Source: Streptantibioticus parmotrematis (lineage in GTDB: Bacteria; Actinomycetota; Actinomycetes; Streptomycetales; Streptomycetaceae). Taken from it: a stretch of DNA of 64,000 bases. Both the position numbers and the translations under genes were made by a program. The notes beneath the pieces were generated by a model. That model was given only the letters and a program-made list of their open reading frames with translations. It did not search any database and had not been told where the DNA came from. Positions 1 to 64,000 of this stretch are shown in pieces. Numbering within the stretch: the first letter of the stretch is position 1; each line of letters starts with the position of its first letter. The stretch spans positions 62,001-126,000 of the forward strand of contig NZ_JAINVZ010000005.1 of NCBI RefSeq assembly GCF_019890615.1. Reading direction: 5' to 3'.

Positions 1-732
1 TTCGGATTCCTGTTCATGGGAATGGACTCGGGAATGCCGTCCGGAATGGCCTCCCTGGTGCTCCAGGGCCAGGCGGTGTTCACCGTGCTGTTCGCCGCGG
101 TGCTGCTGCGCGAGAAGCCGCGCAAGGTACAGGTCGCCGGAATGCTGCTGGCGACCGCCGGAATCGTGGTGGCCGGAACGGATTCCGGGGCGGCGGGACC
201 GCTCGGCCCGTTCCTCATGGTGGTCGGCGCCGCCGCGTTCTGGGGCGTGTCCAACATCGCGATGCGCAAGGCGAGTCCGCCGGACATGTTCCGCTTCATG
301 GTCTGGGTGAGCGTCGTCCCGCCCATTCCGCTGGCGCTGATCTCCGTTCCGTACGAGGGCTGGCACAAGGACATCACCGCGCTGCGCGACATCTCCTGGG
401 GCGGTGCGGGCGCCGCCCTGTACGTGGCGTGGGGTGCGACGCTCTTCGGATTCGGCGTGTGGGGTTTCCTGCTGCGCACCTACGACTCGCCGACCGTGGC
501 CCCGTTCTCGCTCCTCGTACCGGTCTTCGGGCTCGCCGCCGCGTGGGTCTTCCAGGGCGAGCGGATGACGCTGACGACGTCGTTCGCCGCCGCGCTGGTG
601 GTCGTGGGCATCGCCATCGGCATGCTGCGCCCCGGCAGCGTGCCGTTCCTGCGGCGCGGAGCACCGTTGCCCGCCGTGGCGCCCGCGGACGCCGACCCGA
701 TGCCCGCCGCCGAGGACACGCCGGTCGCCTGA
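1..732 (+). CDS. EamA/DMT-family transporter, 3' part
   Basis: The reading frame is open from the first base of the window, so this is the C-terminal part of a gene that starts upstream; the first internal ATG is at 16. The roughly 240 visible residues contain about seven hydrophobic segments. They include the end of one EamA repeat and a full second repeat (about residues 75-215) with the LREKP and QGERMT loop pattern typical of drug/metabolite transporters. A soluble Pro/Ala-rich tail follows. Such proteins are ten-helix inner-membrane exporters of metabolites or amino acids; the substrate cannot be told from sequence. The family call is firm, the substrate unknown. Confidence 0.85.
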   Translation, partial: FGFLFMGMDSGMPSGMASLVLQGQAVFTVLFAAVLLREKPRKVQVAGMLLATAGIVVAGTDSGAAGPLGPFLMVVGAAAFWGVSNIAMRKASPPDMFRFMVWVSVVPPIPLALISVPYEGWHKDITALRDISWGGAGAALYVAWGATLFGFGVWGFLLRTYDSPTVAPFSLLVPVFGLAAAWVFQGERMTLTTSFAAALVVVGIAIGMLRPGSVPFLRRGAPLPAVAPADADPMPAAEDTPVA

Positions 733-941
733 GGGCGCGCCGGCCGTCCAAGGGCGCGCCGGCTGGCCGAGGTACGCGGCACACGTCGCCCTCCGGCCTG
801 CCCGCAGCCGTACCGCAACACTCGTGTGACCCTTTGGGGTGGGATCTTCCCGGAGACCCGCGCCGTGCCATCTTCTCGTGCATCGTGGGTAGGCGGCCGC
901 GTGTCCCAAGCTGCCCCTGTCCACAGGAGGTTGGAGTCCCC

Positions 942-1901
942 ATGCCGATGAAGGCCCGTCCGCCCCAACGTCTGCGCCACGGCTGCGCGGTCGCACTGAC
1001 CTCGGGCGCCGTCCTGGTCAGCGGGACGCTCGCCACCACGGCGCAGGCCGCGCCGACACGAGCGATGCCGACCCGGACCGCTCCGGTGAAGGCCGCGGTG
1101 GCGAGGACCGCGACCGTGAAAGCGCCCTCCATCGTGGCGAAGGGCGGCTACGTGATGAACGACGCCGCGGGCCGCGCCCTGTTCGCCAAGGCCGCCGACA
1201 CCGCTCGCTCCACCGGTTCCACCACGAAGATCATGACGGCCCGGGTGGTGCTCGCCAGCAAGAACCTCGACCTGAACGCCAAGGTGACGGTCCAGAAGGC
1301 CTACAGCGACTACATCGTCGCCAAGAACGCCTCGTCCGCCCATCTGATCGTCGGCGACAAGGTCACCGTCCGCCAACTGCTGTACGGCATGCTGCTGCCC
1401 TCGGGCTGCGACGCCGCCTACGCCCTCGCCGACACCTTCGGCAGCGGCACCACGCGGGCCGCGCGCGTGGCGTCGTTCATCGCGAAGATGAACGCCACGG
1501 CCAAGAGCCTCGGACTGCGCGACACCCACTTCGACTCGTTCGACGGCATAGGCAACGGCGCCAACTACTCCACGCCGCACGACCTGTCCGTCCTCGCGGC
1601 GAGTGCGATGCGCTACAGCACGTTCCGCTCCATCGTGGACACCAAGTCGACCCGGCAGACGGTCACCACGGAGTCGGGCGGCTACCGCTACATGGACTGG
1701 AGCAACACCGACAACCTGCTCACCGCCTACCCCGGCACCATCGGCGTCAAGACCGGCTCGGGTCCCGAAGCCGGGTACTGCCTGGTCTTCGCGGCCGTAC
1801 GCAACGGCAAGACGCTGATCGGTTCGGTGCTCGACTCCACCACGGAAGCCACCCGCACCACCGACGCGGAAAAGCTGCTCAACTACGGCTTCAGCCGCTA
1901 G
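942..1901 (+). CDS. D-alanyl-D-alanine carboxypeptidase/transpeptidase, S11 family, Streptomyces K15-like
   Basis: This is a secreted 319-residue penicillin-binding protein that trims or cross-links peptidoglycan stem peptides. The ATG at 942 follows an AGGAGG at 925-930. A Sec signal peptide covers residues 1-36 with an A-Q-A cleavage site. The serine-peptidase motifs are S93-T-T-K96 (nucleophile and lysine), S154-G-C156, and K270-T-G272. The middle motif is normally SGN; a cysteine there is the known feature of the Streptomyces K15 DD-transpeptidase, so that subfamily is the best match. The length fits a single catalytic domain without the C-terminal beta domain of PBP5. A strong hairpin follows the stop, so it is probably monocistronic. 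Confidence 0.9.
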   Translation: MPMKARPPQRLRHGCAVALTSGAVLVSGTLATTAQAAPTRAMPTRTAPVKAAVARTATVKAPSIVAKGGYVMNDAAGRALFAKAADTARSTGSTTKIMTARVVLASKNLDLNAKVTVQKAYSDYIVAKNASSAHLIVGDKVTVRQLLYGMLLPSGCDAAYALADTFGSGTTRAARVASFIAKMNATAKSLGLRDTHFDSFDGIGNGANYSTPHDLSVLAASAMRYSTFRSIVDTKSTRQTVTTESGGYRYMDWSNTDNLLTAYPGTIGVKTGSGPEAGYCLVFAAVRNGKTLIGSVLDSTTEATRTTDAEKLLNYGFSR

Positions 1902-1912
1902 GACAACACACC

Positions 1913-1951
1913 GTGCGCCCGGTCGCCGCGAACGCGGACGACCGGGCGCAC
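1913..1951 (+). terminator. Strong hairpin after the DD-peptidase gene
   Basis: Arms 1913-1925 and 1939-1951 are a perfect 13-bp inverted repeat, and further C/G pairs fold inside the loop. It begins 12 bases after the stop codon. No U-tract follows, as is usual in Streptomyces. It could act in both directions between this gene and the convergent exporter gene that ends at 2015. Confidence 0.7.
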
Positions 1952-2014
1952 AGTCATGTGTCTGCGCGGGTTGTCAGCCCGCGCGAGCGAAGGCGCCCGG
2001 GCGCACGCTCACGC

Positions 2015-3445
2015 CTACCCCTGTACCGCCTGACCCGTGCCGGGCTCGGCGCCCGCCGGGCTCGTCTCGACCCCGGCCAGCGCGGGCAGCCGGTGGACGT
2101 GGCCGTGGCGCCAGCGGTGCCCGCGGGCAGCTGTACGGCGGCCCCGCAGATGGCCCAACTCCCGCCGCAGCGTGGGCGCGAGCAACGGCCCCAGCACCAC
2201 GCCGCCGCCGAGCGCCAGCGCGATCCCGCTGGCCGTCACCAGCGAGGCCAGGCCCGGCGTGTACTGGCCCGTGCTCAGGTCGACGAATCCGCGGTACAGC
2301 GAGAGCCCCGGCACCAGCGGGAAGATCCCCGCCATCACGATGACCAGCGGCGGCACCCGCAGGCTACGGGCACACAGCGCTCCCGCCAGCCCGATGCCGA
2401 GCGCGGCGACGAACGACGCGGCGACCGCGCTCGCGCCGAACATCGACGCCACCAGGTACAGCAGCGACCCCGCCGCCCCGGCCGCGCCCGCCGCCAGTGC
2501 CGCGCGCAGTGGCGCGTAGTTGGCGACCGCCGCCGCCGCGGCGCCCAGCGTCCCGGCGATCACCCGGGTCGGCAGGCTGAGCAGCGGGACCGACAGGTCC
2601 GGTGTGACCCGTACGTCCACCCCCGCCAGCACCCCGAATCGCACGGCTATCGTCACGCCGACCAGCACGCCGATCGAGGACAGCAGGATCTCCACACCTC
2701 GGGACGTCGCGGTCAGCAGGTAGCCGGTGATGGCGTCCTGCACCGTGCCGACCGTGGCCAGCCCGGACAGCAGCACCGCGATGCTCGCCGCGACGACCAG
2801 CGAGGGCGCCTGCCCGGCCGGCAGCCGACCCGCCGCGTCCAGGCAGACCGTCACCCCCGTCGCCAGCGCCGCGCCCACCACCTGCTGGAACAACAACGGG
2901 ACCCGGTGATTGTTGAGCACCCGCCCCACCCGGTCGATCAGTGCCGTGGTGAGGCCCGCGAGCACCACGACGAGCGCGCCCGCGCCCAGCAGCAGCGACA
3001 TGCTGGCCGCCATGACCGCGAGCGACACGGTCGACACCCACCGCGGATACCGGTGGCCGCCCTTCGACAACTCGACAAGCTGCGATTCGACCTCGTCCAG
3101 CGAGGGCTTCTCCACCACGATCCGCTGCGCGAGACGCGTGGCCTCGTACAGCCGGGTGTAGTCGGGCGACCGTGAGGTCACCAGCCACATCGCCGTCACC
3201 GGTGCCCCGGGCACGCCCCGGGGCACCGACAGCGTGATGGCGTCCGCCGTGATGTTCACCTGTGCTTCCGGCACTCCGTAGGCCGCCGCGACCGCCAGCA
3301 CCGAGTCGGCGACGTCGGCGCTGCCCGCCTGCCGGGCCAGCAGCGTCTCGCCGAGTCGCAGTGCCACGTCCAGGACCCGTCGTACCCGCTCCTCTGTCAA
3401 AGCCACGACCGGTCGCGTGCCCGACACCTGCCGGACTATGCACAC
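2015..3445 (-). CDS. ThrE-type threonine/serine exporter family protein
   Basis: About 476 residues. A soluble N-terminal domain (about 1-150) precedes roughly ten hydrophobic segments, the layout of the Corynebacterium ThrE family that exports threonine and serine. The soluble part has the family's pattern of an N-terminal LRLGETLL helix, a predicted beta-sheet region and an RYPRWVS segment before the first membrane helix. The start is uncertain. The GTG at 3445 gives the longest form but has no clear ribosome site; an in-frame GTG about 13 codons inside is an alternative. It is separated from the upstream minus-strand gene by a very strong hairpin and is probably transcribed alone. Confidence 0.8.
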   Translation of the reverse strand: MCIVRQVSGTRPVVALTEERVRRVLDVALRLGETLLARQAGSADVADSVLAVAAAYGVPEAQVNITADAITLSVPRGVPGAPVTAMWLVTSRSPDYTRLYEATRLAQRIVVEKPSLDEVESQLVELSKGGHRYPRWVSTVSLAVMAASMSLLLGAGALVVVLAGLTTALIDRVGRVLNNHRVPLLFQQVVGAALATGVTVCLDAAGRLPAGQAPSLVVAASIAVLLSGLATVGTVQDAITGYLLTATSRGVEILLSSIGVLVGVTIAVRFGVLAGVDVRVTPDLSVPLLSLPTRVIAGTLGAAAAAVANYAPLRAALAAGAAGAAGSLLYLVASMFGASAVAASFVAALGIGLAGALCARSLRVPPLVIVMAGIFPLVPGLSLYRGFVDLSTGQYTPGLASLVTASGIALALGGGVVLGPLLAPTLRRELGHLRGRRTAARGHRWRHGHVHRLPALAGVETSPAGAEPGTGQAVQG

Positions 3446-3505
3446 CGCGGGTCGTACCGTGGGTCACACGGCGTGCGCGCTCCGGGCACCCGCGCCCGCA
3501 CGGAC

Positions 3506-3560
3506 GCGGCCCCCGGCGGCCGCCTCGCCCCCCACGGGCGAGGCGGCCGCCGGGGGCCGC
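3506..3560 (-). terminator. Perfect 25-bp stem terminator
   Basis: Arms 3506-3530 and 3536-3560 are perfectly complementary over 25 bp with a 5-base loop. It lies 14 bases beyond the stop of the small membrane protein gene and upstream of the ThrE-type gene, so it most likely ends transcription of the former. Confidence 0.8.
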
Positions 3561-3574
3561 GAGCACGTCCGCCC

Positions 3575-3871
3575 TCAGACGCGCCGGATGCGGTCCGCCA
3601 CGAAGTGGCCGACGGCCAGGTAGACCGCCGCCGCGATGCCGTAGTTGAGTACCGTGCGCAGCCAGCCCGCACGCGGTGTGAACAGGTCGCGCGACCAGCC
3701 CGAAAGCCAGTCCGCGGCATTGTGGACCCAGTTGACCAGGTCGTTCGCGCGGTTCGCGTCGAGGAACCACATCACAATCCACACGATCAGGATGAGTGCC
3801 GCCGCGTCCGCGACTCCCGCAACCAGACGCGCCGCGCCACTTCCTCCGTATCGGGCTCTGTATCCGGTCAT
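3575..3871 (-). CDS. Small two-helix membrane protein
   Basis: 98 residues from the ATG at 3871, which has an AAGG about 9 bases upstream. Two hydrophobic stretches (about residues 17-36 and 72-88) flank a polar segment rich in Trp, Asp and Asn, so it is predicted to be a two-pass membrane protein with a short Arg-rich C-terminus. No enzymatic motif was seen. It starts 35 bases after the end of the upstream ribosomal-protection gene on the same strand and may share its transcript, with the strong hairpin downstream ending both. No function can be assigned. Confidence 0.7.
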   Translation of the reverse strand: MTGYRARYGGSGAARLVAGVADAAALILIVWIVMWFLDANRANDLVNWVHNAADWLSGWSRDLFTPRAGWLRTVLNYGIAAAVYLAVGHFVADRIRRV

Positions 3872-3906
3872 GCCCAACGCCTTGCCGTGCCGGGGGCGTT
3901 GAAACC

Positions 3907-5907
3907 TCAAGGTTTCCCTTCCAACGGCCGGTCGCCGTCCGGCCGGGACCACCACACGCCCTCACCGTGCGACAGCCCGGGCAGCGCGCGCTGGGCCTCC
4001 GGCGCCGCGCGCGCCGGGATCACCCCCTCGACCAGCCATGACGACGTGCCGCCCGAGGTCCGCCGGATGTGCGCGCCGAGCCGGGCCAGGCACGCGGTGA
4101 CCGGCGCGAGGCAGTCCAGCGGCACGTCGGCCTCGAAGGCGTGACAGGGCTCGTACACCCGCGTGCCGGCCCGCGCCAGGGCCCTGCGCAGCACCAGGCG
4201 GGTCACCTCGCGGAAGTCACCGGCGGTACTGAGGGGGCCGACGAAGGCCGAACGGACCAGTGTGACGGCGCAGTCGGTCACCACCCAGCCACCCGGGCCC
4301 TCGCGCAGCCCCGCGTGGACGCTCTCCTCGACGGCCCGGTGGAACGCGGGCGGGAGCGCGCCGAGCTCGGTCTCGTACCGGAACACGCACCCCGAGCCGT
4401 GCGCCAGCGGGTCCACCCGCAGTCCCACGGTGGCCCACCGGCCGTCCGGGGTGGGGGCACGCCATCCCATCTCCTCGCACGCCTCGGCGGAACCGGCCGG
4501 GCGCTCCACGCAGATGATCGCGCTCGGCGCGAAGTCGGCCTCGATGCCGTGGTCGCGCACCAGGGTGGCGGCGATGATCTCCTTCTGGACCTCGCCGTAC
4601 AGCAGCACGCGGGTGGCGCCGTCCGGCTCCGCCTCGGCGTGGATCAGCGGGTCGCGGTCGGCGAGCTCCAGGAGCGCGGCGTGCAGCCGGGCGGTGGCGC
4701 CAGGCGAGGAATGCCGCGGCCTGACGGTGGTCCTGAGCGTCGGCGCGGGCAGCAGCGGCGTCGCGTTGCCGCCGTGTTCGTCGCGCGACAGCCGGTCCCC
4801 GGGCCGTACACCGGGCAGGCCGGTGATCCTGCCGATGTTCCCCGCGGTGAGCACGGTGGCGTCCTGCCCCTCGCGACCGACGACGTGGAGGGAGGTGATC
4901 CGGCCGGTGTGGCGGCCGGTCGAGCCGTCCGCCTCCCGGCGCAGCAGCGTCACCCGTCGGCGGGGCGCCAACTCGCCCGCGAACAACCGCAGATACGCTC
5001 GCCGTTCGCCGCCGGGACCACGGTCCACGGCGAAGACCGTGCCGCGCGGCGCGGTCGCGGCCCGCGACTCCCCGCCCTCCTCATCGGGTCCCGTGGCGGC
5101 ACCCCGCACGTACGGCGTGCGCAGGGCGGGGCCGAGCAACCCGGTCATCCCGTCGACCAGCGCGCCGATGCCCTCGCCACTGAGCGCGGCCCCGAAGTAC
5201 ACCGGGAAGACCCGCGCCCCGCCGACCTGCTCGGCGAGGACCGCGCGCAGGTCGGCGGCCGTGGGAAGCGGGCCGTCCACCATCCTGGCCAGCAGCGCGT
5301 CGTCGCACTCGGCGAGCACCTCACCGGTGGACGCGAGCACGGACGGGTCGTCGAGGGACAGCGGCAGGGCGCGTGCTTCCGGCGTGCCGATCCGTGTCAC
5401 CCGGGTCATCGCGACGACCCGGGGGCTCAGCCTGCGCCGGATGTCGTCCAGCAGCCCGGCGTCACGCGCCCCGGACCGGTCGATCTTGTTGACGAACAGC
5501 AGCGTCGGCAGGCCCATGCCGCGCAGCGTCCGCATCAGCAGCCGGGTGTGGGCCTGCACACCCTCCACCGCGGACACCACGAGCACCGCCGCGTCCAGCA
5601 CCCCGAGCGCCCGCTCGACCTCGGCGACGAAGTCCGCGTGCCCCGGTGTGTCGATCAGGTTGACCTGGGTGTGGTCCGTGGTGAACGAGACGACGGCGGA
5701 GCGCACGGTGATGCCGCGCTGCCGTTCGATGTCCCCGGTGTCGGTCTGGGTGTCACCGGTGTCGACGCCGCCGAGGCGGTCGATGACGCCGGTGTCGAAC
5801 AGCAGGCGCTCGGTCAGGCTGGTCTTGCCCGCGTCGACGTGCGCCAGGATGCCGACGTTCAGAGTGTGCTGGACGTTCCTCGTGGCAGGGAGGGAAGGAG
5901 TGCGCAT
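3907..5907 (-). CDS. OtrA/Tet(M)-type ribosomal protection GTPase (EF-G paralogue)
   Basis: 666 residues, close to the usual length of Tet(M)/OtrA proteins (about 640-665). GTPase motifs are intact: AHVDAGKT at 22-29, RGITV at 64-68, DTPGH at 86-90, NKID at 140-143. Domains II to V of an EF-G-like factor follow. The short N-terminus and the LNVGILAHVDAGKTSL opening are characteristic of tetracycline-type ribosomal protection proteins rather than true EF-G. The family displaces tetracyclines from the 30S subunit by GTP hydrolysis; chromosomal copies in Streptomyces may also serve other translation-stress roles. The ATG at 5907 was chosen because it begins right before the conserved opening. 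It is divergent from the SDR gene at 6084, sharing a 176-bp promoter region. Confidence 0.88.
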   Translation of the reverse strand: MRTPSLPATRNVQHTLNVGILAHVDAGKTSLTERLLFDTGVIDRLGGVDTGDTQTDTGDIERQRGITVRSAVVSFTTDHTQVNLIDTPGHADFVAEVERALGVLDAAVLVVSAVEGVQAHTRLLMRTLRGMGLPTLLFVNKIDRSGARDAGLLDDIRRRLSPRVVAMTRVTRIGTPEARALPLSLDDPSVLASTGEVLAECDDALLARMVDGPLPTAADLRAVLAEQVGGARVFPVYFGAALSGEGIGALVDGMTGLLGPALRTPYVRGAATGPDEEGGESRAATAPRGTVFAVDRGPGGERRAYLRLFAGELAPRRRVTLLRREADGSTGRHTGRITSLHVVGREGQDATVLTAGNIGRITGLPGVRPGDRLSRDEHGGNATPLLPAPTLRTTVRPRHSSPGATARLHAALLELADRDPLIHAEAEPDGATRVLLYGEVQKEIIAATLVRDHGIEADFAPSAIICVERPAGSAEACEEMGWRAPTPDGRWATVGLRVDPLAHGSGCVFRYETELGALPPAFHRAVEESVHAGLREGPGGWVVTDCAVTLVRSAFVGPLSTAGDFREVTRLVLRRALARAGTRVYEPCHAFEADVPLDCLAPVTACLARLGAHIRRTSGGTSSWLVEGVIPARAAPEAQRALPGLSHGEGVWWSRPDGDRPLEGKP

Positions 5908-6070
5908 GTGTGTGTGAGTCCTCGGAAAGTCACCGTCCGGATGGGGCGCTGGGTGATTCCGTGGAGTCGGCGCATCGCGTTGCTTCCTGCCTGGTGGGGA
6001 ACGGGTCCTGCGCCATCCTGGCAGTCGCCCGGCCGCGCGCAACCGAATATTCGCCGCGCGTGCCGCCGTC

Positions 6071-6083
6071 TAGGGTGGCCGTC
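6071..6083 (+). promoter_or_regulatory. Possible -10 element giving a near-leaderless SDR transcript
   Basis: TAGGGT at 6071-6076 lies 7 bases before the ATG at 6084, the spacing expected of a leaderless or very short-leader transcript. No convincing -35 box was seen, so this is only a candidate. Confidence 0.35.
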
Positions 6084-6863
6084 ATGACGCCGCAGACGTA
6101 TCTGACGCAGCTGTTCTCCCTGGACGGCCGGGTGGCCGTGGTGACCGGCGGCAGCTCCGGTATCGGCCGGGCGATCGCCGGCGCGCTCTCCCGGGCGGGC
6201 GCCCGCGTCGTGCTCGTGGCCCGCGGAAAGGACGAACTGGCCCGCGTCGCGGACGAGTTGACGGCGGAGGGCGGCGAGACGGGATGGGTCAGCGCCGACC
6301 TGGCCGACCGCGACGGGGTGCGCGACGCGGCGCGGGAGGCGGCCGCGGTGTTCGGGGAGCCCGACATCCTGGTCAACAGCGCGGGGATCAACCTGCGCCC
6401 GCCGATGGACGAGCTGGACGACGCCACGTGGGACACCACGATGGCGGTGAACCTCACCGCGCCCTATCTGCTCGGCCAGTGCTTCGGCCCGGGCATGGCA
6501 CGGCGCGGCTTCGGCCGCCTCATCCACATCTCCTCGCAGCAGGCGCACCGCGCGTTCGTCGACAGCGGCGCCTACGGGGTGTCCAAGGGCGGGCTCGAAT
6601 CGCTGGCCCGCTCGCAGGCCGAGGCCTGGTCGCCGTACGGCGTCACCAGCAACACGCTCGTGCCGGGCTTCGTGATGACGCCGCTCAACGCCCGGCTCTC
6701 CTCGGACCCCGACCGGGTGGCGGCGCTCGCCCGCCGCACGCTCGTGGGCCGCAACGGCGTCCCGGAGGACTTCGCGGGCGCCGCCGTCTTCCTCGCCTCG
6801 GCCGCCTCGGCCTACGTCACCGGGCAGGCGCTCTTCGTGGACGGCGGGTTCTCCGTGCACTGA
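6084..6863 (+). CDS. Short-chain dehydrogenase/reductase (classical SDR)
   Basis: 259 residues. The Rossmann glycine motif TGGSSGIG is at 21-28, the NSAG segment at 98-101, and the catalytic set is N123, S150/S151, Y164 and K168 (YGVSK). The C-terminus has the usual substrate-loop and VTGQALFVDGG ending. It is an NAD(P)H-dependent oxidoreductase of a sugar, alcohol or keto-acid type; the substrate is unknown. It stands alone, divergent from the ribosomal-protection gene and convergent with the serine hydrolase that ends at 6898. Confidence 0.88.
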   Translation: MTPQTYLTQLFSLDGRVAVVTGGSSGIGRAIAGALSRAGARVVLVARGKDELARVADELTAEGGETGWVSADLADRDGVRDAAREAAAVFGEPDILVNSAGINLRPPMDELDDATWDTTMAVNLTAPYLLGQCFGPGMARRGFGRLIHISSQQAHRAFVDSGAYGVSKGGLESLARSQAEAWSPYGVTSNTLVPGFVMTPLNARLSSDPDRVAALARRTLVGRNGVPEDFAGAAVFLASAASAYVTGQALFVDGGFSVH

Positions 6864-6897
6864 GGCCGGACGGGCGCGGGACGTGGGGCGTACGAGG

Positions 6898-7716
6898 TCA
6901 GTCCACGGCTTCGGCCGCCGCCCTGGCCGCGGTCTCCACGAGGGAGATCCCCGTCTGCTGGGACGGCTGGCCGTCGCTGAGCACGGCGATGAGCAGGCGG
7001 TGGCCGTCGTGCCGGACCTCGCCCACGCTGTTGATCACCCACAGGCCGTCGTCGCTGCGCGGCAGCCAGCCGTTCTTCAGCCCGCTCACGGTGCCCGGGT
7101 CGGCCGCCGCGCTCACGCCCCACTGCTGATCGGCGCGCACCGCGCGCATCAGCGAGACGGCGTACTGACGGGAGGAGTCGGTCAGCGGCGAGTGCGGCGT
7201 CATGATCGCCGCGAGCAGCCGCAGCTGGTCGTCGGCGGTGGTCGTGGTCAGGCCCCAGGCCGTCCCCGCGCCGACGGTGGTGGAGCGCAGCCCGAGCGTC
7301 CGGTGGGTTCGCGTCACCGCGGCGGCGCCGAGCTCGCTCCACAGCGTGCTGGCGGCGTCGTTGTCGCTGTCCTGGATCATCACGCCGGCCAGCCGCCGCT
7401 CCCGGTCGGTGAGCGGCCGGTGCTGCTCCTGCGCCCGGAGCAACAGCGTGACGAGGATGTCGACCTTGACGATGCTGGCGGTGACGAAGCGATGGCCGTC
7501 GGCCGTCGAGTACCGCCCGGTGACGCCGGTGTCCAGATCGCGGACGGCGACCGACAACCGCCCGGTGCCGGAATCCCCCGGCTGACCCACCGCGCCGGAG
7601 ACCATCGAGGCGACGCCCGCGTCGGCGTCGGTCGTGGAGCGCATGGCCGCGACGATACGCCCCCCGGCCAGCACCGCGACCAGGGACAGCACCGCACCGA
7701 CCGTACGGACCCGCAT
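6898..7716 (-). CDS. Exported penicillin-binding serine hydrolase, class A beta-lactamase fold
   Basis: 272 residues with an N-terminal hydrophobic signal or anchor segment (about 5-24). Active-serine motifs are S81-I-V-K84 and S117-D-N119. The third box is K214-N-G216 in place of KTG, and the omega loop has no recognisable Glu corresponding to Glu166 of class A enzymes. It is therefore more likely a non-hydrolytic relative or a peptidase-like penicillin-binding protein than a working beta-lactamase. The 163-bp gap to the NRPS-associated oxidoreductase gene upstream on the same strand suggests its own promoter, and nothing ties it to that cluster except position. Confidence 0.75.
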   Translation of the reverse strand: MRVRTVGAVLSLVAVLAGGRIVAAMRSTTDADAGVASMVSGAVGQPGDSGTGRLSVAVRDLDTGVTGRYSTADGHRFVTASIVKVDILVTLLLRAQEQHRPLTDRERRLAGVMIQDSDNDAASTLWSELGAAAVTRTHRTLGLRSTTVGAGTAWGLTTTTADDQLRLLAAIMTPHSPLTDSSRQYAVSLMRAVRADQQWGVSAAADPGTVSGLKNGWLPRSDDGLWVINSVGEVRHDGHRLLIAVLSDGQPSQQTGISLVETAARAAAEAVD

Positions 7717-7879
7717 GCGCCGCCGTCACCCCGTTCCTCTGCCGCCCGCCCGGCGGAAGCGGCGGGCCCGCCGGACCGGCCGGGAACCACACCGCACTCC
7801 GCCTCGGGACCGGGATACCCCGTACGACAGCGCGGATCAATACGCGATGCGGGTGAAGCACCCCGGCCGACGCCTCCTG

Positions 7880-8779
7880 TCACCGCCCCCGCAGCAGGCC
7901 GATCACCGGTGCGAACGCGGCCATGTCCCGCTCGTGCACGCACACGTACGAGAACCCGAACCGCTCCCTGCGCTCCAGCAGCGCGGCGGCGATCTGCTCC
8001 TCGCTGCCGACCAGCAGGGTGGGCACCTCGACGATCTGCTGAGCCGTCAGGTACGGCAGGCGCCTGCGCATCGTCTCCGCGGTGCCCGACCGGTCGGGCG
8101 TCACGACGACCGTCTGCACGAGGATGTTGCGTTCCAACCCCGCCGCGCGCTCGCCCGCCTCCCGCTCGAAGAAGCGCACCCGCTCGGCCATGGCGTCCGC
8201 GTCGATCAGCCGCAGCGTGCCGCGTGCCGAGCCCGGCGCGAGGACGGCACCGGCGAACGACACGATGTCCGCGTGACGGGCGGCGAGCCGCAGCACCCGG
8301 TCGCCGTTGCCGCCGATCAGCACCGGCAGCCGGGCGGGCGGTTCGGTGAACCCCAGCGGACGCGGGTCGGCGAACAGGGCACGCAGGCTGGTGACGGTGT
8401 CCTCCAGCCGGTCCACCCTGCTGCCCGCGCTGCCCCACTCCACCCCCGCGGTGTCGAACTCCGAGCGCACGTAGCCGGTGCCGACGCCCACCTCGACGCG
8501 GCCGTCGGTCAGCGCCTCCGCGGACAGCGCCTCCCGGGCCAGCAGGACCGGGTTCCAGAAGGCGCTGTTGAGGACGTACGTGGTCACCCGCGCCCGGGTC
8601 GTCGCGTGCGCCGCGGCGACCATCGCGGAGAACGGCGCCTGCACGCCCAGGTGGTCGGGGACCGCGATGACGTCGAACCCGTGGCGTTCGGCGGCACGGC
8701 ACCGGTCGGCCCACTCGGACCCGCGTGAGGCGACGGGCGAGAGGTTGACGCCGAAGCGGAAGGGGGTGGCCGGGCTCAC
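7880..8779 (-). CDS. Luciferase-fold (LLM) F420-type oxidoreductase, last gene of the NRPS-PKS cluster
   Basis: 299 residues. It has the bacterial-luciferase-like TIM barrel pattern: FGVNLSP opening, FDVIAVPDHLG, the RVEVGVGTGY loop, and LPVLIGGNG about two-thirds along. It resembles the F420-dependent LLM subfamily found in actinobacteria. The GTG start at 8779 overlaps the TGA stop of the C-T-C NRPS gene (GTGA), so it is translationally coupled and belongs to the same operon. Known members reduce or oxidise carbonyls, imines or C=C bonds with F420. A role in reducing the beta-keto group left by the PKS module is an inference from context. Cofactor F420 versus FMN is not proven by sequence. 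Confidence 0.82.
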   Translation of the reverse strand: MSPATPFRFGVNLSPVASRGSEWADRCRAAERHGFDVIAVPDHLGVQAPFSAMVAAAHATTRARVTTYVLNSAFWNPVLLAREALSAEALTDGRVEVGVGTGYVRSEFDTAGVEWGSAGSRVDRLEDTVTSLRALFADPRPLGFTEPPARLPVLIGGNGDRVLRLAARHADIVSFAGAVLAPGSARGTLRLIDADAMAERVRFFEREAGERAAGLERNILVQTVVVTPDRSGTAETMRRRLPYLTAQQIVEVPTLLVGSEEQIAAALLERRERFGFSYVCVHERDMAAFAPVIGLLRGR

Positions 8780-11700
8780 TCGGTGCTCCTCGTCGGAAGG
8801 GAAGGCGTCGGAATCGAAGACGCGCGGGTCGGAGACGTCGGTGTCGAAGGCGTCGCGATCGCAGGCGTCGGGTCGGCGGGAGCCCCGGCGCCGGGCGCGT
8901 CACCGGAACTGGCAGCTCCGAGGCGGGAGTTCCGTACCGACCGCGTGAGCAGATCGGGGAACTCGCCTATGACGCACGCGAGTTCGTTCGCCAGCGCGTG
9001 CGCGTCGGCGGCGCCGATCACGTCGCCCCGGAAGGCCAGGTCGCCGCGCACCCCCTCCGGACCCCGGGTGAAGGTGACGGTGAGGCCGAACTTGCTGGCC
9101 TCGTCGCTGTGCATGGCGTCGTCCAGCGGCACCAGCCGGGCGCTGCCCAGGTCCGCCGACCAGTCGGCCATGCTCACGTTGTTCAGCACGCAGTCGACGT
9201 ACGGCGTGCGTCCGGGCCTGCGCCGTGGGCGTAGCCCTCTCACGACCTCCTCGAACGGCGCGTGCCGGTGCTCGAAGGCGTCGAGCACCTCGTCCCTGAC
9301 CGCCTCCAGCAACTCCCCGAAGGTCGTCTCCCGCGTACAACGCGACCGCAGGACGAGGGTGTTGAGGCTCGGGCCGAGTACGTCGCCCGCGCCCTGCCCG
9401 GCGCGGTCGGCGACCGGGACGCCGAAGGTGAGGTCCGCCGCGCCCGACGCGCGGTGCAGCACCGCCGCGAGCGCCGCGGCGTGGACCGCGAACGCCGTGG
9501 TCCGCCACCGCGCGCCGAGTTCCTCGGCCTTCGCCGCCGCATCGGGCGCGAGACGCAACGGAACGTTGCTCGAGCCCTCCGCGACGTCGGGCGAGGGCAG
9601 GCCCAGGGCGGCCGGGGCGTCGCGCAGGTGCTCCTGCCAGTACGTCAGGTCGGCCTCCGCCCGCGCCCGGCCCGACCCGGTGCGCTGGGCGCGGACCAGA
9701 TCGCGGTACTGGCCGGCCGGCTCGGGCGGCGGGGAACCGGGTGCGGCCGCGTGCCGGTAGCAGCGTTCCAGCTCGCGCGTCAGCAACGGCACCGACTCGC
9801 CGTCCAGGACGAGGTGGTGGACGCACAGCGCGAGCACCTGATCACCGTCCGGCGAGCCCACCAGCGCGGCGGCCAGCAACCTCCCCTCGGCGGGCACGAA
9901 ACCGGTGGCGGCGCTGTCCGACCACTTGCGCAGCCACTGACGACGCGCGTCGTCACCGGGCTCGTCCGGCTCGGCGCGCTCCACCTCGGGCACCCACGCC
10001 TCGCCGACCTCGTGATGGAGGCGGCCGTCACGGTCGACGAAACGGGTGCGCAGGATCTCGTGGCGTTCCACGAGCAACGCCAGCGCCGACCGCAGCGCGT
10101 CCGGGTCCAGGGTGCCGCGCACGCGCCAGAACAACGGGATGTGGTAGCGGGCGTGCGCCGGGTCGAGGCGTTCGGCCAGCCAGATGCTCTCCTGGAAGCC
10201 CGACGCGGGGAACACCTCGCCCCACCCGTCGTCCCGTGCCCCGGCGGATGCCTCCGCGGTCCGGGTACCGAGTCGGTTTTCGGCCACCGCGGCGAGGGCG
10301 CCCAGTTGAGGGTGGGTGAACAGGTCGCGCATCGTCAGTTCGACGCCGAGCCGGTCGGTGATCCGGCCGAGCAGGGTGGCGGCGAGCAGGGAGTGGCCGC
10401 CGAGTTCGAAGAACGACTCGTCGGGGGCCAGGTCGTCGATGCCGAGCACGTCGGCCCACACGGCGGCCATGGCGTCCAGGGTCGCGGGCGTCGCCTCGCG
10501 CGGAGCGTCGCCCGTGTCCGTGTCCGTGTCCGTGTCGGCGTCGTCGGAGGTGTCGAGCGCTTCCGCGGAGGCCGCGGAGGTGGCCGGGGGCAGCAGGGCG
10601 TCCACGTCGGCGAGAGTGCGCCGGGGATCCGCCGCCATGTCGGTCAGCACCGCGCGGTAGTCCCGGGCCAGAGCCGCGATCCGGTCGGCGCCGACCGCGC
10701 CCGCCGGGTCCTTCCACAGCATCCGGCTGCCGGTGCTGCCCTCGGCCAGCATCACCGTGAGCCGGTAGTCCGCCACGTCGGTCAGGTCGAGCATGCTCAG
10801 CCCGCACCGCGTGTCCCCGTGCGCGAGCGCGAAGTCGAAGACGTCGACCCCGGTCTCGCTCGCGGTGTTCCAGTACTCGAAGACCACCTGGTGCGTGGTG
10901 TGCCGGGCCCGGGGCCCCACCAGGCCCGCGGCGCGCAGGATCGCGGGCAGGGGCAGGGCTCCGTGCGCCAGCGACTCCCTTACGACGGACCGCAGTTCAC
11001 GTACGACGTGCTCGTAGGTGTCACCGGCGCGCATCCGCAGTCGGAACGGCAGCACGTTGACGAAGAAGCCGACCCGCCCGGCCAGCGCCTGGTCCGAACG
11101 GCCGTGGTACGGCGCCGAGACGATCAGGTCGTCACCGCCGGTGTGGTGCCGCAGGACGACGAAGAGCGCCGCGAACGCCACGGTGAAGCGGGAGACGCCC
11201 AGCGCGTCGGCGAGCCGTGCCACACCGGCGGCCGCTTCCGGATCGAGGGGCAGCGGCCATGTGGTGGGATCGACGGTCCCCTCGGCTCCCGGAGCCGGAA
11301 GCAGGCGGTCCTCCGGCGCGTCCGCGAGCCTGTCACGCCAGAACGCGCGCAACGGCTCGCCCGCCTCGCCCTCGGCGGCCTCGCGCGAACGGGCGGCGTG
11401 CTCCACCACCGGGCCGGGGTCCTCGGGCCCGCCGACGTCCTCGCCCGCGTAGGCCCGCCGCAGGTCGTCCAGGAGCAGCGGGATCGAGGTGCCGTCCAGC
11501 ACGATGTGGTGCACGGTCAGGAGCAGCACGGTGTACCCCGGGCCCTCCAGCACCTCGACCCGGGCCAGCGGTCCCGAGGTGAGGTCGAACGGCGCCCGTG
11601 CCGCCGTGATCGCGGCGTCCCGTTCACCGCTGACGGCCCGCACACGGACCGGGACGGCCGAGGCGCCGTCACCGTCCCACACCAGGCACGCGCCGTCCGC

Positions 11701-11934
11701 CGTGTTCAACACCCGTGCGCGCAGCGCCGGATGGCGCCGGACCACCGCGTCGACGGCGGCGCGCAGCCGCTCGACGTCCAGAGCGTCCAGAGCGCCGGTG
11801 ACCTCGAAGGCGAGCGGGATGATGTGCTCCCACTTGTCCGGGTCCACCTGCCACGTCACCCACATCGCCTCCTGGGTGGCGGACAGCGGCAGACCGCCGG
11901 GCGTGTCGGCGCCGCTGCGCGGATCGCCGTTCAC
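8776..11934 (-). CDS. NRPS, C-T-C (terminal module without A or TE domain)
   Basis: 1052 residues from a GTG at 11934 that overlaps the stop of the free A-domain gene. Order: condensation domain about 10-450 with HHIVLDG at 142-148; carrier domain about 480-555 with phosphopantetheine Ser515 in LGGHS; second condensation domain about 570-990 with HHLVLDG at 706-712. The C-terminus is a Ser/Thr/Pro-rich tail of about 60 residues. An Asp-Thr repeat linker (about 464-475) precedes the carrier. No A domain is present, so Ser515 must be charged in trans, most simply by the adjacent Thr-type A protein. The terminal C domain has an intact active site and no following carrier, so it could release the chain by condensation or cyclisation. 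No thioesterase is fused. Confidence 0.9.
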   Translation of the reverse strand: MNGDPRSGADTPGGLPLSATQEAMWVTWQVDPDKWEHIIPLAFEVTGALDALDVERLRAAVDAVVRRHPALRARVLNTADGACLVWDGDGASAVPVRVRAVSGERDAAITAARAPFDLTSGPLARVEVLEGPGYTVLLLTVHHIVLDGTSIPLLLDDLRRAYAGEDVGGPEDPGPVVEHAARSREAAEGEAGEPLRAFWRDRLADAPEDRLLPAPGAEGTVDPTTWPLPLDPEAAAGVARLADALGVSRFTVAFAALFVVLRHHTGGDDLIVSAPYHGRSDQALAGRVGFFVNVLPFRLRMRAGDTYEHVVRELRSVVRESLAHGALPLPAILRAAGLVGPRARHTTHQVVFEYWNTASETGVDVFDFALAHGDTRCGLSMLDLTDVADYRLTVMLAEGSTGSRMLWKDPAGAVGADRIAALARDYRAVLTDMAADPRRTLADVDALLPPATSAASAEALDTSDDADTDTDTDTGDAPREATPATLDAMAAVWADVLGIDDLAPDESFFELGGHSLLAATLLGRITDRLGVELTMRDLFTHPQLGALAAVAENRLGTRTAEASAGARDDGWGEVFPASGFQESIWLAERLDPAHARYHIPLFWRVRGTLDPDALRSALALLVERHEILRTRFVDRDGRLHHEVGEAWVPEVERAEPDEPGDDARRQWLRKWSDSAATGFVPAEGRLLAAALVGSPDGDQVLALCVHHLVLDGESVPLLTRELERCYRHAAAPGSPPPEPAGQYRDLVRAQRTGSGRARAEADLTYWQEHLRDAPAALGLPSPDVAEGSSNVPLRLAPDAAAKAEELGARWRTTAFAVHAAALAAVLHRASGAADLTFGVPVADRAGQGAGDVLGPSLNTLVLRSRCTRETTFGELLEAVRDEVLDAFEHRHAPFEEVVRGLRPRRRPGRTPYVDCVLNNVSMADWSADLGSARLVPLDDAMHSDEASKFGLTVTFTRGPEGVRGDLAFRGDVIGAADAHALANELACVIGEFPDLLTRSVRNSRLGAASSGDAPGAGAPADPTPAIATPSTPTSPTRASSIPTPSLPTRSTE

Positions 11935-13535
11935 GCGGCCCCTCCCGAGGCGCGCCGCGTCAGCCGTTCCGCGAGGGCGCGCTTGTCGGTCTTGCCGGAC
12001 GGGCTGAGCGGCATCTCCGGCACCGCCACGAATCGCCCGGGCACCATGAACGAGGGCAGCGCCGCCCGTGCCCGTTCCGCGAGCCGTTGCGGCAGGCCGT
12101 CCGCCGTGCCGTCCTCCCCGCCGCCGGGCGCGGTGGTGTAGAAGGCCACGAGCATGCGTTCGCCGATGCGGCTGGTGGCCGCGACCACCACGACGTCGGC
12201 CACACCCGGGGTGCCGCGCAGCGCGGTCTCGACCTCGCCGGTCTCGATGCGGTAGCCGTTGATCTTCACCTGGTCGTCGGCGCGCCCCGCGTACTCCATC
12301 GTGCCGTCGTACCGCGCGGTCGCCAGGTCGCCGGTGCGGTAGTAGCGGCGCGGCTCCCGGCCGGGCAGGGTGAGCGTGGGATAGCGCTCGGCGGTCAGCT
12401 CGGGCCGGTCCAGGTAGCCGATGGCCAACTGCGGTCCCGCGAGGTGGATTTCCCCCACCTGGCCCGGATCGGCGACCTTGCCCTCGTCCGTCAGCAGCGC
12501 CAACTCGAAGCCGTCGAGCGGCAGTCCGATGTTGAGCGCCGGGTCCGGCAGCGGGTCGGGCGACTCGTCGTCCCCGTCGGCGGCAGGCGTGCCGTCGATC
12601 TCGTGCGCGGGGATGTGGCGGCAGGTGGAGAACACCGTGGTCTCGGTGATCCCGTACATGTTCACGAACTCCGTGGCCGGACCGTGCGTCCCGCGCCACG
12701 CGCGGACCGCCTCCACGTCGACGGTCTCGCCGCCGAAGATGACGTACCGCACCGGGAGCGTCTCGCCGGCAGGGGCTCGGGACAGGTAGCGGAACACGGA
12801 CGGCACCTGGTTGAGCACGGTCACCCGCCGCTCGCGCAGCAGGTCGAGCGTCGCCTCGGGGGAGCGGGCCACGTCGGCGGGGACCACGACGAGTGTGGCG
12901 CCGTGCGAGAGCGCTCCCCACATCTCCCACACGGAGAAGTCGAAGCAGTACGAATGGAAGAGCGTCCACACGTCGTCCTCGCCGGTGTCGAGGACCTTCT
13001 CGCAGGACTCCAGCAGCGCGGTCACGTTGCGGTGCGAGACCACGACGCCCTTGGGCCGGCCGCTGGAACCGGAGGTGTAGATGACGTAGGCGGGCATGTC
13101 CGGGGTCACGGTCACCTCACCGGCGACCGGCGCGTCGTCCCGCCACAGGGCCGGGTCGAGCGCCAGCACCCGCCCGGCGTCCGGCAGCACGGCCGGATCG
13201 GTGTCGTGGTCCGTCAGCACCAGGTCCACGGCGGCGTCCCGGGCCATGTACCGTACCCGGTCGGCCGGGTAGGACGGGTCGAGCGGCACGTAGGCGCACC
13301 CGGCCCGCAGCACCGCCAGGACGCAGACCACGACATCGTTGCCGCGCCGCAGGCACAGGCCGACGCGGGCGCCGGGCCCAGGGACCTCGCGCAGGATCGC
13401 GGCGGCCAGGCGGTCGGCCCGCTCCGCCAGTTGACGGTACGTCAGGTCCTCGCGGCCGTCCGTGACGGCGGGCGCGTCCGGGCGCAGCGCGGCCTGCCGC
13501 GCGAACACCTCGTAGAGGTTCAGCTGTGACAACAC
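11931..13535 (-). CDS. Free-standing NRPS adenylation domain, Thr-like specificity
   Basis: 534 residues: an A domain alone, without C or carrier. Core motifs: YTSGSSGRPKG at 153-163, FDFSVWE at 198-204, NMYGITE at 292-298, YRTGDLA, and the SGKTDK lysine near the C-terminus. Read against the PheA pocket positions, the residues are D-F-W-N-I-G-M-V-F plus Lys, nine of ten matching the standard threonine code. The GTG at 13535 has AAGGGA 8 bases upstream and sits 17 bases after the MbtH gene. The obvious partner is the A-less carrier in the next gene, reached by a 4-base overlap. It activates the amino acid as AMP ester and transfers it in trans; the MbtH protein probably assists. Confidence 0.9.
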   Translation of the reverse strand: MLSQLNLYEVFARQAALRPDAPAVTDGREDLTYRQLAERADRLAAAILREVPGPGARVGLCLRRGNDVVVCVLAVLRAGCAYVPLDPSYPADRVRYMARDAAVDLVLTDHDTDPAVLPDAGRVLALDPALWRDDAPVAGEVTVTPDMPAYVIYTSGSSGRPKGVVVSHRNVTALLESCEKVLDTGEDDVWTLFHSYCFDFSVWEMWGALSHGATLVVVPADVARSPEATLDLLRERRVTVLNQVPSVFRYLSRAPAGETLPVRYVIFGGETVDVEAVRAWRGTHGPATEFVNMYGITETTVFSTCRHIPAHEIDGTPAADGDDESPDPLPDPALNIGLPLDGFELALLTDEGKVADPGQVGEIHLAGPQLAIGYLDRPELTAERYPTLTLPGREPRRYYRTGDLATARYDGTMEYAGRADDQVKINGYRIETGEVETALRGTPGVADVVVVAATSRIGERMLVAFYTTAPGGGEDGTADGLPQRLAERARAALPSFMVPGRFVAVPEMPLSPSGKTDKRALAERLTRRASGGAA

Positions 13536-13552
13536 GGTCCCGGTCCCTTCCC

Positions 13553-13762
13553 TCACGCGGCCGAGGGGTCGTGCGGCCGCAGGCTCAGCGGGCGCATGTC
13601 GGTCCACACCCGGCCGATGTGGTCGAGGCACTCCTGCTTGACCCCGGTCACCCCCACCGGCTCCCATCCCTCGGGCGCGGGCCGGTCCTCGGGCCAGACG
13701 GAGTACTGGTGCTCGTGGTTGCGCACCACGGCGTAGCGGCGGTCGTCGCCGTCCTCGAACAT
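13553..13762 (-). CDS. MbtH-like NRPS accessory protein
   Basis: 69 residues from the ATG at 13762, chosen over an upstream GTG at 13786 because AAAGGA lies 10 bases before it. The full family signature is present: N-x-E-x-x-Y-S-x-W-P, then P-x-G-W near the middle, ending in the C-L-x-x-I and W-T-D-x-R-P-x-S-L pattern. MbtH proteins bind A domains and are needed for their solubility or activity. Its place directly before the free A gene suggests that protein as main client. A 74-base gap separates it from the thioesterase gene upstream, the largest gap inside the cluster, so an internal promoter there is possible. Confidence 0.93.
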   Translation of the reverse strand: MFEDGDDRRYAVVRNHEHQYSVWPEDRPAPEGWEPVGVTGVKQECLDHIGRVWTDMRPLSLRPHDPSAA

Positions 13763-13816
13763 GACACCAACGTCCTTTCTCGACACGGTCGTTCGTTGAA
13801 GTGCGGTAGGCGGGTT

Positions 13817-13836
13817 CCGGGGGCTCGGCGCCCCGG
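13817..13836 (-). terminator. Weak hairpin after the thioesterase gene
   Basis: CCGGGG (13817-13822) pairs with CCCCGG (13831-13836) immediately beyond the thioesterase stop, in the only sizeable gap (74 bases) of the operon. It may attenuate or partly end the upstream transcript; six pairs is weak evidence. Confidence 0.25.
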
Positions 13837-14582
13837 TCAGACGCTTTCGAGGAGTCGCGCGCCGATCAGCGACAGCAGTTCGGCGCCGCTCGGGCCCTCG
13901 TGGAAGAAGTGGTCACCGCGCAGCATGCGCAGCGTGAACTCGCCGGTGGTGTGCGTGCGCCACTGCGCGAGCTCCGCCTCGGAGACGGTGGTGTCCCCGG
14001 TGCCGCCGAACACACTGACCGGGAGGGCCAGGGGCGGCCGGTCCCGATGGCGGTAGGTGTAGTCCACCTCGAAGTCCGCCCGCATCGCCGGTTCCGCGAG
14101 GCGTACGAGTTCGGGCCGGGCCAGCACGTCGGCGGGCGTGCCGCCGAGCCCCGCCATCACGGTCATCAACTGCTCGGTCGGCAGCCGGTGGTAGGCCAGG
14201 CCGGCGCTGCCCAGTCGCGGCGCCCGGTGCGCGGCCACCATCAGCTCGCGCACCTCCCCGTCGGCACCGGCGTCCCGCAGACGGCAGGCCACCTCGTAGC
14301 CGATCAGCGACCCGAGGCTGTGCCCGAACAGCACGGCAGGGCGGTCGAGTTCGGCGGCGAGCACCTCCGCCAGCGCGTCGGCCAGCGGCTCCATCGCGGT
14401 GAACGGCGTCTCCCGCAGCCGCCCGGCCCGCCCCGGCAACTGCACGGCGCACACCTCGACGTCGTCCGGCAGTTCCCGGGACCACGAGCGGTACATCGCC
14501 GCCGTCGAGCCCGCGCCGGGCAGGCACAGCAGCCGCAGCCGCGCGTCGGGGCGCGCCGGGAAGCGCAGCAGCCACGGGTTCC

Positions 14583-14586
<4 letters not shown>
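13837..14586 (-). CDS. Type II thioesterase of the NRPS-PKS cluster
   Basis: 249 residues, alpha/beta hydrolase of the editing thioesterase family. The nucleophile is Ser90 in GHSLGS, and the catalytic His is 226 in GDHFF. The opening LLCLPGAGS and the MYRSW segment are typical of type II enzymes, which remove misloaded or stalled acyl groups from carrier domains. Because no cis thioesterase is present in the line, it could also contribute to release. The GTG start at 14586 overlaps the TGA of the upstream C-A-T gene (GTGA), so the two are co-translated. Confidence 0.9.
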
Positions 14587-17845
<3,259 letters not shown>

Positions 17846-17849
<4 letters not shown>

Positions 17850-20539
17850 ATCGTCCCCTTGTCGTCGGCGCCGGACGTGGTGGCGGTGGCGTCGAGCATC
17901 GTGAGCGTCTCCACGACGACGGCGGCGAACTCCGGGACGGTCGGGGCGTCGAAGATCGCCTCCATCGGCGGGCAGACCCCGAACGCGTCCTCGACCAGGC
18001 CCAGCAACTGCACGGCGGTCAACGAGTCGCCGCCCCGCTCGAAGAAGTCCAGCTCGTCGCCGCCTTCGCCGCCGAGCACCTTGTCGAACAGCGTCCGCAG
18101 CCGCTCCTCGACCGCCTCGGGCGACCGATCGGCCCCGGCGTCGAGCCCCGGACCGGCCACTGCCGGCGCCTCGCCGCTCGTGGCATCCGGTTCCCCCGCC
18201 GCGTCGTCGAAGGGCACGGGCCGTACGAGGTGGGTCTCGCGCTCGAACGGGTAAGTGGGGAGCGGAACCCGGTGGCGTGCGACGCCCTCGTGCAACCGCG
18301 TCCAGTCGACCGGCACCCCGGCCTGCCACAGGCGACCGAGCGCGTTGAGCACGGTGTCGGCTCCGTCGACGGGGGCGAGGTCCACCCGCAGGTGACGGGT
18401 GTCCGCCAAGGCGGCCGGCGCCTCCACCGTGGTGCGCAGCTCACGCTGCCAGAACTCCGCGTCGACGAGTTGACTGCCCGTCAATTCCTTTCCAGTGCCC
18501 GCATGAAGGACGGACACGGCGGGTGCCCGGCCGTCGCCGAGAAGGGCGAGACCGGCTTCGTGCCCGGTCGCGGCCCGTACGAGCAGGTCCAGCGCGTCGG
18601 ACAAGGCGAAGGCCCCGGCGCAGCACGCCGCCCCCAGCAGCCCGGCACCGTGCCCGACGACCGCCGCGGGGGCGACACCCCAGGCCGTCAGCAGCGTGGC
18701 GAAGCCGTATTCGACAACGAGCCGCGTCGCCCGTGCCGACTCCGGCGTGGCGACGGCACGCTCCGTCGCGTCGGCCAACGCCGGTGCGGTGTCGAGCAGT
18801 TCGGCCAGCGTACGGCCGAAGCGACCGGCGAACCACGGACCGACTCCGTCCACGATCGCGCGGAACGCCGGATGCGCCGCGCACAGCGCGCGGCCCAGCT
18901 CCAGGTGCCCGTCGACGTCACCGGCCCCGGCGGAACCGCCCGAGAAGACGAACGCCACCGGGGGCTCCGCGCCGGGCTCGGCGGCCCGTGCCACGACCGG
19001 CTCGGCGGTCAGCGCCGCCAGTGCCTCCGCGCGGCCGGAGCACACCGCGTAGCGTCGATACGGGAACGGGTGCCGGCCGCGCTGCAAGGTGTACGCGACG
19101 TCGGACAGCGACAACTCGGGCCGCTGCCGCAGGTGTTCGGCGAGCCCGGTCGTCATCGCGTCCAGCGCCTCGGGCGAGCGCGCCGAGAGCACCAGCAACG
19201 CCGCCTCGTGCGCCGCCCGCGGCGCGCTCGCGCCCGGCGCCTCCTCCAGCACCACGTGCGCGTTGGTCCCGCCGATGCCGAACGACGACACCCCGGCGCG
19301 GCGCGGCGTCGTGCCGTGCGCCTCCCACGCACGCCGCTCGGTGGCGACGGCGAACGGGCCGCCCGCGAAGTCGATGCCGGGGTTGGGGGAGTCGTAGTGC
19401 AACGTGGCCGGGATGGTCCGGTGCTCCAGGGCCAGCGCGGTCTTGATCAGCCCGGCGACACCGGCGGCGGTGTCCGTGTGCCCGATGTTGGTCTTCACCG
19501 ATCCCAGCGCCACCGACCCCTGCGGCAGCGACGGGCCGCCGAACGCCTGGGTCAGGGCGGACACCTCGATGGGGTCGCCGACCGGCGTCCCGGTGCCGTG
19601 CGCCTCCACGTACGAGATCGACGCCGGATCGACCTCGGCCGCCGCGTGCGCGACGCGGATGACCTCCGTCTGACCGCTGACACCGGGGGCGGTGAAACCT
19701 GCGCGTCGGCTGCCGTCGTTGTTCACCGCCGAGCCGCGGATCACGGCGTGCACGTGGTCCCCGTCGTCCAGCGCGTCCTGCAACCGCCGCAGCACGACCA
19801 CACCGGCGCCGTCACCGGCCACGATGCCTTTCGCGTCGGCGGAGAACGTACGGCAACGCCCGTCCGGCGACATCGTGCCGCCCTCCCGGTACCAGTAGCC
19901 CGCCCGGGGCACCCGCAGCGTCACACCACCGGCCAGTGCCATGTCGCACTCCCCGCCCAGCAGGGCCCGCGACGCCTCGTGGACCGCCACCAGCGAGGTC
20001 GAACAGGCCGTCATCACGGCCATGCTCGGGCCGGTCAGCCCCAGCTTGTACGACACACGGGACGCCAGGTGCTCGGGTTCGTTGGAGATGGCGAGCGCCA
20101 GGTCGTCCACACCGGGGAACCGGTCGGGCCGCTCCTGGACCACGGCCGTGTAGCCGTTGCGGCCCGCTCCCGCGTACACCCCCACGGTGCCCGGAGCCGC
20201 CAGCGGGTCGTAGCCCGCCCGCTCCAGCGCCTCCCACGCACACTCCAGGAACATCTGGTGCTGGGGGTTGAGCAACGTGGCGTCGCGCTCGGAGAAGTGG
20301 AAGAAGCCCGCGTCGAACTCGCCCACGCCGTCCACCACACCGTGCAGCGGCACGTACCGGGGATCGGCGAGCCGGGCCGGGTCCTGACCCCACTCGCGCA
20401 ACTCGTCGGGAGTGAGCGGGCGCACCGAGTCGACACCGGTGACGAGGTTGTGCCAGTACTCCTCGGGCGTGGACGCACCGGGAAGGCGGCAGGCCATCCC
20501 GACGATGGCGATGTGGGTGTCGTTGTCTTCGACCGTCAT
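17846..20539 (-). CDS. PKS, KS-degenerate AT-ACP
   Basis: 897 residues; ATG at 20539 with AAGGAC 9 bases upstream. The ketosynthase (about 8-435) is intact: Cys179 in TACSTS, His314 in EAHGTGT and His354 in KTNIGHT. It has the hybrid-type opening and GVYAGAGRNGY of KS domains that accept peptidyl chains. The following AT-like region (about 525-735) is broken. The GQGSQ box reads SGGSAG, the nucleophile motif is G-H-G-A-G (629-633) with no serine, and roughly 100 residues that normally carry the catalytic His are missing. The post-AT linker is kept, then an ACP with Ser839 in RGGDS. The module has no KR, DH or TE. It would extend the Leu-loaded chain by two carbons using malonyl delivered in trans. 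Confidence 0.93.
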
Positions 20540-20543
20540 GGGG

Positions 20544-23500
20544 TCAGTCCTTCGTGCCAAGGGGTTCGGCGATGGGGGAGGCCGCGCCGGCCGGGTCGGC
20601 GGCCCCGCGCTGCTGTGCGCGCATCGCCCGCAACCGGGCGTTGCCGCGCTTGAGGCGCTTCGCGGCGGGATCGTCCGCCGGAGCGCCGTCGGTCAGGGGT
20701 GTCGGACGCCCGGCCCCTTGGGCGGGCGCCCGCGTCGGCGAGCCGGTACGGTCACCGTCCGACGCGGTGAGGTGGCCGGCCAGCGACTCGATCGTGGGGT
20801 GTTCGAACAAGGTGAGGATCGCCAGCGGCCGGTCCAGCTCCCGCGCCAGGTGTTCGCGCACGGTCGCCAGCAGCATCGAGTGGCCGCCGATGTCGAAGAA
20901 GTTGTCGCGGACACCGAAGACATCGTGGCCCAGCGCCCGCGCCCACACGGCGGCCACCGTCCGCTCCATCGGACTCCGCGCGGCGCTGCCCGTCGCGGTC
21001 CCGGCGTCCAGCGGCACCGCGCCGTCCGCCAGCGCCGCCCGGTCCACCTTGCCGTTGGTGGTCAACGGGAAGGCGGGCAGCACGTAGTAGCGGTGCGGCC
21101 GCATGTAACCGGGCAGATGGCGACCCACGTGCTGGTTGAGCGCCTCGCGGTCCGGGGGAGCGGCTCCCTCGGCGAGCACGAGGTATGCGGTGAGTGTGGG
21201 TTCGCTTTGGTCTGTGGTGGTGGTTGTGGTGGTGATGGCGTCGTGGATGGTGGGGTGGTCGCGGAGGGTGTTCTCTATTTCTCCGGGTTCGATGCGGAAG
21301 CCGCGGATTTTGAGTTGGTGGTCGTTGCGGCCGAGGTAGTCGAGGGTGGTGTTGGTGTTCCAGCGGGCGAGGTCGCCGGTGCGGTAGAGGCGTTGTCCTG
21401 GTGTGGTGGTGTGGGGGTGGGGGATGAAGCGGTCGGCGGTGAGGTCGGGTCGGGTGAGGTAGCCGCGGGCGAGTTGGGGGCCGCCGAGGTAGAGCTCTCC
21501 GGGTACGCCGATGGGGACGGGGCGCAGGTCGGTGTCGAGGATGTAGACCTCCACACCCGGCAACGGACGCCCGATGTCCGGCAGACCGGCCGCGCCGTCG
21601 CCGTCGCTGGACACCGTGCCGGAGGTGGCGACCACCGTGCTCTCGGTCGGCCCGTAGTTGTTGACCAGACGGAACGGCCAGGACCGCCTCTCGGGGGTGC
21701 GCAGCCGGTCGCCGCCGGTGAGCACGGTGTGCGGAGCGCCGTCCGGCCAGGGAGCCCTCGCCATGCGCTCGATGAGCGGCGTGGGCACGAAGCAACTGGT
21801 CACCCGGTGCTCGGCCAGCCAGCGGGTCAGATCGCCGGGCGACAGGACGGTCTCCGCGTCGGGTACCTCCAGCGTGGCGCCCGCCGTGAGCGCCGACCAG
21901 ATCTCCCACGCCGACGCGTCGAAGCCCGGCGCCGCGATCATCGTCGCCCGGTCCTCGGGCCCGAGGCCGAACTCCTCGTGATGCCAGGCGACCAGGTGGG
22001 CCAGTCCACGGTGTTCGACCATCACGCCCTTGGGACGCCCGGTCGAGCCGGACGTGTAGATGACGTAGGCGAGGTCGGACAGGGCATCAATCGTGCCTGA
22101 TGCAGCGTCATGTCCAGTCGCGTATGCGGCAGTTACGGCCTCATCGACGTTCAGCACCGGACCGCTGACGAGGGGGGCGTGCGCACTGTCGGTCACCGTG
22201 CACAGCGGCCCGGCCTCGTCCAGGATCGCGTTCAGACGGGACGGCGGATGTGCCGGGTCGAGCGGCACGTACGCGGCGCCGCTGCGCAGGACGCCGAGGA
22301 CGGCCACGGCCAGGTCCGCGCCGCGCGGCAGGCAGACGGCGACCAGCCGCTCCGGCCCGGCACCCCGCTCGCGCAGCACGGTCGCCAACGCCTGTGCCTT
22401 GCGGTCGAGTTCGCCGTACGACAGCTCGACCCCCGCCTGCCGTACGGCGACGGACTCGGGCCTGTCCTTCGCGCGCCGCCGGACCGTCCGGTCGACGCGT
22501 TCGGCGCCGGGCGCGGGCGGACGCGTTCCGCCGGACAGCAACGCGCGCTCCTCGCGGCGGCCCAGGACCGGCAGAGCCGAGACGGGCGTGTCGGGCGCGG
22601 CGACGGAAGCCGACAGCAGACGCAGGTAACGCTCGCCGAGGAGACCGGCGGTCCGGGCGTCGAACAGGTCGGCGCGGTAGCCGGTGAAGCCCTCGACGCG
22701 CCCGGCTCCCCAGGCCATGTGCAGGGTGAGTTCGAACTTCGCGGTCTCGGTGCGCAACGGCACCGAGGAGGCGGCCAGCCCCGGCAGCACGGAGCCCTCG
22801 GCCGCCGTGTCCTCGTAGGTGAACGCGGCCTGGAACACCGGGTGGCGCGACGTCAGGCGCTCGGGCTGAAGTTCCTCGACCACCTGCTGGAACGGCAGGT
22901 CCTGGTACTCGTACCCGGCGAGGAAGGTGTCGCGGACGTGGTGCAGGAGCGCTCCGAACGTCATGTCGGGAGCGACGCGGATCCGCACCGGCAGCATGTT
23001 GACGAACAGCCCGACGACGTCCTCGACCTCCAGTGTGGTGCGCCCGCTGACCGGCACGCCCACCACGACCTCCTCGGACGAGGACAGCCGCGACAGCAGC
23101 GCCGCGTAGCAGCCGAGCAGCACCACGAAGCGCGTGACGCGGTGCCGCCGTGCCAACGCCTGGATCTCCTGGCCGAGTTGGGGCGAGGCCAGGAACGGCG
23201 CGCTGTCACCGGTGTGATCGGCGACGGGCGGGTGCGGCCGGTCGGTCGGCATGGTCAGCTGAGCCGGTGCGTCGGTCAGTTGCCGCCGCCAGTAGGACAG
23301 GGCCTCGGCCCTGCGCGGACCGCCGAGCATCCGCCGCTCGGCCGCCACGTAGTCCTCGTAGGCGTGCGGCGGATCGGGCAGCGGGTCGGGCGCTGCGTCG
23401 CGCCGGGCGGCGTACAGCGCCGCGAGTTCGCGTTCCACGATGCCCAGCGACCAGCCGTCGACCACGATGTGGTGGAAGGCGAGCAGCAGGATGTGGTCGT

Positions 23501-23888
23501 CCTCGGCGAGCCGGATCAGCCGCGCCCTGAACACCGGGCCGCCGGCCAGGTCGAACGGCTCCAGCGCGGCCCGGTTCACCTCCTCGTCGGCAGCCGTCGG
23601 ACGGGCCGTCGCCGGAAGGTCCGTGAGATCGGTGAGGGTCAGCGGCACCACGGCCCGTGCCGCGATCCGCATCACCGGGCCGCCGTCCACGACGGGGAAG
23701 GTGGCCCGCAGCGCGTCGTGCCGCTCGACCAGCCGTCCGATCGCCCACTCCAGCGCGGCGACGTCGAGCGCGCCGCGCAGCCTGGTGGCCTTGGGGACGT
23801 TGTACTCGCTGCCCTGCGGCCGCAGTTGCCAGAAGAACCAGAGCCGCTGCTGCGCAGAGGCCAGCGGTGACACGCGCTCGCCGGCCAT
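20544..23888 (-). CDS. NRPS, C-A-T module with Leu specificity
   Basis: 1114 residues; the ATG at 23888 is one base after the stop of the carrier-protein gene. Condensation domain about 8-450 with HHIVVDG at 139-145. Adenylation domain about 465-955 with YTSGSTGRPKG at 611-621, FDASAWE at 656-662 and NNYGPTE at 743-749. Carrier with Ser1004 in IGGHS. A basic, Ala/Pro-rich tail of about 75 residues may dock to the PKS. The pocket reads D-A-W-F-L-G-N-V-V plus Lys, identical to the canonical leucine code, so Leu is a strong prediction. Residues 771-902 lie in the 394-bp block shared with the Ser-like module. Next in line is the KS-ACP protein, so Leu would be extended to a 4-amino-3-oxo acyl unit. 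Confidence 0.94.
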   Translation of the reverse strand: MAGERVSPLASAQQRLWFFWQLRPQGSEYNVPKATRLRGALDVAALEWAIGRLVERHDALRATFPVVDGGPVMRIAARAVVPLTLTDLTDLPATARPTAADEEVNRAALEPFDLAGGPVFRARLIRLAEDDHILLLAFHHIVVDGWSLGIVERELAALYAARRDAAPDPLPDPPHAYEDYVAAERRMLGGPRRAEALSYWRRQLTDAPAQLTMPTDRPHPPVADHTGDSAPFLASPQLGQEIQALARRHRVTRFVVLLGCYAALLSRLSSSEEVVVGVPVSGRTTLEVEDVVGLFVNMLPVRIRVAPDMTFGALLHHVRDTFLAGYEYQDLPFQQVVEELQPERLTSRHPVFQAAFTYEDTAAEGSVLPGLAASSVPLRTETAKFELTLHMAWGAGRVEGFTGYRADLFDARTAGLLGERYLRLLSASVAAPDTPVSALPVLGRREERALLSGGTRPPAPGAERVDRTVRRRAKDRPESVAVRQAGVELSYGELDRKAQALATVLRERGAGPERLVAVCLPRGADLAVAVLGVLRSGAAYVPLDPAHPPSRLNAILDEAGPLCTVTDSAHAPLVSGPVLNVDEAVTAAYATGHDAASGTIDALSDLAYVIYTSGSTGRPKGVMVEHRGLAHLVAWHHEEFGLGPEDRATMIAAPGFDASAWEIWSALTAGATLEVPDAETVLSPGDLTRWLAEHRVTSCFVPTPLIERMARAPWPDGAPHTVLTGGDRLRTPERRSWPFRLVNNYGPTESTVVATSGTVSSDGDGAAGLPDIGRPLPGVEVYILDTDLRPVPIGVPGELYLGGPQLARGYLTRPDLTADRFIPHPHTTTPGQRLYRTGDLARWNTNTTLDYLGRNDHQLKIRGFRIEPGEIENTLRDHPTIHDAITTTTTTTDQSEPTLTAYLVLAEGAAPPDREALNQHVGRHLPGYMRPHRYYVLPAFPLTTNGKVDRAALADGAVPLDAGTATGSAARSPMERTVAAVWARALGHDVFGVRDNFFDIGGHSMLLATVREHLARELDRPLAILTLFEHPTIESLAGHLTASDGDRTGSPTRAPAQGAGRPTPLTDGAPADDPAAKRLKRGNARLRAMRAQQRGAADPAGAASPIAEPLGTKD
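21183..21576 (-). repeat. 394-bp direct repeat, copy in the Leu A domain
   Basis: Partner of 15039-15432 in the same orientation, about 6.1 kb away, with no difference found by eye over 394 positions. It begins just after the specificity-determining region, so the two modules keep different substrates while sharing the C-terminal subdomain. Confidence 0.93.
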
Positions 23889-23889
23889 G

Positions 23890-24336
23890 TCAGCGCCCGT
23901 TCCGCTCGGCACCGCCACCATGGGCCGCTGTCGCCGCGGCGGTCATCGCGTAGGCCGACAACTCGGCGATGGTCGGGCACTCGAAGAACGCGGCGAGCGG
24001 CACCTCGACCCGCAGCGCCTCGCGCATCCGGGAGATCACCTGCGACGCGGCCAGCGAGTGACCGCCCAGCTCGAAGAAGTCGTCGTCGGGACGCAGACCG
24101 TCAAGGCGCAGCACCTGCTCCCAGATCCGGGTGACCACCGGACGCACCGAGTCGTACGAGAGCGGTCCTCCGACCGAACTCGGCCCCGTGCCAGTGGCGT
24201 TCGCCGGCGCGGGGGAAGGAGACGTGGCGGACGAAGGGGTACCGCCGTCCGATGCGCCGCCGTTGCGGCCGTCCGGCTCGCGGAGCGGTGTGCGGTCGAC
24301 GGTGGCGCCGTCTGCGGTCTGCCCGTTGGACCTCAT
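23890..24336 (-). CDS. Free-standing peptidyl carrier protein, first gene of the NRPS-PKS operon
   Basis: 148 residues from an ATG at 24336 with a GAGGAAG ribosome site about 9 bases upstream. Residues 1-65 are low-complexity (Gly, Ser, Pro, Ala). Residues about 66-135 form a carrier domain with phosphopantetheine Ser94 in LGGHS. No A, C or TE domain is fused. By gene order it would hold the starter unit offered to the first condensation domain of the Leu module. What charges it is unknown: the free Thr-type A protein, or an enzyme outside the window, are possibilities. The disordered N-terminus may be a docking or A-domain contact region. Confidence 0.88.
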   Translation of the reverse strand: MRSNGQTADGATVDRTPLREPDGRNGGASDGGTPSSATSPSPAPANATGTGPSSVGGPLSYDSVRPVVTRIWEQVLRLDGLRPDDDFFELGGHSLAASQVISRMREALRVEVPLAAFFECPTIAELSAYAMTAAATAAHGGGAERNGR

Positions 24337-25094
24337 GGGTGCAGGCTTCCTCTCTGCCCGGTCCGTGCCGGATCCCGGCGGGTTTCCCCGGGGCGTGGTT
24401 CCGTCCGTGCGTGCCGCTACGCGCGTCACACGGGGACGGAGGGGCGGGGATCGGGGTCGATTGCGAAGGAGATGTTCGGCGACTCGTCAGGTCCCGGAGC
24501 GCGTCCGGTACGACGGGCGGCCCGGGCGGCGACGGTTCGCCGGTCCATTCGACGCGGGGTCCTCCGCGGAATCATTCGGCGGAAGGCCAAGGCGCTCGGG
24601 CACGTGGTCGCTCTCATTTCGGTGGCGCGTGGTCAATGCGTGGGGGAGGCGCCGGAAAACGGCTCTCGGGCCTCCGTGCCGTTACCAAGGTGTACGGCCC
24701 AACCGGTCGGCTTTGCAAGGCGTCCTGCCCATTGGGGAGAAGGAGGCTGCACGTTGGGGCAGGCAATGAACCGCACAAGGTTCACGCAGGTCAGGCCGTA
24801 TGCGCAGGGTGTACATCGACTGAATCAAGACTGCCGCGGAGGTTACGCGCAGGGAGCCGAAGTGCCTGTTGGGGAAGGCCGGGGAAGGCCGGAGAAGCGG
24901 CGGAGAAGTGCCGCGGGAATGGATGAACTTGCGCGTTCTTCAAGATCATCCTAGCCTTCCCGGCAGGAGCCGACAGCGCTCTTCCGGGCCGTTCGTAATG
25001 AGGTGACCCCGCCATTGCGATGACGTCGCCGCGGGCTTGAGTGAATGGGTGTGGCCATTGTCACTCAACGGAATTACCCTCTTAAGGAACCATC
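24337..25094. other. 758-bp divergent intergenic region between the NRPS operon and the LuxR gene
   Basis: No reading frame here looks coding. The stretch is less G+C-rich than its neighbours, carries a tandem GGGGAAGGCC duplication at 24871-24890, and must hold the divergent promoters of the 17-kb operon and of the regulator. Confidence 0.6.
25037..25068 (+). promoter_or_regulatory. Inverted repeat upstream of the LuxR-type regulator, possible operator
   Basis: TTGAGTGA (25037-25044) and TCACTCAA (25061-25068) are perfect inverted arms, with inner arms ATGG and CCAT. The element ends 26 bases before the TTG start, a natural position for autoregulation or for binding by another regulator. 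Confidence 0.45.
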
Positions 25095-25760
25095 TTGATA
25101 CGAGAGTTCGTCCAGGATGTGTCGGCGAAGTCCGCGACCCTCGCGGTGGCCGTGCTGGCCAACGACCCGGTCACCGCCGAAGGCGCCGTCTCCTGGCTGT
25201 CGGCGTGCCAGGAGCTGACCGCCGTCCACTGGACGCACCGCCAGTCGGCCGACGTGCTGGCGGTGTTCGCCACCGAGGTCACCGGGGACACCCTGACCCG
25301 GGTCGAGCGCGTCCAGCGCGACCAGCAGGGCTGCCCGCTGCCGGTGGTCATGATCGCCAACGAATTACCCGAACACCATCTGCTGCGGGCGATCGACCTC
25401 GGCCTGGTGAGCTTCCTCTACCGGCAGGACAGCGGTTTCGACGAGATCAGGAGGGCTGTCGCGGAGGCCGCCGAAGGCCCGGAACCCGGTCGCCGCTTCC
25501 AGCAGGCGCTGATCCACCAGATCAAGACCGTCAGGGACAGCGTGCTGCTGCCGCACGGCATCAACGTCGCGGGGCTGTCACCCCGGGAGATCAAGGTACT
25601 GCGGCTGCTGGCCGACGGGTGGAGCACCCGGCACATCGCCGCCCGCCTCAGCTACTCCGAACGCACCGTCAAGAGCATCGTGCACAACGTCGTGACCCGG
25701 CTGAACCTGCGCAACCGCACGCATGCCGTGGTGTACGCGCTCCGGGCCGGGGTGCTGTGA
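25095..25760 (+). CDS. LuxR/NarL-family regulator flanking the NRPS-PKS cluster
   Basis: 221 residues. The start is TTG at 25095, supported by AAGGAA at 25084-25089 and the lack of a better ATG or GTG. The C-terminal 60 residues form a LuxR helix-turn-helix: LSPREIKVLRLLADG, then TRHIAARL and SERTVKSIV. The N-terminal part looks like a receiver-type fold (VVMIANELPEHH, then ALDLG-like loop) without a clear phospho-acceptor set, so it may be an atypical or orphan regulator. Codon 91 is TTA (25365-25367), the rare leucine codon read by the bldA tRNA in Streptomyces, so expression may be tied to development. Divergent from the operon, it is its likely activator. Confidence 0.87.
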   Translation: MIREFVQDVSAKSATLAVAVLANDPVTAEGAVSWLSACQELTAVHWTHRQSADVLAVFATEVTGDTLTRVERVQRDQQGCPLPVVMIANELPEHHLLRAIDLGLVSFLYRQDSGFDEIRRAVAEAAEGPEPGRRFQQALIHQIKTVRDSVLLPHGINVAGLSPREIKVLRLLADGWSTRHIAARLSYSERTVKSIVHNVVTRLNLRNRTHAVVYALRAGVL

Positions 25761-25924
25761 ACGGCCGGGCCGCGGCCTTCGCATGACGACGTTCCGCGGG
25801 GCGGCCCGGGGGACCGGTGCCGTGGTGGACCCGGCGGTGCGGAACCTGGCGACGCGGGCCGGCCCGCGAGGTGGACTCGGCGGCCCCAGGGGCTCGGGCC
25901 GCCGTCCGTCACACCACGAGCCGG

Positions 25925-26581
25925 TTACGACTCGGCGAGCTCGTACAGACCGCGGGCCGGCCGGCGCAGGCGGGCGTCGGAGGTGAGGCGCTCCAGGATG
26001 TTGCGCACGGAGTTGACGGCGCCGGGGGTGGCCTCCCGGTTGAGGGCGTCGTTGACCTGACGCGCCCGGATCGGCTCGCCCGCCTCGCGCAGCACCTCGA
26101 TGATGCGGTCGGCGAGACCGCCGCCCGCACGCGCGGCGTCGGCCTTGGGGGCGGGCGCCGCCTTCTTGCGGGAGGCGCCGGACGCGGGAGCCTTGGTGGC
26201 CTTCGTGTCCTTCTTCGCCTTGGTGGCGGTGGACTTGGCGGAGGTCTTGCCGGTGGCCTTCTTCGCCGTGCTCTTGCGCGGGGCGCGCGGGGTCGTCCTC
26301 TTCGGCTCCGGAGCGGACTCCTCCTGCGGACGCGGCGCCGGGATGGCCGCCTCGGGCAGTGCGGCGGCCGCGGCCTCCACGACCTCGGCACGCGCCGGGG
26401 CGGCGGGTGCGTCGGCCAGCGTCTCCAGCGCCCGCAGCGCGGACTCGATGGCACGCAGGCGGGTGGTGACGGCCTGCAACTCCGCCTCCAACCGATCCTT
26501 CTGGCGCTCCAGTTCGGGGACCTCGGCGCGCAGTCCCCCGATGGTGGTGTCGAGTTCCTTGGTGGGGTGGGTCGTTGCCAT
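25925..26581 (-). CDS. Histone-H1-like basic protein with coiled coil and winged-helix end
   Basis: 218 residues from the ATG at 26581, with AAGGAA 7 bases upstream. Three parts: a heptad-like segment at about 8-45 (predicted coiled coil); an Ala/Pro linker followed by a Lys/Ala-rich block at about 95-150 resembling histone H1 tails and other actinobacterial nucleoid proteins; and a C-terminal 60-residue domain (ADRIIEVLREAGEPIRARQV onwards) with winged-helix character. This suggests a chromosome-binding architectural protein. No close named homologue is recognised with certainty. It is convergent with the LuxR gene. Confidence 0.72.
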   Translation of the reverse strand: MATTHPTKELDTTIGGLRAEVPELERQKDRLEAELQAVTTRLRAIESALRALETLADAPAAPARAEVVEAAAAALPEAAIPAPRPQEESAPEPKRTTPRAPRKSTAKKATGKTSAKSTATKAKKDTKATKAPASGASRKKAAPAPKADAARAGGGLADRIIEVLREAGEPIRARQVNDALNREATPGAVNSVRNILERLTSDARLRRPARGLYELAES

Positions 26582-26929
26582 GATGTGTTTCCTTGTCTTT
26601 CCCTTGCCACTGGTAAGTGGGGTGCAACTGTAAGGGGCACAGGACGTGGAATACCAGGTGGCATCGCTCGGTCGTGTGGTCGGCAAGCGGATTCTCACCT
26701 GGGCCCGGGCCTGATGAGCGGCCCCGCGACACTGCTTCGCAGGAGGTCGCACGGGTGCCGTAGTGGCTCTCCGGCCTTACGTTGGTGGGGTGTTGGGGCT
26801 CCGTCCGCCACGGATTCCATCGTGGGACCACCTGTCGGTCACGTCCACACTCGTTCCCCTGATCGTGCCGTTGGTCGCATGACTGTTCGCCTGTCAGGGC
26901 GCTGAATGGCAGGATTCTGACGGCACGTT
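26582..26929. other. Gene-free stretch between the H1-like gene and the phage remnant
   Basis: About 350 bases with no credible reading frame. It must hold the promoter of the H1-like gene and the decayed 3' end of the tape-measure pseudogene; no palindrome or repeat of note was seen. Confidence 0.5.
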
Positions 26930-28471
26930 GGAGGCCCGGAGGAGAGGAAGCGCCACCCGTCCGTGTCACATCGCCCTGCACGTTCGGCAGCAGCACCTGC
27001 AAACCCTGCAGGAACACCGTGAACCCGGGATACACCGCATCCTGCGCGGCAGTCTCGAACGCCTTGAACGCGCCGCGCATGCTGAGGATCTGCTCGACCA
27101 TCCCGCAGCTGCCGGCGACATCCGCGACACGTCCTTCAGCAACTGGTTCGCCGCCTCGTTCGACGTGGACTTGGTCACGGCCATCTGGAGCTGCTGCTCC
27201 TCGATGGTGCTCGTGACGTTCCGCTCGGCGATCGCGACCTGCTGCGCGTCGACCTTCTGCTGGTAGGCGGCCTGGACGATGCCCTGCTTAGCCTGGATCA
27301 CCAGCTGTGTGCCGGCCACACCGTGCTGGTTGACCAGGTTGGCCTGGTAGGCGGCAGCGATCTCCTGATCCTGCGCGTTCTTCAACTGCTGCTGGGCCTG
27401 CGCCACCGAAAGGGTTGCCTGTTTGCGGTCCGGCTCTGTGGAGTAGGCGTTCTGGTCGATGAGGCGCTGGTTGTACGTCGCCTGGGTAATGCCTTCCTGG
27501 GGCTGCTCGACGGACAGCTTGGAGTCGGCGAGTTCGTCGTGGAGTTGCTGGATCCCCTCGTGGGCCTGTTCCCACGCCTGCATCAGGCTGTGCTGCGCTT
27601 CGGACGCCCGTAGTTGGCTTCTTCGACGCCCCGCTCGGCCTGTTCCAGGGCCTGGACCTGCTGCTCGGCGGCGTTGCGCTGCACCGACGCGAGGTTCATC
27701 TGCGCTTGCTCGGTCGCTGCAGTCACGGCGTCTTGGGACTGCTGCTCTCGGGCGAGCGTGACCGTGTTCTCGGCCTGTTCCTGCTGCACCTGGTTGGAGA
27801 ACTGGGTGGCTGGCCAGCTCTTGGGGCGTCAGGCCGACGTTTAGCGACGCCTGGTGTGCCGCCTCCAGGGCCTTCCCGATCGGCCCGAACGCCATCGCAC
27901 CGACAGCACACAGCGCACCCAACCCGACAGCAGCGCCACCGATCCCCGGAAGGAGGCTGGCAAGCTCGAGCGCTATCTGACCCTTATGGCCATGCTCGCC
28001 GCCCCCACCGCTGCCCTCCCCGCTGGAACCGGAGCCGCTGCCAGAGGCGCCGAGCTCGGGGGAAGCCGACTGCGCGTTCATCTGGTCGGGCTTCGCCCGC
28101 GCGGCAGCCAGCTTCGCGTTGAACTCGGCGTCGTCCAGCTTCAGGCGTGCCGTAGCTCCCTTGTCGTCGAGTTCGTCGAGTTCGTCGAGTTCGTCGAGCT
28201 TGGCCTTGACCTTGTCCGCCTTCGCGTCGAGGTCGCCGTTGTCGAGACACACCGAGGACTAAGCCAACGTCCCGTCGAGCTCATCGACCTTCGCCCGTGC
28301 CTCGTCCGCCTTCGCATGCAACTCAGAGGTGCCGAGAGTGACCTTGACCTTGCCGTCGACCCCCGCGGTCGCCTCATCGACCTTGGCCTTCAACTCCTCC
28401 TTGAAGCCCTTCGTGTCCGGACTCACCTGGACGAACGCCGTAGCAATCCGAAAGCCCTCAGGCATCGTCAC
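26930..28471 (-). pseudogene. Broken phage tail tape-measure gene
   Basis: Read from 28471, the first 70 residues have the start of actinophage tape-measure proteins (FVQVSPDTKGFKEEL, then Ala/Lys/Asp-rich helical repeats). An in-frame TAG at 28259-28261 interrupts it. The same frame continues through a glycine-rich and hydrophobic section. The similarity shifts frame near 27815, returns near 27610, and shifts again near 27125. The last recognisable piece (FLQGLQVLLPNVQGDVTRTGG region) ends about 26940, where the C-terminal half is missing. At least one nonsense and three frameshift lesions plus truncation make it non-functional. Confidence 0.8.
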
Positions 28472-28779
28472 ATCACCTCTCCGACAGCCGTGTCGGGCCG
28501 CTTCTGGTCGAGGAATGCGTCGGATGCGTGGCTGGCGATACCGGTTACCAGGTCGGCGACGGCGTCTGCGTCGAGGCCGCTCTCGGCGCAGATCAGGGCG
28601 GCGATCACGGTGAGCGCCCAGGCGACGTGCCGCGGCGCGTCTGTGCCGGCCAGGATGGCGTGTACGCCCTCGGCGTCGCCGGCGGCGCAGCAGCGGATCG
28701 CGGCGGCGTCCTTGAACGCGTCAATGCCGAGCGCCGGATCAACGTAGCCGTAGCTGTGAGGTCCGGTTTCCGCAGGCAC
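28468..28779 (-). CDS. Small phage-derived protein upstream of the tape-measure remnant
   Basis: 103 residues from a GTG at 28779 with AGGTGAAGG just upstream. The stop overlaps the tape-measure ATG (ATGA), the usual arrangement for small tail-assembly genes before a tape measure. It is Ala/Asp-rich and helical, with no catalytic motif. It is intact while its neighbour is broken, so it may be a leftover without function. The phage link rests on context. Confidence 0.6.
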   Translation of the reverse strand: MPAETGPHSYGYVDPALGIDAFKDAAAIRCCAAGDAEGVHAILAGTDAPRHVAWALTVIAALICAESGLDADAVADLVTGIASHASDAFLDQKRPDTAVGEVM

Positions 28780-29021
28780 GCCTTCACCTCATTCCGATCG
28801 AGCGACCGGCAGGTACCGAGTGCGCGCCGATTCTCGGAAAGGGGCGTCCTCTAGCGGCCACCTTGGGGGCGGGGTTGAACCGAACTAACGGCCGGAGGAA
28901 GCGTCGGCGGCTGGAGCGTAGAGCCCTCTGCGTGACGGTAGGTCACGGTCTAGCAACAAGGTGTACCCCCCGTTCTGGCCACTGCCAGAGTTGCCGCACA
29001 CCGAGCCAATCCGGGGGCAGC

Positions 29022-29534
29022 ATGACCGTTCCATCGCCTAACCCGCCCGCAAGACGCGCCGCTAAGGGCTGCGGGATCGCTGCAGCTATAGTCGTAGGCC
29101 TGTTCGTCCTGTCCGCCGTCATCGCCGGTATCGCTGGCGGCGGACGGAGATCGTCGCAGTCGGAGGCGAAGGCTTCGCACTCGGCGACATCGAGCCCGAC
29201 GTCTTCGGGAAGCACCTCCTCGGCAGTGCCGAGCAGCAGGCCCACCGCCATCGTCAGGCCCAAGTCGAAGGTCACACAGCAGTCGTGCCCGCCGACCCGC
29301 GACGTCATCGTGTGGATGCGCATTCCCGGAGTCCAAGACTCCGCCCAGGTGCTGGGGAACTACGACCAGCAGAACTGCGAGCCGACGTTCAAGACCGTCC
29401 AGGAGACCTCTCCAACGGAGCCTGGAGACTGCACCGAGGCCGCCTGGGCGAGCGACAACCCGGGGTACAACGTCGACGCCACGCCGGCTAGACGCCTGAA
29501 GCACGTATATGTCGCGGTTGGGCCGGCATGTTGA
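29022..29534 (+). CDS. Membrane-anchored extracellular protein with Cys-rich domain
   Basis: 170 residues from the ATG at 29022. A short basic N-terminus precedes one membrane segment (about 17-37), then a Ser/Thr-rich linker (about 40-75), then a small globular domain with four cysteines (in CPPT, NCEP, DCTE and the final PAC) that could form two disulfides outside the cell. Neither function nor family is recognised. It lies between the phage remnant and the HNH gene. Confidence 0.65.
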   Translation: MTVPSPNPPARRAAKGCGIAAAIVVGLFVLSAVIAGIAGGGRRSSQSEAKASHSATSSPTSSGSTSSAVPSSRPTAIVRPKSKVTQQSCPPTRDVIVWMRIPGVQDSAQVLGNYDQQNCEPTFKTVQETSPTEPGDCTEAAWASDNPGYNVDATPARRLKHVYVAVGPAC

Positions 29535-29592
29535 GAGGGGTGTCCGCAGCGCAGACGGCACTTCCAGCGCAACTCCAGTTCTGGAGCCGAGC

Positions 29593-30783
29593 TTGAAGAG
29601 ATACCAGACACCGAATAGCCGCGAGATCGAAAACTTCCTGCGCGCTGTGAGCAGAGGTCATGTCAGATGGGAAAGGCAGGGCAGCAGGGTCGCCCTGGAC
29701 GGAGGACGCCATAGGCTATACACGGTGACCGCTTCGCTACATCGGGACTTGTTCCCGCGAGTCTCCTTTATGCTCGACGGTTGCAACGATGAGCAACTGC
29801 ACTCCGTGAAGGCGACAATATTGCAGTACCGAGGGGGAGACCGCGAACGTCCATTAAAATCCTATGACTGGGTAGGTCGGCAGATCTCCGCCATCGGAAA
29901 CCCTCAGATCCGGTGGGTGTCGGGCGGCAATACAAAGGAGGAGTATCGTTATTCCCGGATAGAGGCGATCAGTTGGATCGCTGCTGCCTATACCTTACTT
30001 CACCCTGTGATCGACAAGGCGATTTGGCATGCGAAGCCGCCCAAGCCGAAGGCTAAGCCTGCGCCGGATCCTAAGCGAGTAGACCGCAACACGGTATCGC
30101 CGGAGCTGCAGGGGAAGAAGCCGTCACGATGGCCGATTCCCCTTACTCGCGCCAGACCGGTGACCAGACCGGCTGCCCTCGACATAGGTAGTACCCAGAC
30201 GCCCCGCATCAACCCTGCAGTCGCCCAGGCTGCGACTGGAGTGGCAGGGCAGCGCAGCAGCGCGAAACAGCCAGGGCTGTGCCCCATCTGCGGCAGACTC
30301 TTGCCGGCAGGCCGCTCCCGGCATCAACAGTGCGAGAATGCTTCCGTTTCCCAGCCCGCTACCGCGCATAAGGACGGGCCTACCACTGCTGGAGCTCGTC
30401 AGGAGCGGCAGCGGTACCGTGATCTAGTCGCACGCGTAGAGCAGCGGGAGGCCGCCACGGCCGGCCGCCGCTCCTCACACACGACCCGTGCCCCGCTGCG
30501 TCTCCGATTGGCGAGAGAAGCGGTCCTGGTTCGTTGCCAAGGCCGCTGCGAAAACCCGCACTGCACAGGCCAACCGGATGATGTCACCGCGCGCGGTGAA
30601 CCGATCCTCGAAGTAGACCACGTGCAGCCGATCGCCGACTGCGGGCGTGACCACCCGGTGCAAATGGTGGCGCTCTGCCCGAACTGTCACGCGGTTAAGA
30701 CTCGCGGCTCGAAGAAGGAGCAGTTACAGCAGTCCCTTCTTGATGTCGCTCGCAAGGCGCACCACCGATGGACGACTGGGTAA
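29593..30783 (+). CDS. HNH endonuclease-like protein, foreign codon use
   Basis: 396 residues if translation starts at the TTG at 29593, which has GGAG 6 bases upstream; an ATG at 29509 is an alternative but overlaps the previous gene. The N-terminal 150 residues form an unrecognised domain, followed by a Pro/Lys linker, a CPIC...C zinc-binding segment around residue 255, and a C-terminal HNH nuclease (VDHVQPIADCG, then CPNCHAVKTRG). At least three TTA codons (near 29853, 29995 and 30724) and a visibly lower G+C content set it apart from its neighbours and suggest transfer. A role in restriction or mobile-element biology is possible but unproven. Confidence 0.8.
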   Translation: MKRYQTPNSREIENFLRAVSRGHVRWERQGSRVALDGGRHRLYTVTASLHRDLFPRVSFMLDGCNDEQLHSVKATILQYRGGDRERPLKSYDWVGRQISAIGNPQIRWVSGGNTKEEYRYSRIEAISWIAAAYTLLHPVIDKAIWHAKPPKPKAKPAPDPKRVDRNTVSPELQGKKPSRWPIPLTRARPVTRPAALDIGSTQTPRINPAVAQAATGVAGQRSSAKQPGLCPICGRLLPAGRSRHQQCENASVSQPATAHKDGPTTAGARQERQRYRDLVARVEQREAATAGRRSSHTTRAPLRLRLAREAVLVRCQGRCENPHCTGQPDDVTARGEPILEVDHVQPIADCGRDHPVQMVALCPNCHAVKTRGSKKEQLQQSLLDVARKAHHRWTTG

Positions 30784-30880
30784 GGGCCCCCAGTGCGCGT
30801 AGTGTCCGTCAGGTTGGCGGACCGGCCCGCGCGCGAGCCAGATGCCCCGAGCAGTGCTGGGCCAGACTCTGGGATACGAA

Positions 30881-30922
30881 GGAGCCCCGCCGGGCGCCGT
30901 GGTGACGTCCAGGCGGGGCTCC
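30881..30922. terminator. Hairpin between convergent HNH and zinc-finger genes
   Basis: Arms 30881-30891 and 30912-30922 are a perfect 11-bp inverted repeat with a 20-base loop, placed between two convergent genes, so it probably serves both. Confidence 0.65.
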
Positions 30923-30932
30923 GTGTTGCCGG

Positions 30933-31139
30933 TCAGACGATCGTCCAGCTCCGCACGTGAGCCGGCCGGGTACCGCGGCCCTCGCAGCCCGTGCACTTCA
31001 CTCGGGACGCGCCGGACATCTCCGGCACAAGCCTCTCGCCCCGGCCATCGCACATCGAGCAGTGCTGCTTGGGCAACGCGGCCTGCGCACGCTGGACGTG
31101 GGCAACCAGCTCGGCATACTTCGGGTTGATCCACTCCAC
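30933..31139 (-). CDS. Small DnaJ-type zinc-finger protein
   Basis: 68 residues from a GTG at 31139 with GGAAGGGAG 7 bases upstream. A short helix leads into two C-x-x-C-x-G-x-G motifs (CSMCDGRG and CTGCEGRG), the zinc-binding repeat of the DnaJ cysteine-rich domain, without a J domain. Such minimal proteins are common in accessory regions of streptomycete genomes; the partner is unknown. Confidence 0.72.
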   Translation of the reverse strand: MEWINPKYAELVAHVQRAQAALPKQHCSMCDGRGERLVPEMSGASRVKCTGCEGRGTRPAHVRSWTIV

Positions 31140-31195
31140 GGCGGGTCTCCCTTCCTCTGCACGAAGGCTACGGCGTAACCGGCATACGCGGACAG

Positions 31196-31699
31196 CTAGT
31201 CGCGGGGCTTGTTGGCGCACACCTTCTCTGGGTCGATCGGTCCGCCGCACGGGCTGTGAACGCAGTTCGCGGCGACGGTGACGAGTTCCCGGCCCGGAGC
31301 GCCCCAAAGGTCACCGTCAGGGGTGTAGCCAGCTTGGGCGATTAGGGCGACGGTGTTGTCCATGACTTCCGGGTCGTGGCGGCTCGGGTCGGGCCGCTCG
31401 GGGAAGTGGTGGACGAAGCCGCCGAGCCGGTCGCACAGGGCCGCGTACACGGCCGTGTGCAGGATCAGGGCGTGCCAGCCTTCGTCTACGGCGCGGGACG
31501 GCTGAAGGTACTGGTCGTGGTTCGTGGCGCATGCGGCCACGAACTTGAGGGCCTCGTCGAGGACGCGTCCGGCGATCCTTTGGCTCATGCCGGGGTTGTT
31601 GTCGAGGATCGTGGCACGGACGGCATCGGCTGCGGCCGGGGTGAGCAGGTCACGGATGTTCGCCGGGATCGGCTCGGAGCCCGTTCCGGGTACGCTCAT
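31196..31699 (-). CDS. Glycine-rich-domain-like (GRDP-type) protein
   Basis: 167 residues from the ATG at 31699 (GGGAG 6 bases upstream). The central segment VDEGWHALILHTAVYAALCD with a following HHFPE is the signature of the domain annotated as glycine-rich-domain-containing in actinobacteria. The protein ends with a Cys/His-containing tail that may bind metal. The biochemical role is unknown. A hairpin upstream separates it from the next gene, so it probably has its own promoter. Confidence 0.65.
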   Translation of the reverse strand: MSVPGTGSEPIPANIRDLLTPAAADAVRATILDNNPGMSQRIAGRVLDEALKFVAACATNHDQYLQPSRAVDEGWHALILHTAVYAALCDRLGGFVHHFPERPDPSRHDPEVMDNTVALIAQAGYTPDGDLWGAPGRELVTVAANCVHSPCGGPIDPEKVCANKPRD

Positions 31700-31725
31700 T
31701 TCGATCTCCCTTGGTGGAGGTTGGG

Positions 31726-31770
31726 CCACCCCGGACGCTGTTGCTTGCAGGCCACTGGCGTCCGGGGTGG
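31726..31770 (-). terminator. Hairpin after the CxxC micro-protein gene
   Basis: Perfect 13-bp arms at 31726-31738 and 31758-31770 with a 19-base loop, between the end of the gene at 31824 and the start of the gene at 31699. Confidence 0.65.
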
Positions 31771-31823
31771 TGCTGGGCCCGTCCCGGCGAACAGGTGATG
31801 AGCAGGCCGGCCGGGACGGGGGT

Positions 31824-32030
31824 CTATGGGGCGTGGCCGATGCGGGGCAGGTCGCGCTCGCGGATCGTCTGCCATGCGACGGCGGTCACGTGCGCGGGGC
31901 AGGCGCGGCAGCCGAACGCGGGGACGTGAACGCCGTCAGGGAGCATCACCGGGCCGACCCAGATGACGGACACACCTGTGCGCCGGCAGCCGAGCCAGCA
32001 CCGCCTTAACGTCCAATCGGCGGCGCTCAT
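31824..32030 (-). CDS. 68-residue putative metal-binding protein
   Basis: The ATG at 32030 overlaps the stop of the upstream gene (ATGA), so the pair is coupled. Two cysteine pairs (C-W-L-G-C near residue 11 and C-R-A-C near residue 41) suggest a zinc ribbon. No family is recognised. Confidence 0.6.
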   Translation of the reverse strand: MSAADWTLRRCWLGCRRTGVSVIWVGPVMLPDGVHVPAFGCRACPAHVTAVAWQTIRERDLPRIGHAP

Positions 32031-32458
32031 GGGATGACCGGGGCGCCGTTGAGCCTGGCGCGTTCGATCCACGTCTCGTCCGGGCGGCGCCGCTCGCCGT
32101 GCGCGGTCTCTACCCAGGCGCCCAGCAGCAGAACGCGGCGGGTGAGCAGCCCGCGGGCTGCCGGATTGCGGGAGAGCCGGTCCCAGTCCGGTACGAGGAC
32201 GACGCGGTCGACACCGGTTCCGGTGGCCTCGATGGTGCGGAGCATCGCGTCGAACGCCGGACGCCGGTCGTCGCTGAGGGCGTCGTCGCCGACATCGAGC
32301 CAACGGCCGCCACCCGTCCAGCCCTTCGCCTCCAGGTACGCGGTGCAGGCGTCCAAGCGGGCGCTCAACATGCCCGTCGCGGTGGTTGCGTGACGGTCAT
32401 AGACGAACACGATGGGCGGCTGATTCGACGGGTGGACCTGGTGCGCTCCGGCGCTCAC
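32027..32458 (-). CDS. Resolvase-domain-like protein without catalytic Ser or DNA-binding part
   Basis: 143 residues from a GTG at 32458 with GGGAGG 8 bases upstream. The fold pattern follows a serine-recombinase N-terminal domain: VYDR opening, then helix, and VVLVPDWDRLSRN. The usual Y-x-R-x-S opening reads Y-D-R-H-A, so the nucleophilic serine is absent, and the protein ends without a helix-turn-helix. It may be a decayed or repurposed recombinase fragment. It is divergent from the XRE regulator at 32574. Confidence 0.6.
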   Translation of the reverse strand: MSAGAHQVHPSNQPPIVFVYDRHATTATGMLSARLDACTAYLEAKGWTGGGRWLDVGDDALSDDRRPAFDAMLRTIEATGTGVDRVVLVPDWDRLSRNPAARGLLTRRVLLLGAWVETAHGERRRPDETWIERARLNGAPVIP

Positions 32459-32573
32459 GACCCACACCTCCCGTTACGCTGAGTCTCTGGTTCGTTGCAG
32501 TACGACCGTAGAAATTCGAGGGCAACGCCAGAAGTGACCGCGAGTACGGGTAGCCGCACCCAGGGGGCTTCAC

Positions 32574-33686
32574 ATGCCGACCACAACGGGAACAACCCGG
32601 ACCACCGGTCAGGGAAAGAGAAACCGCCCCCGATCCGGCGTCGTCTCCGGCTATGTCTTCCGCCTCATACGCGAACGCCTCGACCTCACCCAGGAGGGTC
32701 TCGCCGAACGCTTCGGCGTCGCCGCTGACACTGTGGCCGGCTGGGAATCAGGACGTCGGCCGCTAACCGCCGTACCGGCCGGCCAGATGCTCGTACACCG
32801 CCACCGGTTGCTGCGGCTCGGGACAACCCCTGCGCTACTGCTCGCCCTTGAAAGGGCCATGGAAGCAGACGTCCTTCTCGCGAGCGCCTTAGAAGACCAG
32901 GCGCCCACGCCGGAGGCCGACCCCTTCGGGGCGTGGGTGATGCAGCGTGACCTCGTCGAGGTGCTCGCATGGCCGCTGAGTAGCCAGCCACCCGAGTTCG
33001 TCCGTGCCCTACCGCCTGCGCCCCGCTCACGCCGCGGCCCCGTCGCTGCCGGTCCAGAGCTTCCCGCAACAGCCCGTGCCCAGTTCTTCGACCGGATGCG
33101 CAGCACGGCAGAGCGGGCGCGCACACCTGATCACTTTCTCCTGCGGCGCCAAGCCCTGTACTTGTCGGGCTACGACCGCCGAGAAGATGCCGCCGAGTGG
33201 CTCGCCCACCAGCAGCAAGCCACTCGCGGCGGCAGTTGGCTCACGGATTGGCTCACCGCCCGCTCTGTCGCCTCCGTGGCCACCCGCCACGGAGACCGGG
33301 AACGCCTGGAACACTTCGTCCGCAGTCATGTTGGCGACGACCAGGCCGAAGCCGCCAACCTCAACTACTGGGCCTACTGGGTTGGCGAAGCGCCGACCAT
33401 CGAGGCCACCGACCACTTCATGGGCGCTGGACGTCCCGGGGCCTGGGGCGGGTCCAAACTGCTGGACCACCTCATCACGCGACTCGCCCCGCACCACGGC
33501 TACGCCGACCTCTACGTACACACACTGTGGGCGCTGCTCGCGGCCCGCCCTGGCTTGCTCCGTACCGGAGCGCCTCCACACCTGCGGGACCGCCTGGAAG
33601 TGATGTTGGATAGTCGGGAAGTCTCGGCGCCAGCACGTCGGGAACTCGACAGCATTCGGTACGCGATCCGACTGGCCGAGGCATGA
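32574..33686 (+). CDS. XRE-family regulator with long C-terminal domain
   Basis: 370 residues. A helix-turn-helix at about 27-65 (VFRLIRERLDLTQEGLAERF, then TVAGWESGRRPL) is followed by about 300 mostly helical residues with several Trp- and His-rich stretches, the typical layout of large streptomycete XRE proteins. The ligand or partner is unknown. Its stop overlaps the start of the HD-domain gene (ATGA), so the two are co-translated; they may form a regulator-enzyme pair. Confidence 0.8.
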   Translation: MPTTTGTTRTTGQGKRNRPRSGVVSGYVFRLIRERLDLTQEGLAERFGVAADTVAGWESGRRPLTAVPAGQMLVHRHRLLRLGTTPALLLALERAMEADVLLASALEDQAPTPEADPFGAWVMQRDLVEVLAWPLSSQPPEFVRALPPAPRSRRGPVAAGPELPATARAQFFDRMRSTAERARTPDHFLLRRQALYLSGYDRREDAAEWLAHQQQATRGGSWLTDWLTARSVASVATRHGDRERLEHFVRSHVGDDQAEAANLNYWAYWVGEAPTIEATDHFMGAGRPGAWGGSKLLDHLITRLAPHHGYADLYVHTLWALLAARPGLLRTGAPPHLRDRLEVMLDSREVSAPARRELDSIRYAIRLAEA

Positions 33687-34288
33687 AGGAAGAGGCAGCA
33701 GTGGGCGATGATGTGACGGCAGTGGCGCACTTCCTGTTCGAGACAGGAACGCTCAAGCAGGCCCGGCGTACCGGCTGGTGGATGGCCGGGGTGCGGGATC
33801 CCGAAAGCGTCGCCGAGCACTCGTGGCGCACTTCCGTGCTGGCCTCAGTGATCGCGACGCTGGAGGGCGCTGACGCTGCGCGCGCCGCCCACCTGGCGGT
33901 GTGGCACGACTCCCAGGAAACCCGTACAGGCGACGTCAACCATCTGGGCAAGAAGTACGCGCCGGCCGCCGATCCGGAGGCGGTGACCGCTGACCAGACT
34001 GCGGGGATGCCGGACGTGCTCGCGCGGGCGGTCCGTGCCGCGGTGGCCGAGTACGAGGCAAAGGAGACACCGGAAGCGGTCTGCGCCCGGGACGCGGACA
34101 AGCTGGAGTGTCTGCTGCAGGGCATCGAGTACCGGGCGCAGGGATACGCGAGCGCCCAGCGCTGGATCGACAACAGTCTCGGCAGGCTGACAACCGGCAC
34201 GGCCAAACGGCTCGCCGACGAGTTGCTGTCCATGGGCCCGCTCGACTGGCTGAGCAGCGCCATGGGGGAGAAGCCGGTCGGCAGCTGA
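33683..34288 (+). CDS. HD-domain phosphohydrolase, HDDC2/YfbR-like
   Basis: 201 residues from the ATG at 33683; an in-frame GTG at 33701 with a better-spaced GGAAGAGG is an alternative. Metal-ligand motifs are R-D-P-E-S-V-A-E-H-S near residue 40 and H-D-S-Q-E-T-R-T-G-D near residue 75, with the distal D-x-D-K-L-E segment near residue 136. This is the pattern of HD-type 5'-nucleotidases of the HDDC2 group, which act on deoxynucleoside monophosphates. The substrate is not fixed by sequence. Confidence 0.8.
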   Translation: MKEEAAVGDDVTAVAHFLFETGTLKQARRTGWWMAGVRDPESVAEHSWRTSVLASVIATLEGADAARAAHLAVWHDSQETRTGDVNHLGKKYAPAADPEAVTADQTAGMPDVLARAVRAAVAEYEAKETPEAVCARDADKLECLLQGIEYRAQGYASAQRWIDNSLGRLTTGTAKRLADELLSMGPLDWLSSAMGEKPVGS

Positions 34289-34307
34289 TCAGACACGCGA
34301 AGAGGGA

Positions 34308-34973
34308 ATGCGCGACGACATGGACCACGGGCCGGACGGGAGCCTCGTGTCGTACGTCGAGCGGGGTCTGGTCGCGCCGTGCCGGGCGCTGGTACTGGGC
34401 TGCGGAACCGGGCGCGACGCACTCCGTCTGGCATCCCACGGCTTCGTCGTGGACGCGGTCGACCCGTCGGCGACAGCCGTGGCATCGGCCGCGGAGCGCG
34501 CACGCGAGACGGGGGTCGCGGTGCGGTTCCACCACGGCGACGTGTTCGCGCTCGGCACCGACGCCCTGGCGGGCCCGTACGAGCTGGTCCACGACTCGGG
34601 GTGCTTCGGCCGGCTGCCGCCGTGGCGGCGCATCGCCTATCGCGCCCTGCGCGACCGCGTCCTGGCGCCGGGCGGACACCTGGCTCTCACCTGCCCGGCG
34701 GCCGACGCGACGGCACCGCTCCTCGGGGAGAGCGGGGGCAGGGTGGTCCAGGACGACAGCGGTGAGGCATGCCGGGAGGACGGTCGAGCCTTCGAGGAGG
34801 CTGGGGGCGGGGCCACCGCGCAGGAGGTCGAGGCCTGCACGGCGGCGACGCTGCGGCTGATCTTCCTCGACCTCACGGAGGTCGAGTTGCGCCGTGTGCC
34901 CGCCGCACCGCCCGGGTCCGCGCACTTCGGCAGCCCGTCCCTGTGGGCGGCGCTGTTCCGCCGCGACGTGTGA
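34308..34973 (+). CDS. Class I SAM-dependent methyltransferase
   Basis: 221 residues; the ATG at 34308 directly abuts a GAGGGA, so the ATG at 34320 may be the real start. Motif I reads VLGCGTGRDALRLASHG with the acidic D-A-V-D of motif II. The length and the short H-D-S-G-C-F motif III-like segment fit TehB/thiopurine-type small-molecule methyltransferases. Substrate unknown. It lies 20 bases after the HD gene and could be read from the same transcript. Confidence 0.82.
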   Translation: MRDDMDHGPDGSLVSYVERGLVAPCRALVLGCGTGRDALRLASHGFVVDAVDPSATAVASAAERARETGVAVRFHHGDVFALGTDALAGPYELVHDSGCFGRLPPWRRIAYRALRDRVLAPGGHLALTCPAADATAPLLGESGGRVVQDDSGEACREDGRAFEEAGGGATAQEVEACTAATLRLIFLDLTEVELRRVPAAPPGSAHFGSPSLWAALFRRDV

Positions 34974-35014
34974 CGACGGGGTCGGCGGCTCGTCGACCGC
35001 GCGGGAAAACGCAC

Positions 35015-35056
35015 CAGGGTGTCCGGGCCACCGCGTACGGCGGCCCGGACACCCTG
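35015..35056. terminator. Hairpin between convergent methyltransferase and DUF5997 genes
   Basis: Perfect 15-bp arms 35015-35029 and 35042-35056 with a 12-base loop. It lies between two convergent genes and ends 11 bases before the DUF5997 stop. Confidence 0.75.
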
Positions 35057-35066
35057 GGCACGGACG

Positions 35067-35465
35067 TCAGGACTGGTCGGCGCCGCCGTCGCGCTGGGCC
35101 TGCTTCTCCTTGAGGCGTGTGGCTTCCTTGCGGACCTCTTCCTGGGTGGCCCGCTCGCGCTTGAGCCACTCGGGCTGCTCGTCCTTGAGCGCCTCGATCT
35201 GGTCCGTGGTGAGCGGCTCGGTCACACCACCGCGGGCGAGGCCGGAGATGGAGATCCCCAGCTTGGCGGCGACCACCGGGCGGGGGTGCGGGCCGTTGCG
35301 CCGCAGCTCGCGCAGCCACTCCGGCGGGTCGGCCTGCAGCGCGTTCAGCTCGTCGCGCGAGACCACGCCCTCACGGAACGCGGCGGGGGTGGCCTCCAGG
35401 TACACCCCCAGCTTCTTCGCCGCGGTCGCGGGCTTCATGGTCTGGGGGGTCTTGTGCGACGTCAT
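35067..35465 (-). CDS. DUF5997 family protein
   Basis: 132 residues, recognised by its conserved opening (K-P-A-T-A-A-K-K-L-G-V-Y-L-E-A) and the central N-G-P-H-P-R-P-V-V-A segment. It is helical and highly charged, ending in a Glu/Lys-rich tail. The function is unknown; it may bind nucleic acid or a protein. The gene is divergent from a LysR-like substrate-binding protein, a pairing I recall from other streptomycetes. A TATCCT-type -10 candidate sits 7 bases before the ATG, suggesting a leaderless transcript. Confidence 0.78.
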   Translation of the reverse strand: MTSHKTPQTMKPATAAKKLGVYLEATPAAFREGVVSRDELNALQADPPEWLRELRRNGPHPRPVVAAKLGISISGLARGGVTEPLTTDQIEALKDEQPEWLKRERATQEEVRKEATRLKEKQAQRDGGADQS

Positions 35466-35523
35466 GGTGTCAAGGATATCGACTGCGTACGGCCCCTTCG
35501 ACCACGCCCGGTAACCTGTCCTG

Positions 35524-36360
35524 GTGACGGATTCCGAGACAGCCCCTTCGTTCCGCCTCGGCTACGTGCCCGGTGTCACGCCCGGCAAGTGGGTGCGGAT
35601 CTGGCAGGAGCGGCTGCCCGACGTCCCGCTGGACCTCGTGGCGGTGACCTCCGTCGAGGCGCCCGACGCGGTGCGGCGCGCTGAGGTCGACGCGGCCCTG
35701 CTGAGGGTCCCGTCGGACCGGGCGGGGCTGAGTGTGATCCCCCTCTACACCGAGACCACCGTCGTCGTGATCCCGAAGGACCACCTCGTGGCCGCGGCCG
35801 ACGAGGTGACCGCCGAGGACCTGGCCGACGAGGTGGTCTTCCACCCGCTGGACGAGACGCTGGAATGGGACCGCCGCCCGGGCCGCCCTGCCGTCGAGCG
35901 CCCCGCCACCACGGCGGACGCCGTCGAACTCGTGGCGGCGGGCGTGGGCGTCCTCGTCGCCCCGCAGTCCCTCGCCCGTCTGCACCACCGCCGGGACCTC
36001 ACGTACCGCACGGTGACGGACGCACCGCAGTCGCGCGTCGGCCTGTCCTGGCCGGAGGGCGAGACCACGGACATGGTGGACGACTTCATCGGCATCGTGC
36101 GCGGCAGGACGGCGAACAGCACACGCGGCCGCCGCGCCGCCGCCCAACCGGAGACCAAGCGTACGGGTACCGCGACGGGGGCCACGAAGAAGTCCGGTTC
36201 CGAGAAGGCCGGGGCCGCGAAGAAGTCCGGCGACGCGCGGCGCGGGCGGGCCTCCGGGACGTCGGGCGGATCGCACGGCAAGGCCGTCCGCAACCGCACC
36301 GGCGGCACCAAGGGCGGCGCCCAGAGCGGTCGGCGGGGCAAGCCCCGCCGCAGGTCGTGA
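35524..36360 (+). CDS. LysR-type substrate-binding domain protein without HTH
   Basis: 278 residues from a GTG at 35524. Residues about 8-200 follow the LysR effector-binding fold (FRLGYVPGVTPGKW, then AALLRVP, TTVVVIPKDH, GVGVLVAPQSL). There is no N-terminal helix-turn-helix. The C-terminal 75 residues are a Lys/Arg/Gly/Ser-rich tail likely to bind nucleic acid. TAACCT at 35512-35517 lies 6 bases before the start, a leaderless-type promoter. It probably works with the divergent DUF5997 protein; the effector is unknown. Confidence 0.78.
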   Translation: MTDSETAPSFRLGYVPGVTPGKWVRIWQERLPDVPLDLVAVTSVEAPDAVRRAEVDAALLRVPSDRAGLSVIPLYTETTVVVIPKDHLVAAADEVTAEDLADEVVFHPLDETLEWDRRPGRPAVERPATTADAVELVAAGVGVLVAPQSLARLHHRRDLTYRTVTDAPQSRVGLSWPEGETTDMVDDFIGIVRGRTANSTRGRRAAAQPETKRTGTATGATKKSGSEKAGAAKKSGDARRGRASGTSGGSHGKAVRNRTGGTKGGAQSGRRGKPRRRS

Positions 36361-36441
36361 CGCCACGCCCGCGTCGACGCCCGTGACCGGACACCGCCGG
36401 CCGTCACCACGGCTCAGCCGGCGGTCGGCCGCCACCACGAC

Positions 36442-37383
36442 TCAGCCGACCGCCGCCGCCAGCACCGCCGCCACCTCGGCGATCAGCGGTTCGTCGGCCT
36501 GGGCCTTCGGGTCGTGCTTCGTGGACAGCACGGAGAGCACCACGGATGTCCCGTCCGGTGTCCAGGCGAGGCCGACGTCGTTGGCCGTGCCGTAGTCACC
36601 GGTGCCGGTCTTGTCGGCCATACGCCAGTCCCGGGGCAGTCCGGCCCGGAAGCGGTTGCCGCTCGTGGTGTCGGCGAGCATCCATCCGGTCAGAAGCTTC
36701 CGGTGGGTGGGCGAGAGTACGTCGCCCAGGACGAGTCGGGCGTACGTGCGCGCGACGGCCGCCGGACTCGTGGTGTCCGTGACACGCCACGGCTCGGCCG
36801 AGTTGAGGGTGGGCTCCCACCGGTCCAGCCGCGTCGTGATGTCCCCGATCGAGCGGCAGAAGCGCGTCACGGCCTGCGGGCAGCCGAGTTGACGCACAAT
36901 CAGGTTGGATGCGGCGTTGTCGCTGTACTCGATGGCGGCGGCGCACAGCTGCCCGACCGTCATGCCGTGCGCGAGGTGATCCGGCGTCCCGGTGACGGGC
37001 GCGTACCCCGAATCCGTGGTGTCCTTCGCCGTGTACGTGATGCGCTCGGCCAGCAGGCCACCGCCCGCGTCCAGGTTCCTGAGCAGGGCGGCGACCGAGA
37101 TCACCTTGTGCGCCGAGCAGATGGGGAACAGCTCGGAGGCGCGATACACCACGGTCCGGCCGGTGGCGGTGTTGCGCGCGAACACGCCGAGACGGGCCGA
37201 GTGCTGTGATTCGAGGTCGCGCAGTCGCGCTTCGACACCGTTGTCCGAACGGCGGATGCCACCGGCTGAAGACGCGTCGCGGCCTTCCGCGTCGGCGGCC
37301 TGAGCCGAGGAGCCCGGCCAGGCGGCCAGGGCTGCTCCCGCACCGAGAGCGAGCAGGGTACGGCGGCTGGGGTTGTCCGGCAT
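36442..37383 (-). CDS. Class A beta-lactamase, Tat-exported
   Basis: 313 residues from the ATG at 37383 with GGAGGA just upstream. A twin-arginine signal (SRRTLLALGAGAAL, cleavage near A-Q-A at 27-29) fits Tat export. All class A motifs are intact: S90-A-H-K93, S154-D-N156, the general-base Glu190 in RWEPTLN, and K258-T-G260. It should hydrolyse penicillins and perhaps some cephalosporins in the periplasm-like space, as chromosomal Streptomyces enzymes do. No blaI/blaR-type regulator is adjacent, so expression is probably constitutive. Confidence 0.92.
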   Translation of the reverse strand: MPDNPSRRTLLALGAGAALAAWPGSSAQAADAEGRDASSAGGIRRSDNGVEARLRDLESQHSARLGVFARNTATGRTVVYRASELFPICSAHKVISVAALLRNLDAGGGLLAERITYTAKDTTDSGYAPVTGTPDHLAHGMTVGQLCAAAIEYSDNAASNLIVRQLGCPQAVTRFCRSIGDITTRLDRWEPTLNSAEPWRVTDTTSPAAVARTYARLVLGDVLSPTHRKLLTGWMLADTTSGNRFRAGLPRDWRMADKTGTGDYGTANDVGLAWTPDGTSVVLSVLSTKHDPKAQADEPLIAEVAAVLAAAVG

Positions 37384-37543
37384 GGCGTCCTCCATGGCTC
37401 GGTGACTGGGCGTCAGCGCGTCCACTGATCCCTTCGACCATGCCAGACAACGTGATCAGCCGTCGCGTCGACCGCGCGTGCGGACCGCCACCGTCACCTC
37501 CCGTCGCCCGGTTGTGCGCCCTTCGGAGCCACTCGCTCCCGTC

Positions 37544-38374
37544 TCACGGCTTGCGTGCGAACACCCAGCGGTTGGCGGCCAGGGCGTCGTCAGGTTGGGG
37601 GCGGGGGCCGCGACCGTGGCGGCGGGTGAAGTCGAACGGCGTGCACACCGCGGTGACCCAGCCCCGGTCCGCGAGGTCGGCCGCGGAGTCGGGACGGGGC
37701 TCGCCGTCGAAGAGCGCGAGGAGTTCCACCCCGATCTGCCGCTTCGTCTCCGTGTAGACCGGGCTCTCGCGGACCTCGGGCCGCTCGATGCCGAGTTTCA
37801 CCTCGTACGCGAACGAACTGCCCGCGGCGCTCAAGTCGTCGACACAGGACATCAGTTGGCGTTCCGACGCGCTGGGGAGGTAGAGCAGCAGGCCTTCCGC
37901 CAGCCATGCGGCAGAGGCCGACGGGTCGAATCCGGCGCGGGTCAGCGCCGCCGTCCAGTCGCCCCGCAGGTCCGCCGCGATCGGCGTGCGGACCGCTCTC
38001 GCCGTGGCGTCCAGCCCGTCGAGGACGTCGTGCTTGAACGCCAGCACTTCCGGCGTGTCGATCTCGAAGACCGTGCATCCCGCGGGCCAGTCGAGCCGGA
38101 ACGCCCGTGTGTCGAGTCCCGCCCCGAGCAGCACCACCTGCCGCACACCGTCGTGCGCCGTCGCGAGGAGGAAGTCGTCCAGCGCCCGGGTGCGCAGGGC
38201 GAAGTACCGTCCGAGCCGGCCCCACAACGGGTCGGCCTCCCCGCCCGGCACCTGCTCGGGCCGCACCGGCCAGTGCGTGGACACGCGGGCGGCACGGACG
38301 AAGTGTTCCGCGAACTCGTCGCGTGCCAGGGCGTCGTGGCGGTGGGTCTCGATGGCCCGGGCGGCCGCCACCAT
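37544..38374 (-). CDS. O-methyltransferase of the leucine-carboxymethyltransferase (LCMT) family
   Basis: 276 residues. The start ATG at 38374 shares its A with the stop of the isochorismatase-like gene (TGATG), so it is coupled. Family motifs: RTRALDDF, VVLLGAGLDTRAFRL, VFEIDTPEVLAFK, and AEGLLLYLP. Actinobacterial members methylate hydroxyl or carboxyl groups of secondary metabolites; several are known from polyketide pathways. The N-terminus begins shorter than usual, because the family's G-V-G-x-T-A-L stretch is encoded just upstream but has no start codon. Last gene of a four-gene operon. Confidence 0.85.
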   Translation of the reverse strand: MVAAARAIETHRHDALARDEFAEHFVRAARVSTHWPVRPEQVPGGEADPLWGRLGRYFALRTRALDDFLLATAHDGVRQVVLLGAGLDTRAFRLDWPAGCTVFEIDTPEVLAFKHDVLDGLDATARAVRTPIAADLRGDWTAALTRAGFDPSASAAWLAEGLLLYLPSASERQLMSCVDDLSAAGSSFAYEVKLGIERPEVRESPVYTETKRQIGVELLALFDGEPRPDSAADLADRGWVTAVCTPFDFTRRHGRGPRPQPDDALAANRWVFARKP

Positions 38375-39114
38375 CAAGGCGGTGAGCCCGACGCCCTCCT
38401 CGACGCCCGCGCCGCGTCGGTCTCCGGGCTTGTCCGCGCCGCGTTCGTCCGCCGTGTCGTGCCGTCGGTGCGCTCCGGCGTCGCGGTGTGCCGTGCCGAC
38501 CACATGTCCTCCCCGGATGCGGGTCCCGACCACGATTCCGGCCGGTCGTGCGTCGTGACGTGGGCGCCGTAGACGAGGCGCATGAAGCGCAGGATCTCCT
38601 CGTCCGGCAGGTGCAGGCTCGCGGTGCAGTCCGTCAGCACCGTGACGTGGTAGCCCTTCTGGAACGCCGTCCGCGCGGTGGAGTCCACGCAGACGTCGGT
38701 GTAGAGACCGGCGAACACCAGGCGTTCCACGCCGAGTTGGGTGAGGGCCGGCTCGAAGCCGTCGCTCAGGAACGCGTCGAAGCACGCCCGTTTGGTGAAG
38801 ACCATCTCGCCGGGCGCGGGCGCCACCTGATGGAACGCGGCCCCCCACGAACCGTCGAGGCACTTCGGGCGCTTGCCCAGCGCGCGGTCGCGCTGCCGCC
38901 AGCTCGCGCCCTGGTACGCCACGTCGCCCAGGAACCGCACGAAGACGACCTGCGTGCCGTGGCGTCGTGCCACGTCGACCGCGCGCACGACGTTCGCCGT
39001 CACGATGGCGAGCCGCGCCGGATCGCCGCGATAGCGGGAACCGGCGACCGGGCCCGCGCAGAAGTCGTTCTGCATGTCGACGACGATCAGCGCGGTCCCG
39101 GTCCCGGTCGTCAT
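38374..39114 (-). CDS. Isochorismatase-like cysteine hydrolase
   Basis: 246 residues; its ATG at 39114 overlaps the stop of the dehydrogenase-like gene (ATGA). The catalytic triad of the superfamily is visible: Asp in VVDMQNDFC, Lys in the FTKRACFDAF segment, and Cys in YTDVCVDSTARTAF. Such enzymes hydrolyse isochorismate, nicotinamide, ureidoacrylate or carbamoyl-type amides. A Thr/Arg-rich tail of about 45 residues beyond the normal end looks like read-through of an out-of-frame start of the next gene. Substrate unknown; context suggests a step in a small metabolite pathway. Confidence 0.85.
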   Translation of the reverse strand: MTTGTGTALIVVDMQNDFCAGPVAGSRYRGDPARLAIVTANVVRAVDVARRHGTQVVFVRFLGDVAYQGASWRQRDRALGKRPKCLDGSWGAAFHQVAPAPGEMVFTKRACFDAFLSDGFEPALTQLGVERLVFAGLYTDVCVDSTARTAFQKGYHVTVLTDCTASLHLPDEEILRFMRLVYGAHVTTHDRPESWSGPASGEDMWSARHTATPERTDGTTRRTNAARTSPETDAARASRRASGSPP

Positions 39115-40226
39115 GATCCGGCGACCAGGGACGCCCCGGCGCCCTCGGCCGGACGCTCGCGGTACGGCTCGGCCGCGGCCTCGTCGCACCGTTCCAGGAC
39201 GCCGAGCAGCGCGTCCACCACGGCGGTGGTGGAGTGGCCGCCGCCGAGGTCCGGGGTGAGGACGCCCCGCTCGGTGGTGAGCCGGATCGCACGTTCCGTC
39301 GCGGCCATCGCGCCCGCGCACCCCGCGTGCCGTTCCGCGATCGCGGCCGCGGCCCGCACGGTCGCCAGCGGGTTGACCGTGTCCTTGCCCTCGATGTCGT
39401 CCGCCGAACCGTGCACCGTCTGGTACTCCACCAGCCCGGCGACGTCCGGATGGAGATGGACGTTCTCCGTGCAGCGGTTCTCCTGGCGTTCCGAGCCGAA
39501 GCGGTCCAGCAGCACGACGTGCATGATGTCGGCCCACTCGTTCCCGGCGATGACGACGGTGCGTGGACGCGGCCCGAAGGCGATGAGGTTGCGGTTGACG
39601 GTGTCGGGCTGGAAGAGCGCGATGTCGACGCCGTGGCGAACACGGGCCCTGGACACCCACTCGTCGAGGGCGCCGTCCAGCAGGTGGAACTTGTACGCCA
39701 TGACGACCTGGCCGATCCCCTCGCGCGGCCACTCCTGCCGCGCCCGCCGCAGCGCGAACGCGATCACCTCGTCGGTGATCTCCTCGCTGAAGGCCATCGT
39801 GCGCGTGACCAGACCGGGGGAGTGCTGGTTCTCACCGGTGTAGAAGCCCTGCGCCTCGTCCCGGACCAGCAGCAGGGAGGTGTCGCCGTCGGTGATGGGG
39901 TCGACCTTCACCGCGCGCAGGCGCTGGCGGACCAGGTAGAGCGACTGGGCGTTGATCGCGGTGCGGAAGACGGCGGTGGTGCCCCGGCGGGCCAGCGTCC
40001 GGCAGAATTCCTCGTAGTGCTCGGCGTCTTCTCGGGTGAGTTCGCGGACCCGGTCGATTCCTCCCGCGGATTTCAGCGAGACGTACGAATGATAGGTCCG
40101 CGGGGAACGCTCGATGGCGATGTCGGTCGCGTGGACGCGGGCGAGGGCGCTCAGTACCCGCTCGAATACGGCGGCGACCTCCGATCCCGTTCCCCGGCCG
40201 ACAGCAAGTCCGATGACCGGCTTCAC
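39111..40226 (-). CDS. Isocitrate/isopropylmalate dehydrogenase family protein
   Basis: 371 residues. The pattern of beta-decarboxylating dehydrogenases is present: N-terminal IGLAVGRGTG, a central LLVRDEAQGFYTGENQ with SPGLVTRTMAFS, VVMAYKFHLLDGALDEW matching the lysine region, NEWADIM matching the NGDYISD/metal-Asp site, and the NAD-binding VHGSADDIEGKDTVNP loop. Several catalytic-site residues differ from housekeeping enzymes, so it is a divergent paralogue probably acting on a different 2-hydroxy acid. It starts 28 bases after the EF-hand gene and is the first enzyme of this operon. Confidence 0.82.
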   Translation of the reverse strand: MKPVIGLAVGRGTGSEVAAVFERVLSALARVHATDIAIERSPRTYHSYVSLKSAGGIDRVRELTREDAEHYEEFCRTLARRGTTAVFRTAINAQSLYLVRQRLRAVKVDPITDGDTSLLLVRDEAQGFYTGENQHSPGLVTRTMAFSEEITDEVIAFALRRARQEWPREGIGQVVMAYKFHLLDGALDEWVSRARVRHGVDIALFQPDTVNRNLIAFGPRPRTVVIAGNEWADIMHVVLLDRFGSERQENRCTENVHLHPDVAGLVEYQTVHGSADDIEGKDTVNPLATVRAAAAIAERHAGCAGAMAATERAIRLTTERGVLTPDLGGGHSTTAVVDALLGVLERCDEAAAEPYRERPAEGAGASLVAGS

Positions 40227-40254
40227 CGTTCTCCTTCCTCGTCGGTTTCCGGTA

Positions 40255-40788
40255 TCAGGCCGCGGTGTTCCCCACGAGGTGGTCCCCCGGAATTCCGGAT
40301 TTCTCGGGGCTGTAGTAGTCCTTGATCCCGACGACCCAGGTGGTCACCTTGACGCGGTCGTCCTCGGTGGGCTCGAAGGCGTCGAAGAGGGTGTCGACAT
40401 TGGCGCGTTCGAAACCGATCGCGCGCATGAGCGCCACGAACGCCGGCCGCTCGATGAGCCCGTCGCCGTCCGGGTCGCCGAGGGCGGCCAGCGACTCGGC
40501 GAAGTCGCTCACCGTCGCGTCGAAGCGCTCCGGCGACAGCACACAGGCGGTGTACTCCTCGAAACTGATCCTGCCGTCGTGGTCGACGTCCAATTCGTCG
40601 GACAGCGTCGTCCAGTACCGCCGGAACGCCGCCACCATCGCGTCCTTCGCGGCCTTGTCCGAGTGGGGTGCGGCCTCGATCACCCGGCTCGCCATGAGGT
40701 CGAAGTCGTCGGAGTCCAGGACTCCGTTCCCGTTGGCGTCGAGGAGGTTGAAGACGAGCTTGACCCGGTTGGTCGCCTCAGTGCGCAT
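40255..40788 (-). CDS. EF-hand calcium-binding protein (calerythrin-like)
   Basis: 177 residues from the ATG at 40788. At least three EF-hand loops are readable: DANGNGVLDSDD near residue 18, DVDHDGRISFEE near residue 65, and DPDGDGLIERPA near residue 108 (position 12 is Ala, so weaker). A degenerate fourth helix-loop-helix follows. Four-EF-hand proteins of this size occur in actinomycetes as calcium buffers or sensors. Leading an operon with a dehydrogenase-like protein, a hydrolase and a methyltransferase is unusual and suggests calcium-dependent control or a non-catalytic role. Confidence 0.87.
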   Translation of the reverse strand: MRTEATNRVKLVFNLLDANGNGVLDSDDFDLMASRVIEAAPHSDKAAKDAMVAAFRRYWTTLSDELDVDHDGRISFEEYTACVLSPERFDATVSDFAESLAALGDPDGDGLIERPAFVALMRAIGFERANVDTLFDAFEPTEDDRVKVTTWVVGIKDYYSPEKSGIPGDHLVGNTAA

Positions 40789-41016
40789 GAACCCATCACC
40801 GTTCTCTCGATCTGGATTTCGCTGGCTTTCACTGGATTTCGCAGGGAAGGAGGGAAGGAACTGGGGGGTGCTCGGTGAACGTGGACCGATCGCGTTTTCC
40901 GCTCCGTATTCCGGAGCCGAAGGCTTCTCCACTATCCAGGCGGCCACGGGCGCGGTGCCGGGAAAAGCGGGCTGTTCACCTGAACGAGGGGAGACGACGG
41001 GATAAACCCGCACAGA

Positions 41017-41526
41017 TCAGCGAGCGCCCTGGCGGGACGCCCTGAACGAGATCCAGACGTCGGGCGGGAGGTCGGGACGGCCCGGCACGGCCCTGCGCTC
41101 CTCGTTCCACGCACTGCCGCACAGGTCGGTGGCGACCCGGCGCCAGAACGCGACCGCACCCGCGTTGACGTCCTGGAACGCCACTTCCCACGGACCGGGG
41201 TGCCGTGTGACCACGTGCCGCACCGCACGCAGTCCGATGCCCGACCTGCGCGCGCCACGCACCACGAAGAAGCTGTTGAGCACCCGCGTCGGCGCGTCCA
41301 GGGCCCGCACGCAGGCGAGCCCCGCCGGGCGGTCGTCGCTCAGCAGCAGGTACGGCGCCCAGCCGGGGTCGGCGAACGCCGCTTCGAGCCGCTCCTGCCG
41401 GAAGCGCCCGTCGGCATCGGGCAACGCGCCGTCGAACTCCGACATGTCGTGCCGGAACATCAGCCACAGCCGCTCGACGAGGGCGTGGTCCTCGGCGGTG
41501 GCGCGGCGCACGGAGACATCGGGCAT
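41017..41526 (-). CDS. GNAT-family N-acetyltransferase
   Basis: 169 residues from the ATG at 41526 with GAGGAG 5 bases upstream. The acetyl-CoA-binding region (FFVVRGARRSGIGLRAVRHV) and the later WEVAFQDVNAGAVAFWRRV match the GNAT fold. Substrate unknown. It stands alone, with a hairpin upstream and a 228-base gap to the EF-hand gene. Confidence 0.85.
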   Translation of the reverse strand: MPDVSVRRATAEDHALVERLWLMFRHDMSEFDGALPDADGRFRQERLEAAFADPGWAPYLLLSDDRPAGLACVRALDAPTRVLNSFFVVRGARRSGIGLRAVRHVVTRHPGPWEVAFQDVNAGAVAFWRRVATDLCGSAWNEERRAVPGRPDLPPDVWISFRASRQGAR

Positions 41527-41612
41527 GGGAACTCCTCGAAGGGTGCTGTCCGGGCCGTGGGATCTCACGCCTGGCGCGCATCGGTCATGCCACGGTCGCC
41601 GGAAACGACGAA

Positions 41613-41649
41613 AGCCTCCCCGGCGGACCGAAGTCCGGCCGGGAAGGCT
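41613..41649 (-). terminator. Hairpin after the SGNH hydrolase gene
   Basis: Arms 41613-41624 and 41638-41649 pair over 12 positions with one mismatch. It lies between the SGNH hydrolase stop at 41688 and the GNAT start at 41526. Confidence 0.6.
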
Positions 41650-41687
41650 CGTTGGATCGCCTGAACCCTAGCAGGCGGCGCGGGAGT

Positions 41688-42872
41688 TCACCGCGCCGGG
41701 GCGAACGGCCCGGCACCGCTGAAGGCGTGCGCCGCGAAGCGCTCACCCATGCGGCGGTGGGTCGCCGCGTCCGGGTGGAGTGCGTCGGGCAGCGGTGACT
41801 CCGTGGCGTCGGCCGGGCCGTACAGCTCGCGGCCGTCCAGGTAGTGGATCGCGGGGTCGTCCGCCGATCGCTGCGCCACGATCCGCGCCAGCTCGTCACG
41901 GATCACGTTGAGCGTCAGCTTGCCCGCCGCGCGCTCCGCCGGGTCGCCCATCGCCTTGAACCGTGGCTGGTCGGTTCCGAACGTCTCCAGGTCCGGGGCG
42001 GACGGGCCCGGCGTGTCCTCGTGGATGGGGCACAGGATGGGGGAGACGACCAGCAGCGGTGTGGTGGGATGACCGTCGCGGATGGTGTCGAGGAAGCCGT
42101 GGACGGCCGGGGTGAAGGCGCGCAGCCGCATCAGGTCGGCGTTGACCACGTTGATGCCCAGCTTCAGGCTGATGAAGTCGGCGGGGGTGTCGCGCAGGGT
42201 GCGGGCGGTGAACGGGTCGAGCAGGGCGCAGCCGCCCAGGCCCAGGTTGATCAGTTCCACGCCGCCGAGACGAGCGGCGAGCGCGGGCCAGGTGGTGGTG
42301 GGGCTCTCGGCGTCCGAGCCGTGACTGATCGAACTCCCGTGGTGCAGCCAGACGTCGCGGCCCCGTTCGGGCGCGGGCCGCACGGGAGCGTCGGTGCGCA
42401 ACGCCACGAGTTCGGCGGTCTCGTTGTGCGGCAGCCAGATCTCCACGTCCTTCTCGCGGTCCGGCAGCCCGGTGAACCGCAACGTGCCGATCGGGCCGGG
42501 CCGTTGCTCCATGGTGCCCGCGGCCATGTCGATGGTCAGCACGTTGCCGTCGGACACACTGTCGCGCGCGGTCGGCTCGCCGTCGACCAGCAGTTCGTAG
42601 AGGCCGTCGGGGCGGGGCGGCACGCCCGTGTAGACACGTTTGGTGGCCAGCACGTCGAGTTCGACGGCGGTGGCCGCGGTGCGGAAGACCAGCCGGACGC
42701 CGGACGGCTGGCTCTCCACCATGGCCAGCTGCGGATCGGTGTACTGGGCGCGGGCCCAGGCGGGCAGCCGGTGCGGCAGCACACCGCGCTCGGTGCGTTC
42801 CAGGTCGAGGGCGCCGCGCACGGTGTCGGAGGTGATGGGGGTGGTGGTCCAGTCGTGCTCGGTGGCGTGCAT
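41688..42872 (-). CDS. SGNH/GDSL-type esterase with N-terminal beta domain
   Basis: 394 residues. The N-terminal 170 residues look like the beta-sandwich found before SGNH domains of carbohydrate esterases (family-2-like). The catalytic part has block I G-S-S-I-S-H-G-S-D near residue 180, a Gly block (NLGLGG), an Asn block (KLGINVVN), and the C-terminal D-A-L-H-P-D with the catalytic Asp and His. It probably removes acetyl or other acyl groups from sugars. No signal peptide was seen. It follows the TetR gene by 41 bases and is likely its regulated partner. Confidence 0.85.
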   Translation of the reverse strand: MHATEHDWTTTPITSDTVRGALDLERTERGVLPHRLPAWARAQYTDPQLAMVESQPSGVRLVFRTAATAVELDVLATKRVYTGVPPRPDGLYELLVDGEPTARDSVSDGNVLTIDMAAGTMEQRPGPIGTLRFTGLPDREKDVEIWLPHNETAELVALRTDAPVRPAPERGRDVWLHHGSSISHGSDAESPTTTWPALAARLGGVELINLGLGGCALLDPFTARTLRDTPADFISLKLGINVVNADLMRLRAFTPAVHGFLDTIRDGHPTTPLLVVSPILCPIHEDTPGPSAPDLETFGTDQPRFKAMGDPAERAAGKLTLNVIRDELARIVAQRSADDPAIHYLDGRELYGPADATESPLPDALHPDAATHRRMGERFAAHAFSGAGPFAPAR

Positions 42873-42913
42873 GGGAGTACCAGGCTCTCGTGGGGAGGTC
42901 GGCGTGAACGGGC

Positions 42914-43483
42914 TCAGGAGGCGGGCCAGTTGCGCAGCGTGGCGTCGAGGGCGTCGATGATCCGTGGCCAGGTCTCCCGCGGGTCCGGAGCGCTGTGGTC
43001 GAAGCTGCCGGCCAGCTCCAGGCTGACGTAGCCGTGGAAGACGCTGCCCAGCAGGCGGACCGCGTGGGTCTGGTCGGGCTCGGCCAGGTCGTAGCCACGC
43101 AGGATGGCCCGGCTCATCCGCGCGTGCCGCACGCCCGCGCTGGCTGCCGCCGTCCCGGGGTCGAGTGGCATCCGCATCGCGGCGTAGCGCCCGGGATGCT
43201 CGCGGGCGTAGTCGCGGTAGACGCCGGCGAAGGCGGCCAGGGCGTCCTTGCCTGCCCGGCCGGCCAGCGCGTCGGCCGCCCGGTCGGCGAGTTCCTCCAG
43301 GGCGAGCAGGGCGATCCTGGTCCTGAGGTCCTGCGAGTTCTTCAGGTGGGAGTACAGGCTGGCGACCTTGACGTCGAACCGCCTGGCCAGCGCGGAGACG
43401 GTGACCTGGTCGAAGCCGACCTCGTCGGCCAGCTCCGCCCCCGCGAGCGTCAGGCGCTCGGCGGTGAGTCCGGCGCGGGGCAT
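42914..43483 (-). CDS. TetR-family regulator
   Basis: 189 residues from the ATG at 43483 with GGAGGAGGA close upstream. The helix-turn-helix at about 22-55 (FDQVTVSALARRFDVKVASLYSHL) is typical. The C-terminal part resembles the WHG-type ligand domain (AREHPGRYAAMRMPLDPG, and VFHGYVSLE). It should repress its own promoter, which carries a matching palindrome, and the co-directional SGNH hydrolase gene 41 bases downstream. Confidence 0.9.
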   Translation of the reverse strand: MPRAGLTAERLTLAGAELADEVGFDQVTVSALARRFDVKVASLYSHLKNSQDLRTRIALLALEELADRAADALAGRAGKDALAAFAGVYRDYAREHPGRYAAMRMPLDPGTAAASAGVRHARMSRAILRGYDLAEPDQTHAVRLLGSVFHGYVSLELAGSFDHSAPDPRETWPRIIDALDATLRNWPAS

Positions 43484-43512
43484 GGTCCTCCTCCCGTTCG
43501 ATGGCATCACCG

Positions 43513-43542
43513 ATTATGCAGCTGCCTAATACCTTTAGGCAA
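43513..43542 (-). promoter_or_regulatory. TetR-gene promoter with embedded operator palindrome
   Basis: On the minus strand TTGCCT (43542-43537) and CATAAT (43518-43513) are separated by 18 bases, a good -35/-10 pair. Between and overlapping them lies TGCCTAA-N5-TTAGGCA (43523-43541), a perfect 7-bp palindrome. Binding there would block RNA polymerase, so autoregulation by the adjacent TetR protein is likely. Confidence 0.7.
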
Positions 43543-43599
43543 GCCGCTACGGGACAGAGGAACGGGAGAAGGCTGGGTCAGGGCTCGCTCGCCCCTCGT

Positions 43600-44928
43600 C
43601 TACGCGTCGACCCGCGCCCGCTGCTCGCTGACGCGTGCGGTCGGGCGCGGCCACCGGATCTGGGTCGCGCACAACGAGACGATGCCCGCCGAGACCGCCA
43701 CCGCGCCCAGCCCCCACACCAGGCCGGTGGCGTTCGCTATGAACCCGATGACCGGGGGGCCGCCCAGCAGCCCCGTCGTCCCCATGGCCGCGACCAGCGT
43801 CAGCACGTCGGAGCCCTGTCCGGCCGCCGCCACGTAGACGCACGGGGTGACGGCGGCGATGCCGAGCCCGACGCAGGCGAACCCGGCCAGCGCGGGCACC
43901 ACGCCACCGCTCAGCAGCGCCAGTGCCAGTCCCACGCCCGCCAGCGCGCTGCCGAGCCGGACGATCGGCCCGTCGCCCCAGCGGTCGCGCCAGCCGTCCG
44001 CGAAGAGCCGGGCCACGACCATCATGCAGGAGACGACCGCGATGCCCATCGGCGCCAGTTCCGCCGACGCCTTCGCCACGTCCTTCAGGTAGAGGGCGGA
44101 CCAGTCGTTCATCGCGCCCTCGGTGACGGTGCCGAACGCCATCGCGCAGCACATCCACAGCGTCATCCGCGACGGAAGCGACCAACGGGTGCGCCGCCGC
44201 GCGCCGTTGGCGGTCGCCGCGTCGGTCACCCCGGCGGCGTCCGTCTCCCCGGCGGCGTGGGGCTTTGCCTCGTCCCCCGTCAGCAGGCCGGAGCGCGCGT
44301 ACCCGGCGAGCGCCAGCAGGAGGACGGTGGCGACCCCGAAGTGCACGGCGACCGTGGACGTCATGGCGTTCATGCCGGAGGCCAGCAGCGCGGCGAACAA
44401 CGACCCGCCGCTGAACGTGGCGTGGAGTTTCGCCATGGCGTTGCGCCCGTGCCGGACCTCCAGCGCCGCGCCCTGGGCGTTCATGGCCACGTTGAGGCAT
44501 CCCACCAGCACCCCGTCGCACGCCATCACCACCAGCGCGACCGGGTAGTCGGGCGCGGCGGCCAGCACGAGCAGCAGCAGGGCCAGGCACACCGCGGAAC
44601 CGAGCGCCAGACGCCGCGAGCCGAGCCGTCTCATCAGCATGGCGACCAGGGGGAACGACGCCGCCGCACCCACGCCCGTGGCCATCAGCAGCAGACCGAC
44701 CTCGGCGGTGGTCAGACCCAGGTGCGCCTTGATCGACGGCAGCCGCGACGCCCAGGTGGCGTACTGGAAGCCCAGCGAGCAGAACAGCGCGGCGATGGCC
44801 AACTGCCCCTTGCGGAAGGGGTCGTTCGGGCGCCACATGCGGATCAGTCCCTCTCTCGTCGGGCCGACGGCCGTGCCGTCGGCCCGTGTGCCGGCGGCAC
44901 GCGTGCCGGTGTCTCCCGTGCCGCTCAC
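43600..44928 (-). CDS. MFS transporter, last gene of the PhyH operon
   Basis: 442 residues with about twelve hydrophobic segments and a charged central loop (about 215-250). Motif-like segments MRRLGSRR after helix 2 and the overall pattern match the YbjJ/fucose-type major facilitator group. The GTG start at 44928 overlaps the stop of the GNAT gene (GTGA), so it is coupled to the five-gene operon and probably exports its product. Confidence 0.87.
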   Translation of the reverse strand: MSGTGDTGTRAAGTRADGTAVGPTREGLIRMWRPNDPFRKGQLAIAALFCSLGFQYATWASRLPSIKAHLGLTTAEVGLLLMATGVGAAASFPLVAMLMRRLGSRRLALGSAVCLALLLLVLAAAPDYPVALVVMACDGVLVGCLNVAMNAQGAALEVRHGRNAMAKLHATFSGGSLFAALLASGMNAMTSTVAVHFGVATVLLLALAGYARSGLLTGDEAKPHAAGETDAAGVTDAATANGARRRTRWSLPSRMTLWMCCAMAFGTVTEGAMNDWSALYLKDVAKASAELAPMGIAVVSCMMVVARLFADGWRDRWGDGPIVRLGSALAGVGLALALLSGGVVPALAGFACVGLGIAAVTPCVYVAAAGQGSDVLTLVAAMGTTGLLGGPPVIGFIANATGLVWGLGAVAVSAGIVSLCATQIRWPRPTARVSEQRARVDA

Positions 44929-45452
44929 ACCGCCGCTCCCGTCACGATCTCCACCGGCACCGGCCGCGACATGTACCGCGCCCCCGGCCCGTAGCCCTCC
45001 GGCGGCGCCACGTCGGGGTGCGCGGTGAAGCCCCGGCCCGCCCAGAAGGGCGCGCTGTCGCCGACCGCCACGAGGGAGACCGTCGCGAATTCGTGAGACC
45101 GCGCTGTCGCGAACAGACGACCCAGGAGCGCCGTCGCCAGCCCGGAACCGCGCAGGTCCTCGGCGACGACGAGGTCGTGCAGGTGGAGGTTGCCGGTGCG
45201 CGCCACGGTGCTCTCGGCGCGCGTCAGGTCGGGGTACCGGAACATCGGGTACGGCAGCGCCAGTAGGTATCCGGCAGCGCGTTCGCCGACGTCCAGCACG
45301 AAGCAGGTGGCCGGCGACGCCTTGACCCGGGACTCCAGCGCGGCCCGGCCCTCCGACAGACCGAGCGGGGTGTACGCGGCGGACTCCAGGGCGACGATCG
45401 TGTCCCAGTCGCCGCCGCGCACGTGCCGCACCCGTGGTGCGTGCGAGGTCAA
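44925..45452 (-). CDS. GNAT-family N-acetyltransferase in the PhyH operon
   Basis: 175 residues. The start is TTG at 45452, overlapping the decarboxylase stop (TTGA) with GGGAGG 6 bases upstream; no other start preserves the N-terminal strand. The acetyl-CoA loop is L-H-D-L-V-V-A-E-D-L-R-G-S-G-L-A, and the VSLVAVGDSAPFWAGRGF segment completes the fold. It probably acetylates the amine made by the preceding decarboxylase, or gives self-protection against the product. Confidence 0.85.
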   Translation of the reverse strand: MTSHAPRVRHVRGGDWDTIVALESAAYTPLGLSEGRAALESRVKASPATCFVLDVGERAAGYLLALPYPMFRYPDLTRAESTVARTGNLHLHDLVVAEDLRGSGLATALLGRLFATARSHEFATVSLVAVGDSAPFWAGRGFTAHPDVAPPEGYGPGARYMSRPVPVEIVTGAAV

Positions 45453-46714
45453 CGCGGGCCTCCCGCGCAGGCGGTGACGTCGTCGATCCGCTCCGGCCGG
45501 CGCGGCGGAGGCACGCGGTCGGACGGCAGGCAGACGAGCGGAAGCGGGCTGAAGCCGTTGAACCCGCGCGTCATGTAGCTCGTCGCGTAGGCGCCGCTCG
45601 CAAGGATCCACACCGGGTCGCCCGAGGCGACCGCGCCGGGCACCTCCACGAGGCCGTGGTCGTGGGAATAGGCGTCGTCGCTGTCGCAGGTCGGACCGGC
45701 CACCACGGCGGACACGGCATCGGCGCCCAGGTGCGTGGGGAAGACCAGGCGGTACTGGAGCGCGTCCATCTCGTACAGGCCGTTGAACTTGCCGCAGCTC
45801 AGGTAGAGCCAGTGCGCGCGCGCCCCGTCCTGCCGCTCGCGTGAGGTCAGGCGCAGGACGTGGGCCCTGATGGCGCCGTGGTCGGCGACGAGGTGGCGGC
45901 CGGGTTCGATGAGGAACGCCAGGCGGCGGCCCGCCACCCGCGTCAGCCGCCGCATGCCCTGCCGGACGGCGGCGAAGATCTCGTCCAGCGGCGGTTCCAG
46001 CGGCGTTCCCCACTGGTCGAGGTAACCGGCGGCGGGCAGCCCGCCGCCCAGGTTGATGTGATCGAGGAGGATCCCCCGCCGGTCAAGCGCCGTCAGGACG
46101 TCCGCCAGCCGGTCGCACGCGTCGTCCCACGCCTCGGCGGTCATCTGCTGCGATCCCACGTGGACGGAGAGCCCCGAAGGCGTCAGGCCCAGGTCGCGTG
46201 CCCGCTCCAGGACGCGCACGGCGTCACCCGCGGAGCAGCCGAACTTGTGGCTGAGCCCCCACAGCGCGCCCTTCCCGTCCGTGGCGAGCCGGCAGAAGAC
46301 CCGGGCGCCCGGCGCGTGCGCCGCGATGGCCTCGACGTCCTCCAAGCTGTCGGTGGCGAAGTCCCGTACCCCCAGCCGGTGGGCGTGGGCGATGTCGCGG
46401 TCGGACTTGATGGTGTTGCCGTAGTGGACGCGTTCGACCGGCACACCGGTGCGCAGCGCGTGCGCGATCTCCTGCGGACTGGCCGCGTCCACCCCCGAGC
46501 CCCGGCGTGCCAGGCAGGTCAGCACTTCGTCGACGGGGCACGCCTTCATCGCGAACCGCACGGACACACCGGGCAGTTCGCGCACCAGGTTCGCGTAGGC
46601 GGCCTCGACGCCCGCGAGGTCGTAGACCAGGCGGTCCCCGGGGGCGTCCGCGAGCGCGCGGTGCAGCCGGGAGCCGGGCGGGGGCGTGGTGGCTGTCACC
46701 GGCGGGGTGCGCAC
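45449..46714 (-). CDS. PLP-dependent (fold III) basic amino acid decarboxylase
   Basis: 421 residues from a GTG at 46714 that overlaps the previous gene by 19 bases. Motifs of the ornithine/lysine/DAP decarboxylase family: PLP lysine K57 in FAMKACP, HVGSQ at 185-189, GGG at 223-225, EPGR at 270-273, the active-site Cys343 in PTCDSDD, and the C-terminal GAYATSYMTRGFNGF. The C-D-S-x-D form and F-N-G-F ending favour ornithine/lysine-type over diaminopimelate-type enzymes. It would decarboxylate a basic amino acid, perhaps already hydroxylated by the PhyH enzyme of the same operon. The exact substrate is not known. Confidence 0.87.
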   Translation of the reverse strand: MRTPPVTATTPPPGSRLHRALADAPGDRLVYDLAGVEAAYANLVRELPGVSVRFAMKACPVDEVLTCLARRGSGVDAASPQEIAHALRTGVPVERVHYGNTIKSDRDIAHAHRLGVRDFATDSLEDVEAIAAHAPGARVFCRLATDGKGALWGLSHKFGCSAGDAVRVLERARDLGLTPSGLSVHVGSQQMTAEAWDDACDRLADVLTALDRRGILLDHINLGGGLPAAGYLDQWGTPLEPPLDEIFAAVRQGMRRLTRVAGRRLAFLIEPGRHLVADHGAIRAHVLRLTSRERQDGARAHWLYLSCGKFNGLYEMDALQYRLVFPTHLGADAVSAVVAGPTCDSDDAYSHDHGLVEVPGAVASGDPVWILASGAYATSYMTRGFNGFSPLPLVCLPSDRVPPPRRPERIDDVTACAGGPR

Positions 46715-48006
46715 GGGCTCACCTTCCTGCTCGCGTCCACCATCGGCCCCCACGCCTCCATCAGGAGGGCGAAGTCCTCGGTGTCCTGACGGGCCTCGCG
46801 CAGCAGGCGTTCCCGCTCCGCGGCGACGTGCTCCGCGAACCGCGCGTACTTGCCGCCGAGTTTGCGGTAGGCCGCTTCGAGCACGTCCAGCCGGTGGGCG
46901 TTGTCGGCCTGGTCGAGCCCGGTGCTCTCGCGCACGAACCCGGCGACGACCTCCGCGCGCACCTCGCCGCGCTCGTCCAGCAGCGCGGAACCGGCCTCGG
47001 CCATGCGGTCGTAGGCGAAGTTGAGGTACAGCATGGAGAGCAGGAACTTCACGTACCGGGTCTGGTACGCGGTGAAGCCCGCCCCGGTCCTGCGCTCGGG
47101 CGTGTAGTAGTTGACGATGTCGCGGTTGTGCAGCACGCCGGGGAGCGTCGCGTCGTGGACGACGTGGATCAGGAAGTAGTCGCTGCCGATGGTGTCGGTG
47201 GCGGGCGGCAGCGGTATGCGTTCGTGAACGCGGTGGAAGGCGATGTTGCACATGTCGACCCGCATCGGGTCGACCAGCCCGAGGACCGTGTGGTCCGCCG
47301 TGAACACCGCGTCGCCCGCGCCCCGGAACGACTCCGCGACCAGCTCCCGCTTCTGCCGCTCGGACCAGTCGAGCGGGGCCCACAGGCTCACCACGTCGTG
47401 GTAGACGTCCGGGTCGAGGCGCTGGATCTCCCCGATGTCGACGGACAGCTCGCCCACGAACGAACCACCCACCATGGCGACCGGCTTGTCGGCGTGGGCC
47501 GCGTCCAGCGTGCTGTCCGAGACCAGCGGCGCCACGTCGGACGCCCGCCGGCCCAGGGCCATCAGCTCCGGATGTACGGGGAACACCGGTGAGCCGTCGG
47601 CCACTTGGTAGCGGCTGTCGGAGTCCCTGCGGTGCACCGACTCGCATCCCAGCGCGGCGGCCAGCAGGAACGCCCGGTTGGTGCAGGCGCCGTAGGACAG
47701 CCGGTCGGGCAGCATGAGGTCGAGCAGCAGATCGGGCTTCGCCACGCCCGCCTCGTCGATCACCCGGCGCAGGAAGTCCCGCTGGTCCGCCTCCCCGACG
47801 TGGTGGGCGACGACACCGGGCACCGCGGGCAGCTCACGCACCGCGCGGGCGTGCTCGGCGAAGACGTCCCCCTCGCTGGAGTCCAGCACCAGCAGGTGCA
47901 CCTCGACGTCGAAGTGGCGCACCGCGTACGCGGCCTCCTCGCCCAGCGTCGCGATGGTGGACGCGCACGCCCTGTTGGTGGGAAGGGTCAGACAGATTCG
48001 GCGCAT
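46696..48006 (-). CDS. DUF6271-like protein of unknown function
   Basis: 436 residues; starts inside the end of the PhyH gene (19-base overlap). The N-terminal MRRICLTLPTNRACASTI with later LLVLDSSEGD resembles a nucleotide-sugar or Rossmann-like strand pattern. A mid-section has Y-G-A-C-T-N-R-A-F-L-L-A-A-A-L-G with H-R-R-D-S-D and a VGGSFVGELSVDIG segment, which together recall a glycosyltransferase-A fold with an acidic metal site. I recognise it as the family usually labelled DUF6271 in streptomycetes, from memory only. The conserved D-S-D may bind metal. No function is established; it is the least understood member of this operon. Confidence 0.65.
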   Translation of the reverse strand: MRRICLTLPTNRACASTIATLGEEAAYAVRHFDVEVHLLVLDSSEGDVFAEHARAVRELPAVPGVVAHHVGEADQRDFLRRVIDEAGVAKPDLLLDLMLPDRLSYGACTNRAFLLAAALGCESVHRRDSDSRYQVADGSPVFPVHPELMALGRRASDVAPLVSDSTLDAAHADKPVAMVGGSFVGELSVDIGEIQRLDPDVYHDVVSLWAPLDWSERQKRELVAESFRGAGDAVFTADHTVLGLVDPMRVDMCNIAFHRVHERIPLPPATDTIGSDYFLIHVVHDATLPGVLHNRDIVNYYTPERRTGAGFTAYQTRYVKFLLSMLYLNFAYDRMAEAGSALLDERGEVRAEVVAGFVRESTGLDQADNAHRLDVLEAAYRKLGGKYARFAEHVAAERERLLREARQDTEDFALLMEAWGPMVDASRKVSPCAPRR

Positions 48007-49052
48007 ATCCGCTCCCCGTCCACCACGTCGTCCTCCCGGCCCCAGGACTCCAGCCCGAGCAGCCTGGCGCCCAGGCCGTCGAGACGGGCGGTGCCGTACC
48101 TGAGGGACTCGTGCTTCCTGGCGTCGCCCAGCAGCGTCCGGTTCCAGTCCGGCGTGCTCAGGTGGCGCCAGGAGTCGACCCGGGAGTCCCGGAGCGTCCG
48201 GTGGGATTCGATCGCGGGCATCATCGACAGGTACTGCACCGCCCGCACGCCGTCGCGCGAGGTGTTGGGGGCGACGCCGTGGGCCAGCAGTCCGTTCCAG
48301 ATCAGCAGGTCGCCCGCCTTCAACTGCGGCCGCACGATGGGGAGTTCATCACGGTCGAAGGCCGGCCGGATCGGGTCGCGGTCGTCCGGCTGGAGCGCCC
48401 GCCACCGCTCGAACTGGCGGAACAGCTCCGGCGCGCACTGGAAGCCGCCGTGGTCCTCCTCGGTGTCGTTGAGGGCGATGATGCCCTGCACCCGCTGCGG
48501 CAGGACACCGAGGGAGGTGTCGACGTCCCAGTGCAGCTCGATGTCGAAGCCCTTGTCCGTCGGCTCGATCAGCGCGCGGTCGCGGTTCTTGACGTTGGGC
48601 GGGTTGAGGTTGAGCCGGTCGAGGGTCACCCACAGCTCCTCGCAGTCCCACACGTCCACGAACGCGTCGTACACCCGGCGCGCCTGACGGCTGTCCCACA
48701 GCAACTGGTGGTGGTACGCCTCGACGAAGCCGTAGACGTACAGGTCCCGGTCGAGGTCGGACCGGAAGGCGCGCTCCTCGTACCAGGTCTCGGGGCGCTC
48801 CGGGTCCAGGCCCTGGAAGTCCCACGCGAAGTCCAGCATGCGCTGCGCGGCGGCGGTGGGGATCGCCTGTTTGACGACGACGTAGCCGTAGGTCTGCCAG
48901 AAGGCGAAGTCCTCCTCGGACAGCACCCGCAGCTCTTGCCGCTTGCGCAGGTCACGCAACTGCGTCTGCGCCAGGTAGGTGTCGCCGTCCGAGCTGAAGT
49001 AGGGGACGTCCGAGGCGGCCCGATACAAGTAGCTGCTGTCAAGCGCCCGCAT
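47988..49052 (-). CDS. Phytanoyl-CoA dioxygenase (PhyH)-family Fe(II)/2-oxoglutarate oxygenase
   Basis: 354 residues from the ATG at 49052 with GAGGAG 7 bases upstream. Iron ligands are H174 and D176 in ELHWDVD and H258 in NGLLAHG; R270 is placed to bind 2-oxoglutarate. The D-L-L-I-W-N-G-L-L-A-H-G-V-A-P-N block is typical of PhyH enzymes from natural-product pathways. It should hydroxylate or otherwise oxidise a small substrate, plausibly a basic amino acid given the decarboxylase in the operon. First gene of five tightly overlapping genes. Confidence 0.87.
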   Translation of the reverse strand: MRALDSSYLYRAASDVPYFSSDGDTYLAQTQLRDLRKRQELRVLSEEDFAFWQTYGYVVVKQAIPTAAAQRMLDFAWDFQGLDPERPETWYEERAFRSDLDRDLYVYGFVEAYHHQLLWDSRQARRVYDAFVDVWDCEELWVTLDRLNLNPPNVKNRDRALIEPTDKGFDIELHWDVDTSLGVLPQRVQGIIALNDTEEDHGGFQCAPELFRQFERWRALQPDDRDPIRPAFDRDELPIVRPQLKAGDLLIWNGLLAHGVAPNTSRDGVRAVQYLSMMPAIESHRTLRDSRVDSWRHLSTPDWNRTLLGDARKHESLRYGTARLDGLGARLLGLESWGREDDVVDGERICAESV

Positions 49053-49370
49053 GCAATCGCTCCTCGAAAGATGTCCGGCCGGGGACACGCCACTCCACGC
49101 CGGGCACACGAGGCCGGGCAGCGGCCTGTTGCGGCGGGGGAGTGGACGCACACCACCGGTGGACGTCGTGAACAGTCGTGACAGGGTCGGAATGGCTCGT
49201 GCGAGCGTGGCGGCGGCCTTCCGCCCGGATCTCCCCCTGGAACCGGTGCCGCGGCGACGATGCCCGCGCGGAATGCGGATGCGCGCGGCAGGGGTTGTGA
49301 CGGGTCAACGTGCCCAATGCTGATGGCGGTTGACCACAACCGCCCCTTTGCCGAACTCGCGTCTCACTAA

Positions 49371-49386
49371 AATGGACTAGACCAAC
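49371..49386. promoter_or_regulatory. DasR-like (dre) palindrome, distal
   Basis: AATGGACTAGACCAAC matches the TGG-N-CTAG-N-CCA core of DasR-responsive elements (core 49373-49384). It lies 319 bases from the PhyH start and 510 from the GH3 start, so its target is uncertain. Confidence 0.55.
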
Positions 49387-49811
49387 TTCACGTGTCAACA
49401 GTCGAGTTGGTGGGTTGTGGGCGGTTCGGTTCGGGTTCGAGGTTGTCGTGGGATGTGTATGCGCAGGTCAGATTGGGTGGGCGGCCCGCACTTGAGGAGT
49501 CCGATGTGATTGTTGGTTACTGGTGGGTTATGGCGATGAGTTTGCGGCGGACATGACATGAGTGACTGTTGGTGCAACGTTCATCGACTCACGGTGAATT
49601 CGGTTGCCGCGATATGCGCGGGAATTCCGGTGTGTCGACGACCGATGACGTTGTGTCATTTCCGGCTTTGAAGGCGGGCGCTTTGCTCCGATTCCGGAAG
49701 AAGGGCCTCCCGGGGCGGGTCGGTGGCGGTGGCGGGGCCCGAGGGTCTCGGGTCGGAATGGTGACGGGGGTGCGGCGGCCCGGGACGCCGCTCGCCCTCT
49801 TGACACTCCAG

Positions 49812-49827
49812 ATTGGACTAGGCCAAT
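49812..49827. promoter_or_regulatory. DasR-like (dre) palindrome upstream of the GH3 gene
   Basis: ATTGGACTAGGCCAAT has perfect ATTGG/CCAAT arms around CTAG. It lies 68 bases before the GH3 start, which fits control of an N-acetylglucosaminidase by DasR, the regulator of N-acetylglucosamine use in streptomycetes. Confidence 0.65.
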
Positions 49828-49895
49828 ATCCCGATGGTCTGTACCAATGCGCGGCGCGGTGATCGATGCCTCGGCACTACCGGAAGGCCCAGCTG

Positions 49896-51407
49896 ATGTC
49901 CTGGAGCAAACACAGCAAGGAGTTGCGACGTCTCGCGCTCTCCGTCCTTCAGCCGGGCTTCGTCGGGACCGAGGCGCCGGACTGGGTGTTGCGGGACATC
50001 GCCGACGGCCTGTCGTCCGTCGTGCTCTTCTCGCGCAACATCGCCTCCCCCCAGCAGGTGAGTCGGCTCACCGCCCAACTGCGCGCCCGGAACCCCGAGT
50101 TGATCATCGCGATCGACGAGGAGGCCGGCGACGTCACCCGCATCGAGTCGTCGACCGGATCCTCGCGCCCCGGCAACTTCGCGCTCGGCGCCGTCGACGA
50201 CGCCGAGCTGACCGAGTCGGTCGCCCAGGACCTCGGCCGCCAGCTGCACGCCGCCGGGGTGAGCCTGGACTACGCGCCGAGCGTGGACGTCAACTCCAAC
50301 CCCGACAACCCGATCATCGGCGTCCGCTCCTTCGGGGTGGACCCCAAGCTGGTGTCCCGACACGCCGCCGCCTGGATCCGCGGTCTTCAGGCCTCCGGAG
50401 TCGCGGCCTGCGCCAAGCACTTCCCCGGCCACGGCGACGTCGCCGTGGACTCCCACCACGGGCTGCCGCATTACGAGGCGAGCCTCGACCAGATCCAGGA
50501 GCAGGCGCTGCCGCCGTTCCGCGCCGCCCTGGAGGCGGGCGTGCGCGCGGTGATGAGCGGTCATCTGCTCGTTCCGGCCTACGACCCCGACCTGCCCGCC
50601 ACCCTCAGCCGCCGCGTCCTGATCGACCTGCTGCGCGGCGAACTCGGCTTCGACGGCCTGATCGTCACCGACGCCATCGAGATGGGGGCGGTCACCGGCC
50701 TGTACGGGATCGGCGGCGCCACGGTCAGGGCCGTCGTCGCCGGGGCCGACGCCATCTGCGTGGGCGGCGAGACCGCGGAGGAGTCCACCGTCGACCTGCT
50801 CGCCGGCGCCCTGCTGGACGCGGTCGCCGACGGAACCCTGCCGGAGGAGCGCCTGCGCGACGCGGCCCGCCGGGTGGGGGAGTTCGCCGACTGGTCGACC
50901 CGGCTGGGCCAGGCCGCCCCCGTCGACCCGGTCAGCGGGGACATCGGGTTCGTCGCCGCCCGCCGTGCCATCCGCACCAGCGGCGCCGCCGGTGACGCCC
51001 TCCCGCTCCAGGACCCGCCGCACGTCGTGGAGTTGGTGCCCTCCACCAACCTCGCCATCGGCAAGGAGACCCCGTGGGGCGTCGCCATGCCGTTGCGCGA
51101 ACGGCTGCCCGGCACGACGTTCGTACGCGTCCACGCCACCCAACTCGACCGGGAGTCGAAGGCGTTGGAGGAGTACGCGCTGCTCCCCGCGAAGGACCGC
51201 CCGCTGGTCGTCGTGGTGCGGGACGCCTCCCGGCACGCCTGGATGAGCCGGGCGCTGGCGGACCTGGTGACGGCGCGCCCCGACGCGATCGTGGTCGAGA
51301 TGGGCCTGCCGGTGCCGACCGCCCCGGCCGCGGCCCAGATCTTCACCAACGGCGCCACGGCCGCGTCCGGGGTGGCCGCGGCGGAGGTCCTGGCGGGCAC
51401 CCGGTAG
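49896..51407 (+). CDS. Glycoside hydrolase family 3 beta-N-acetylhexosaminidase (NagZ-like)
   Basis: 503 residues from the ATG at 49896, preferred over one at 49866 because GGAAGG lies 8 bases before it. The GH3 N-terminal domain carries the NagZ signatures IAIDEEAGDVTRI, KHFPGHGDVAVDSHHGLP (with the Asp/His acid-base dyad) and VTDAIEMGAV with the nucleophile Asp. A C-terminal domain of about 170 residues follows, as in longer actinobacterial enzymes. It cleaves terminal beta-linked N-acetylglucosamine from chitin- or murein-derived sugars. No signal peptide, so it is probably cytoplasmic. The upstream dre-like site fits DasR control. Confidence 0.9.
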   Translation: MSWSKHSKELRRLALSVLQPGFVGTEAPDWVLRDIADGLSSVVLFSRNIASPQQVSRLTAQLRARNPELIIAIDEEAGDVTRIESSTGSSRPGNFALGAVDDAELTESVAQDLGRQLHAAGVSLDYAPSVDVNSNPDNPIIGVRSFGVDPKLVSRHAAAWIRGLQASGVAACAKHFPGHGDVAVDSHHGLPHYEASLDQIQEQALPPFRAALEAGVRAVMSGHLLVPAYDPDLPATLSRRVLIDLLRGELGFDGLIVTDAIEMGAVTGLYGIGGATVRAVVAGADAICVGGETAEESTVDLLAGALLDAVADGTLPEERLRDAARRVGEFADWSTRLGQAAPVDPVSGDIGFVAARRAIRTSGAAGDALPLQDPPHVVELVPSTNLAIGKETPWGVAMPLRERLPGTTFVRVHATQLDRESKALEEYALLPAKDRPLVVVVRDASRHAWMSRALADLVTARPDAIVVEMGLPVPTAPAAAQIFTNGATAASGVAAAEVLAGTR

Positions 51408-51572
51408 CGCACCGAGCGGCCCCACCCGGTCGCGCAGGGTGACGGCGCGTTCGCCGGACAGGACGGTCACGCATGACGCGGCCACACTGGGACAGGGAAC
51501 GAATGGACCGCTCACCCGGGCGTGCCGCCCACCGGACGCGCACGCCGCACGGCACGGAAAGGGAGCCGCCGC

Positions 51573-52598
51573 ATGTCCCCAGCAGCCACTCACCGCCGCG
51601 TGGAGGTCGCCGAGCCCGGCGGCGCGATGTCACTGACCACCGCCGAGTCGCGCGAACCCGGGCCCGACGAGGTCAGGATCGCCGTCGAGGCGTGCGGGGT
51701 GTGCCACTCGGACGCCCTCATCACCGCGGGCCATCTGCCCGGCACGTCCTTCCCGGTCGTCCCCGGGCACGAGATCGCCGGGCGGATCGACGCGGTCGGT
51801 GAGCACGTCACCGGCTGGTCGGCCGGAGACCGGGTGGCCGTGGGCTGGTACGGCGGCTCGTGCGGCCACTGCGACCTGTGCCGGACGGGCGACGGCGTGC
51901 TCTGCGCCGAGCTGCGGGTGCCCGGCGCCGCCTACCCGGGCGGCTACGCGGACTCCGTCGTGGTGCCCGCGGTGGCACTCGCCGCGGTGCCCGACGAGCT
52001 GACCTCGGCCGAGGCCGCGCCGCTGGCCTGCGCGGGCGTGACCGTCTACAACGCCCTGCGCCGCAGCTCGGCCCGGCCGGGCGACACCGTGGCCGTGCTG
52101 GGGCTCGGCGGCCTCGGCCACCTCGGCGTGCAGTTCGCGGCGGCGATGGGCTTCGACACCGTCGCCATCGCCCGGGGCGCGGACAAGGCGCCGCTCGCCG
52201 AGAAGCTCGGCGCCCGGCACTACATCGACAGCACCGCCGAGGACCCGGCGCGGGCCCTGACCGCGCTGGGCGGCGCCTCGGTCGTCCTGGCCACGGTGAC
52301 CAACGGCGACGCGATGGCCGCGACCGTGGACGGACTGCGCCCGCGCGGCGAGCTGCTCGTCCTCGGCGCGGCACCGGAGGAGCTGCGGGTCAGCCCGCTG
52401 CAACTGGTCAGCGCCGCCCGGCGCATCCACGGCCACGCCTCGGGCGTCGCCGTCGACACGCAGGACACGATGCGGTTCGCCGCCCAGAGCGGCGTGCGGC
52501 CGTGGATCGAGGAAGTGCCGCTGGAACGCGCCGCCGACGCCTTCGACCGCATGATGTCCGGCGCCGCCCGCTTCCGCATGGTGCTCACCACCGGCTGA
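51573..52598 (+). CDS. Zinc-dependent alcohol dehydrogenase (MDR family)
   Basis: 341 residues from the ATG at 51573 with GGGAG 8 bases upstream. Catalytic zinc ligands are in CGVCHSD and GHE; the structural-zinc loop is CGHCDLCRTGDGVLC; the cofactor site is VLGLGGLGHLGVQFA. It belongs to the class that oxidises primary alcohols or reduces aldehydes with NAD(P). Substrate unknown. It is convergent with the MarR gene (19-base gap). Confidence 0.9.
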   Translation: MSPAATHRRVEVAEPGGAMSLTTAESREPGPDEVRIAVEACGVCHSDALITAGHLPGTSFPVVPGHEIAGRIDAVGEHVTGWSAGDRVAVGWYGGSCGHCDLCRTGDGVLCAELRVPGAAYPGGYADSVVVPAVALAAVPDELTSAEAAPLACAGVTVYNALRRSSARPGDTVAVLGLGGLGHLGVQFAAAMGFDTVAIARGADKAPLAEKLGARHYIDSTAEDPARALTALGGASVVLATVTNGDAMAATVDGLRPRGELLVLGAAPEELRVSPLQLVSAARRIHGHASGVAVDTQDTMRFAAQSGVRPWIEEVPLERAADAFDRMMSGAARFRMVLTTG

Positions 52599-52617
52599 CC
52601 GCGGGCGCCGGCCGCGC

Positions 52618-53100
52618 TCACCACACCGGGCGCAGCGGCACCGGCTGGTCGCCGTAGACGTGACGGATGTACGCGCGCAGGTCGCGGCCGAGCGCGGTCA
52701 CGCGGTCGGCGCCGACGACGTCGGCGAGGTCCCGTTCCACCTCGGACCACAGCCGGTCGGCCAGGCGCAGGTAGTCGTGGCCGCGCTCGGTGAGGGCGAG
52801 CACCTGGGCGCGCCGGTCCGTGGGATGCGGCTCGCGCCGCAGGTACCCCCAGTCGGCGAGTTCGGCGACCGTCTTGGACGCCGCCTGCTTCGTGACGCCG
52901 AGGTGGGCGGCCAGGTCCACGGTGGTGGCCCGGGGGTGGTCGGCGAGATAGCGGAAGGTGTACCCGTGCGCGGGCCGCAGCGGCTCGCGGCCGAGTTCCG
53001 CCAGGCGGGCGTGGAAGTGGTCGGTCATCGCCCGGTACGCGATGGCCAGCAGCAGGGGGACCTGCGGGGTCGGGTCGGTGTCGTGCCGGTCGGCGGCCAT
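52618..53100 (-). CDS. MarR-family regulator
   Basis: 160 residues. The winged helix is clear: TTVDLAAHLGVTKQAASKTV, then the wing with PHPTDRRAQVLALT. It is divergent from the cupin gene, and two copies of GGTCAA-N5-TTGAC lie between them, so it probably represses the cupin/SnoaL-like pair and itself. Confidence 0.9.
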   Translation of the reverse strand: MAADRHDTDPTPQVPLLLAIAYRAMTDHFHARLAELGREPLRPAHGYTFRYLADHPRATTVDLAAHLGVTKQAASKTVAELADWGYLRREPHPTDRRAQVLALTERGHDYLRLADRLWSEVERDLADVVGADRVTALGRDLRAYIRHVYGDQPVPLRPVW

Positions 53101-53185
53101 GGTGGTGTCCCGGACCTCTCCTGTCGAATGCCTGCGGTGCCTGCGGTGCCTGCGTGTCCGTGATGCCTGCGAATGCCTGTCGGAT

Positions 53186-53202
53186 GGTCAACGTGGTTGA
53201 CC
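53186..53202. promoter_or_regulatory. Likely MarR operator, copy 1
   Basis: GGTCAA-CGTGG-TTGACC is a perfect 6-bp palindrome with a 5-base spacer in the divergent MarR/cupin region. Its TTGACC arm (53197-53202) could double as the -35 box of the cupin promoter. Confidence 0.65.
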
Positions 53203-53231
53203 GGTTCGCCGTGGCGGGCGTAGCGTGAAGT

Positions 53232-53248
53232 GGTCAACCGGTTTGACT
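53232..53248. promoter_or_regulatory. Likely MarR operator, copy 2
   Basis: GGTCAA-CCGGT-TTGACT repeats the first operator with one arm mismatch. The centres are 46 bp apart, and it ends 33 bases before the cupin start. Confidence 0.65.
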
Positions 53249-53281
53249 ATATCGTTCGTCCCGCTGCCCGGAGGAATCGCC

Positions 53282-53656
53282 ATGCCTTTGTCCACCCTTG
53301 CCGACGCCCCTGTCTTCGACCGTGACGGCTTCACCTTCCGTCCGCTCGCCGTGCCCTCCCGGGGCAGTGCCGAACTGGCCATCTGGGCACTGGAGTTGTC
53401 CCCGGGCGCGTGCAGCGAGACCCATCACATGGACCGCGAGGAGGTCTTCGTCGTGGTGAGCGGCGGGATCTCGGCCACCGTCGCCGGGCAGGAGGTGACC
53501 GCCGGGCCCGGTGACGCCGTCGTCGTCCCGGCCAACGCCGTCCTGCGGATCCGCAACGCCTCCGACGATGCCCCGGCCTCCCTCACCGCGGTCACCTCGG
53601 TCGGCATGAAGGCCACCGTCGGCGGCGCGACCTTCCTGCCGCCGTGGGCGCAGTGA
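53282..53656 (+). CDS. Small cupin-domain protein
   Basis: 124 residues from the ATG at 53282 with GGAGGAA upstream. One cupin barrel: metal-site motif H-H-M-D-R-E-E-V-F-V-V-V-S-G and the second motif around G-D-A-V-V-V-P-A-N. It may be a metal-dependent dioxygenase or isomerase-like protein, or a ligand binder. It is paired with the SnoaL-like gene 42 bases downstream and probably controlled by the divergent MarR protein. Confidence 0.85.
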   Translation: MPLSTLADAPVFDRDGFTFRPLAVPSRGSAELAIWALELSPGACSETHHMDREEVFVVVSGGISATVAGQEVTAGPGDAVVVPANAVLRIRNASDDAPASLTAVTSVGMKATVGGATFLPPWAQ

Positions 53657-53698
53657 CGACTCCATAGCTCCGCACCTCGCTTCACCGAAAGGTTCGCC

Positions 53699-54316
53699 AT
53701 GAGCTCCACCACCGACGACGTCACCGAGCTGACCCAGCTGGTCCTGCGCGAGCGCCGGGCGCGTGATCGCGGCTGGTGGCGGGCGATGGGGGAGTGCCTG
53801 GCGCCGGACGCGGCCGTGCGGTTGAGCTGGTTCCGCGGCACGGGCGCCGAATTCGTCGCGGCGTCACGGGAGATGGCCGCGCGCGGCGACACCGCCCTGC
53901 ACAGCCTGCACCCGCCGGTCGTGGACGTCCACGGTCCGCGCGCGGTCATCGAGATGCTCGCCGGGATCCACCTGCGCGCGGACCTGAACGGCGTCGAGGT
54001 GGACCTCACCTCCCGGGCCCGCCTGCTGTACCGCGCGGAACGGCGGGCGGGCCGCTGGGTGCTCGTCTCGCTCGACCCGGTCTACGAGTACGACGTCCTG
54101 CTGCCCGCGGTCCCGGGCGCCCGGCCGGCCGTCGACCCGCAGACGCTCGCCGCGGCCCGCCCCTCGTACCGCATGCTCACCTGCCTGCTGCATGCGCGGG
54201 GTTACGCGGTCGGCGCCGACCTGTACGGCGACGACCGTCCGGAGGAGGTCCGGGCGCTCTACGCCTCCCTCTTCGAGTGGCTGACCCCGGGAGGCGCCTC
54301 GGTGTACGCCGACTGA
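53699..54316 (+). CDS. SnoaL/NTF2-like protein
   Basis: 205 residues. The N-terminal two-thirds follow the NTF2/SnoaL alpha+beta cone (WWRAMGECLAPDAAVRLSWF, later RARLLYRAERRAGRWVLVSL). Such proteins act as cyclases, hydratases, isomerases or ligand-binding proteins. No catalytic set specific to a subfamily was recognised. Likely co-transcribed with the cupin gene. Confidence 0.8.
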   Translation: MSSTTDDVTELTQLVLRERRARDRGWWRAMGECLAPDAAVRLSWFRGTGAEFVAASREMAARGDTALHSLHPPVVDVHGPRAVIEMLAGIHLRADLNGVEVDLTSRARLLYRAERRAGRWVLVSLDPVYEYDVLLPAVPGARPAVDPQTLAAARPSYRMLTCLLHARGYAVGADLYGDDRPEEVRALYASLFEWLTPGGASVYAD

Positions 54317-54331
54317 GCGGCGCCGAAAGAC

Positions 54332-54366
54332 AGGCCAACGCCCGCGTCAGGAAAGCCCGTTGGCCT
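54332..54366. terminator. Hairpin at the end of the SnoaL-like/YjbR convergent pair
   Basis: AGGCCAACG (54332-54340) pairs with CGTTGGCCT (54358-54366). The right arm lies in the last codons of the convergent YjbR gene, so its role is uncertain. Confidence 0.4.
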
Positions 54367-54775
54367 TGAGCCAGGCGCGTGCCCGGGTCGGCGAGGCGCG
54401 GGAGAGCCAGGCGTCCTGCACGACCTCGGACAGCTCGCCGTACGACAACTCACCGGTCCGTGAACCGCGCAGCAGGACCGACGGGTGGCCGTCGAAGTGC
54501 GGTGTGGTGAAGAACGGTGTGGACGCGTCGGCGATCAGGGACTTCTTGTCCTCCTCCGACGCCACCCACATCACGATGACGTCCGTGTACCGCTCGCCGG
54601 TCTCCGGATCGAAGGCGTCCGGCCGGGCGGTGCGGAAGAAGACGAAGGACTTGCCGCCCACCGCGTAGACGGCGTTGCCCTGCCGCCCGTGCTCCACGGT
54701 CACGTGCGGCATCGCCAGCGCCAGGTCGTGGACGTCCTCGACCCGGGCGCGGCGGCTCTTCCTCGGTGCGGGCAC
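54347..54775 (-). CDS. MmcQ/YjbR family DNA-binding-fold protein
   Basis: 142 residues with the compact YjbR fold: P-H-V-T-V-E-H opening, KSFVFF strand, the FFTTPHFDGHPSVLLR section, and C-terminal VVQDAWLSRASPTRARAWL. Family members are small cytoplasmic proteins with a fold resembling a DNA-binding domain; no reaction is established. Stand-alone gene. Confidence 0.85.
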   Translation of the reverse strand: MPAPRKSRRARVEDVHDLALAMPHVTVEHGRQGNAVYAVGGKSFVFFRTARPDAFDPETGERYTDVIVMWVASEEDKKSLIADASTPFFTTPHFDGHPSVLLRGSRTGELSYGELSEVVQDAWLSRASPTRARAWLKANGLS

Positions 54776-54822
54776 CCTCTCAAGCTACGCGCGGCGTGCC
54801 CGGCACTCCAGCGGAAGGAGCC

Positions 54823-55443
54823 TCAGCGCCCGCGCGGGCGAGGACGCGGGAAGGGTAGCAGCGCGGGCACCCGCGCCCGGTACGTCTCGTACTGCGCGCC
54901 GAACTCGCGGCGCATCAGCCCGTCCTCGACGCGCACCCGGTGCAGCAGCCAGGGCACGGCGAACGCGAACACCACGATCCAGCCGCCGAACCCGCACGCG
55001 AGCGTGGCCCCGCCGACCAGCCCCAGCAGCCCGGTGTAGATCGGGTGCCGCACGACGGCGTACGGGCCGCCGGTGCGCAGTTCCTGGTTCTCCCGCACCA
55101 CCGGCACCGGTGCCCACATCGCGCCCAGCACCCAGCGCGCCCACACCAGCAACGCCGTGGACGACACCATCACCACGGCCCCCACCACCGCGATCACGGG
55201 CTGCCAGTAGAAGAAGTGGTGCCAGAACGCGCCGGGGGTGTGCCGCACCAGTTGGACGAACGCGATCACACCGACCGCCAGCGCCAGGCGGTAGACCAGC
55301 GTCTGCCGGGTGCCCGGGGCCCAGTCGGCGACGCGGGAGCCGCTGCGCACCCCGAAGTACACCGCGCCGATGATCCACGTCACCGCGAAGACGGCCACGC
55401 AGACCGCGGTGAGACCGACCATCACCGAGTGCAGTGCTCCCAT
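54823..55443 (-). CDS. Isoprenylcysteine carboxyl methyltransferase-like membrane protein
   Basis: 206 residues from the ATG at 55443. Four to five membrane segments are followed by the ICMT signature G-P-Y-A-V-V-R-H-P-I-Y-T-G and the late R-V-x-x-E-D-x-L-M-R-R-E-F-G-x-Q-Y-x-x-Y-x-x-R-V block. Bacterial members are SAM- or NAD(P)H-binding membrane enzymes of uncertain substrate, since bacteria lack prenylated CaaX proteins. Divergent from the phosphonate-type ABC operon. Confidence 0.85.
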   Translation of the reverse strand: MGALHSVMVGLTAVCVAVFAVTWIIGAVYFGVRSGSRVADWAPGTRQTLVYRLALAVGVIAFVQLVRHTPGAFWHHFFYWQPVIAVVGAVVMVSSTALLVWARWVLGAMWAPVPVVRENQELRTGGPYAVVRHPIYTGLLGLVGGATLACGFGGWIVVFAFAVPWLLHRVRVEDGLMRREFGAQYETYRARVPALLPFPRPRPRGR

Positions 55444-55514
55444 GGGGAGATCGTCCTCCCGGCGCGCCCCGGCCGCCAGGCGCGGGAACACCTCTTGGAG
55501 ATCACGGGTGGATA

Positions 55515-55530
55515 ACGGGTCTAGTCCAAC
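55515..55530. promoter_or_regulatory. DasR-like (dre) palindrome, weaker copy
   Basis: ACGGGTCTAGTCCAAC matches the DasR core except for the first base of the left TGG. It lies 144 bases upstream of the ABC-transporter operon and 72 from the ICMT-like start. CTAG is rare in such G+C-rich DNA, which raises its interest. Confidence 0.4.
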
Positions 55531-55673
55531 CGTCTCGGCCTGTTCACCATCCCGTCACCCCTCGGCCGTGAACGGTCAACGCCCCGCCCACAGGCTCCAG
55601 GCATGCCAGTCGTCAACCACGCGGCCGACCGGATCCCGGCGGCTCGCTCCCTCACCGCGACGAGGTGGTCGTG

Positions 55674-56732
55674 ATGTCCGTCCGCTTCGACCGCGTCTCC
55701 GTGAGCTACGGAAGCCAGACCGTCCTGGACGCCTTCGACCTCGCCGTCGAACCCGGTGAGGTCATGGCCCTGCTCGGCCCGTCGGGGTCGGGCAAGACCA
55801 CCGCGCTGCGCGCCGTCGCCGGATTCGTCACCCCGGCGAGCGGGCGGGTGCTCATCGGCGGCCGGGACGTCACCGCCCTGCCCCCGCACAAGCGCGGCAT
55901 CGGCATGGTCGTGCAGAGCTACGCGCTCTTCCCGCACCTGCGGGTCGACGCCAACGTCGCCTTCGGCCTGAAGGCTCGCCGCACCCCGCGCCACGAGACC
56001 GTCGAACGCGTCGCGCGAGCCCTGGAGATGACGGGCATGGCGGCCTACGCCCGCCGCTATCCGCGCGAGCTGTCCGGCGGCCAACAGCAACGCGTCGCCA
56101 TCGCACGGGCGTTGGCCATCCGCCCCGAGGTACTGCTCCTCGACGAGCCGCTCTCGGCGCTCGACGCGGCCCTGCGCTCCGCCATGCTCACCGAACTGGC
56201 CCGGCTGCACCGGGAGTTGCCGGACCTGACAATCCTCTACGTCACCCACGACCAGATCGAGGCGCTCACCCTCGCGGACCGGGTGGCGGTCATGGACTCC
56301 GCCCGGCTGAAGGAGTGCGGCACGCCGCTGGACCTCCACCGCAGCCCGGGCAGCGAGTTCACCGCCTCGTTCGTCGGCGGTGCCAACCTGCTGCCGGTCA
56401 GTGTGAGCGGCGGCACCGTCCGGTTCGCCGACGCCGAACTCCAGCTCGTGGCACCCGGGTTGACCGACGCGGACACCGCGACCCTGTGCGTACGGCCGCA
56501 CCGCGTCGGCCTCGGCGACGGCCCGAACGCGCTGCGCGGAACCCTCGCCGAGGTGCAGTGGCGGGGTGCGACCCACCGCCTGGTCGTGGACGTCGCGGGC
56601 CACCGTGTCGCCGCCGACGTCACGGAACTGCGCGACCCGCCCGCTCCCGGGACCCCCGTGACGGTGCACTTCGCCCCGCAGGACGCCGTGCTGCTGACGT
56701 CCGGCCCGGTACGGGAGGTGGCCCGTGGCTAG
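55674..56732 (+). CDS. phnT: ABC transporter ATPase, aminoethylphosphonate-type (PhnT-like)
   Basis: 352 residues. Walker A GPSGSGKTT near residue 38, Q-loop VVQSYALF, signature LSGGQQQRVAIARAL, Walker B LLLDEP, and H-loop VTHDQ are intact. A C-terminal TOBE-like domain (about 270-345) follows. It energises import with the two permeases and binding protein downstream. The gene symbol is by analogy with 2-aminoethylphosphonate systems, because the binding protein matches PhnS-like sequences; other substrates of this subfamily cannot be excluded. The stop overlaps the next start by 8 bases. Confidence 0.85.
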   Translation: MSVRFDRVSVSYGSQTVLDAFDLAVEPGEVMALLGPSGSGKTTALRAVAGFVTPASGRVLIGGRDVTALPPHKRGIGMVVQSYALFPHLRVDANVAFGLKARRTPRHETVERVARALEMTGMAAYARRYPRELSGGQQQRVAIARALAIRPEVLLLDEPLSALDAALRSAMLTELARLHRELPDLTILYVTHDQIEALTLADRVAVMDSARLKECGTPLDLHRSPGSEFTASFVGGANLLPVSVSGGTVRFADAELQLVAPGLTDADTATLCVRPHRVGLGDGPNALRGTLAEVQWRGATHRLVVDVAGHRVAADVTELRDPPAPGTPVTVHFAPQDAVLLTSGPVREVARG

Positions 56733-57618
56733 CGCGACCGCCGGGGCCGTGCCCACCGGCCGACAGCTCTCGGTGCCGCGCTGGGCGTGGACCCTGCCGC
56801 CCCTCGCCGCGCTGGGACTGGCCTTCCTCTACCCGCTGGCCCTCGTCGTGTGGCAGTCGGTCTCCCCGGACTCCGGCGGCCACGACCTGTCCGCGTACGG
56901 GCAGGTGCTCGGCTCGACGGTGTTCCGCGAGGCGCTGCTCAACACGGTGGTGATCGCCGCCTCGGCCACCGCCGGGTGCCTGGTGCTGGGCTTCACGCTG
57001 GCGCTGGTCATCGCGTTCGTGCCGTTCCCCGGCGGCAGGGCGCTCAGCCGCGTGGTCGACGTCTTCCTCGCCTTCCCCTCGTTCCTGATCACCCTCGCCC
57101 TGCTCTTCCTCTACGGGACGACCGGCATCGTCAACGGCCTGTGGACGCAGGCGACCGGTGCCGCGAACGGGCCGCTGGACTTCCTCCAGACCCCGTGGGG
57201 TGTCGTCCTCGCCGAGATCACCTACTTCACGCCCTTCGTGATGCGCCCACTGCTGGCCGCGTTCGAACGGCTCGACACCGCGCAGATCGAGGCCGCCTCC
57301 TCACTGGGAGCCCGCGCGCCCCGCGTCGTCGGCCGCGTCATCCTCCCCGAGGCGCTGCCCGCGCTGGCCGCCGGCGGCTCGCTGGTACTGGTGATGTGCC
57401 TCAACGAGTTCGGCATCGTGCTGTTCACCGGGGCCAAGGGCGTCACGACGCTGCCCATGCTGGTGTACGGCAAGGCGATCCTCGACGGCGACTACCCGGG
57501 CGCCTGCGTGGTCGCGGTGGTCAGCGTCGTCGTCTCGGTGGCGCTGCACACCCTCTACCGCGCCGTCGTCTCCCGCACCCTTCCCGCGTCCGGAGGCACA
57601 CGTGCTGCTGCACGGTAA
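56725..57618 (+). CDS. phnU: ABC transporter permease, aminoethylphosphonate-type (PhnU-like)
   Basis: 297 residues from a GTG at 56725 with GGGAGG upstream. About six membrane helices; the cytoplasmic coupling loop EAASSLGARAPRVVGRVILP carries the EAA-G pattern that contacts the ATPase. It overlaps both neighbours, so the operon is tightly coupled. Confidence 0.85.
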   Translation: MASATAGAVPTGRQLSVPRWAWTLPPLAALGLAFLYPLALVVWQSVSPDSGGHDLSAYGQVLGSTVFREALLNTVVIAASATAGCLVLGFTLALVIAFVPFPGGRALSRVVDVFLAFPSFLITLALLFLYGTTGIVNGLWTQATGAANGPLDFLQTPWGVVLAEITYFTPFVMRPLLAAFERLDTAQIEAASSLGARAPRVVGRVILPEALPALAAGGSLVLVMCLNEFGIVLFTGAKGVTTLPMLVYGKAILDGDYPGACVVAVVSVVVSVALHTLYRAVVSRTLPASGGTRAAAR

Positions 57619-58399
57619 GGCCGCCAGGCTCATCGCCCAGGCCGTCTTCCTCGTCCTGTTCCTGCCGCTGTTCGCGCTGCCGTTCCTGGTGATCGTCGTC
57701 GCCTCGTTCGCCACCGACTGGAACGGCGCGCTCCCCTCGGGTCTCACGGTCCAGCACTACCGCGAGGCGCTCGGCGGCGACGCGGCGCACGCGCTGACCG
57801 TCAGCCTGCTGACCGCCGTGGCCGCGAGCCTCGTCGCCCTGCTCGTCGGTGCCTGGGCCGCCCTCGCGGCGCACCGGCTGCGGCGGGCGGGCCGCGGGGT
57901 GATGGACACGTTGTTCACCCTGCCGGTCGCGGTGCCCTCCGTGGTCGTCGGCCTGTCCCTGCTGGTCGCCTTCTCCAAGCCGCCCCTGCTGCTCAACGGC
58001 ACACCCGGCATCGTCATCACCGCGCACGCCGTGCTGGTCACCGCGTTCGCCTACCAGTCGGTCTCCGCCGCGCTGGCCCGGCTCGACCCCGCCTGCGAAC
58101 AGATCGCGGCGAGCCTCGGCGCGAGCCCCGCCCGCGTGCTGTGGCGGATACGGATTCCGCTGCTGCTGCCGTCGCTCACCGGCGCCGCCGGGCTCGGATT
58201 CGCCCTGTCGATGGGCGAGTTGAGCGCCACGATGATGCTGTACCCGCCGAGCTGGACCCCGTTGCCGGTCAGCATCTTCGGCGCCACCGACCGCGGATCG
58301 CTGTTCACCGGCGCCGCCCTCGCCGTCGTGCTGATGGCCACCACGCTGCTCGTGCTGCTCGCGGTCTCCCGGGTACGCAACCGCGCCTCCTACCGCTGA
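57602..58399 (+). CDS. phnV: ABC transporter permease, aminoethylphosphonate-type (PhnV-like)
   Basis: 265 residues from a GTG at 57602 with GGAGG upstream. About six helices and the coupling loop EQIAASLGASPARVLWRIRIP. It forms the transport channel with the preceding permease. Confidence 0.85.
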   Translation: MLLHGKAARLIAQAVFLVLFLPLFALPFLVIVVASFATDWNGALPSGLTVQHYREALGGDAAHALTVSLLTAVAASLVALLVGAWAALAAHRLRRAGRGVMDTLFTLPVAVPSVVVGLSLLVAFSKPPLLLNGTPGIVITAHAVLVTAFAYQSVSAALARLDPACEQIAASLGASPARVLWRIRIPLLLPSLTGAAGLGFALSMGELSATMMLYPPSWTPLPVSIFGATDRGSLFTGAALAVVLMATTLLVLLAVSRVRNRASYR

Positions 58400-58448
58400 C
58401 CGACACCGCCCCTCAACGCCCGTCACCACGCCAGGAGTTCATCCCGTC

Positions 58449-59510
58449 ATGCCCAGGCACACCGTCACCGCCGTCACCGCCGTCCTCACCGCCCTCGTCC
58501 TCGGCTCCTCGCTCACCGCCTGCGCCGGACAATCCTCCGCCGACGCCAAGGAGATCACCGTCTACAGCGCCGACGGTCTCAAGTCCGAGACCGGCGACGG
58601 CTTCTACAACCAGGTCTTCAAGGACTTCCAGGCCCGCACCGGCATCAAGGTCGACTACGTGGAGGGCGGCTCGGGCGAGATGGTGCAGCGCCTGGCGCGC
58701 GAGCGGTCCAACACCCAGGCCGACGTCGTCGTCACGCTGCCCCCGTTCATCCAGGAGGCCGACAGCAAGGGACTGCTCGCCGCCTACCGGCCGCAGGGCT
58801 CGGCGCAGGTCCCCACCGCGGACAAGGCGGCGGACGGCACCTGGACCTCGGTCGTCGACAACTACCTGTGCTTCGTCTACGACAAGAAGCAGCTCCCGCA
58901 GCCGCCGAAGACCTGGAACGACCTGCTCGACCCGAAGTTCAAGGGCAAGCTCCAGTACTCCACCCCCGGCGTCGCGGGCGACGGGACGGCCGTGCTGGTC
59001 AAGGCGATGCACGACTTCGGCGGCGAGTCCCAGGCGATGGCGTTCCTCAAGAAGCTCCAGGCCGTCAACGTCGGCCCGTCCAGCTCCACCGGCGCCCTCG
59101 CCGCCAAGGTCGACAAGGGCGAACTGCTGGTCGCCAACGGCGACGTGCAGATGAACTACGCCGACACCGCCTCCATGCCCGACCAGGGCATCTTCTTCCC
59201 CGCCCCCAACGGCGGCGGAGCACCGACCACGCTCTCCCTGCCGTACGCGGCCGGCCTGGTGAAGAACGCGCCGCACGCGGCCGAGGCCCGCGCGTTCCTC
59301 GACTACCTGCTCTCCCCGGCCGTCCAGCAGGAGGTCTCCCGGCTCGGCGGCGGCTTCGCGTCCCGCACCGACGTCAAGGCCACCGACGCCAACGCCCGGG
59401 CGCTGGCGAAGATCATGTCCGGCGTCCAGGTCTTCCGTCCGGACTGGAACGCCATCGACGACAAGCTCACGGACTACGTCGACGCCTGGCAGTCCGCTAC
59501 GGGCAGCTGA
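58449..59510 (+). CDS. phnS: ABC substrate-binding lipoprotein, aminoethylphosphonate-type (PhnS-like)
   Basis: 353 residues with a lipoprotein signal (LTAC lipobox near residue 24). The mature part matches PhnS-like binding proteins: ITVYSADGL, VDYVEGGSGEMVQRLARER, QADVVVTLPPFIQ, WNDLLDPKFKGKLQYSTPG. The substrate is inferred from family resemblance; no phosphonate-degrading enzyme is next to it, so import may serve phosphorus scavenging through enzymes elsewhere. A tandem CATCGGTGCGGG follows the stop (59512-59535). Confidence 0.85.
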   Translation: MPRHTVTAVTAVLTALVLGSSLTACAGQSSADAKEITVYSADGLKSETGDGFYNQVFKDFQARTGIKVDYVEGGSGEMVQRLARERSNTQADVVVTLPPFIQEADSKGLLAAYRPQGSAQVPTADKAADGTWTSVVDNYLCFVYDKKQLPQPPKTWNDLLDPKFKGKLQYSTPGVAGDGTAVLVKAMHDFGGESQAMAFLKKLQAVNVGPSSSTGALAAKVDKGELLVANGDVQMNYADTASMPDQGIFFPAPNGGGAPTTLSLPYAAGLVKNAPHAAEARAFLDYLLSPAVQQEVSRLGGGFASRTDVKATDANARALAKIMSGVQVFRPDWNAIDDKLTDYVDAWQSATGS

Positions 59511-59586
59511 GCATCGGTGCGGGCATCGGTGCGGGCGGCGGCCGGGGAGCGGCCGGGAAAGCGGCGCGGTGCGGGCCTCTCGAAAA

Positions 59587-59598
59587 AGTGATATCACT
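59587..59598. promoter_or_regulatory. AGTGATATCACT palindrome upstream of the SPFH/RHH pair
   Basis: A perfect 12-bp palindrome 58 bases before the SPFH start, next to a TAGTGT (59603-59608) that could be the -10 box. Ribbon-helix-helix proteins bind such short palindromes, so it is a candidate operator for the RHH protein in the same operon. Confidence 0.6.
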
Positions 59599-59605
59599 CT
59601 GCTAG

Positions 59606-59638
59606 TGTCGTGCCATGCGGGCAGCGCATGGCACGACA
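59606..59638. repeat. 13-bp inverted repeat in the SPFH leader
   Basis: Arms 59606-59618 and 59626-59638 (TGTCGTGCCATGC and its complement) with a 7-base loop, ending 17 bases before the SPFH start. As RNA it would form a stable hairpin upstream of the ribosome site; as DNA it could be a second operator. Confidence 0.55.
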
Positions 59639-59655
59639 GCAGAGCGGAGAGCGCC

Positions 59656-60576
59656 ATGACCCACCAACCCACCGCGTCCCCGGCCGCCGCCCCCGGCGTC
59701 GCGCCCGACATGCCCGGGCCCTCCGTCACCGAGCGGCTCCTCGCCGGCGTGCCCGGCCTGCTCATGCTGGCGGTCGGCCTGCTGCTTCTCGCCGGCGGGA
59801 TCGCGGTCCCCATCGCCGCCCACGGACTCGTCTGGCTCGGCGTGGTGCTCATCGTGGCCGCCTTCCTCACCTTCCGCGGCCTGACCGCCGTCTCGCCCGG
59901 TGAGGCCCGCGTCGTACAGCTGCTCGGCCGGTACCGCGGCACGCTGCGCACGCCCGGCCTGATCTGGGTCAACCCGTTCACCACCCGCCGCACGGTCTCC
60001 ACCCGGATCCGCAACCTGGAGACCGAGGCCGCCAAGGTCAACGACGCCGACGGCAACCCGATCGAGATCGCCGCGGTCGTCGTCTGGCAGGTCGAGGACA
60101 CCGCCGAGGCCGTCTTCGAGGTCGACGACTTCCGCAAGTTCGTCGCCATCCAGTCGGAGACCGCGGTCCGGCACATCGCCAACAGCTTCCCCTACGACGC
60201 CCGCGACGAGGACCGCCCCTCACTGCGCGACAGCGGCGAGGAGATCACCCGCCTGCTGTCGCGGGAGATCTCCGCCCGGGTCGCCGCGGCGGGCGTGCGC
60301 ATCGTCGAGTCCCGCATCACGCGGCTGTCGTACGCGCCCGAGATCGCCCAGGTCATGCTGCAACGCCAGCAGGCGGGCGCGGTCGTCGCGGCACGCCGCC
60401 GGATCGTCGAAGGGGCCGTCGGCATGGTCGAGTTGGCGCTCGCGCGGCTCGCCGAGCAGAACGTGGTCGAACTGGACGAGGAGCGCAAGGCGGCCATGGT
60501 CAGCAACCTGCTGGTGGTGCTGTGCGGGGACCGGGGGGCACAGCCCATCGTCAACTCCGGTTCCCTCTACCAGTGA
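59656..60576 (+). CDS. SPFH/Band 7 membrane protein
   Basis: 306 residues from the ATG at 59656 with GGAGA upstream. Two adjacent hydrophobic segments (about 28-48 and 55-70), then an SPFH domain ([72 protein letters not shown]). Such stomatin-like proteins organise membrane microdomains or control proteases. The downstream ribbon-helix-helix gene begins 9 bases after its stop. Confidence 0.88.
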
Positions 60577-60585
60577 GGGAGACCC

Positions 60586-60861
60586 TTGCCCGCCGAACGC
60601 AAGAAGATCCTGCTGCGTCTCGACCCGGCCGTTCACGACGCCCTGGCACGCTGGGCGGGTGACGAACTGCGCAGCACCAACGCCCAGATCGAGTTCCTGC
60701 TGCGCCGCGCCCTGGCCGGGGCCGGGCGGATGCCGTCCGCCGCGGCCGGCATCCCCCGGCGCGGCCGCCCCACGAAGACAGCCGCGCCGTCCGAGGAACG
60801 TGCGGCAGCGGAGGGTGACACGGCACCGGAGGACGACACGCCACCGGACGTGCTCCCGTGA
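60586..60861 (+). CDS. Ribbon-helix-helix (Arc-type) DNA-binding protein
   Basis: 91 residues. The start is TTG at 60586, with GAGGGA 5 bases upstream; no ATG or GTG fits. Residues 6-45 give the RHH pattern: a basic strand (KKILLRLDP) and two helices (AVHDALARWAGDEL and TNAQIEFLLRRALA). The C-terminal half is disordered. It probably autoregulates the pair through AGTGATATCACT. SPFH plus RHH looks like a conserved streptomycete pair, not a classical toxin-antitoxin. Confidence 0.82.
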   Translation: MPAERKKILLRLDPAVHDALARWAGDELRSTNAQIEFLLRRALAGAGRMPSAAAGIPRRGRPTKTAAPSEERAAAEGDTAPEDDTPPDVLP

Positions 60862-60955
60862 CGGCCGTGGGATTCCGGTGAAGCGCCGGGTGACGGCCCC
60901 GACGTCCCGGACGCCTGGACACCTACGCGGCGTGTGACGGCAAGGAGGCCAGACC

Positions 60956-61585
60956 ATGCGATTCCCCGACACCCTGCCCGAACGGCTCTACCTCCTGGCC
61001 ATGCGCCCCGGCCACGCCGTCCCCGCGCAGGCGGCGGACCTCGGCGTGATCCTGCGCGCGGCCGCGCTCACCGACCTGCACCTGCGCGGCCTGCTCGTGG
61101 ACGAGGGCGGCCGCCCCGCCGCCACGGGATCGGTTCCCGCGTCCCTCAGCCCGCTGCTGGCCGACCCGCTGGACGCGATCGCCAAGGCGGCGCCGCGTCC
61201 CTGGCGCCGCTGGGTGGAGACCGGCCATCACGGCCTGGCCGGCACGGTACGCGCCCGGCTCGTCGAGGACGGCCGGCTCGACCTGGCCGAACGCCGCGTG
61301 CTGGGCCTCTTCCCGCTCCGCGTCCCGACGCCCACCGACCCCGACCTGCCGGACGCCCTGCGGGCGGGGTTGCTGGCCGCGCTGGAGGGCACGGGCGGCG
61401 CGGTCGAGCCGGAGCAGGCGGCTGTGGTCGCGCTGGCCGCCGTCAGCAGGCTCCGCACGGTCCTGCCCTACCGCCTCCGGCGCGAACACCGCGCGCGACT
61501 CGAGGAACTGACCGCCGCCGCCGGCCCGGTCCCGCAAGCCCTGCGACGGGTCCTGCGAACCCGCCGAGCAGCCCGCAGCAGCTGA
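60956..61585 (+). CDS. GPP34 (GOLPH3-like) family protein
   Basis: 209 residues from the ATG at 60956 with AAGGAGG upstream. The opening LPERLYLLAM with a later LGVILRAAALTDLHLRGLLV and GGRPAATG matches the GPP34 fold, which in eukaryotes binds phosphoinositides and is frequent in actinomycetes with unknown function. It may be membrane-associated through a positively charged surface. Confidence 0.88.
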   Translation: MRFPDTLPERLYLLAMRPGHAVPAQAADLGVILRAAALTDLHLRGLLVDEGGRPAATGSVPASLSPLLADPLDAIAKAAPRPWRRWVETGHHGLAGTVRARLVEDGRLDLAERRVLGLFPLRVPTPTDPDLPDALRAGLLAALEGTGGAVEPEQAAVVALAAVSRLRTVLPYRLRREHRARLEELTAAAGPVPQALRRVLRTRRAARSS

Positions 61586-61698
61586 CAACGCCCTCTGCAT
61601 GTGGGCGAGTTGACGGCCTTCGAGTGAGGGGTGGACACCGGATCATGGGCATCCTCGCCGACGAGTTCGCCCGGTGTCATCCGCCGCGCGCACGCTGA

Positions 61699-61730
61699 CG
61701 CCCCGCGGGGTCGGGTGGCTTCGCGGGGCG
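61699..61730. terminator. Hairpin between convergent GPP34 and saccharopine-dehydrogenase-like genes
   Basis: Arms CGCCCCGCG (61699-61707) and CGCGGGGCG (61722-61730) pair perfectly over 9 bp with a 14-base loop, 10 bases beyond the minus-strand stop. Confidence 0.65.
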
Positions 61731-61740
61731 CCTTCGGCCG

Positions 61741-62961
61741 CTACTGCTCTCGCAGGCCCCACGGTGTGCCGTACTCGGTGAGCAGGTCGAGGAACGGCCT
61801 GGCGTCGAACGCCTCCGGGCCCAGCACGCCTGCGCCTCGCCACACGCCGGTCGCCAGCAGTTCCAGTGCCGCGACCGGGTTCACGGCCGTCTGCCACACC
61901 ACGGCCTGGCAGCCGTACTCGCGCATCGACCACTGGTTGTCGACGACGTGGTACAGGTACACCTCCCGGTCACGGCCGTCCTTCGTGCCGCGCACCCACG
62001 TACCGGCGCAGGTCTTGCCGTGCATCCGCTCGCCGAGCGTCGCCGGGTCGGGCAGGCAGGCGGCCACCAGGTCGCGCGGAGAGACCCGCACCGGACCCGC
62101 GTCACTGCGCACCGTGACCGGTTCGGTGCGGTCGAGCCCCAACTGCCGCAGCACGCGCAGGGTGTTGATGAACTCCTCGCCCAGCCCGTACTTGAACGTC
62201 ACCCGCCCCGCCGTCACCCAGCGCGGGATCAGCAGGACCTCCTCGTGCTCGACGTTGACGCACTCGACCGGCCCGATCCCCTCGGGGAAGTCGAAGACCT
62301 CCGGTTCGCTGAACGGTTCCGTGGTGAACCAGCCGCGGTCGCTCTCGTAGACGACCGGCGGGTTGAGGCACTCCTCGATCGTCGTCCAGATGCTGAACGA
62401 CGGCGCGAAGTCGTACCCTTCCACCGTCAGGTCGGCGCCGTCGCGCACGCCGATCTCCTCGATGGTGTCGAAGAGTTCGTCCGCCGCGTAACGTGCGAAG
62501 ACGTCCGAGAGACCGGGCTCCACGCCCATCCCCACGAGCGCCAGTCGCCCCGCCTCCTCCCATGCGGTCGCGCGCTCGAACTGCGCGTCGCCCAGCTTCA
62601 CCCCGCACTCCGCGTACGGCGTGCCCGGATGCGGCGCGGACAGCGACATCGCCATGTCCAGGTAGTGCGCGCCGGCCGCCAGCGCGGCGCCGAACAGCGG
62701 CATGACGAAGCGCGGGTCCGTCGCGTTGAGCAGCACGTCACACCGCTGCTCGCGCAGCAGCGTCGCGATCGCCGCCTCGTCGGACGCGTCCGCGAAGGCC
62801 GCGGAGAAGCGCTCCGGCGTCCTGCCGGCCGCGGCCACCGCCGCCTGGGCGCGCGAGAGGTCGTAGTCCGCGACGACCATGTGCTCGAAGAACGGACGGC
62901 GGGCCGCGATCCGGGTGACGGCGGTGCCGACCCCACCTGCCCCGACAAGCAGAACACGCAT
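61741..62961 (-). CDS. Saccharopine dehydrogenase-like oxidoreductase
   Basis: 406 residues. The N-terminal Rossmann motif is VLLVGAGGVGTAVTRIAA, followed by VVADYDLSRAQ and a CDVLLNATDPRFVMPL strand; the C-terminal catalytic domain carries GMGVEPGLSDVFARY and YLYHVVDNQWSMREYG. Family members catalyse NAD(P)-linked C-N bond making or breaking on amino acids (lysine, saccharopine or carboxynorspermidine type). Substrate unknown. Divergent from the TetR gene at 63167, which probably controls it. Confidence 0.87.
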   Translation of the reverse strand: MRVLLVGAGGVGTAVTRIAARRPFFEHMVVADYDLSRAQAAVAAAGRTPERFSAAFADASDEAAIATLLREQRCDVLLNATDPRFVMPLFGAALAAGAHYLDMAMSLSAPHPGTPYAECGVKLGDAQFERATAWEEAGRLALVGMGVEPGLSDVFARYAADELFDTIEEIGVRDGADLTVEGYDFAPSFSIWTTIEECLNPPVVYESDRGWFTTEPFSEPEVFDFPEGIGPVECVNVEHEEVLLIPRWVTAGRVTFKYGLGEEFINTLRVLRQLGLDRTEPVTVRSDAGPVRVSPRDLVAACLPDPATLGERMHGKTCAGTWVRGTKDGRDREVYLYHVVDNQWSMREYGCQAVVWQTAVNPVAALELLATGVWRGAGVLGPEAFDARPFLDLLTEYGTPWGLREQ

Positions 62962-63031
62962 GGCAATGGTCTCCCGTACTGGTCAGAAGGGCTTTCCCAC
63001 CACGATCACAACGCCAGGTCCGCACCGCCGT

Positions 63032-63051
63032 CAACGCTGTTGGCATAAGCC
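63032..63051. promoter_or_regulatory. Candidate TetR operator, copy 1
   Basis: CAACGCTGTTGGCATAAGCC, containing the small palindrome CAAC-N3-GTTG, in the divergent region upstream of the saccharopine-dehydrogenase-like gene. Confidence 0.5.
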
Positions 63052-63109
63052 TCCACGACCGCCCGCGCACAAGCCTGAACAGGCATTCCCGAGCGTGCGG
63101 ACGCGATGG

Positions 63110-63129
63110 CAACGGTGTTGGCGTAAGGC
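63110..63129. promoter_or_regulatory. Candidate TetR operator, copy 2
   Basis: CAACGGTGTTGGCGTAAGGC repeats copy 1 at 17 of 20 positions in the same orientation, 78 bp apart, and ends 37 bases before the TetR start. Confidence 0.5.
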
Positions 63130-63166
63130 TTAGGGTGAGGGCCGGGGCGCGATCGAGGGGACGGCG

Positions 63167-63889
63167 ATGGGCAAGCGTGTGGTGACGGAGGCGAAGCGGC
63201 AGCGGAGGCGGCCGACCAGGCAAGGGCAGGTGCTGTCGGAGCAGCTGTTCGTGGACACCGCGCTGCGTCTGCTGGCCCAGGAGGACGGCCAGGGGCTGAG
63301 CGTGCGCCGCCTCGCCGCGGCGCTGGGGACCGACCCCAGCACGTTGTACCGGTACTTCCGCGGCATGGACGACCTGACGCTCGCCATCGGCGACGAGCTG
63401 ATGCGCAGGGCCGTCGCGGGCTGGCGGGCCACCGGTCGATGGCGGTCCGACCTGCGTGAGCTCGGCCTGCGCGTGCATGCCTCCTACCTGGCCCATCCGC
63501 AGGCCGCCGTCCTCACCGCGAGTCGTGTCTCCGGCCGCATCCACGAGGTGGCCGCCGACGAGGTGATCCTCGGCATCCTGCGCACCGCGGGGTTCGGCGA
63601 CCGCGACGCGGTGCGCATCTACCACGCGTTCGTCGACCAGAGCCTCGCCTTCGCCGTCCTCGACGCGGCCTCCCTCGCCCTGCCGCGGACGGCACGCGAG
63701 GCGGACGAGGCCATGTGGCAGACCACGTACGCCCGACTGCCCGCCGCCACCCATCCCCACATCGCGGCGACCTCACGCCATCTGATCGCCCACATGAACA
63801 CCAGCGCCTACCCGTCGGCGCTCGACATGCTCCTGGACAGCGCCCAGGCCCAACTGGCCGACGTCCAGGGCGCCGTGGGCGATCAGTGA
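63167..63889 (+). CDS. TetR-family regulator
   Basis: 240 residues. A basic N-terminal arm leads into the helix-turn-helix (LSVRRLAAALGTDPSTLYRYF, about 44-66). The C-terminal ligand domain has the length and pattern of TetR_C proteins (HASYLAHPQAAVLTASRVSG). It is divergent from the saccharopine-dehydrogenase-like gene with two direct-repeat operator candidates between them. Confidence 0.9.
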   Translation: MGKRVVTEAKRQRRRPTRQGQVLSEQLFVDTALRLLAQEDGQGLSVRRLAAALGTDPSTLYRYFRGMDDLTLAIGDELMRRAVAGWRATGRWRSDLRELGLRVHASYLAHPQAAVLTASRVSGRIHEVAADEVILGILRTAGFGDRDAVRIYHAFVDQSLAFAVLDAASLALPRTAREADEAMWQTTYARLPAATHPHIAATSRHLIAHMNTSAYPSALDMLLDSAQAQLADVQGAVGDQ

Positions 63890-64000
63890 GACCCCGGCCG
63901 ACGCCTCGTCGCGCGAACCGGCCGGTAGCCTTGTGCCCCCTCGAAGCGGCCCACTAGGGTGATCACGTACCGCGCCCGTCGGCGCGTACCCGACACCGGC

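Follow-up and report, generated by a model that had tools for sequence, protein, structure and literature searches.

A conserved five-gene cassette with a DUF6271 protein in actinomycetes and its predicted place in the DasR (chitin) regulon

Organization and conservation of the cassette

The window analysed here is a stretch of 64,000 nucleotides from Streptantibioticus parmotrematis (GCF_019890615.1, contig NZ_JAINVZ010000005.1, positions 62,001 to 126,000 of the forward strand). All five open reading frames of the cassette were found on the minus strand of window positions 43600–49052, in the order PhyH-family oxygenase, DUF6271 protein, PLP-dependent decarboxylase, GNAT acetyltransferase and MFS transporter, and a divergently oriented glycoside hydrolase family 3 (GH3) gene and three operator-like sites lie upstream of it (Table 1).

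Table 1. Genes and predicted operator sites of the cassette region, in window coordinates.
Feature	Position	Strand	Evidence and remarks
PhyH-family Fe(II)/2-oxoglutarate oxygenase, gene 1	47988..49052	-	PF05721, E 6e-12
DUF6271 protein, GT-A glycosyltransferase-like, gene 2	46696..48006	-	PF19787, E 2e-237, 788 bits
PLP-dependent fold-III amino acid decarboxylase, gene 3	45449..46699	-	Orn_Arg_deC_N PF02784, E 1e-41
GNAT N-acetyltransferase, gene 4	44925..45452	-	PF00583, E 1e-9; position kept in ~70 loci
MFS transporter, probable exporter, gene 5	43600..44928	-	MFS_1 PF07690, E 6e-22; ends conserved block in ~70 loci
DasR/HutC-type predicted operator TGGTCTAGTCCA, upstream of PhyH	49373..49384	-	exact match; 6 copies in genome
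Second operator-like site TGGCCTAGTCCA, GH3 side of divergent promoter	49814..49825	-	also in L073/L095; similar in L078, L084, L107
Third operator-like site TGGTACAGACCA, 19 bp before GH3 start	49835..49846	-	TGGT[AT][CT]AGACCA-type site at equivalent place in many loci
GH3 beta-N-acetylglucosaminidase, DasD paralogue, divergent partner	49866..51407	+	PF00933; 55.6% identity to genome's own DasD

The first-pass annotation of this region, made from the sequence without database searches, had read the four gene junctions as overlaps of 19, 19, 4 and 4 nt. The first of these is retained, as 59 of 77 loci have an in-frame start at the matching place. The second would require GTG 46714 as the start of the decarboxylase gene; because it is GTG 46699 that most loci (59 of 70) conserve as the start, an overlap of 4 nt (GTGA) with the DUF6271 gene is more likely. 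Overlaps of 4 nt are possible in the window at both remaining junctions, decarboxylase/GNAT and GNAT/MFS, where the starts differ among loci.

For comparison, 63 loci from a genome scan and 20 further loci were sampled. The five genes keep this order in about 70 of them, which stem from related genomes and are counted as non-independent events, and the order spans the six genera Streptomyces, Actinacidiphila, Kitasatospora, Actinokineospora, Actinospica, and Kibdelosporangium, with flanks that are mostly unrelated between loci. DUF6271 is encoded by 124 of the 392 genomes searched from this order; the cassette-type decarboxylase occurs in 84 of 385 sampled genomes (86 copies, 78 of them within 500 bp of DUF6271). 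Since the order is kept in so many loci and nearly all decarboxylase copies adjoin DUF6271, the association of the five genes is far beyond chance. The set is thus not confined to this strain and its decarboxylase is not a housekeeping enzyme, so that neither of the two outcomes named beforehand as speaking against the proposal was observed; the five genes behave as a single unit, as the first-pass annotation had supposed in assigning them to one pathway. Between a fifth and a quarter of the sampled soil Streptomyces bear this set, which would make and export a small molecule. A Pfam profile search found no NRPS or PKS domains (A, C, KS, carrier) in any of the five genes. The TetR and GDSL genes located downstream were rejected as members of the cassette, since they are missing from the other loci except for the closely related L073 and L095.

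Cassette enzymes and their occurrence in other contexts

The nearest PDB sequence to the decarboxylase is the Vibrio lysine/ornithine decarboxylase 2plj (E 2e-33). In ornithine decarboxylase, the Asp that follows the catalytic Cys faces the distal amine, and this Cys and Asp are present, within a P[TS]CD motif, in all 71 family members, a feature of enzymes that act on amino acids with a distal amine. No NCBIfam equivalog was found for the decarboxylase, all matches lying far below the cut-off. Moreover, decarboxylase-GNAT pairs without DUF6271 adjoin a glutamine-synthetase-like gene, for which gamma-glutamylputrescine synthetase is the best NCBIfam match, albeit below the cut-off; this context supports an amine as the predicted product. 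SbnA/SbnB-like genes for 2,3-diaminopropionate next to the cassette were discarded as a hint to the substrate, as they are found in three loci only (L066, L085, L103) and in convergent orientation.

The PhyH protein carries a HWD[IV]D motif that occurs in 80 of 80 family members, and in an alignment of 17 sequences the residues H173, D175, and H257 of the HxD...H metal triad and R269, the 2-oxoglutarate Arg, are invariant. A sequence search of the PDB with PhyH returned nothing useful, and its structure prediction (pLDDT 41) was too weak for a fold search. In Agrobacterium, the gene of a PhyH relative (43%) overlaps a gene with a DxD-type motif that is GT-A-like as judged by eye.

PhyH and DUF6271 are also found in a second context, together with a condensation-domain protein and another MFS protein, and in L106, L109, and L112 the condensation domain and DUF6271 share one continuous reading frame. 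Divergently oriented to these genes are an amino-acid:carrier-protein ligase, which matches NCBIfam PRK07080 below the NCBI cut-off, a carrier protein and a phosphopantetheinyl transferase. Streptomyces clavuligerus has this set and a split transketolase, and plasmids of Apilactobacillus kunkeei encode a distant DUF6271 homologue alongside a carrier protein and an MFS protein, an aminoacyl-tRNA-synthetase-like ligase and, again, a split transketolase. The transketolase genes beside DUF6271 (S. clavuligerus, L100, Apilactobacillus) belong to the other context and were not assigned to the cassette. The PhyH of the window is 69–76% identical to members from both contexts, and for this reason the predicted PhyH step is probably common to both.

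These partial sets have to be weighed against a linear route. PhyH with DUF6271 and the decarboxylase with GNAT could be two independent modules that make parts which are joined later, and the finding of each pair alone, the former with ligase, carrier and condensation protein and the latter with the glutamylputrescine-synthetase-like gene, makes this a possibility to be taken seriously, though not a probable one; the five genes include no obvious ligase for the joining, unless this is performed by the GNAT protein.

The DasD paralogue, the das genes and DasR-type operators

The N-acetylglucosaminidase DasD cleaves chitobiose after its import and is under the control of DasR (PMC6167110, PMC12370203). 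The NagZ catalytic motif KHFPGHGDxxxDSH is present in 48 of 49 members of this GH3 family, and against the NCBIfam model for beta-N-acetylhexosaminidase the paralogue of the window reaches 189 bits at a cut-off of 207, the genome's own DasD (175 bits) being likewise below it. Among 44 genomes bearing the paralogue, 38 also contain DUF6271 (Fisher p 2e-15), and in 34 the two genes lie at most 3.5 kb apart. The other six of the 44 genomes lack DUF6271; in one of these (G100, L142) the paralogue sits after a chitinase-like gene, which suggests that it may be purely catabolic. Its role may altogether be catabolic, processing or protective. Furthermore, the cassette lies directly behind the dasR-dasABCD genes in L066, L075, L085, L089, and L103–L105, and in such das-linked loci GH3 stands at 68–70% to DasD, dasA at 58–60%, and dasR, where included, at 74–75%. 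In L076 the das genes, the GH3 paralogue and the cassette all occur together. The first-pass annotation was silent on the paralogue of DasD and on the predicted operators of DasR type, as well as on the location at the das operon in a subgroup and the context with the amino-acid:carrier-protein ligase.

The consensus of the DasR responsive element (dre) is A(G/C)TGGTCTAGACCA(G/C)T (PMC4398421). The operator upstream of PhyH, TGGTCTAGTCCA, differs by one mismatch from the 12-bp dre core TGGTCTAGACCA; as it has a T in place of the canonical A, another HutC-family regulator could be its binder. In 61 of 80 loci, the 450 bp preceding PhyH contain a site with at most one mismatch to the dre core, vs. 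0 of 400 shuffles, and elsewhere in the 1.43 Mb of sampled loci there are only 16 such sites, mostly between dasR and dasA in the promoter region of loci linked to das. Some of the das-linked loci, L066, L085, and L103–L105 among them, showed no site directly upstream of PhyH. In its own genome of 7.4 Mb, TGGTCTAGTCCA occurs six times (reversed control: 0), namely at the cassette, at three GH18/CBM chitinase genes (L164, L166, L168), at a GH18-like gene (L165, recognised by its signature on visual inspection, without a Pfam match) and on the das contig (L167). Sites of the form TGGTGTAGACCA precede PTS EIIC/EIIB genes. Several independent computations support the conservation and the regulation of the cassette well, and DasR is the predicted binder of its operator.

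A second copy of a housekeeping enzyme placed divergently beside the cassette, and a dedicated exporter that is nearly always there, would also fit a cassette making an antimicrobial or an inhibitor of hexosaminidases or chitinases directed at competitors during chitin feeding, with the DasD paralogue as a resistant spare target; antibiotic genes are known to be under DasR control (PMC4398421). We regard this as unlikely, because the das-linked loci usually have no extra GH3 copy, the cassette there following dasD itself, and because six genomes keep the paralogue without DUF6271.

The DUF6271 protein, the proposed function and relation to known systems

DUF6271 is the sole family reported for the second protein of the cassette, which exceeds the curated PF19787 cut-off of 25 bits by far with its 788 bits, and no mention of this domain was found in the open literature searched. 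A PDB sequence search returned nothing useful for it, but the AlphaFold model, built from a 42-sequence alignment, is confident (pLDDT 94.5). With this model, Foldseek finds in the PDB as best match the GT75 GDP-fucose mutase MtdL (E 5e-9, TM ~0.5, identity ~15%), followed by GT-A glycosyltransferases, and a viral structure library yields only generic glycosyltransferases. The model thus supports a GT-A glycosyltransferase-like fold, which the first-pass annotation had guessed from the letters. The HRRDSD motif, a DXD-type metal motif, is present in 79 of 80 members, and the invariant H292 and R294 are spaced in the alignment as His287 and Arg289 of MtdL, which hold the metal and the diphosphate (PMC9937993). 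Judged by position only, no conserved Arg is seen at the spacing of the MtdL nucleophile Arg159, which argues weakly for a transferase rather than a mutase.

The match to MtdL, with its GT-A fold and its shared layout of DXD and H-x-R motifs, nevertheless opens the reading that DUF6271 is a GT75-like NDP-sugar pyranose/furanose mutase and that PhyH and the amine enzymes act on its furanosyl product. The low identity, the lack of a Pfam RGP/GT75 match, the Arg159 equivalent that is not evident and the ordinary GT-A transferases among the remaining fold matches make it improbable. A search for GT75 family members, with which profiles could have been compared, found 0 in 148 genomes of the order. 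That a mobile cassette merely landed near the das genes with its operator copied along is very improbable, although flanks differ between lineages apart from das-related genes, as the cassette is linked to das in two separate ways, through the divergent paralogue and through its place at the end of the das operon, and as the second context of PhyH and DUF6271 has DasR-type sites too.

With moderate confidence, we consider the cassette a dedicated biosynthesis and export unit within the DasR (N-acetylglucosamine/chitin) regulon, whose enzymes would probably hydroxylate, glycosylate, decarboxylate, and acetylate an amino acid. The shared divergent promoter would probably be occupied by DasR or by another repressor of the HutC type that recognises the same operator. 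Upon chitin breakdown GlcNAc-6-phosphate would rise, so that the DasD-like GH3 enzyme, expected to split chitobiose, and the five-gene operon would both be expressed. For the substrates, the sugar donor, the order of the reactions and the product we infer the following. PhyH would hydroxylate an amino acid in free form, most likely one bearing a further amine, and DUF6271, as a metal-dependent GT-A enzyme, would move a sugar, perhaps GlcNAc from UDP-GlcNAc, onto the hydroxylated amino acid. The ornithine/lysine-type decarboxylase and GNAT would convert the amino acid to an acetylated amine, and the MFS protein would export the finished product. Because position and switch sequences tie the cassette to the chitin-eating system, the small molecule is probably made during growth on chitin from fungi or insects. 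A more daring extension, which we hold to be rather unlikely, is that the chitobiose-utilisation operon of many actinomycetes bears an attached weapon or signal module releasing a glycosylated, acetylated amine only during chitin digestion, with the duplicated DasD serving for self-protection or processing.

Through the link to chitin sensing, the product can be sought under a concrete condition of induction, namely with chitin, chitobiose or GlcNAc, and a domain of unknown function, DUF6271, gains a defined candidate function. Furthermore, the cassette bears on the connection of food sensing and secondary metabolism in Streptomyces, in which DasR is known to take part, though its role is incompletely explained. 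No description of the five-gene operon was found in the open literature searched, nor in the literature searched any of biosynthetic genes attached to the das system; the DokD paper was dropped as a lead, since it concerns an unrelated assay.

Several known systems can be compared. Desferrioxamine is the product of a small NRPS/PKS-independent amine pathway consisting of decarboxylase, oxygenase, and acyltransferase. Pathways of this type share with the cassette the logic of decarboxylase, oxygenase, acyltransferase, and export; the cassette differs in having a PhyH instead of a flavin oxygenase, an added GT-A protein, no synthetase gene, and a place in a chitin rather than an iron regulon. 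With the fold-III lysine/ornithine decarboxylases (PDB 2plj, 5gjm) the cassette enzyme has in common the context of the catalytic Lys and Cys and the Asp after the Cys, whereas its CGKFNGLYEMD-type specificity loop differs from that of the PDB relatives. Amino acid:[carrier protein] ligase systems (PRK07080) resemble the second context of PhyH and DUF6271 with its ligase and carrier protein, while the cassette of the window is without such a ligase. A further relation is to the chitobiose utilisation system DasABC/DasD and the DasR regulon of Streptomyces coelicolor, with which the cassette shares a nearly identical operator core, a GH3 enzyme paralogous to DasD and, in a subgroup, a position directly behind dasABCD; the das genes are catabolic and import chitobiose, and to these the cassette adds biosynthetic genes and an exporter.

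Surroundings of the five-gene cassette

The two genes directly downstream of the cassette, encoding a TetR regulator and a GDSL-like esterase, are shared with the closely related loci L073 and L095 and were not found at the remaining cassette loci in the locus comparison. The NRPS/PKS genes of the window, which encode C, A, carrier, KS and AT domains and are accompanied by a luciferase-like monooxygenase, form a hybrid cluster separate from the cassette and approximately 20 kb away. At three cassette loci (L066, L085, L103), SbnA/SbnB-like and TauD-like genes adjoin the cassette, and the SbnA/SbnB-like genes suggest 2,3-diaminopropionate synthesis nearby.

Features in the window and at loci from other genomes and plasmids
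Source	Position	Strand	Feature
Window	8776-23921	-	NRPS/PKS genes
Window	41688-42872	-	GDSL-like esterase
Window	42914-43510	-	TetR regulator
L066	14334-17432		SbnA/SbnB-like and TauD-like genes
L114, Streptomyces clavuligerus plasmid	12889-20647		PhyH-DUF6271-condensation-MFS, then split transketolase
L116, Apilactobacillus kunkeei plasmid	14016-15251		Distant DUF6271 homologue with HRRDSD motif
L135, genome G094	415-8912		Gene cluster with DUF6271-like protein (25%)
L176, genome G228	11727-15821		Decarboxylase beside another PhyH

PhyH and decarboxylase in other settings

PhyH relatives (43-45%) in Streptomyces and Agrobacterium plasmids (L130, L132) adjoin carbamoyltransferase and MFS genes. 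In L176, an E1/transketolase-like pair, KS and AMP-binding genes also adjoin the decarboxylase, and approximately 21 kb of the contig separates this region from DUF6271-GNAT.

DUF6271 outside the cassette

Another PhyH and DUF6271 pair (L115) lacks the rest of the L114 gene set. In the survey of the order, one internal TGA was reported in the DUF6271 matches of approximately 15 genomes, probably reflecting a match that extends beyond the normal stop. Around the distant homologue of L116 are an aaRS-like amino-acid:carrier-protein ligase, a carrier protein, two ATP-grasp ligases, an aminotransferase, a methyltransferase and a split transketolase. The L135 cluster, annotated by eye, also includes DegT aminotransferase-like, kinase-like, GT2-like and asparagine-synthase-like genes.
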